IMG/VR virus record: IMGVR_UViG_3300032241_001112
Span: 1-27,207 of that record
DNA length: 27,207 bases
Source of the DNA: a virus
Reading direction: 5' to 3' (one strand)
The notes below the pieces were generated by a model. The model saw only the letters and a list, made by a program, of their open reading frames with translations, ran no database searches and was not told where the DNA came from. The stretch's first letter is position 1, and each line of letters starts with the position of its first letter. Positions 1 to 27,207 of the stretch are shown here, piece after piece. The position numbers and the translations under genes are program-made.

Positions 1-1246
1 CGTAAATGGCACCACTGGATTGACCTGTTTGCCCTCTGCCCGAGCTGGCACAACCACCGCCACCACCGCCACCGCCACCAGCAGCTACTAATGTTGTAGC
101 ACTGTTTACTGTTAATACCGATGCGGCACCGCCGCCACCACCTGAACCGGATACGCCCTGTGGCCCAGCATTACCGCCGTTGCCTCCACTGTATCCAAGG
201 GTAGATCCACCGCCACCGCCACCACCATATCCAGCAACTGCTCCAGCACCACCAGCACCACCTCCGCCAATATAAAAGTTTAAGTTATCCGTTAAATTAA
301 CAGTCAATGAACCAGTTAATATGTGTCCAGGATAACCAGCTACTCCAGGATGTGCATCAGGTCCACCACCGCCACCACCGGCACCTAATAATGTTATAGT
401 AAGTGCAACAGTTGCAGGTATATAAGGAATGGTAATATTAGCAACATTAACATATATATTTCTTGCTTTATACCAATTACCAGAGCCAAGAGAGATTCCA
501 TTTAAGGTTCCGCTTTGTGTAAATTCGTGTGTTATTATTGTGTCATTTATTGTTACGGTTCCACCACTAAACAGTGGACCATAATTTGATGTGTATTGTA
601 CTACTGCCAATCCCGAGCCACCTGTGCCACCCGAAGTAGCAGAACCAGCTCCGCCACCACCTCCAGAATTTGCTCTACCGGCACCACCAGAAGCGCCGCC
701 ACTGGGAGGACTAGTGCCACCACTACCACCACCGCCGGCACCACCAGAACCAGGTGATAATCCAAATCCTGTTCCGCCGCCGCCGTATGAGCCGCCGGCT
801 CCGCCGCCACCTACTGTATATCCTAGGTAAGTTACTCCGGCATCGCCATTTCCACCGTAATTTGGATAAGACCCACTTTGTCCATTGACTGCTGCGCCAC
901 CACCGGCGCCACCACCCCAGCCACCATTTCCTCCACTGGCACCTGGAGAGTGTCCGTTTCCAGATGTTCCGTTTCCACTGCCACCTACAGCAGTTAGTAT
1001 TGTTCCAATTGATGTACTTGTTCCGTTTGAATCACTGGCTCCACCTTGACCAATGGTAACAGAGTAATTTGTACCCAAGGTAAGACTAACACCGGTTTGA
1101 TAGAGTACTTGTCCGGCTCCACCGCCTACTGCCCCGACTCCACTACCCCCACCGCCCCCACCACCTACTACCAATGCCGTTACCGCCACAGAAATTGGGT
1201 AAGGATTGGTTAAAGTTGCTGAGTTAATGTAAAAATTATTTGCCAT
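1..1246 (-). CDS. Glycine-rich tail fibre / adhesin-like protein (3' end beyond the window)
   Basis: The frame starts at ATG 1246 and stays open for 415 codons to the left edge, so the C-terminus is missing. The start lies 3 nt after the stop of the preceding fibre gene, with only a weak ribosome site. The protein has two similar units. Residues about 18-218 open with a hydrophobic strand (VAVTALVVGGGG), run through long Gly/Ser/Ala stretches and close with GLAVVQY. Residues about 270-415 restart with ITIPYIPATVALTITLLGAG followed by poly-Gly. This strand-plus-glycine layout is that of phage glycine-rich domains found at fibre tips, where Gly-rich segments can pack as polyglycine-II helices in host-recognition adhesins. 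The residue 219-268 linker (FTQSGTLNGISLG) is non-glycine-rich. The position at the end of the late operon suits a receptor-binding protein. The role is inferred from composition and position; no specific receptor can be predicted. Confidence 0.8.
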   Translation of the reverse strand, partial: MANNFYINSATLTNPYPISVAVTALVVGGGGGGGSGVGAVGGGAGQVLYQTGVSLTLGTNYSVTIGQGGASDSNGTSTSIGTILTAVGGSGNGTSGNGHSPGASGGNGGWGGGAGGGAAVNGQSGSYPNYGGNGDAGVTYLGYTVGGGGAGGSYGGGGTGFGLSPGSGGAGGGGSGGTSPPSGGASGGAGRANSGGGGGAGSATSGGTGGSGLAVVQYTSNYGPLFSGGTVTINDTIITHEFTQSGTLNGISLGSGNWYKARNIYVNVANITIPYIPATVALTITLLGAGGGGGGPDAHPGVAGYPGHILTGSLTVNLTDNLNFYIGGGGAGGAGAVAGYGGGGGGGSTLGYSGGNGGNAGPQGVSGSGGGGGAASVLTVNSATTLVAAGGGGGGGGGCASSGRGQTGQSSGAIY

Positions 1247-1249
1247 AGA

Positions 1250-2308
1250 TTATACTTGATACCAAATATCGCCGTCGGCACCTCCGCTTGGAGTACCAGT
1301 TGATACAGTTCTTGCACCGTAGCTGTTCCAACTACTTGAAGTCGGTCCTATTACAATGTTGCCAGTGGTGCCACTGGCAGTTAGTCCAGGGTTGGTAGTA
1401 ATACCAGTAACGCTGGTTACTGTCATTTGAACGTTTCCGGTAGATCCAGATAGTGCCAGTCCAGTACCAGTAACCGATAAAGTAGTGACACCAGTGTTTA
1501 CAATAGTCAATGCCGAAGAAGTAGCAGTAGTAGCACCCGATATGCTGATTCCATTTCCGGCTACCGCAGTAACGGAAGTTAATACTCTATTACCGTTATC
1601 ATATACTTGAGCACCAGATACGTTGCCTGATGCTGCAATATTGCCTACCTGTACCGGATCTGTTAAACTTAGATAACTGGTGCCAACAGGGCTACTAACA
1701 GTAATTTGATTTGCTGTGCCTTGTAAACTTGTTATGGTTTGCGAAGCTAAATTTAAGTTAACGGATAAATTACTTGCCGAAGTTACTAAACCTTTGTTGT
1801 TAACTGTAAAAGTTGGAATTTGATATACACCGCCAGCAGATCCACCCCAATGCCCAACATTGTTATTAACTGTGTTAAGTACCATGGTTAAATTGCCCTG
1901 CGATCCGCCTAAGGTGGCATCGCTTGGAGTTGCGTTTGCAAATATTGAGGTAGTTGTTAATCCGTTTACAGTAGAGTCTGCTACCACAGCACGAGCTGAA
2001 TATAAATTTGGAACTACTGTAGTACTGGTAATGTATAATGGAGCTGTGCCAGTGGCCACTGTGCTGACTATTTGTCCACTTGTGGTTAATCCGTTTAGCG
2101 TACCAAGAAGTGTAATATTTGGTTGTGCAGCTGTTGTTAATGTTCCGCTTATTCCGCCCGACACAGTCAATGACGGCAAAGTGGTCATATACGATTTTAA
2201 CGTTAATGCTGTAATGTTGTTGGTGATACCCGCTGTTTCGATAGGGATATAAGCAGCATCTATAATAGACGGCGCTGTTTGTAGTTGTTGTATGGTTATT
2301 GTTGACAT
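1250..2308 (-). CDS. Tail fibre-like virion structural protein
   Basis: This 352-residue protein is low in charge and rich in Thr, Ser, Gly, Val and Asn, with repeated short beta-type segments (TGLALSGSTGNVQMTVTS, GLTASGTTGNIVIG), as in trimeric fibrous phage proteins. Around residue 165 it has PTFTVNNKGLVTSASN, resembling the short strand-turn repeats of T4-type fibre proteins that read like TVDxKGRVT. The C-terminus GTPSGGADGDIWYQV is a tail-end motif I associate with aquatic phage structural proteins. There is no signal peptide, membrane segment or enzyme motif. The ATG at 2308 is preceded by GGAAA at a suitable distance and by a late-promoter motif. It sits between the giant baseplate protein and the glycine-rich adhesin, so it may be a fibre shaft or connector. 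The exact role is unknown. Confidence 0.7.
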   Translation of the reverse strand: MSTITIQQLQTAPSIIDAAYIPIETAGITNNITALTLKSYMTTLPSLTVSGGISGTLTTAAQPNITLLGTLNGLTTSGQIVSTVATGTAPLYITSTTVVPNLYSARAVVADSTVNGLTTTSIFANATPSDATLGGSQGNLTMVLNTVNNNVGHWGGSAGGVYQIPTFTVNNKGLVTSASNLSVNLNLASQTITSLQGTANQITVSSPVGTSYLSLTDPVQVGNIAASGNVSGAQVYDNGNRVLTSVTAVAGNGISISGATTATSSALTIVNTGVTTLSVTGTGLALSGSTGNVQMTVTSVTGITTNPGLTASGTTGNIVIGPTSSSWNSYGARTVSTGTPSGGADGDIWYQV

Positions 2309-2329
2309 AGTATTTCCATTATATTCTTG

Positions 2330-2338
2330 TATTTATTT
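2330..2338 (-). promoter_or_regulatory. T4-type late promoter motif before the fibre gene
   Basis: The minus strand reads AATAAATAC here, inside the 34-nt gap between the giant protein stop and the fibre start, with 21 nt between motif and ATG. The same nine bases occur before gp6 and the tube cap gene. The motif resembles the T4 late promoter TATAAATA, recognised by gp55-type sigma factors, and a gp55 homologue is encoded in this window. Promoter activity is inferred. Confidence 0.6.
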
Positions 2339-2342
2339 TGCA

Positions 2343-5300
2343 TTATGCTGGGTTGCTGGGTGCCAGTCCCTGTAATATAAATTGCGCCTGCGGAGATGTG
2401 CTGTTTATTAAACCATCGCCTGTGGTAATAGAGTAAGATACAGTACTGACCTGTGCATTTACGTTCGATCCATTTATCCAAACCCAAGAATTTGCTCCTT
2501 GTCCTGTTGTTACAAATTGACCACCTGACACGCTGTCAGCCGATACAGTTAAAATATTTCCTAAGTAGGATAAATTGCCGCTGATATTGGCCGTTAATAG
2601 TTGCTGTGTCTGTAGAATATTGGCACTAACTCTGGCAGATATTCCCACAATAGGTTGTTCAATTGTATCTCCGGCATTGAAATTAACGTTGGCTGTTAGC
2701 GTTATAAACTGCTGTGTGCCGGCGGCAAATTGTACTAAATCAATTGCCCCGTCTGTTGCTGTTGTTAAATAGTTTCCAACTGTGTCGGACAACAGGTATA
2801 CATTGCTCATTAATGTTGTTGGATTTAGCCAGGTACTTAGGTGTACGTTAGCATTGGCTGTAGTTGTTGTTGGCAATAATTGGTTAACTGACGATTCTTG
2901 TACTTGACTTCCTGTCAGGTGTAGATTAGCTGCACCTGTACCATCTACTCCTCGACGTAGTTGTCCCAATCTATTATTGGCTAGGTCTACAGTCCAGTAG
3001 GTAATTTTTTCTCCGTTAATAAACACTATGCCAGGATGCAATGGATATCCATATGGATCTGGCATCATGAACGCTCTAGCATTTGTAACCTGTATATAAT
3101 CGTCTGTCAAGTGTAGATTGGCACTTAATGTTGATGTATTGGCTGCAAATACAGAGTAGTATTGTGGCCATAGACTGTAATTGGTCGAAGAAGCATTAGT
3201 GTTCATGTTATATACAATACGATATGCCACAGTATTGGTGCTAACCTGCGACACGTTTGATGATATATATGGAGCAGTATTAACTCTGGTGTATACTGTC
3301 ATGTTTAAGTTATCAAACATACGGCCTGGCACTAGTTCTTCAGGTGCAAAACTGCTGTAGGTGTCATAGTATGCACCACCATCAATGGTAATGTCAGATG
3401 GGTTAAGACCTTGACTTGTATCATTATTAAAATAAGTAGGACCTTGCACAATGCTGTCCAAGAATAAAGCACTGTTAGTATCATAGTATACAATAGATAA
3501 ATTAGTACCTAGTGTGATATTTCCCGTTAGGCTTGATCCTCCAGCAATCGATATGCTACCCGGTGTTACCTGCATGATAGTTACATTAGATGCTGTGTGA
3601 GTGTCATTATTAAAAATTGAAATTGCCAAGTTTGGCTTCAGTGAGTAATCAACAAAGTTAATTGCCGCTATGTTAGCACTGTACAACGTTGATGTATTTG
3701 CATAATAATAAAATACATTAGCAGTGATATTTGAAGTTGTTGCATTATAAGGAACACCTTGTATTAGTGTTCCAGGATACTCAACGCCCGACATCAATTG
3801 AGCCAAGTCAACTCCTGGTTGATTGGAACTAGGCTGATACATGGCCGTAATACGGTCTGCAGCTGTTGTAAAGCTATCATCTGTTATTAGATTAAATTGT
3901 GTATAATCAAATATATCATTAACAGCCACAGGATTTACTGTAGTTACTGTTCCGTTAATTATAATATTGCCGGCTCTTTTTACAAAGTTTCCGGTAACAT
4001 TTCCAACTGTGATTAGATTATTACTGCTTATACTAATAACGGTTGCGTTGGCATTGTTATTAAACTGAGTTACAAAGTCACCAACATTTGCCTTGATGTT
4101 GCCACTTAGTCTTAAACTTGATTTGCTGTAAATAATGCCACTGGCTGAATAACCTTTGCCTTGATATCGAACCCATTGTGATGATAAAACAGAATCGTAT
4201 GGGTCTACATCATAAGGATTTGACAAATCATCAAAATCACTGGTAAATGTATAGGTATCATTATGAGACCATGGTACAATATTACTTGTATAGGTAATGC
4301 GATCAAATTTTATTGTGGTATCAAATGAGCGTACCAAGTTATAACTATGATTTTCATATGAGGTGTAGGTGCTAAATGGTGTTGAATTACTTGAAATTGT
4401 ATAGTATGTTGGGAAAACTGCCAAGTTACCACCGGCCACAGACAACCATTGTCCGCCTAGGAAAGTACCAACTGTGTTCCAGAGATATATTTGCGTATTT
4501 GCAGTTGTAAGATACACTTCGCCGGATGCCCCTGACGTTGGCTGAGACACAATGTCGCCATTTTTAACTGAAGCATTTCCGTTAACCGTTAACACAGTAT
4601 TTGACACACCAGGTCTTACCTGTAGTGGCACACCATTATTATATAGATATCCACCTTCTTGGAATGTACCATTTACATTTACCAGATCAATATTTTTTAG
4701 TGTAATAATATGTCCATCGGAACTATCGTAAACTGTTCCGGCAGCTCCAGTGGTTGGTTGTGTAATAATGTCACCGGTTTTGACCAATGCCGGAGTGCTT
4801 AATACAATATCCAAAGTTGGAATACTCTTGACATAGTGTTGGTTAACCAAAATTGGATAGCCAACGGCGCCAGTTCCAGTACCATTTATGTGTAAAGTTG
4901 GGGTAGTTGTATATCCCGATCCAGGAGTAACAACATCAAATTTGGCAATTGATCCAGTGGCAAAATCTACGGTTGCCTGTATATTTGCACCAGACCCGCC
5001 ACCGCCCACAACAGTTACAGTTGGGGTAGTTGTATATCCACTGCCTGAATTAGATACAGTTACAGTTCCAATACCATATCCGTGATTGGCATACCATTCA
5101 GAATATTGTGGCAAGTTGGCTAATGCATACGTATCTGACGTTATAGTTCCATTTGGACTTCTGTATCGACCAACGTTACTAATGTAGGTGGCTGGCACAT
5201 CAAAGTCTGTCATGTCGCCTGTGTATGTGTCGTCACCTGTATAGTCTACTAGATATTCTCTAATACTGGTTCTATAGGGTTTAACTTCGTTAATATAATT

Positions 5301-8300
5301 TTCGTAATATGTTTGATTATCTTGTATGTAAGCAGGATATTGCGATAATTTTCTTAGTTGATGGAAAATTGTTATAAAACTGGTCTTAAATACCCAATCA
5401 ACAGATTGCTGTTCTGTTAAAATATAATTAATTAAAAAGAAAAATAACTTATTAAAATATATTTTTAGTGTGTCAATAAAAATATTATTTTTAATAGCAT
5501 CAAAGATAATACGAATTTCGTTGCTGGCAACTGTTTCTGTATATAAAGTTTCATTAAGTTGTAGTGTACCAGCTTCAATTCCTACTAAATTCCAGATTGT
5601 ACCATCCCAACGGTAAATGGAAAATTGACCATTACCACGATTAACCACTTTTGCAGTATCGTTGATAAACGGACTTAGAGAGACTAAATCAGAATATGTA
5701 GGTACTTGGAAGGTGACCTTAACTGTAGGATCGTAGTCACTGGCGTACCAATTGGCAAACGACCAGTAAGATGGTGTATAATAACTTTGTACTTGTATTG
5801 CTTGCCATTGACTACCAGTCCACTGGTATAAAGCCCAAAAATTATTTCGTGTTTCGTCCCGAGTTACCAGTACAGTATAACCACTGACAATAATTGCTGT
5901 ATCAACGTATGTTAACTCTAAATAAGAATTAACTGTAATATCGTAGTTGTCTGGGTTAGGCAAGGGATCTGAATCATATAGGCTAGTAATAATAAATTCT
6001 TCAACTATAGGATATTGTATTAGTATATCATTAATATATTGTACAAAATTCTCTAGTGCAGTTAATCTATTTAAGAATAGAGTTTGATTAGGATTTGTAC
6101 CCAGGCCTAAACTTGCCTGCATCGACAAAGATGGTGCTGGCACTGGATTACCCAAGGAATCTGCACCGGCTAAACTGTCAATCATTTTATTAACAATACG
6201 TTCAGGTATTAAACTACCAGAATTTCCTTCTTGTATTAATTGAAATTCGCTGTGTATAATATTTGTATTTTTAATTGTATCATAATCAGCGTGGAACACT
6301 GTGGTGTTGCCAGCGCCAATTAAATAATCAGCAACATTGTATAAACTAACAGTATCATCACGCAATACCGCTGCATAAGGAATACTCTGTGCAGTTGGGT
6401 GTGCTATAACATCTTGTATGGTGCTAATGCTGTTAACGTGCTTACTGTCTGTTTCTAAAGTTGTTTTATTAACAACCCAATAATAATAATGGCTTCGAAT
6501 AATTTTAGTTGCAGGATCTACATAACTTTCAAGAACAAACGCACTATTATCTGGATATAGTGCTTGACCATTTCCAGTATACTGTGCCGGAGGTACATCA
6601 CTTTGTACCCATTCTGCTACCTGTATGTTACTGCCCGGGAATGTGGCTCCCCAGTTACTAGAACGATAAGTTAAGTTTCCTTGTTCGTAGTCATAGTATC
6701 GAACCTGGCCAATATCCCACCAAGTCTTAGTAACCTGTGCTTGACCCCAATGATAATCAATGTTAAAAGATACATTAGGTACTCCTTCAATGACACCACC
6801 ATTATTGTATACTGCCGGATCGTATGCTGTAATGTAGTCTAGATCTTCTTGTGCGGCTCCCAGTACCTTACCTTTGGCTGGATCAATCCAATCAAAATTA
6901 GTTATTAATGTACTTGTAGTATTATTGTAGATATACATTCTAGTAATACTGTCAATGTCCACCTTAGGTGTTTCGCTACTGATAATATCCCAACCGACAT
7001 TGCCTGAGAAATTATGGTATGTGTAGTAGGTACCTGCATCAGGCACAGTAACTATTGACCCTGATATAGGATCAGTTGTCACATGATTGCTGTCGCCGGG
7101 GGCACCAACTAACAATACATTTCCGCCTAATGCTAAACTTGTACCAAACCCATCATTTGCAGATAAAGAATTGTTGTGTAACTGTTGAACCATTACATAT
7201 TGGTCCGGAGTTGAGGTAGATAACGAGCCTTCTACTAGACCGTATATGTATACCACACCAGAACCAGACGTACTATCTGCAAAGTCTGTAGCACTGTTAT
7301 CAAAATCCGTAACTCCGTCGTCAAAATCTGTTGGATTGTAGGTTGCACCTTTACTGGCACTGATAGCTATAGAACTAGAATCATCATTAGAAACAATCTG
7401 ACTGCCAAATTGGCTAACGTCGGCTGTGCCTGGATGTAAGAAGCTTTGTACATTGGCAAATGTGCTCAGTCCAAGACCAACAATGGCATTTCCTGATCCT
7501 GGAGTAATAATTAATTTTTCATATGGTACTATAATATTACTGGTTAAAGTTAATAGTCCATATGGTTGTGCAACAGCAGTAATGCCGGCAATATTAGCAG
7601 AATTAATATTGGCTGCAATAGATTGTAAATTACCAACTGTACTGCCAGGTGTATTAGCACCAAAGCTAACTTGTATTCCGTTGATATAAAAATTTGATCC
7701 AGCTGCTACTGTTGGTTCTGTAATGGTGCTGGTAATGGTTCCATAGTTAGCACCTTCGTTGACAAATCTATAAACAATACCACTGTAATACCCAGGTGCA
7801 CTGTAGCCGGGACTTGCAACATAAACGTCAGCATCGTTACCGGCAATAGTTGACACAACACCAAATGCTGCACCACTGGTTGGTGTCGGTGCTGTTAATT
7901 TTTCCAGTAATTGTATTTTATTAGTGTCAACAGTTACGATTGTACCGATGACTGGTGCATTATTAAATGATACACTGCTGCTGGTTAATGTAAAGTTCGA
8001 TGTTTGTACTATACCATTAACTGTAACCAATGCTGTACTTGAAGTAATAGGATACTGTGGATAGTATGTTGTACTTCCATTGGCTACAAAACTTTCGCGG
8101 CTACGATTAAACACATATACCGCGCCAGCAGACACAACATTACCAACAGTTTCGTATGGTGCACCAATTGTGGTCATAGTGCCATCTGATGTTGTAGTCA
8201 CTCCATGGCCAAAATGTGCAACTATTGCATTGCCTGAAGATACGTAATTGTTACCCAAGATTGTATTTGCCAGAGTATAATAACTAGAAGTATTGGCATG

Positions 8301-11300
8301 ATATACATAAACATTACCAACACCAGGAGCTCCAACATACAACCAAGTACCATCGGTACTGGCACTTATGCTATAACCAAATTGGTCGTTGTTATTTACA
8401 AATGGACTTGTTAAAGTTTGTTTTGGTGTAAATGATGCATTTCCGTCAAAGCTGTAGATATGTACGTTACCTGAGTCGGTACCGGGATTTCCTATATACA
8501 ATAAATTGTTGGCACTGGCTAGACTTGAGCCAAATTGTTTACCACCCGATTGCGGTCCAAGATTGCCGACCATGGTAAATGTATTACCGTTTGCAACATT
8601 AGATACAAATACAATAACGTTACCATTGTTTAAGTTTGGCATACCAGCAGCAGCAAATGAGGCATTGGGTGCTATAGTTGTAGTTGATCCAAATCCTGAG
8701 TTACTAATATAACTGTTAGCATCTAATTCCATACTGACATTGGTTAATACGTTGGTATTAGCTGTGGTCCATGGACTTGATTTATTGTATACTACCCATC
8801 CTCCGGTAATTTGATCGTAGTCTGACCATAGTTTGTCGCCATCTAACCAACCACCCAGAGGAGCGACAGTGGTTATGTCTGTAGAATTTTTTAATCTTGC
8901 GCTGTTTAATGTGTACAACGATCCAATGCCCAATACTTGTCCAGCAGATTTTAATGATGCCAAGTTATTAGATGTTAGTGTAACAGTAAAGTTAAGATTA
9001 TTGGTTATGTTGGTAACTTGATAAACACCATTGGTACGATTATCAAAATCGTTGATTACAACAAATGTACCAACAGTTAAATTATGTGGGGTAGCCGTTG
9101 TAACTACACCGGTGACATCTATGGCATAGGCCATACTCAGCACAGAAACATTTGTTTCAGTAACACGATATACATTCCAACTTGTAGTTATATTGTCTTT
9201 TGCGGCCCAAACTTTAGTACCAATGGTAATTTCGTCTAGGTATTGATTAAGTTCACCATAGTTGGCCATGTCAAATATTTGTATATCAATTTGATCTTTG
9301 TGTACATAGCCGGCAGTTAAAATATCGCCACCATAATAACTAGTATCATCACGGTTAGTATAAAGACTGGATCCTGCTGTATATTGATCACCTGTCAAGT
9401 ATAAATTTGCTGGGTACACACTGACAGTATTGTCTGGATTAACTTCATTGTTTGCCAATAAAGTAAATGTTACCGGATCACCGTTGTACTGTCCCTCGAC
9501 TAATTCTAATTCAATGTATTGATTATTGTGTAGAGCACCGTATTCGCCTACACGCAAGGCCCATTCTTCGTATAAATTAATATTACTGCTAATTCCATTG
9601 AAACCTGCAGCAGTAAATGCTGTTATAGAATTTATTGTACCTTTTTGTTTAATAAATCCTTGATAGAATTTAGCCTGTGTTTGTATGTCAAGGCCAAAGT
9701 CTGTTAAATATTGTCTTGGACGGAATCCAATTTCTGTTCCAACAAATCTACCAAAATCTCCTTGTAGTTCGGGATTGTCTAAGTCATTGAACTTTTGGAA
9801 CTTGGCAGCATTGTAACTGAAATTTGGTAACAAACCAGTTTGTATTTGGTTAATAGACAACTGTTGCCATTGTGTTGGATTAAATGTAGTTACTGCTGTT
9901 AGGTCTTTTGTGGCAGTATAATAAACATTTTTATATTTTACCAAAGATCCCAATGCATAATCTTTATTCGATTGCCATTCATCTACGTTAGGACCATTGT
10001 AAATAAAGCCCGGTGGATTTAGTGCGCCTGTCCATGCTCCTGTTTTTTGTCCAACTAATTTTAATCTATATTGTCTGTTACCCAATTCTGGAACGTATAT
10101 GACATCATTGTATTCTGTAACATTGTCAAATATTAATACGTGTTCATACTCAACTAAATTAAGAACAGCTAAAGCAATAGTTTGATTGCCGGTGGTTGTT
10201 AATGTAAAAATATTATCTGTTCTTGTAACTGTTAGATTATTATATTTGAGGAAATTAAATGCTGTGTCTAAAACTCTACTGGACATTGGTACATTCAAAA
10301 TTTGATCAACTACTCCGTAGGTTGATTGTATTGTTAAGTGCCCTAGAGTAGGACTTAATACCAACACACTGCCTGTTTGCCATCCCTGTTGAGTCCAAGA
10401 CAAAAATTCTTGTACGCTTAATTTGAAATCTCTTTGTGTTCCTAAGTCTTGATCAAAGTCGGCAAATACAAATCCACTGCCTACTAAAAATCTTTCGTAG
10501 CTGATAAGGAAATCAACTAGCTGTTGTTTATTGTTAAATTCATGCCCGTATGGAATAGTTACTTTATATGATTGATAATCCTGATAAACTATACCAACAT
10601 CGTTTAATACTGTAATGGCATAGTCATTGTTATTGGCAATACTAGGAATAATTGTAAAATAAGGATTGTTTGTATCATATCCGCTGACAGTATAACCGTT
10701 TTCACTTAGCTCAACAATGACCGCACTGTAGGCAATGGCTTTAGTTGGTGTTGATTTATAAAGTTGTATCTTATAATTCTCTGTAGGAATAACAATGCTA
10801 TTAGTTGTGCTACTTGGACTTGCCTGTTCAGCCTGTACTTCTAAAAACGAAGAGTCGGTGTAACCTGCCATTTTATATGCTAATTGTACCTGCACAGGTT
10901 TTAAGTACGATACAAGTTTTGTTGTAGGATCTATGCCTATACCAGTCAAATAGTCCGCTATCCAGTTTAAGTAGCCGGCTGTTCTACGATAAGTACCGTC
11001 CCCGTTTGGTTGTCCATTGATATTAATTGCTGCAGGAGTAATACGCTGTAGTGTATCTTTTAATACATATTGATCCAGTTGTTTGTTTTTATAATATCTT
11101 GATACATCTATTAATGTACCAAAAAAGTATGCGGGATTGGCCAATGCGATGGCTTCTTGTAAGGCGTAGGGAAAGTCGCTACTGCGTCTCCAGGCTGTTT
11201 CTACTGGGCCTTGTTGTCCTACTGCATAACTAGCGTTGGCTTGATTGCTATTAAAACTTTTAACTAAAAAACCCGATGGAGGTCTTAATACACCATTTGC

Positions 11301-14300
11301 ATCAACCGGAATCAAGTTTGGAAGACCTAATGAGCTGTTGCCTAATAGATTAGGACGAACAAATCTAGAATCTGTATAAGCAGAAGAATCACTGCCGTTC
11401 CAAATATATCCTGCAGCCACATCGGCCCATAATACTAAATTTCCACCTGTATAAGGTGCTGGACCATATTTTGTTTCCCACCAGCTGGGTTCTTCACTGA
11501 GTCCCAGCATTTCCCATGGTGCTATGTCTGGACGATCGGTATCATAAAAATATTTGTAAATAGCCCGCCATGTACCTTGAAGTTGTTCATTGTTGACTGT
11601 GTCAAAGAAATTTCCAAAATTCCAAGTAAACGGATCATCTGAAATAAAATAATTGTTTGCAGTAAAGTCAACTCGATTACTACCTACCCATTGTAAAAAA
11701 CTTCTTGTTAATAATTGAGTAAATTCTGCGTTAGAATAATCTGTAGATCTAAATTTTCCAGGAAGGAAGTTGTATATATTATTAACGTCGTCGTTATAAT
11801 TAACTTTAATATTATTATAGATACGTAATTCAAATTCTAATAATAGTTGATCTCTAAAATCGCCAAATGCTGGAGTAATTGATCCATCGTGTCCTTGAAT
11901 TACATTTATGTGATTTACATAAGAAGTATCTAAATAAATTTTAGGAGTAAATTTAGGATACAATCCTAGTTTGGTAGGAGTTTCTGGAACAAAGTTAGCA
12001 TCTGTATTACTGTACTCGTTGATAGTAATAACATCATCATAATTTAATGAAGTCTTAAAGGTTATACCGGCACGGTTGGTGTCAAATACATAATCTGTGC
12101 CAACCCGTAATTGTTGATTATTACGATAAACCAATACAGCACGATTACTCAATACTGTATTATCAAACACACTTGAAATTTCGTAATCGGTTTGTTCTGG
12201 GTTAATTACAGTATAGGTCAATGTAGTTTTTAATGCACCATAAGGTACCATGTCAGAATAATACCAAGGGAATGTATTATTTTTAACTTGGTTAATATTT
12301 TGTATAATTACATCCAATATACCTGGAATGTCATTGGTATCAATTGATTTTAAATTTGCAGCAGATTCTAAAATTTTATTCTTGAATCTGCTGTAATTGT
12401 GTCTTGCGTACTCTAATCCTTTGAGGAAATTGGTGTCAGGGTCAACTAAAAACAATTCACTGTACAGCACCGGGCTGGCATTTTGTACAATATTTCCGCC
12501 TTGTGCTTTAACCGGTTGATCTCTGAGATTATTTGCACCAATGGCTGGTCCAATAACCTTGGTACTGTTGGAAACTAAAGATACAACGTGATTACGTAGT
12601 TGTCCTAATGTTAGTGTAGTAAAGTTAACGTTTTCACTATTATAGTTTAAGTTATCTGGTACTTGATAAAAACCAATTCCACTGGAATTGTTACTGTAAA
12701 TTAATATGTCAAGTTGATCTCCAGTGACTAAACTAGAATCAGTTATCTGTACATAGTTGTTCTGCCCACTGGTAATTATTTTATATAACGAGTAGTCTAA
12801 TTCTGCAAAATTTTTATATGCTTTAATATAAGGAATAGTTGTTGAGGTAGCAGGCAATACATCAATTAGTACATAAGGATTTATACCATCGTATATACTG
12901 CTAATGACTTGATATTGTTTACTTTTTTCAACTACTGTTGTCCATGCATTTCTTATATTATAATTGTTTATATCAATATTTTGTTGTAGTGTACCAACGG
13001 TGTTTATATTAACAGTCGCAACAGTTCCGCTATTGTTTGTATAATTAACTGTATCTGTATCAAAATTGTTAACAAATTGTACATCGCCAATTTGAGTAAA
13101 TGTTCTGTAACTTAACGGAAATCCAAGTGTTTGGTCTTGTGACCCTGTGCCAACTTGATAAGAAAATACGGCTGTACCACCTACTGCTGTTCCTAAATTA
13201 TTTTTTGTTGTAGCAAATGTAGAACCAGGGTATACACCAGTATCTCCTATACTGACCCCATTCATATCAATAACATCAAACATTGGTGTTTGATTTATTG
13301 CGGTCTTTTGTTGTCCTTCGGCCCATTGGGTTCCATCAAACCAATACTCTTTGCCTTTGTTTGAGCCTTGAAGAACAATTAAATTATTATTAGCACTGAC
13401 CGCAGAGTCATTGGCCAATTCTAATGTAATAGCCGGTCTTTGATTAATAGAACTAAATCTAACAATAAAAATTTTATTTCTTACAGTAGGATCAAAATCA
13501 TTTGCAAAAATAACACGCAGTCCATCTTGTAAAATTACACCATCGAGCACAAAATAAGATTGTAGTTCAATTTGTTTACGTGCATCAGTGATACTAAAAT
13601 CAAAAATGTCAACAGGAGTTTTTGCTTTACGACCAAAGTTATATAATTGTAAATTGGCTTCAAACTCAATGATAGGACGATTGGCTCTTTGTGTTTGATT
13701 ATAAACAGCCACGGTTCCTAATGCTGTTGATGTTGCTGTAATAACATCAATGTGGAACCAACGATTGCTACGTGTCCAAGGATTCAAATCTTGACCAGCA
13801 CGATTAATGGTGATATAGTCTGGGCTATTAAGTCCATTAGCAGCATAAGATTCTGGTGTTTGAAAATTAGTTACAGGCAATAATTGTATAGATGTTCCCA
13901 CACCCTCAACGTAATAAGCGTTGCCAGCATAGGTATTTGGAACTGCACTATTATCAAATTGTACCGTTAACCCATTGGTAAACTCAATACCATTGGGACT
14001 GGTATATCCAGTTTTTCCAATGATGTCTTGATCAACTTTTAAGGTATTGTCGTTGATATCTACTAATGTAACAAGACCATTGTATCTAGAATCTACACCG
14101 TCTTGATAATACAGTGCTGTAGCCGACGCTGTCAGAGCCGGTACGGTAACATAATAATTATAACTTGGATTTATATAGAATGTGGCCTGAGAATTTGTTT
14201 GCCCAGCTATTACATACACACGTTGATTTGTTGTTATTGTAGTTATTGGAACAAGATTAACTATGTAATCGTTTTGCGTAGCCTGTAATTGTATTCTCCA

Positions 14301-15263
14301 GACACTACGCCAATTTGCGCTATCGGTTGTTACTCCATTGACAGTCCAAAACATTGGATCAATGTCAGAGTTTGTAAAAATTAATGTTTTGCCTTCTAGG
14401 TTAGTTACCACACCATCGAAGCTGAGATTGTTGGCCACAATAGAACTTAATAATTGTCCTTGTAGTTGGCTGTAGTGAGCAGTTACACCAAAGTCTACTG
14501 TGGTAATTGGCATTGACTCGTAATACTGTTGCGAGGTTTTTCCTGGAACTGTAAATGTTACAACACCAACATCTGTTCCATTGTTTGTTACACCAGCTAC
14601 TTCTCTACTGGATTGATTGTTGTAAGATAATCTACGACCCGATACACCCGGGTCCGACTGTATCCAGAATGGATATCCTGGTTGATTGACAATAAATTTA
14701 TACGTTCCACCATATGCTAAACGCAAATTAGGATTTTGTGCTACACCCGATCCAGTAAAATGATATGATCCAGTGCTGGGATCTCTTGTTACTGTATAGG
14801 TGTAAGATTGGTTAACCCCAGAACCATACACCGGTACAGCACCAGGTCCTGTAGGTAGCCAATAGTATTGATTAAAGTTTACAAATTTATCAAAATCAAA
14901 TAATCCATCGTAGCTGTATGTTTCTCCTGTGAACATTCTGCTCTGATTGTCTGTCAATGATCCACTGTAGCCGGCTTGATTTAATAGATCAATATAACTA
15001 CTAAAAAATTCTACGTCATTGGTTGTTGGGTTCTTAACTACAACACTGGGCTCCAATTGATAATTTTGTCTCAGTGCATCAGGCTCGGGTTGATAGTTAT
15101 CACCGTCTTTGTACATTGGAGCAAATTTACGTCCAACATAAGCATTAACTTTTCTTAGGTCGGGTGGTGTTACTAATTGATCTAGTGTGGCATTTAGAAA
15201 TTTCTGATTTGTGTCAGTTCTAAATACTTCAGGTAAAAAATTTATAGTTTTTATGGCTGCCAT
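2343..15263 (-). CDS. Giant multidomain virion structural (baseplate/tail) protein, 4306 residues
   Basis: A single uninterrupted frame starts 1 nt after the gp6 stop, so it is probably co-transcribed with gp6. It occupies the position of T4 gp7 (1032 residues), but I cannot show homology to gp7. Visible parts: an N-terminal segment (1-140, INFLPEVFRTDTN, NQYYWLP); an aromatic-rich block (about 1164-1290, many W/Y/F); a carbohydrate-binding-like segment (about 1755-1800, W..DYALGSLVKYKNVYYTA); six FG-GAP-like repeats (about 2210-2750, such as FGYSISASTDGTWLYVGAPG); a hydrophobic aromatic block (about 3244-3341, LKIYFNKLFFFLINYILTEQ, then YINEVKPYRTSIREY); two SGYTTTPT repeats (about 3394-3458); several GDxxxQPxxG repeats; and a C-terminal part with LGQLRRGVDGTGA (about 4080). 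No signal peptide or protease motif is seen. It is probably a peripheral baseplate or fibre-anchoring component. The structural role is well supported by context; any specific assignment is inference. Confidence 0.8.
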   Translation of the reverse strand: MAAIKTINFLPEVFRTDTNQKFLNATLDQLVTPPDLRKVNAYVGRKFAPMYKDGDNYQPEPDALRQNYQLEPSVVVKNPTTNDVEFFSSYIDLLNQAGYSGSLTDNQSRMFTGETYSYDGLFDFDKFVNFNQYYWLPTGPGAVPVYGSGVNQSYTYTVTRDPSTGSYHFTGSGVAQNPNLRLAYGGTYKFIVNQPGYPFWIQSDPGVSGRRLSYNNQSSREVAGVTNNGTDVGVVTFTVPGKTSQQYYESMPITTVDFGVTAHYSQLQGQLLSSIVANNLSFDGVVTNLEGKTLIFTNSDIDPMFWTVNGVTTDSANWRSVWRIQLQATQNDYIVNLVPITTITTNQRVYVIAGQTNSQATFYINPSYNYYVTVPALTASATALYYQDGVDSRYNGLVTLVDINDNTLKVDQDIIGKTGYTSPNGIEFTNGLTVQFDNSAVPNTYAGNAYYVEGVGTSIQLLPVTNFQTPESYAANGLNSPDYITINRAGQDLNPWTRSNRWFHIDVITATSTALGTVAVYNQTQRANRPIIEFEANLQLYNFGRKAKTPVDIFDFSITDARKQIELQSYFVLDGVILQDGLRVIFANDFDPTVRNKIFIVRFSSINQRPAITLELANDSAVSANNNLIVLQGSNKGKEYWFDGTQWAEGQQKTAINQTPMFDVIDMNGVSIGDTGVYPGSTFATTKNNLGTAVGGTAVFSYQVGTGSQDQTLGFPLSYRTFTQIGDVQFVNNFDTDTVNYTNNSGTVATVNINTVGTLQQNIDINNYNIRNAWTTVVEKSKQYQVISSIYDGINPYVLIDVLPATSTTIPYIKAYKNFAELDYSLYKIITSGQNNYVQITDSSLVTGDQLDILIYSNNSSGIGFYQVPDNLNYNSENVNFTTLTLGQLRNHVVSLVSNSTKVIGPAIGANNLRDQPVKAQGGNIVQNASPVLYSELFLVDPDTNFLKGLEYARHNYSRFKNKILESAANLKSIDTNDIPGILDVIIQNINQVKNNTFPWYYSDMVPYGALKTTLTYTVINPEQTDYEISSVFDNTVLSNRAVLVYRNNQQLRVGTDYVFDTNRAGITFKTSLNYDDVITINEYSNTDANFVPETPTKLGLYPKFTPKIYLDTSYVNHINVIQGHDGSITPAFGDFRDQLLLEFELRIYNNIKVNYNDDVNNIYNFLPGKFRSTDYSNAEFTQLLTRSFLQWVGSNRVDFTANNYFISDDPFTWNFGNFFDTVNNEQLQGTWRAIYKYFYDTDRPDIAPWEMLGLSEEPSWWETKYGPAPYTGGNLVLWADVAAGYIWNGSDSSAYTDSRFVRPNLLGNSSLGLPNLIPVDANGVLRPPSGFLVKSFNSNQANASYAVGQQGPVETAWRRSSDFPYALQEAIALANPAYFFGTLIDVSRYYKNKQLDQYVLKDTLQRITPAAININGQPNGDGTYRRTAGYLNWIADYLTGIGIDPTTKLVSYLKPVQVQLAYKMAGYTDSSFLEVQAEQASPSSTTNSIVIPTENYKIQLYKSTPTKAIAYSAVIVELSENGYTVSGYDTNNPYFTIIPSIANNNDYAITVLNDVGIVYQDYQSYKVTIPYGHEFNNKQQLVDFLISYERFLVGSGFVFADFDQDLGTQRDFKLSVQEFLSWTQQGWQTGSVLVLSPTLGHLTIQSTYGVVDQILNVPMSSRVLDTAFNFLKYNNLTVTRTDNIFTLTTTGNQTIALAVLNLVEYEHVLIFDNVTEYNDVIYVPELGNRQYRLKLVGQKTGAWTGALNPPGFIYNGPNVDEWQSNKDYALGSLVKYKNVYYTATKDLTAVTTFNPTQWQQLSINQIQTGLLPNFSYNAAKFQKFNDLDNPELQGDFGRFVGTEIGFRPRQYLTDFGLDIQTQAKFYQGFIKQKGTINSITAFTAAGFNGISSNINLYEEWALRVGEYGALHNNQYIELELVEGQYNGDPVTFTLLANNEVNPDNTVSVYPANLYLTGDQYTAGSSLYTNRDDTSYYGGDILTAGYVHKDQIDIQIFDMANYGELNQYLDEITIGTKVWAAKDNITTSWNVYRVTETNVSVLSMAYAIDVTGVVTTATPHNLTVGTFVVINDFDNRTNGVYQVTNITNNLNFTVTLTSNNLASLKSAGQVLGIGSLYTLNSARLKNSTDITTVAPLGGWLDGDKLWSDYDQITGGWVVYNKSSPWTTANTNVLTNVSMELDANSYISNSGFGSTTTIAPNASFAAAGMPNLNNGNVIVFVSNVANGNTFTMVGNLGPQSGGKQFGSSLASANNLLYIGNPGTDSGNVHIYSFDGNASFTPKQTLTSPFVNNNDQFGYSISASTDGTWLYVGAPGVGNVYVYHANTSSYYTLANTILGNNYVSSGNAIVAHFGHGVTTTSDGTMTTIGAPYETVGNVVSAGAVYVFNRSRESFVANGSTTYYPQYPITSSTALVTVNGIVQTSNFTLTSSSVSFNNAPVIGTIVTVDTNKIQLLEKLTAPTPTSGAAFGVVSTIAGNDADVYVASPGYSAPGYYSGIVYRFVNEGANYGTITSTITEPTVAAGSNFYINGIQVSFGANTPGSTVGNLQSIAANINSANIAGITAVAQPYGLLTLTSNIIVPYEKLIITPGSGNAIVGLGLSTFANVQSFLHPGTADVSQFGSQIVSNDDSSSIAISASKGATYNPTDFDDGVTDFDNSATDFADSTSGSGVVYIYGLVEGSLSTSTPDQYVMVQQLHNNSLSANDGFGTSLALGGNVLLVGAPGDSNHVTTDPISGSIVTVPDAGTYYTYHNFSGNVGWDIISSETPKVDIDSITRMYIYNNTTSTLITNFDWIDPAKGKVLGAAQEDLDYITAYDPAVYNNGGVIEGVPNVSFNIDYHWGQAQVTKTWWDIGQVRYYDYEQGNLTYRSSNWGATFPGSNIQVAEWVQSDVPPAQYTGNGQALYPDNSAFVLESYVDPATKIIRSHYYYWVVNKTTLETDSKHVNSISTIQDVIAHPTAQSIPYAAVLRDDTVSLYNVADYLIGAGNTTVFHADYDTIKNTNIIHSEFQLIQEGNSGSLIPERIVNKMIDSLAGADSLGNPVPAPSLSMQASLGLGTNPNQTLFLNRLTALENFVQYINDILIQYPIVEEFIITSLYDSDPLPNPDNYDITVNSYLELTYVDTAIIVSGYTVLVTRDETRNNFWALYQWTGSQWQAIQVQSYYTPSYWSFANWYASDYDPTVKVTFQVPTYSDLVSLSPFINDTAKVVNRGNGQFSIYRWDGTIWNLVGIEAGTLQLNETLYTETVASNEIRIIFDAIKNNIFIDTLKIYFNKLFFFLINYILTEQQSVDWVFKTSFITIFHQLRKLSQYPAYIQDNQTYYENYINEVKPYRTSIREYLVDYTGDDTYTGDMTDFDVPATYISNVGRYRSPNGTITSDTYALANLPQYSEWYANHGYGIGTVTVSNSGSGYTTTPTVTVVGGGGSGANIQATVDFATGSIAKFDVVTPGSGYTTTPTLHINGTGTGAVGYPILVNQHYVKSIPTLDIVLSTPALVKTGDIITQPTTGAAGTVYDSSDGHIITLKNIDLVNVNGTFQEGGYLYNNGVPLQVRPGVSNTVLTVNGNASVKNGDIVSQPTSGASGEVYLTTANTQIYLWNTVGTFLGGQWLSVAGGNLAVFPTYYTISSNSTPFSTYTSYENHSYNLVRSFDTTIKFDRITYTSNIVPWSHNDTYTFTSDFDDLSNPYDVDPYDSVLSSQWVRYQGKGYSASGIIYSKSSLRLSGNIKANVGDFVTQFNNNANATVISISSNNLITVGNVTGNFVKRAGNIIINGTVTTVNPVAVNDIFDYTQFNLITDDSFTTAADRITAMYQPSSNQPGVDLAQLMSGVEYPGTLIQGVPYNATTSNITANVFYYYANTSTLYSANIAAINFVDYSLKPNLAISIFNNDTHTASNVTIMQVTPGSISIAGGSSLTGNITLGTNLSIVYYDTNSALFLDSIVQGPTYFNNDTSQGLNPSDITIDGGAYYDTYSSFAPEELVPGRMFDNLNMTVYTRVNTAPYISSNVSQVSTNTVAYRIVYNMNTNASSTNYSLWPQYYSVFAANTSTLSANLHLTDDYIQVTNARAFMMPDPYGYPLHPGIVFINGEKITYWTVDLANNRLGQLRRGVDGTGAANLHLTGSQVQESSVNQLLPTTTTANANVHLSTWLNPTTLMSNVYLLSDTVGNYLTTATDGAIDLVQFAAGTQQFITLTANVNFNAGDTIEQPIVGISARVSANILQTQQLLTANISGNLSYLGNILTVSADSVSGGQFVTTGQGANSWVWINGSNVNAQVSTVSYSITTGDGLINSTSPQAQFILQGLAPSNPA
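4897..5039. repeat. Perfect 20-bp direct repeat marking a 41-residue tandem protein repeat
   Basis: The same 20 bases occur at 4897-4916 and 5020-5039, 123 bp apart, exactly 41 codons. In the giant protein they encode the SGYTTTPT cores of two adjacent units, each followed by a Gly-rich turn (VVGGGGSGA and INGTGTGA). The in-frame spacing indicates a duplicated protein module rather than a DNA-level element. Confidence 0.8.
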
Positions 15264-15264
15264 A

Positions 15265-18200
15265 TTATACCGTTATGTTTGTTCCAGCTAGTGTTTGGTT
15301 AATTTGTGCGGCAGTAATAGCACTGATAATCTGTACATTTTCTGCTGTTGCGGAACTGATAAGTATCTCATTTGGATTGGCATTAATTTGCATTAGTCCG
15401 CCAAATGCAATATCAGTGTTAGTAGGTACAATAATGATGCTGGCAACATTAGGTGCCAGTGTATTATGTAAGTAAGTTGCTAGTTCGCTAAAATAAAAAG
15501 TTTCACCAAAATTCCAATTTGTTGTGTTAAAATATGTATTGATAGCTGCCACTGTGGCACTGATAACATCATTATCGCTGATGGCTAAATTGGGATTTTT
15601 AACAACCTTAAACGTACACTGAAATGCCGGGTCTGCTTTTCTACCAAATAATGGTTTATAAACACCTGCGTTGTAAACAATAGTATCGCTTAGTGCTTTG
15701 TAGTTTTCTAAACTATTTGGTCCAGAGCCATATGATAATTTAAGTTGATCATTGGTAGGAGGACTAGGTTTTTGAATTTTTCCTGTTGTGTCCTGTATCC
15801 AGGCAATATAATTGTTAGCATAAGAACTGGTTAATATATACAAATCCATAATGTTATTTGGACTAGGATCTATTCTACGATCGTTTGGACTATTATGTTT
15901 ATATTGAAATTGTAAATTTTGGCGACCAATTTTTGCCACATATGATGTTGTTAATGTTAGTGCTCTAACATTATTTGCATCGATTGTCAGTAGATAAAAC
16001 TTATTTTCAGCAGTGGCATAAAACAGTTGGCCGTTAGTAAATAAATTTTGGTTGGCTAAAATACTGGCTTGAGTAGAATAATAGGCAACAACTGTATTAT
16101 TATCCATTGGCTGTGTGGTTATAAAGCTACCACTGGTATCATTCATGTCAGACACTTGCTTAAAGAACACATATTTTTGTCCGTTAAGATTATCAGCAGG
16201 ATTAATAATATTATTAAACAAATCTGGATCGTTAGGAATACCAGAGTTATTGTTGTCCGGGAATGTAACCAATACCTGTGTATTATCTATATAACCATCG
16301 GGTGCTATAACATTGTTATAAATGTACCACTGTTGTGTTTGTCCCAATGGTGCCATACTGTCAGGGTATGTATTTGTACCAAGTACATTGACCTGATCTA
16401 TAACAGTTGATCCTGTTTTACTGTCAAATACTTTAACATTAGGATCAAAGTAAAAACGTGTCTGCTCGTTACTTAAAAATAGGTACTGTAAACTTCTATT
16501 GACTAGATTATACATAACACCATTATAGGTAAATGCTATGGTCCAAGAACTGTCTGAGTTCGGAAGTTGAGTATTGCCGGTATTGGCCAAACTAAAGTCG
16601 CCGAGACTTAAAAACTCAGGAGCAATGATAGACCAACTTTGACTTGGCACATCATATCTGATGCCAAAGTTTTTGTAACTTTTTATTAAATTAATCATTG
16701 AGTTAACAAATGAAGAATTAGTAAAATCATTCTTAAACACAGGAATAATACTATCAAGTACAGCGCCGGTAGGAATAACCTGGCTCAATTGAATTGTGGT
16801 ACTGGCCTGTACATTCACAACAGAAGCGTAAATGTATGATTTATCGTGTTCGTTTACCGGAGTGCCTGTTATGATAATATTTTGTGCGTTAAAATATTGC
16901 CCAGGCCCGGCATTAAATCTTAGCAATGATCCTGTGGTAATATACTTTAAGGTACTGTTGGTTATATACCCGACTTGTAATACATTACTGATACCACCGG
17001 TTAAATTACCAGTGCTGGTTCCTGAATCTGATTTAGTTTGAAGCCAATTACAAACGCCAGCGGGTTGATATCTAGCGTAGTTAGCATAGTAAAATTGTTT
17101 TACTTCGGTACTACGTAAAATAGGAAGTACCGTATTGTAAATAACATTGTTAATATCGTTAATAGAATTAAAAGTAAATGTCTGACTTGGGTTTGTCTGT
17201 GATTGATATAGATAACCATCATCACAATATATATTTGTGCTAGAATATTTTCCAGTTACATCAAGTACGTCAAGATATCTACTGATACCAGAACTGGTAC
17301 GATTGACTGCTTTAACTTTAATAATATCTGAAAAATTAGTAAAAGGAAAAAGATTGTAGTCTTCTCCAGTGATCATACGATTCTGTGTATAGTATTGCTG
17401 TGGAGCTTTTTGACGAATACTATCAATTAATTCTCTGCTGGATGCATTGTTTACTGTATAATGTAAACTTGCTGTGATAGTTAATGTTTCTACTGTGTTA
17501 TTACGACTAACATAGGTCAGTGGTATTGTGACATTTTGCATTTCGTCGGGAGTAATTTTATAGTTTAATCCGTTACTGACACGATAATATAACTTAAAAT
17601 TATCTTTTGGAATATTTGCAAATGCTCCATCACCAAATACCAAATCAATTTGGTCATTGCTACGAGTGTTGATTTGATATAAATTGCGATTTACGCTTTG
17701 ATTGTAAATGACATTAAGCCCAGCCACGGCCGGCACACTGGCCCATACAGAACTTGGGTTACCGCCATTGTCTAGTTGATATAACCAAACGTCGGTATTA
17801 TTAATATTGTTATAGTTGATACTTACGGTACGATTAGGCAAACTTTCTTGTAAGTTTAACGCTATGTTTTGTAATTGTCCTTGCTTAAAATAAACAAAGT
17901 ATCCAGTGTTGATACTGCCATTTCCTAAATTATCATTTTGATGTAGAATATTAAATTTGCCGTTGGGTGCGGGACTTACTTCGTAGATGTAAGACTGGCC
18001 AACACTGGTAGCACTAACAGCTTCAAAGTAGGTATTAGCACCGGCTATGGACGCACTAAACCCGTATTGTGGAACAACACCAGGAACTAGGTTAACAGAA
18101 TACTCACTGGTCATAATACCATTGATATTTTGTGTATTGCCAGGATTGCCAATTACTTGATTATTGATTAATGCCGCGTTAAATATGGTTGTAAACTGTT

Positions 18201-18660
18201 CTTGCCAGTCTTCGTTTGTGGTATCGTTCCAGGAAATTAATAAATTAGATAAATTTAAACCATTGCTGTCAAATACATTCTCTGTTGTATTGACGCTGTC
18301 AATCTTTAAGAAGCCGCTGGCTGGAGTGTTACGTGAAGCATTATAGTTAATTAATCTTGCCAGCCGTAGTATGCTGTCGCGGCGTTCGGCTGTGTCAAAA
18401 AAGTTTTCGCGAGCGTTTAAGTCTGTACGAAATGCTAGACTTTGTCCAAGAAAAGCAATTAAATCTATTAGAGCTACATATTCGCTGGACTCGGTAAAGT
18501 CGTTAAAATCTTCTGGATAGTAACTACGCAAATAATCTATCATTGATTTGCGTATTGTTTCAAAGTCATAGCTTTGGAAATCGGCATTTTGGAAACTCTG
18601 ATACAGGGTTGTCCAGTCTTGATTAACTAATAAATTGGTTTGACGTGTGGTAATAGCCAT
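15265..18660 (-). CDS. gp6: Baseplate wedge protein gp6 (baseplate J-like)
   Basis: This 1131-residue protein is the T4 gp6-type wedge subunit, which joins neighbouring wedges into the inner baseplate ring. The N-terminal 115 residues have the family pattern (QDWTTLYQSF, YDFETIRKSMIDYLRSYYPE, FRTDLNARENFFDTAERRDS). The middle has baseplate-J features: VFGDGAFANIPKDNFKLYYR near residue 335-355 and SSRELIDSIRQKAPQ followed by MITGEDYNLFP near 404-436. The C-terminal part near 1045-1075 has FYFSELATYLHNTLAP, as in baseplate-J C-termini. It is much longer than T4 gp6 (660 residues); the extra length lies in the beta-rich region after residue about 450. The ATG at 18660 is preceded by AAGGG (18671-18675) and a late-promoter motif. 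It follows gp25, the usual T4 order. Confidence 0.9.
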   Translation of the reverse strand: MAITTRQTNLLVNQDWTTLYQSFQNADFQSYDFETIRKSMIDYLRSYYPEDFNDFTESSEYVALIDLIAFLGQSLAFRTDLNARENFFDTAERRDSILRLARLINYNASRNTPASGFLKIDSVNTTENVFDSNGLNLSNLLISWNDTTNEDWQEQFTTIFNAALINNQVIGNPGNTQNINGIMTSEYSVNLVPGVVPQYGFSASIAGANTYFEAVSATSVGQSYIYEVSPAPNGKFNILHQNDNLGNGSINTGYFVYFKQGQLQNIALNLQESLPNRTVSINYNNINNTDVWLYQLDNGGNPSSVWASVPAVAGLNVIYNQSVNRNLYQINTRSNDQIDLVFGDGAFANIPKDNFKLYYRVSNGLNYKITPDEMQNVTIPLTYVSRNNTVETLTITASLHYTVNNASSRELIDSIRQKAPQQYYTQNRMITGEDYNLFPFTNFSDIIKVKAVNRTSSGISRYLDVLDVTGKYSSTNIYCDDGYLYQSQTNPSQTFTFNSINDINNVIYNTVLPILRSTEVKQFYYANYARYQPAGVCNWLQTKSDSGTSTGNLTGGISNVLQVGYITNSTLKYITTGSLLRFNAGPGQYFNAQNIIITGTPVNEHDKSYIYASVVNVQASTTIQLSQVIPTGAVLDSIIPVFKNDFTNSSFVNSMINLIKSYKNFGIRYDVPSQSWSIIAPEFLSLGDFSLANTGNTQLPNSDSSWTIAFTYNGVMYNLVNRSLQYLFLSNEQTRFYFDPNVKVFDSKTGSTVIDQVNVLGTNTYPDSMAPLGQTQQWYIYNNVIAPDGYIDNTQVLVTFPDNNNSGIPNDPDLFNNIINPADNLNGQKYVFFKQVSDMNDTSGSFITTQPMDNNTVVAYYSTQASILANQNLFTNGQLFYATAENKFYLLTIDANNVRALTLTTSYVAKIGRQNLQFQYKHNSPNDRRIDPSPNNIMDLYILTSSYANNYIAWIQDTTGKIQKPSPPTNDQLKLSYGSGPNSLENYKALSDTIVYNAGVYKPLFGRKADPAFQCTFKVVKNPNLAISDNDVISATVAAINTYFNTTNWNFGETFYFSELATYLHNTLAPNVASIIIVPTNTDIAFGGLMQINANPNEILISSATAENVQIISAITAAQINQTLAGTNITV

Positions 18661-18680
18661 GCGAATATATCCCTTATAGA

Positions 18681-18689
18681 GTATTTATT
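18681..18689 (-). promoter_or_regulatory. T4-type late promoter motif before gp6
   Basis: AATAAATAC on the minus strand lies in the 58-nt gap between gp25 and gp6, with 20 nt between motif and the gp6 ATG. It is followed by TCTATAAGGG, which supplies the ribosome site. The bases after the motif resemble those before the tube cap gene (TATATAAATTAGG). Activity is inferred from identity with the other two sites and from the gp55 homologue. Confidence 0.65.
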
Positions 18690-18718
18690 ACAATTAAAAA
18701 CAGGGTATATTATTACTT

Positions 18719-19096
18719 TTAGATATTAGTGGTCAAATTTTGACTTTGATTGTCAAATTGCAAACTTAAATTAGTTGCTTGATTAGTTTGTACAAATAAC
18801 AGGTCTATGTATACTTGTATTCCGTTATTATACTCGTTAATTGTAACATTTTGTAGTTGTACACGAGGATCATAGCCGACAATTTTCTTAACATCTTCAA
18901 CAATCACTTGACTTACATAATCTGTCATCGGTTCAAATAACATGCTCCAAATAACAGTACCAAAATCTGGTTGCATGAGTTTTTCGCCTTGACGAATATT
19001 AAAGTGATTAACCAAATCTTGTTTAACCAGCTCAATGTCCGAGAGACGAAACTTTTTGTTTCTGTTAATGGTACTAAATCCGTTATATAGTGTCAT
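18719..19096 (-). CDS. gp25: Baseplate wedge protein gp25
   Basis: This 125-residue protein belongs to the gp25/GpW-gp25 lysozyme-like wedge family, close in length to T4 gp25 (132). In contractile injection systems gp25 binds the gp6 and gp53 core and helps trigger sheath contraction. The family signature is at residues 37-56: GEKLMQPDFG, then IW and LFEP. The N-terminus (NRNKKFRLSDIELVKQDLVN) and the C-terminal beta strands with NNGIQVYIDLLFV also fit. The start is 12 nt after the gp5 stop and has TAGGTT upstream. It sits between gp5 and gp6 as in many T4-like phages, probably on the same late transcript as gp5. Confidence 0.93.
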   Translation of the reverse strand: MTLYNGFSTINRNKKFRLSDIELVKQDLVNHFNIRQGEKLMQPDFGTVIWSMLFEPMTDYVSQVIVEDVKKIVGYDPRVQLQNVTINEYNNGIQVYIDLLFVQTNQATNLSLQFDNQSQNLTTNI

Positions 19097-19108
19097 AATG
19101 TATTTAAC

Positions 19109-22100
19109 CTATTTTGGACTCCAGGCAGCTAACTGTATGTGTACACGGTCTGGATGTGTAAAGGTTCCGCCCCAGCGCAGACCATATGTACCCAATGTTA
19201 TTGTTTTGTTAATTAACTCAGCTTGTGCACCAGAGTCGATGGCTACACCTGATCCGTGACTGTCTGGGTGTGCTGGATTTCCCGGTGTTGGGGTAGTCAA
19301 TCGCCCAAATCTTGCAGTATTTACAGTTGGATTTGTATTAATATCGCCACCGGCCTGTTTCCAAGCGTCATACATGGCCTGTTGATACTCTGGTCCGCGA
19401 TAAGCACTGCATACCGTTACTTTTTGTCCAGTTAATGTCTTAAACGCCTGCGCCATTTGTAAGAAAGCGTTTTGGAATGCTGTTCCTGTTTGTTGGAAAG
19501 CTGCTAGTGTACCCGACCCCGATCCAGTGAAACTTAATACAGCGGCCGGATCTATGCCGGTTAGATTAGTACCATCGGGTGGTTGTCCGGCATCTGCCGG
19601 ACTAGGCAATGCATTAACTGCCAGCACATCTATGGCATAACGACCGTGATTAAAGTATTCTTCTGGGCTACCAGCATTGCCCACAACCGGAGGTGGTGTG
19701 TCTACAAAACCTTGCTTGCGCCATTGTGTGGCTAACTCTGCACTACGATACTTATGAGCAACAAACAGCATGCCAGCGGCCGTGCATATATCATCTGATG
19801 GTACTATACCACCATTGGCACCCAGGGCTGCATAGTTGTCTACAAATTCGCTGAATTGTAGTGCATCTTGTATTTGACTGTTACTGGTAAATGCTGACTG
19901 ACTGGTTATACTATCTTTATTTGTCCAGCTTTCGCTGTTGCCCAATACACCCGACACAGTATATTGATCAATTGCATCTGGTTTAATATATCCGGCACTG
20001 GCAAGATAGTAGGGATCAACTTGATATTTGCCGATTAACGGTGCAACAACTTTAGTATAATCACTGGCACTTTCAAAGAATCCCAATTCGGCACACATGG
20101 CACGAGCCATATCGGCTGTAAAACTTGGGCTACCGGAACCAATGCCATTGGGCGGAGTATATGTTTCTGGTTTATTTAGATTAGTCTGTGGACAAGTACC
20201 GCTGATAGATTTTCCTGCGGCCTGCGTTATGCCAATATCTTGTCCGGCTACACTACCAGCACCAGAGTTTACCGGATTTCCAGACCCGTCAGTCAATCCA
20301 ATTCCACTGCCGGTTGTTACCTGTCCAGGTTGTGGTGCACCGGCATTGGCCAATGCTTGTCTAACAATGTCTATTTTACCTGCGGCAACTGCGCCAACAC
20401 TGGCACAGGTAATACTGCCGTCTGGACCACGTAGTCCTCTATTCTGTTGCGCCACATTACTATTGGCTGCAGCAATAACATAATTGTCTGGTTGACCAAC
20501 TGCGGCCGGCCAGAATACACACAAATACAGATCTTGCAATTTAGGATTTGGACATTTTTTAGTAAACTTAAAATAGTTAAAATATTTTAATACCCAGTCC
20601 ATTTGTGTGACACGGTCCAATTGTGCCAATGCTTGTGTAGTGGTGCCCAGTCCTGTGGCTGTTGCCGGCATAAACTGTATGAGACCTGTGGCGCCAATGC
20701 TGTTTACAATACCTGGATCGTAAGTTGCTGCAGATTCGTTGTACATAAATGCCAACAAATCTATATAATTTGCATTTAATTTTCCAGCAACTTCTTTAAC
20801 CTTGTCAAGGAATGCTGTATCTGTGGTCCACGGTGCTGATCCATTTGCTGTTTTACCAAAATTGCGTAGTGTACCCAGATCAAGTTTGTTGCCATTGGGT
20901 TCTGGTAGTGTATATGTTGTTGGAACCGATCCTCCACCAACTTTAACTTCGCAAGTCCTAGATGGCAACGATGGAGTTGGAGGCGTAGCAGCCGGAGAAC
21001 GAGTATAAGGCTCATGATGTGGTAATGTCGTAACTATACTGCTAATTTGTCCTGCACTGGCTTTCCATAACTTGGTAGCACCATCGTAACCGGCGTCCTC
21101 AAATTGTTTTAACTGTGGCGAAATATCAACTTTTTTAACAGTATCATTATCTCCGGCAGAGCTATTAAGATCTATAGTAGATCCTGCCACAGTAATTGCA
21201 CCAGTGGTGCCTACCTTAAGCGTAGCAGCTCCCAGCGTCATATCGTTGCCTGTGCCTATCCACGTTTTACTGGCACCATACAATAATGTTGTGTCGGTGC
21301 TACTTATCAGTATTTGTGCTGATGTTTGCTGTATGCTGGTTGCAGCATTAAAATTAATTGACGAGCCGGAATCAATATTAACATTGGCATCTGAATAAAG
21401 ATTCAAGTCTCCTTGTGATCGTAGACTAAAAGATCCAGCATTGTAAATATTCATTGTGCCGTCTTGCCTCATTTCAATCCAATTGGTTCCAGTAGAATTA
21501 ATAATATACAGAATATTTTCTGTATCGTTCATTAAAATTTGGTGCCCACCGGCGCTGCGTATACGTACAAGATTATCAACGCCAGAGCTGTCGCCGTCGT
21601 CCATTACAAAACTGTGCCCGCCTTTACGAGCCGTTACTTCGTAGTCTTTGGCATTGATAGACCCGTCGGCTAACTTAGCAGAATATTGCGGATCATCGGC
21701 TGGATCGTTTCCATAGGCACGACCCGGTGTACTAATACCAAATACATGACTGGGGCTTTCGCGTTGACTATTGGAACTTATTGCGCCTCGTACAGGATCT
21801 TTATCCAGTCCCTGTTGGAATAATATCTTAGACTGCCACTCGTGTATGGGTTTTGGATTATTGTAGAAATTTGGTGTATAGGCATCGTCATTGTTTTCGT
21901 TAAATTCTACCACTGGTAAAGTTTGTCCATCCGTTAAACTACCAGCAACTTCTTGTCCGGCTGTTTCTTTGTCTACCTTATTACCGCCAGCTAGGGCAGG
22001 TACCATATAATGGCTTAGTGTGGGGTTAACACAGGCAAACCAGTAACCACGATCTGGATCCCCGTTGACAAAAGTACACAATACTTGATTACCTATATCT

Positions 22101-22399
22101 GGCGGCACCATCCACATACCATAGGTATGGTTGGTTGTTGTATATTTGTTAGTTGCTACAGTGTCGCCAACAAACGTTGCGCCAAAGAATGGACTGGCAT
22201 AACTGACTGTTTGCCAAAAGTTTATATCATCTTGTTGTCCGCCTAGATCTGGAATCCATACACGAACACGGCCAGTACGCATTGGGTCTTGATTATCTTT
22301 TACCACACCCATATAGGTAGCGGTTTCAAATCTTTTTCCTTCTGACCCACGTGTGGCCCATTTTGGTAGTTTCGAGTAAGCTCGTTTATCTAATGGCAT
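19109..22399 (-). CDS. gp5: Baseplate central spike gp5-like protein with several peptidoglycan-degrading modules
   Basis: This 1096-residue protein combines a tail spike with cell-wall enzymes (T4 gp5 has 575). Residues 25-135 form the N-terminal OB-fold typical of gp5/VgrG (ATYMGVVKDNQDPMRTGRVR, VLCTFVNGDPDRGYW). Residues about 265-425 have short alternating strands (GDLNLYSDANVNIDSGSSIN) typical of the VgrG/gp5 beta-helix needle. Residues 530-660 are a lytic transglycosylase (SLT) domain with putative catalytic E555 (MYNES) and GATGLIQFMPATA at 569-581. Residues about 755-860 contain ELGFFES and IGKYQVDPYYLASAGYIKP, suggesting a second, unassigned muramidase-like module. Residues 985-1096 are a peptidase M15-like domain with SAYRG, HGSGVAID (H1048, D1055), GLRWGG and VHIQ (H1087). 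It would digest the wall during tail penetration. The T4 gp5 lysozyme is replaced, and here hydrolases follow the needle rather than sit between OB-fold and needle. The ribosome site is weak. Confidence 0.9.
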   Translation of the reverse strand: MPLDKRAYSKLPKWATRGSEGKRFETATYMGVVKDNQDPMRTGRVRVWIPDLGGQQDDINFWQTVSYASPFFGATFVGDTVATNKYTTTNHTYGMWMVPPDIGNQVLCTFVNGDPDRGYWFACVNPTLSHYMVPALAGGNKVDKETAGQEVAGSLTDGQTLPVVEFNENNDDAYTPNFYNNPKPIHEWQSKILFQQGLDKDPVRGAISSNSQRESPSHVFGISTPGRAYGNDPADDPQYSAKLADGSINAKDYEVTARKGGHSFVMDDGDSSGVDNLVRIRSAGGHQILMNDTENILYIINSTGTNWIEMRQDGTMNIYNAGSFSLRSQGDLNLYSDANVNIDSGSSINFNAATSIQQTSAQILISSTDTTLLYGASKTWIGTGNDMTLGAATLKVGTTGAITVAGSTIDLNSSAGDNDTVKKVDISPQLKQFEDAGYDGATKLWKASAGQISSIVTTLPHHEPYTRSPAATPPTPSLPSRTCEVKVGGGSVPTTYTLPEPNGNKLDLGTLRNFGKTANGSAPWTTDTAFLDKVKEVAGKLNANYIDLLAFMYNESAATYDPGIVNSIGATGLIQFMPATATGLGTTTQALAQLDRVTQMDWVLKYFNYFKFTKKCPNPKLQDLYLCVFWPAAVGQPDNYVIAAANSNVAQQNRGLRGPDGSITCASVGAVAAGKIDIVRQALANAGAPQPGQVTTGSGIGLTDGSGNPVNSGAGSVAGQDIGITQAAGKSISGTCPQTNLNKPETYTPPNGIGSGSPSFTADMARAMCAELGFFESASDYTKVVAPLIGKYQVDPYYLASAGYIKPDAIDQYTVSGVLGNSESWTNKDSITSQSAFTSNSQIQDALQFSEFVDNYAALGANGGIVPSDDICTAAGMLFVAHKYRSAELATQWRKQGFVDTPPPVVGNAGSPEEYFNHGRYAIDVLAVNALPSPADAGQPPDGTNLTGIDPAAVLSFTGSGSGTLAAFQQTGTAFQNAFLQMAQAFKTLTGQKVTVCSAYRGPEYQQAMYDAWKQAGGDINTNPTVNTARFGRLTTPTPGNPAHPDSHGSGVAIDSGAQAELINKTITLGTYGLRWGGTFTHPDRVHIQLAAWSPK

Positions 22400-22422
22400 T
22401 TTTTAAGATCTTTATATTTTAC

Positions 22423-25173
22423 TTATTGTGTGAATACCGTACCACTCTTAACTCCCGATGAGTATCGAGCCCGGGCATCTGCAAGTGCTTTAGAATCTGC
22501 TGGGCTCAATTGACTAGACAGGCCGCTACTATCTAGTGTTGCTCCATTGTTAACTACGGTTGTTAGTTGTTTGGTTTGTGGTTCTGCAGTAGATGGTGCG
22601 TCTGGAGACCGTAGCAACACTGTTTCGGTACCGGGTGGTGCAGGCAATGATGTGTATGTTTCTACCCATGCTGGGCTTGTTGCTGTTTGCGCAGATTGTA
22701 TATTTCTAATTCTACCACTGGGCAACGATGGGCTAATTGTTCCCCCAGACACTCGAGGATTATCGGCGGCTGAATTATTGATACCCGAATCGTTATTTGC
22801 CGAACTTTCTCTACTGAGCGAGGTAGTGCTACTGGCCGTATTAGCTTTAATGTCATCTGGCCCGCCGGGTATTCTGTACATTTTTAATGTTTGCAAGAAT
22901 TTCCCTTGGCGAAATTCGTTTTCTACTTCTTTAACGGCAAAAAACCCGCTGAATGCACTAGATGATTCACTACCATAATATTTTAACTGTCCACGTGGAT
23001 TTCCGGCTGGGTCGATGTCAGCTGGGGTTTTGAACACTACGTTGCAAAAAACTATTCCGGTATCCATTTGTAAACTACTGCCGTCTCCAGCAATAAACTG
23101 CCCGTCTGGTTGTTGTATTGCTTCTGGTCCAAACAATACATCGTCTTGTTTAATAAAATCTGGATCGCCAATTATTTTTAGATCTAAGTTAACCATATCT
23201 CCGCCGGTTACACTATAAATGCTGGTCTTAAAACTTTGTGCATTTTGTGCGTCGGACCTACTAATAGCACCAGATGCATTGTTAGCATCGGAGTTAATTA
23301 GTACATTCTGTGTTGGCTGTACCTGCTGATAATTTGTTTGCATTTCCGTTTTAGCAGTAGTTGGAACATCATCACTTGACCCTTTGTATTTGGCAACTAC
23401 TTCTTTTTGATTTTTGTTTATTTGTAAAGAATTAACAAAAAGTTTATTAAACTCAATATTAAAATCAACAACATCTCTGTTGTAGCCAGTATATAAGAAT
23501 TCGTAATTTTTTACAGGATTTGGTAAAGCAGCTCGTGCTGCTCTCATGTCTCTGGTGTTATAATACAAATAAGGAATAATATAAAAATCAACGTGCTTAG
23601 AAAGAAAACCTCGACTAGGGTCGTATTTGCCTAACTTTACCTTAGGAACAATTTTATACCATTTTACTGGTTTGTTTCCAAGTCTTTTTGATAATGTGTT
23701 TAATCTATCATCAGCACTGGCCGGAGCATTTTCTTTTTCTGTGTTTATTAATTGGTCTGTGATGTATGTACTGTTAATTATAATGTCATCAATGGCTGCC
23801 ACAATAGAAGTACCAGCTAGTATAGAAAATACTTGTATATTTGTTTGATTTCCTGCCACCGACGGTGTTTTTTCATTCATTTTTTTATCATCGGCACGAC
23901 GTTGTGTGCTGTCTTTTTCTGCCATTGCTGTTTTTGCTGCATCGGCACGCTTAGGAATAGCCACCTTTGCATTTTTAATTGACCCTTCATCAACTCCGCC
24001 GCGGCCGTCATCTAATATAACAAATCCAATGGTATCGGCTTCTAGCATAAATCCACTGCCAACAAGAGACTGCTGATATGAATTATATGCTGTGGCTAAA
24101 CTACTGGCATCTAAACTTAAGGAAGGTATTGGAGCGGGTGTGTTTGCAGAAGATTCTGGTTGTTTAACGTCATTGTTACTAGTTGTTCCACCTTGCCCTT
24201 TACGAACGTCGGCAGCTGTTTTGGGAGAAGTAACCGCTTGTTTTTTTGGTACTGTGACCTCAGTTGAACTTTGAGCAGCTAATGCTAATTCTTCTGCTTC
24301 TTTGTTCAATCCACTTGGTGTTTCTCTCTGAGTAATTTGTGTTAGCTTTGCCTGCTTGAGTGTTGCTCCAGCACTGTCATTGTTATTTAAGTAGTCGTTT
24401 ACTGTAGATGCTTTAATTTCAACGTTAATGGGAATAGATTGAAAACTCTGATTATAAGATTCATGATTATATGGCATGGCTTCAAAGTTATATTCTGTGC
24501 CTTTTACTGTGGCTCGCATCTTAAAACTTTTTATATTAATAGGATACCATTTGGTTAGTGGTGTTGCAATAGGTGCTCCTGAGTCATCGTATCCTCTAAA
24601 TCCAATTTCAATTACATAAGGTATCGACATATAATTTTCAATTCCCAGGTATTCGGCTAAATCTAACAGTCTATTCATTAAGGTCATACCATATGGCTCA
24701 ACGATTGTAAATGTTAAATCTATGCCATTGGTTGCTTTAGTTTCTGCATTTGGTGCAATAACGCTGTGTATCTTTAATTCTTCAAAATAAAAATCGTCTT
24801 GAAAAAACACACTTCTTCCATATGTACTGCCATCTGGATTTGCGTAAGTTTTATATCGGCTTGCATCACCTATTAGAGTAGTGGTAGGTTTCCAGTTTCC
24901 GGGATTATCTACTAACCAATTATAATCTTCTACTGTTAGTGCGTGTAAACTTAATCCATAGGTATAACTAGAGTAATTGTGTAATTTGTTTTCTGTTGCT
25001 ATAAACGTCGCTGGGCCTTCGGTAAAAATACCCGCTTGTTCTGGGAGACTGCCAGTTTCGTCAAGTTCCTGGCTAGGTTCTGTGCTCGACGATACTGTCT
25101 GCAATGGAGGATTTGTAACCGGCGGCGAACTTTTTAATGCCCGTTTTTCGTCTGTTGTTAAAAGTCTTGCCAT
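22423..25173 (-). CDS. Baseplate hub-like structural protein (gp27 position)
   Basis: This 916-residue protein lies between gp53 and gp5, where a hub protein that binds the gp5 spike is expected. Residues 1-60 are polar and probably disordered. Residues 62-255 form a conserved-looking domain (LHNYSSYTYGLSLHALTVED, IDLTFTIVEPYGMTLMNRLL, YVIEIGFRGYDDSG). A Lys/Gln/Ser-rich linker spans about 270-350. Residues 440-600 and 655-770 look folded; the latter has LDLKIIGDPDFIKQDD and FSGFFAVKEVENEFRQGKF, resembling the last domain of gp27/late-control-D hubs, where a placed ligand strand is followed by a binding-site strand pair. Residues 775-916 are Ser/Pro-rich and disordered. T4 gp27 has 391 residues, so if related it is greatly expanded. 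Homology with gp27 is inference from position and this short resemblance. The start has AGGA upstream and lies 4 nt after the gp53 stop. Confidence 0.75.
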   Translation of the reverse strand: MARLLTTDEKRALKSSPPVTNPPLQTVSSSTEPSQELDETGSLPEQAGIFTEGPATFIATENKLHNYSSYTYGLSLHALTVEDYNWLVDNPGNWKPTTTLIGDASRYKTYANPDGSTYGRSVFFQDDFYFEELKIHSVIAPNAETKATNGIDLTFTIVEPYGMTLMNRLLDLAEYLGIENYMSIPYVIEIGFRGYDDSGAPIATPLTKWYPINIKSFKMRATVKGTEYNFEAMPYNHESYNQSFQSIPINVEIKASTVNDYLNNNDSAGATLKQAKLTQITQRETPSGLNKEAEELALAAQSSTEVTVPKKQAVTSPKTAADVRKGQGGTTSNNDVKQPESSANTPAPIPSLSLDASSLATAYNSYQQSLVGSGFMLEADTIGFVILDDGRGGVDEGSIKNAKVAIPKRADAAKTAMAEKDSTQRRADDKKMNEKTPSVAGNQTNIQVFSILAGTSIVAAIDDIIINSTYITDQLINTEKENAPASADDRLNTLSKRLGNKPVKWYKIVPKVKLGKYDPSRGFLSKHVDFYIIPYLYYNTRDMRAARAALPNPVKNYEFLYTGYNRDVVDFNIEFNKLFVNSLQINKNQKEVVAKYKGSSDDVPTTAKTEMQTNYQQVQPTQNVLINSDANNASGAISRSDAQNAQSFKTSIYSVTGGDMVNLDLKIIGDPDFIKQDDVLFGPEAIQQPDGQFIAGDGSSLQMDTGIVFCNVVFKTPADIDPAGNPRGQLKYYGSESSSAFSGFFAVKEVENEFRQGKFLQTLKMYRIPGGPDDIKANTASSTTSLSRESSANNDSGINNSAADNPRVSGGTISPSLPSGRIRNIQSAQTATSPAWVETYTSLPAPPGTETVLLRSPDAPSTAEPQTKQLTTVVNNGATLDSSGLSSQLSPADSKALADARARYSSGVKSGTVFTQ

Positions 25174-25177
25174 TGGC

Positions 25178-25483
25178 TTAGATTCCTAAGTCTGCGGTAA
25201 GCGTGGCCTTATTTGGAACAAAAATAGTTACGCCGGCATAAAAGTCCAACAATGGATCCTCTAATACATTGGGATTGCGAGCGCGAAATACCCACCATAG
25301 CCCACTGTCTCCGTATAAGTCATAGGCCAGCATGTCGGGGCGGTATTGATATACAGTGTTAATTACGTAAGGAACATCATCAGGTTTTTTGGTAATAGGT
25401 CTATAATTTAAGATATCCATAAATCGACCAAAACTTGGTGTACTATAATAAGGACTGGTTTTTTTATAAGTAACGTTGGTCAT
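25178..25483 (-). CDS. gp53: Baseplate wedge protein gp53
   Basis: This 101-residue protein matches the core of T4 gp53, a wedge subunit that clamps the gp6-gp7-gp25 core and carries a LysM-like domain. The signature is at residues 45-66: YQYRPDMLAYDLYG followed by DSGLWWVF, then NPNVLEDPLLDFYAG and a final IFVPN. The N-terminus has YYSTPSFGRFMDILNYRPI. It is about half the length of T4 gp53 (196), so it may be a minimal version holding little beyond the LysM-like core. The ATG lies 1 nt after the tube cap stop, with AGCAGGA inside the end of that gene, so the two are probably translationally coupled. Confidence 0.88.
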   Translation of the reverse strand: MTNVTYKKTSPYYSTPSFGRFMDILNYRPITKKPDDVPYVINTVYQYRPDMLAYDLYGDSGLWWVFRARNPNVLEDPLLDFYAGVTIFVPNKATLTADLGI

Positions 25484-25484
25484 T

Positions 25485-26357
25485 TTATAGGAATCCTGCT
25501 ATGTCTGAATTATTGGTTCTTGTTCCTAATAATTTACCTTGACCAAATTGCGACAAAGAAAAATTGTTATAAACATTGTTGCGGCTGTATACTGGCTGTA
25601 CTACCACAGTGAGTTGACTACTTGTTGGTAAACGTACTGTAGCGTTCATTATGTTATTGTTAGGATCGCCGATGACTCTACCTTGATCCCCGCTTGGAAT
25701 TTCTAAGTAATCAACATCTGGAGGTAATACGTGACTAAAAGATTTTACTACACAGCTGACGTGGGGGAAGTAAAAATCTCCGTAACCATCTAAAAACACA
25801 ATAGGAGGAGGATTACCGGCTAATTCGTCGGCACCAAAAAACATCTTGGTACAGCTTCTGAAAAAATAAATTGCTGCCAACAAATACTGTCCTTCGTCAA
25901 TATTTTGTACTGTAAAATCCCCAGTGATACTGATTTCGCCTACATCGGATCCTTCGTAGAAGTAATTTTTATAATTACTGTGTGTCAGTGCCTGTTCTTG
26001 ATATCTGGCATTATGTGTAACTGTAATACTAGGAGTATATGGAAATACTACACCATTGGTACGAGTAAGTATTTGTTGTACTGATTGTACTGTGCTGGCA
26101 TCACCAACCTGGTTAAATATAGCTGAAGGAAAGTTAACAGGAAGCCCAATTTTTACACGCCAGTCTGTAGACTTGGAAGTTTTGCCTTGTGCCTGTATGT
26201 TAACAGTGGGGTTGCCTTTTTTACCGGTTGAAGCACCGCCTGGAAACAGTCCTGCAGCACCCAGTCGTGAGCTAACTGCTGACATGGCACTGGAAGCAGC
26301 GCCAGCTACAGCACCCGTAACACCGTTAACAGCATCGCCAATGATAGAATCAAACAT
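25485..26357 (-). CDS. Baseplate tail-tube cap/initiator protein (gp48/gp54-like)
   Basis: This 290-residue protein belongs to the T4 gp48/gp54 group, which caps the hub and starts polymerisation of the tail tube. The N-terminal 45 residues are Ala/Gly/Ser-rich and weakly hydrophobic. The family core spans about 100-270: VVFPYTPSITVTHNARYQ, YFFRSCTKMFFGADELAG, PPPIVFLDGYGDFYFP and SFSHVLPPDVDYLEIP, followed by VRLPTSSQLTVVVQPVYSRN. I cannot decide between gp48 (364 residues in T4) and gp54 (320); only one such gene is in the window. It is the first gene of the minus-strand operon, with AGGAA (26366-26370) before the ATG and a late-promoter motif further upstream. Confidence 0.87.
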   Translation of the reverse strand: MFDSIIGDAVNGVTGAVAGAASSAMSAVSSRLGAAGLFPGGASTGKKGNPTVNIQAQGKTSKSTDWRVKIGLPVNFPSAIFNQVGDASTVQSVQQILTRTNGVVFPYTPSITVTHNARYQEQALTHSNYKNYFYEGSDVGEISITGDFTVQNIDEGQYLLAAIYFFRSCTKMFFGADELAGNPPPIVFLDGYGDFYFPHVSCVVKSFSHVLPPDVDYLEIPSGDQGRVIGDPNNNIMNATVRLPTSSQLTVVVQPVYSRNNVYNNFSLSQFGQGKLLGTRTNNSDIAGFL

Positions 26358-26380
26358 TTACCAAGTTCCTAATTTATATA

Positions 26381-26389
26381 GTATTTATT
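26381..26389 (-). promoter_or_regulatory. T4-type late promoter motif before the tube cap gene
   Basis: AATAAATAC on the minus strand, 23 nt before the ATG, followed by TATATAAATTAGGAA, which includes the ribosome site. It would drive the tube cap to gp25 block. It is identical to the nine-base sites before gp6 and the fibre gene and resembles the T4 late consensus TATAAATA. Activity is inferred. Confidence 0.65.
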
Positions 26390-26421
26390 CGTATAATAAA
26401 CGGCTATTATTATTAAAAAGG

Positions 26422-26451
26422 TTGACAGTCCAAATAGACCTATGTTAGTAT
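26422..26451 (+). promoter_or_regulatory. Host sigma-70-type promoter for the gp55 gene
   Basis: A perfect -35 hexamer TTGACA (26422-26427) is followed after 18 nt by TAGTAT (26446-26451), a four-of-six match to TATAAT. Transcription would start near 26458, just before the GGGAG ribosome site (26465-26469). This is unlike the late motifs on the other strand and suits early or middle expression by unmodified host polymerase. The -35 is convincing; the choice of -10 is less certain. Confidence 0.5.
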
Positions 26452-26459
26452 ACACTAAC
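26444..26459. promoter_or_regulatory. Inverted repeat overlapping the gp55 promoter -10 (possible operator)
   Basis: GTTAGT (26444-26449) and ACTAAC (26454-26459) are perfect 6-bp inverted arms around ATAC. The element covers the proposed -10 and start site, a place where a bound repressor would block transcription. It is short enough to be chance, and no U-run follows, so it is not a terminator. Confidence 0.35.
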
Positions 26460-26478
26460 CTGTCGGGAGACACTAAAA

Positions 26479-27207
26479 ATGAAACACAATTACTTAAACA
26501 ATAAAGATATCTTAAAAGAAATACATAAAAGTAAAGCTACTTACTGTAGTTACACTGACCCAGAATACTCTACGTATGATATGATTTTACCCAGTGTAGA
26601 TAAAATTAATAAAAAAAATACCCTAGAAGGGCGTCGTGCCAGGGCAGAACGCTTGGCTAAATTGGCACACGAAACAGCCCTGCTGGAAACTGGTGTTAAA
26701 CGTAAACTAGACGAATTTGAAGTTAAACTCAAAGACGTCAAAGACACAGATGTGGTGTTCCGTGTAATGACCTGGGATCATATACCTGTTGATGATGCAA
26801 AGACTAAAAAAGCTCGTATGAATGCGTTAGACATCGAAGATGACCTAGACCCACTGATTACCGAATATGACGAAGATGATACTACTCATAATAAATATGT
26901 TAAAGTAAACTTTCCACCATTCCATCATTATAAATTAAACGAAGAAGGTGTTCCTGAATTAGTGGGCAAAAGCCATTGGTCCGGGGATTTAGAAAAAGGT
27001 AAGTTTAGCCGAGATCACGGTAAGATGACTCCTAAACTGGCCCATATGTTTATTAAACTCTGCGAGCGTTATGCTACTCGTAGTAACTGGCGTGGTTATA
27101 CCTACAATGACGAAATGCGTAGCCAAGCACTATTACAGCTATCACAAATTGGATTACAATTCGATGAATCAAAATCTCAAAACCCTTTTGCCTATTATAC
27201 TGCTGCA
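26479..27207 (+). CDS. gp55: Late-transcription sigma factor gp55 (3' end beyond the window)
   Basis: The ATG at 26479 has GGGAG 9 nt upstream, and the frame is open for 243 codons to the right edge. T4 gp55 (185 residues) is a minimal sigma-70 relative that lets host RNA polymerase read late promoters with the sliding clamp. Two parts match T4 gp55: the N-terminus (HNYLNNKDILKEI, compared with YNYVNNKELLQAI) and residues about 183-243, covering the sigma region 2 core (NWRGYTYNDEMR, then QFDESKSQNPFAYYTA, compared with FDETKYKNPHAYITQA). Between them, residues about 20-180 form an insertion absent from T4 gp55, with a charged probable helix (50-90), FRVMTWDHIP at 94-103 and an acidic stretch (118-134). 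It is divergent from the structural operon it is expected to activate. The assignment is firm from the two conserved blocks; the insertion function is unknown. Confidence 0.88.
   Translation, partial: MKHNYLNNKDILKEIHKSKATYCSYTDPEYSTYDMILPSVDKINKKNTLEGRRARAERLAKLAHETALLETGVKRKLDEFEVKLKDVKDTDVVFRVMTWDHIPVDDAKTKKARMNALDIEDDLDPLITEYDEDDTTHNKYVKVNFPPFHHYKLNEEGVPELVGKSHWSGDLEKGKFSRDHGKMTPKLAHMFIKLCERYATRSNWRGYTYNDEMRSQALLQLSQIGLQFDESKSQNPFAYYTAA

Follow-up and report, generated by a model that had tools for sequence, protein, structure and literature searches.

A seven-bladed FG-GAP propeller of the integrin type within a giant baseplate-associated protein of uncultured phages

Propellers on phage baseplates and FG-GAP propellers in phages are both already known. 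The receptor-binding protein Gp45 of the Staphylococcus siphophage phi11 is homotrimeric and contains a five-bladed propeller platform with a putative GlcNAc cavity (PMC4901313), and gp131C of the jumbo myophage phiKZ (PDB 4GBF) forms a propeller of seven blades that is described as peripheral on the baseplate (PMC4901313). FG-GAP-type propellers are found in the Vibrio phage nt-1 protein VPFG_00309, annotated as an FG-GAP repeat protein, in gp054 of cyanophage S-TIM5, a structural protein of the virion that has this fold too, in the 'hemagglutinin' of Atu_ph07 and in gp108 of the Sinorhizobium phage Phosso. All four are encoded by separate genes, unlike the propeller described here, and such separate-gene proteins are about 400 aa long except for Phosso gp108, which gave more than 35 blade hits. 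A literature search, subscription journals and preprints lying outside it, found no publication joining FG-GAP, phage and baseplate.

The window analysed here is the whole of a 27,207-base IMG/VR record of an uncultured bacterial virus; the baseplate genes and the parts of the giant protein given below lie on its minus strand. Computation showed how the propeller is folded, how many blades it has, where it is inserted, how it is distributed over the phylogeny, and that it has been lost and replaced. In minus-strand order the window encodes a 290-aa structural protein, a gp53-like baseplate wedge protein (25178–25483; PHROG 7145, E = 4.3e-25), a 916-aa structural protein, a gp5-like baseplate hub with lytic domains (19109–22399; PHROG 13211, E = 1.9e-35; PF04717), gp25-like (18719–19096; PHROG 43, E = 2.2e-19) and gp6-like (15265–18660; PHROG 10646, E = 2.4e-283) baseplate wedge proteins, and then a protein of 4,306 aa (2343–15263). 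The gene order 53-5-25-6-giant is common to the window and the orthologues. Positions 1–2308, which adjoin the giant gene, may hold several further candidate adhesion genes. No match was obtained in tRNA and Rfam scans of the whole 27,207-base window.

The giant protein is a baseplate-associated structural protein matched by the PHROG 10938 profile with 1049.5 bits (E ~ 0), and it is encoded at the position equivalent to that of gene 7 in T4. Profile-profile comparison with T4 gp7 (hhalign) showed no sequence similarity (E = 0.62 and 0.18, probability <1%), and "gp7-like" is therefore a positional label only. Its N-terminal 2,099 residues matched 60 isolate phage records at 24–30% identity, including PA5oct, RaK2, 121Q, Munch, Atu_ph07, Phosso and SCTP-2. 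As the record of the PA5oct orthologue gp355 bears an ESI-MS/MS note, the body of the giant protein is a virion protein in PA5oct. When the PDB was searched, the whole protein had no phmmer match and the core profile gave marginal chitin-binding-type matches only. Other, unrelated insertions were seen elsewhere in the giant-protein family.

The propeller with its two inserted domains covers residues ~2188–2757 (6993–8702), as judged from PF14312, a blade HMM, AlphaFold2 and Foldseek. The original prediction had placed an integrin-like FG-GAP propeller of six units inside a giant baseplate protein, and Pfam, profile comparison, AlphaFold2 and Foldseek all bear out the FG-GAP propeller and its integrin type, within a giant protein associated with the baseplate. 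Each of the six quoted units exists, their FG lying at residues 2244, 2295, 2351, 2467, 2619 and 2706, and the residue numbers had been converted correctly to positions in the DNA; the number of blades, however, is seven, since blade 1 lies outside the interval given at the time. This blade (residues 2188–2241, 8541–8702; FGSTTTIAPNASFAAAGMPNLNNGNVIVF) is degenerate, with FG at 2191, and scored 11 bits with the blade HMM, but has four strands in the AlphaFold2 model. Blades 2 (residues 2242–2291, 8391–8540) and 3 (residues 2292–2347, 8223–8390; FGYSISASTDGTWLYVGAPG) scored 43 and 55 bits, respectively. Blades 4 (residues 2348–2460, 7884–8222; 36 bits, with strands from DSSP of the model) and 5 (residues 2464–2612, 7428–7874; 24 bits) are interrupted in the loop between strands 3 and 4 (3-4 loop). 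Blade 6 (residues 2616–2698, 7170–7418) was the weakest of the seven with 7 bits, and blade 7 (residues 2703–2757, 6993–7157; FGTSLALGGNVLLVGAPG) scored 40 bits and holds the best PF14312 stretch.

The FG-GAP repeats are far above chance. The family that had been named, PF01839, did not match in the window and matched only 4 of 66 homologous regions at E<=0.01; the family FG-GAP_2 (PF14312) matches instead, with E = 1.2e-10 for the whole giant protein and scores of 41.9–46.3 bits against a gathering cut-off of 23. PF14312 was also detected in 63 of the 66 homologous regions (best E = 9.5e-32). By the blade HMM, first trained on five compact relatives, the window protein has exactly seven blades, 50 of the 66 regions have seven and another 14 have six or eight; as the HMM was later re-estimated on the same sequences, this count is partly circular, and the PF14312 result is independent of it. 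Once shuffled, all 66 regions together had four blade hits.

Residues 2120–2810 were modelled with AlphaFold2, which was given 66 sequences of the window and of IMG/VR. The model is a closed seven-bladed ring of the integrin type, with a pLDDT of 90.4 and a pTM of 0.89. In Foldseek the top PDB matches were integrin alpha chains (E = 2.3e-11), with TM scores of up to 0.59 when normalised by a 446-aa integrin chain, a value that is no higher because of the phage insertions. The compact relative L072 was modelled as well, within a context of 1,190 residues (pLDDT 85.9); this second model again had integrin alpha as first match (E = 1.1e-11) and also matched seven-bladed WD40 rings (TM 0.70–0.75, normalised by target), as expected of a closed seven-bladed ring. 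Sequence alone also pointed to integrin alpha chains, a profile of the 66 regions matching alpha-4 (E = 1.8e-11) and others; the integrins were reached by profiles only, and phmmer of the single protein against the PDB found none.

Integrin alpha chains (PDB 3v4p, alpha-4; 1tye and 3nid, alpha-IIb; 3k6s, alpha-X) share the FG-GAP repeat type and the seven blades with the phage propeller at only about 12–16% identity. The phage propeller differs in being viral, in lying inside a baseplate protein and in carrying extra domains in its 3-4 loops; where integrin alpha chains, which pair with a beta chain, have thigh and calf domains and a transmembrane helix, it is flanked by phage baseplate-protein sequence. 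A regular-expression search of the 66 regions for Ca2+ loops of the DxDxDG type found none in the blades, the four hits being flanking-hairpin sequence. With these loops missing, the phage domain shares the propeller type of integrins without being one.

On either side of the propeller lies a conserved piece of the protein body. The N-terminal half of the insertion site is a Trp-rich hairpin (residues 2139–2162, 8778–8849; GWLDGDKLWSDYDQITGGWVVYNK) with W2146 conserved in 95%, W2156 in 98% and V2158 in 97%; the C-terminal half, with IDPAKGK (residues 2758–2802, 6858–6992; W2758...VDIDSITRMYIYNN...DWIDPAKGKVLG), has W2758 in 100%, P2795 in 98% and G2798 in 97%. The C-terminal flank is also kept in isolates without the propeller, and the PHROG 10938 proteins of PA5oct, RaK2, 121Q, Munch and Atu_ph07 have the same body, gene order and site flanks but, unlike the window protein, no propeller at the site. 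Nine sampled isolates from outside the propeller-bearing clade had no FG-GAP there. From flank to flank, PA5oct and the RaK2-like group have 166–177 aa, Vibrio 2.275 has 236, SCTP-2 has 474, and Atu_ph07 and Phosso have about 1,100.

An IMG/VR scan with the family alignment confirmed at least 596 loci, and the best 80, a choice that favours relatives of the window, were kept. On a maximum-likelihood tree of core residues 900–1900, built with a quick method and with some outgroup rows on long branches, all propellers among these best 80 of at least 596 loci fall in a single clade (SH-aLRT support 100%), where 65 of the 67 rows have one; the two exceptions, L047 and L092, are nested inside. In L047 the propeller is cleanly absent: 19 residues separate the flanks in the alignment, the hairpin is retained, the open frame runs uninterrupted over 3,512 residues, and PF14312 was not found elsewhere in the 17 kb contig. 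In L092 a YHYH-type domain (PF14240, E = 3e-29) stands at the propeller site. Three changes suffice on the core tree (best 80 of at least 596 loci), the simplest course being one gain and two losses. A marine MAG contig binned as Porticoccaceae (L119) has seven compact blades; no propeller blades were found in L121. In 14 longer records PF14312 matched within the giant protein only. Searching isolate phages with tblastn, the window propeller had no match, and with a compact relative as query Phosso gp108 was the only match.

The size of the propeller varies from about 410 aa in compact forms without inserts (L072, L043, L054, L055, and L086) to about 1,500 aa in the largest. As had been predicted, blades are split by insertions, the extra domains sitting in the 3-4 loops: large variable inserts occur in those of blades 3, 4, and 5, and in L019–L021 also of blade 2, and all fall on one face of the disc. 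In the window protein, the blade 4 insertion (residues 2396–2440, 7944–8078; AlphaFold2 strands 293–314 of the model) is small and all-beta, and is absent from the compact propellers of L072, L043, L054, and L086. The blade 5 insertion (residues 2503–2598, 7470–7757) is alpha/beta, with a helix and strands in AlphaFold2, and Flagellin_IN-like, PF07196 matching 3 of the 66 homologous regions (best E = 2.1e-4). A dockerin-like insert in L019 was discarded, as its score was under the Pfam cut-off.

On the face opposite the inserts lies the Asp/Thr-rich 2-3 loop of blade 6 (residues 2639–2668, 7260–7349; TDFDDGVTDFDNSATDFAD), conserved in the alignment of 66 sequences (D2648 in 95%, T2652 in 92%, D2655 in 97% and T2659 in 91%). 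Together with structural Gly, Pro, Trp, and Tyr residues, this loop makes up the most conserved part of the propeller. The divergence of propeller and core was concordant (Spearman 0.60, 0 of 300 permutations as high), the propeller being somewhat faster: it was 58% identical at 65–75% core identity and 71% at 75–85%. Compared domain by domain, it was close to the rest of the giant protein and slower than the C-terminus, and neither the domain nor the core comparisons gave a sign of hypervariability or cassette swapping. Such slow, concordant evolution argues against the propeller being the main, fast-changing determinant of host range. Typical receptor-binding tips are hypervariable, and the co-divergence with the core at an only somewhat faster rate also counts against a contact module, as do the several candidate adhesion genes that may adjoin the giant gene.

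A module that can be swapped and dispensed with suggests surface exposure and not a role in core assembly, and dispensability, replaceability, disc shape and the precedents on other baseplates together favor an outward contact module. We give an even chance to the proposal that the propeller is such a fixed module, probably binding a common host-surface component. The closed seven-bladed FG-GAP_2 ring, plugged in frame between the halves of the Trp-rich hairpin, would be shown by the baseplate, facing outward and presumably in one copy per wedge. Each copy would be a rigid disc whose 3-4-loop face bears the extra domains and whose other face bears the blade 6 Asp/Thr loop; during landing it would bind a component such as a glycan, and gene-encoded fibers would supply the finer specificity. 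It seems rather doubtful, if conceivable, that in this large uncultured clade an integrin-like propeller in the baseplate body, not on a fiber, is the primary host-contact surface, possibly relaying the signal of binding straight to the contracting baseplate.

The serious rival is that the propeller does not meet the host at all, but is an internal docking platform for a baseplate part such as a tail fiber or a gp9/gp10/gp11-like protein, which we regard as possible but clearly the less probable reading. Most seven-bladed propellers act as protein-protein scaffolds, and FG-GAP propellers can also serve purely as protein-protein docking platforms. A docking role would agree with the presence of the propeller in 65 of 67 clade members (among the best 80 of at least 596 loci), with its co-divergence with the core, with the strong conservation of the blade framework and the blade 6 loop, and with the WD40 scaffolds among the best Foldseek matches (TM 0.70–0.75, normalised by target). 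However, L047 keeps the rest of the gene without the propeller and L092 has an unrelated YHYH domain in its place, both of which are hard to fit to an indispensable dock.

The propeller might instead be a neutral spacer or size-adding decoration, gained once and kept by descent, as its loss in L047 and the unrelated insertions elsewhere in the family could indicate; yet propeller identity falls to about 25% with all seven blades still intact and free of stop codons, and this, with the conserved positions, makes such a role improbable. An enzyme trimming host surface polymers (a hydrolase, lyase or lactonase) is very unlikely, even though a cell-degrading activity has been considered for phiKZ gp131C (PMC4901313): Lactonase (PF10282) and DUF1513 matched 2–3 of 66 members weakly and as general propeller folds, and no conserved catalytic signature was found, conservation being highest in structural residues and the blade 6 loop.

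With this propeller, an integrin-type adhesion fold has become a constant component of the tail baseplate within a widespread uncultured phage group. Nature has supplied both a "knock-out" (L047) and a swap (L092) at the same site, and the role of baseplate-borne propellers, a question standing since phiKZ gp131C, can therefore be tested by setting near relatives that have the module against those that lack it. Among the known systems, the beta-propeller of phi11 Gp45 belongs to the receptor-binding device of a baseplate and has five blades against the seven found here. The propeller of phiKZ gp131C is also seven-bladed and on the baseplate but belongs to a different protein; it is likened here by description, and was absent among the 50 Foldseek matches listed. 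What seems new in comparison is that the giant baseplate-associated protein itself contains the propeller, and that a large clade of uncultured phages has conserved it.

Within the seven-bladed FG-GAP propeller of the giant baseplate-associated protein, blade 6 carries an Asp/Thr-rich loop (FDxxxTxFDxxxTxFxD, window 7260-7349, minus strand), which ranks with the propeller's most conserved parts across 66 relatives and possibly binds metal. In three relatives of the giant protein (L019, L020 and L021), an insert of about 80-100 aa lies within blade 2 and carries a dockerin-like calcium loop, ADVNNSGTVSPLDALAYNQW; its Dockerin_1 match (E=0.037) was below the cut-off. In one clade member (L092:6552-8423), the propeller's site was filled by a YHYH-type domain (PF14240, E=3e-29).

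Directly ahead of the propeller, residues ~1760-1800 of the giant protein (window ~9864-9986, minus strand) resemble carbohydrate-binding module 5/12. PF02839 was matched in 5 of 11 members of the giant-protein family, and comparison of the core profile with chitin-active enzymes gave marginal matches. In the window's own giant protein, no significant match was obtained for this region.

Two minus-strand ORFs adjoin the giant protein. The first, open at the window end (2-1246), contains a great many runs of glycine (GGGGGG, GAGG). It resembles the glycine-rich adhesins of phage tails and is possibly a candidate for receptor binding. The second (352 aa, 1250-2308) had no match in PHROG and Pfam searches; its N-terminus looks like that of phage fibre proteins.

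In the gp5-like hub protein (19109-22399, minus strand), residues ~526-671 form a transglycosylase region of the SLT type, and residues ~972-1093, at the C-terminus, a peptidase/endolysin region like VanY; both have Pfam matches below curated cut-offs. This single protein could possibly combine two wall-cutting activities. G+C over the hub gene (0.43-0.45 at window 19000-23000) exceeds that of adjoining genes (~0.35), possibly a hint of recent acquisition.

Among isolated phages, gp108 of Sinorhizobium phage Phosso (L111:7680-18199, ~3,700 aa), annotated as 'hypothetical protein', showed more than 35 FG-GAP blade matches (PF14312, E=1.7e-173), corresponding to roughly five tandem propellers.
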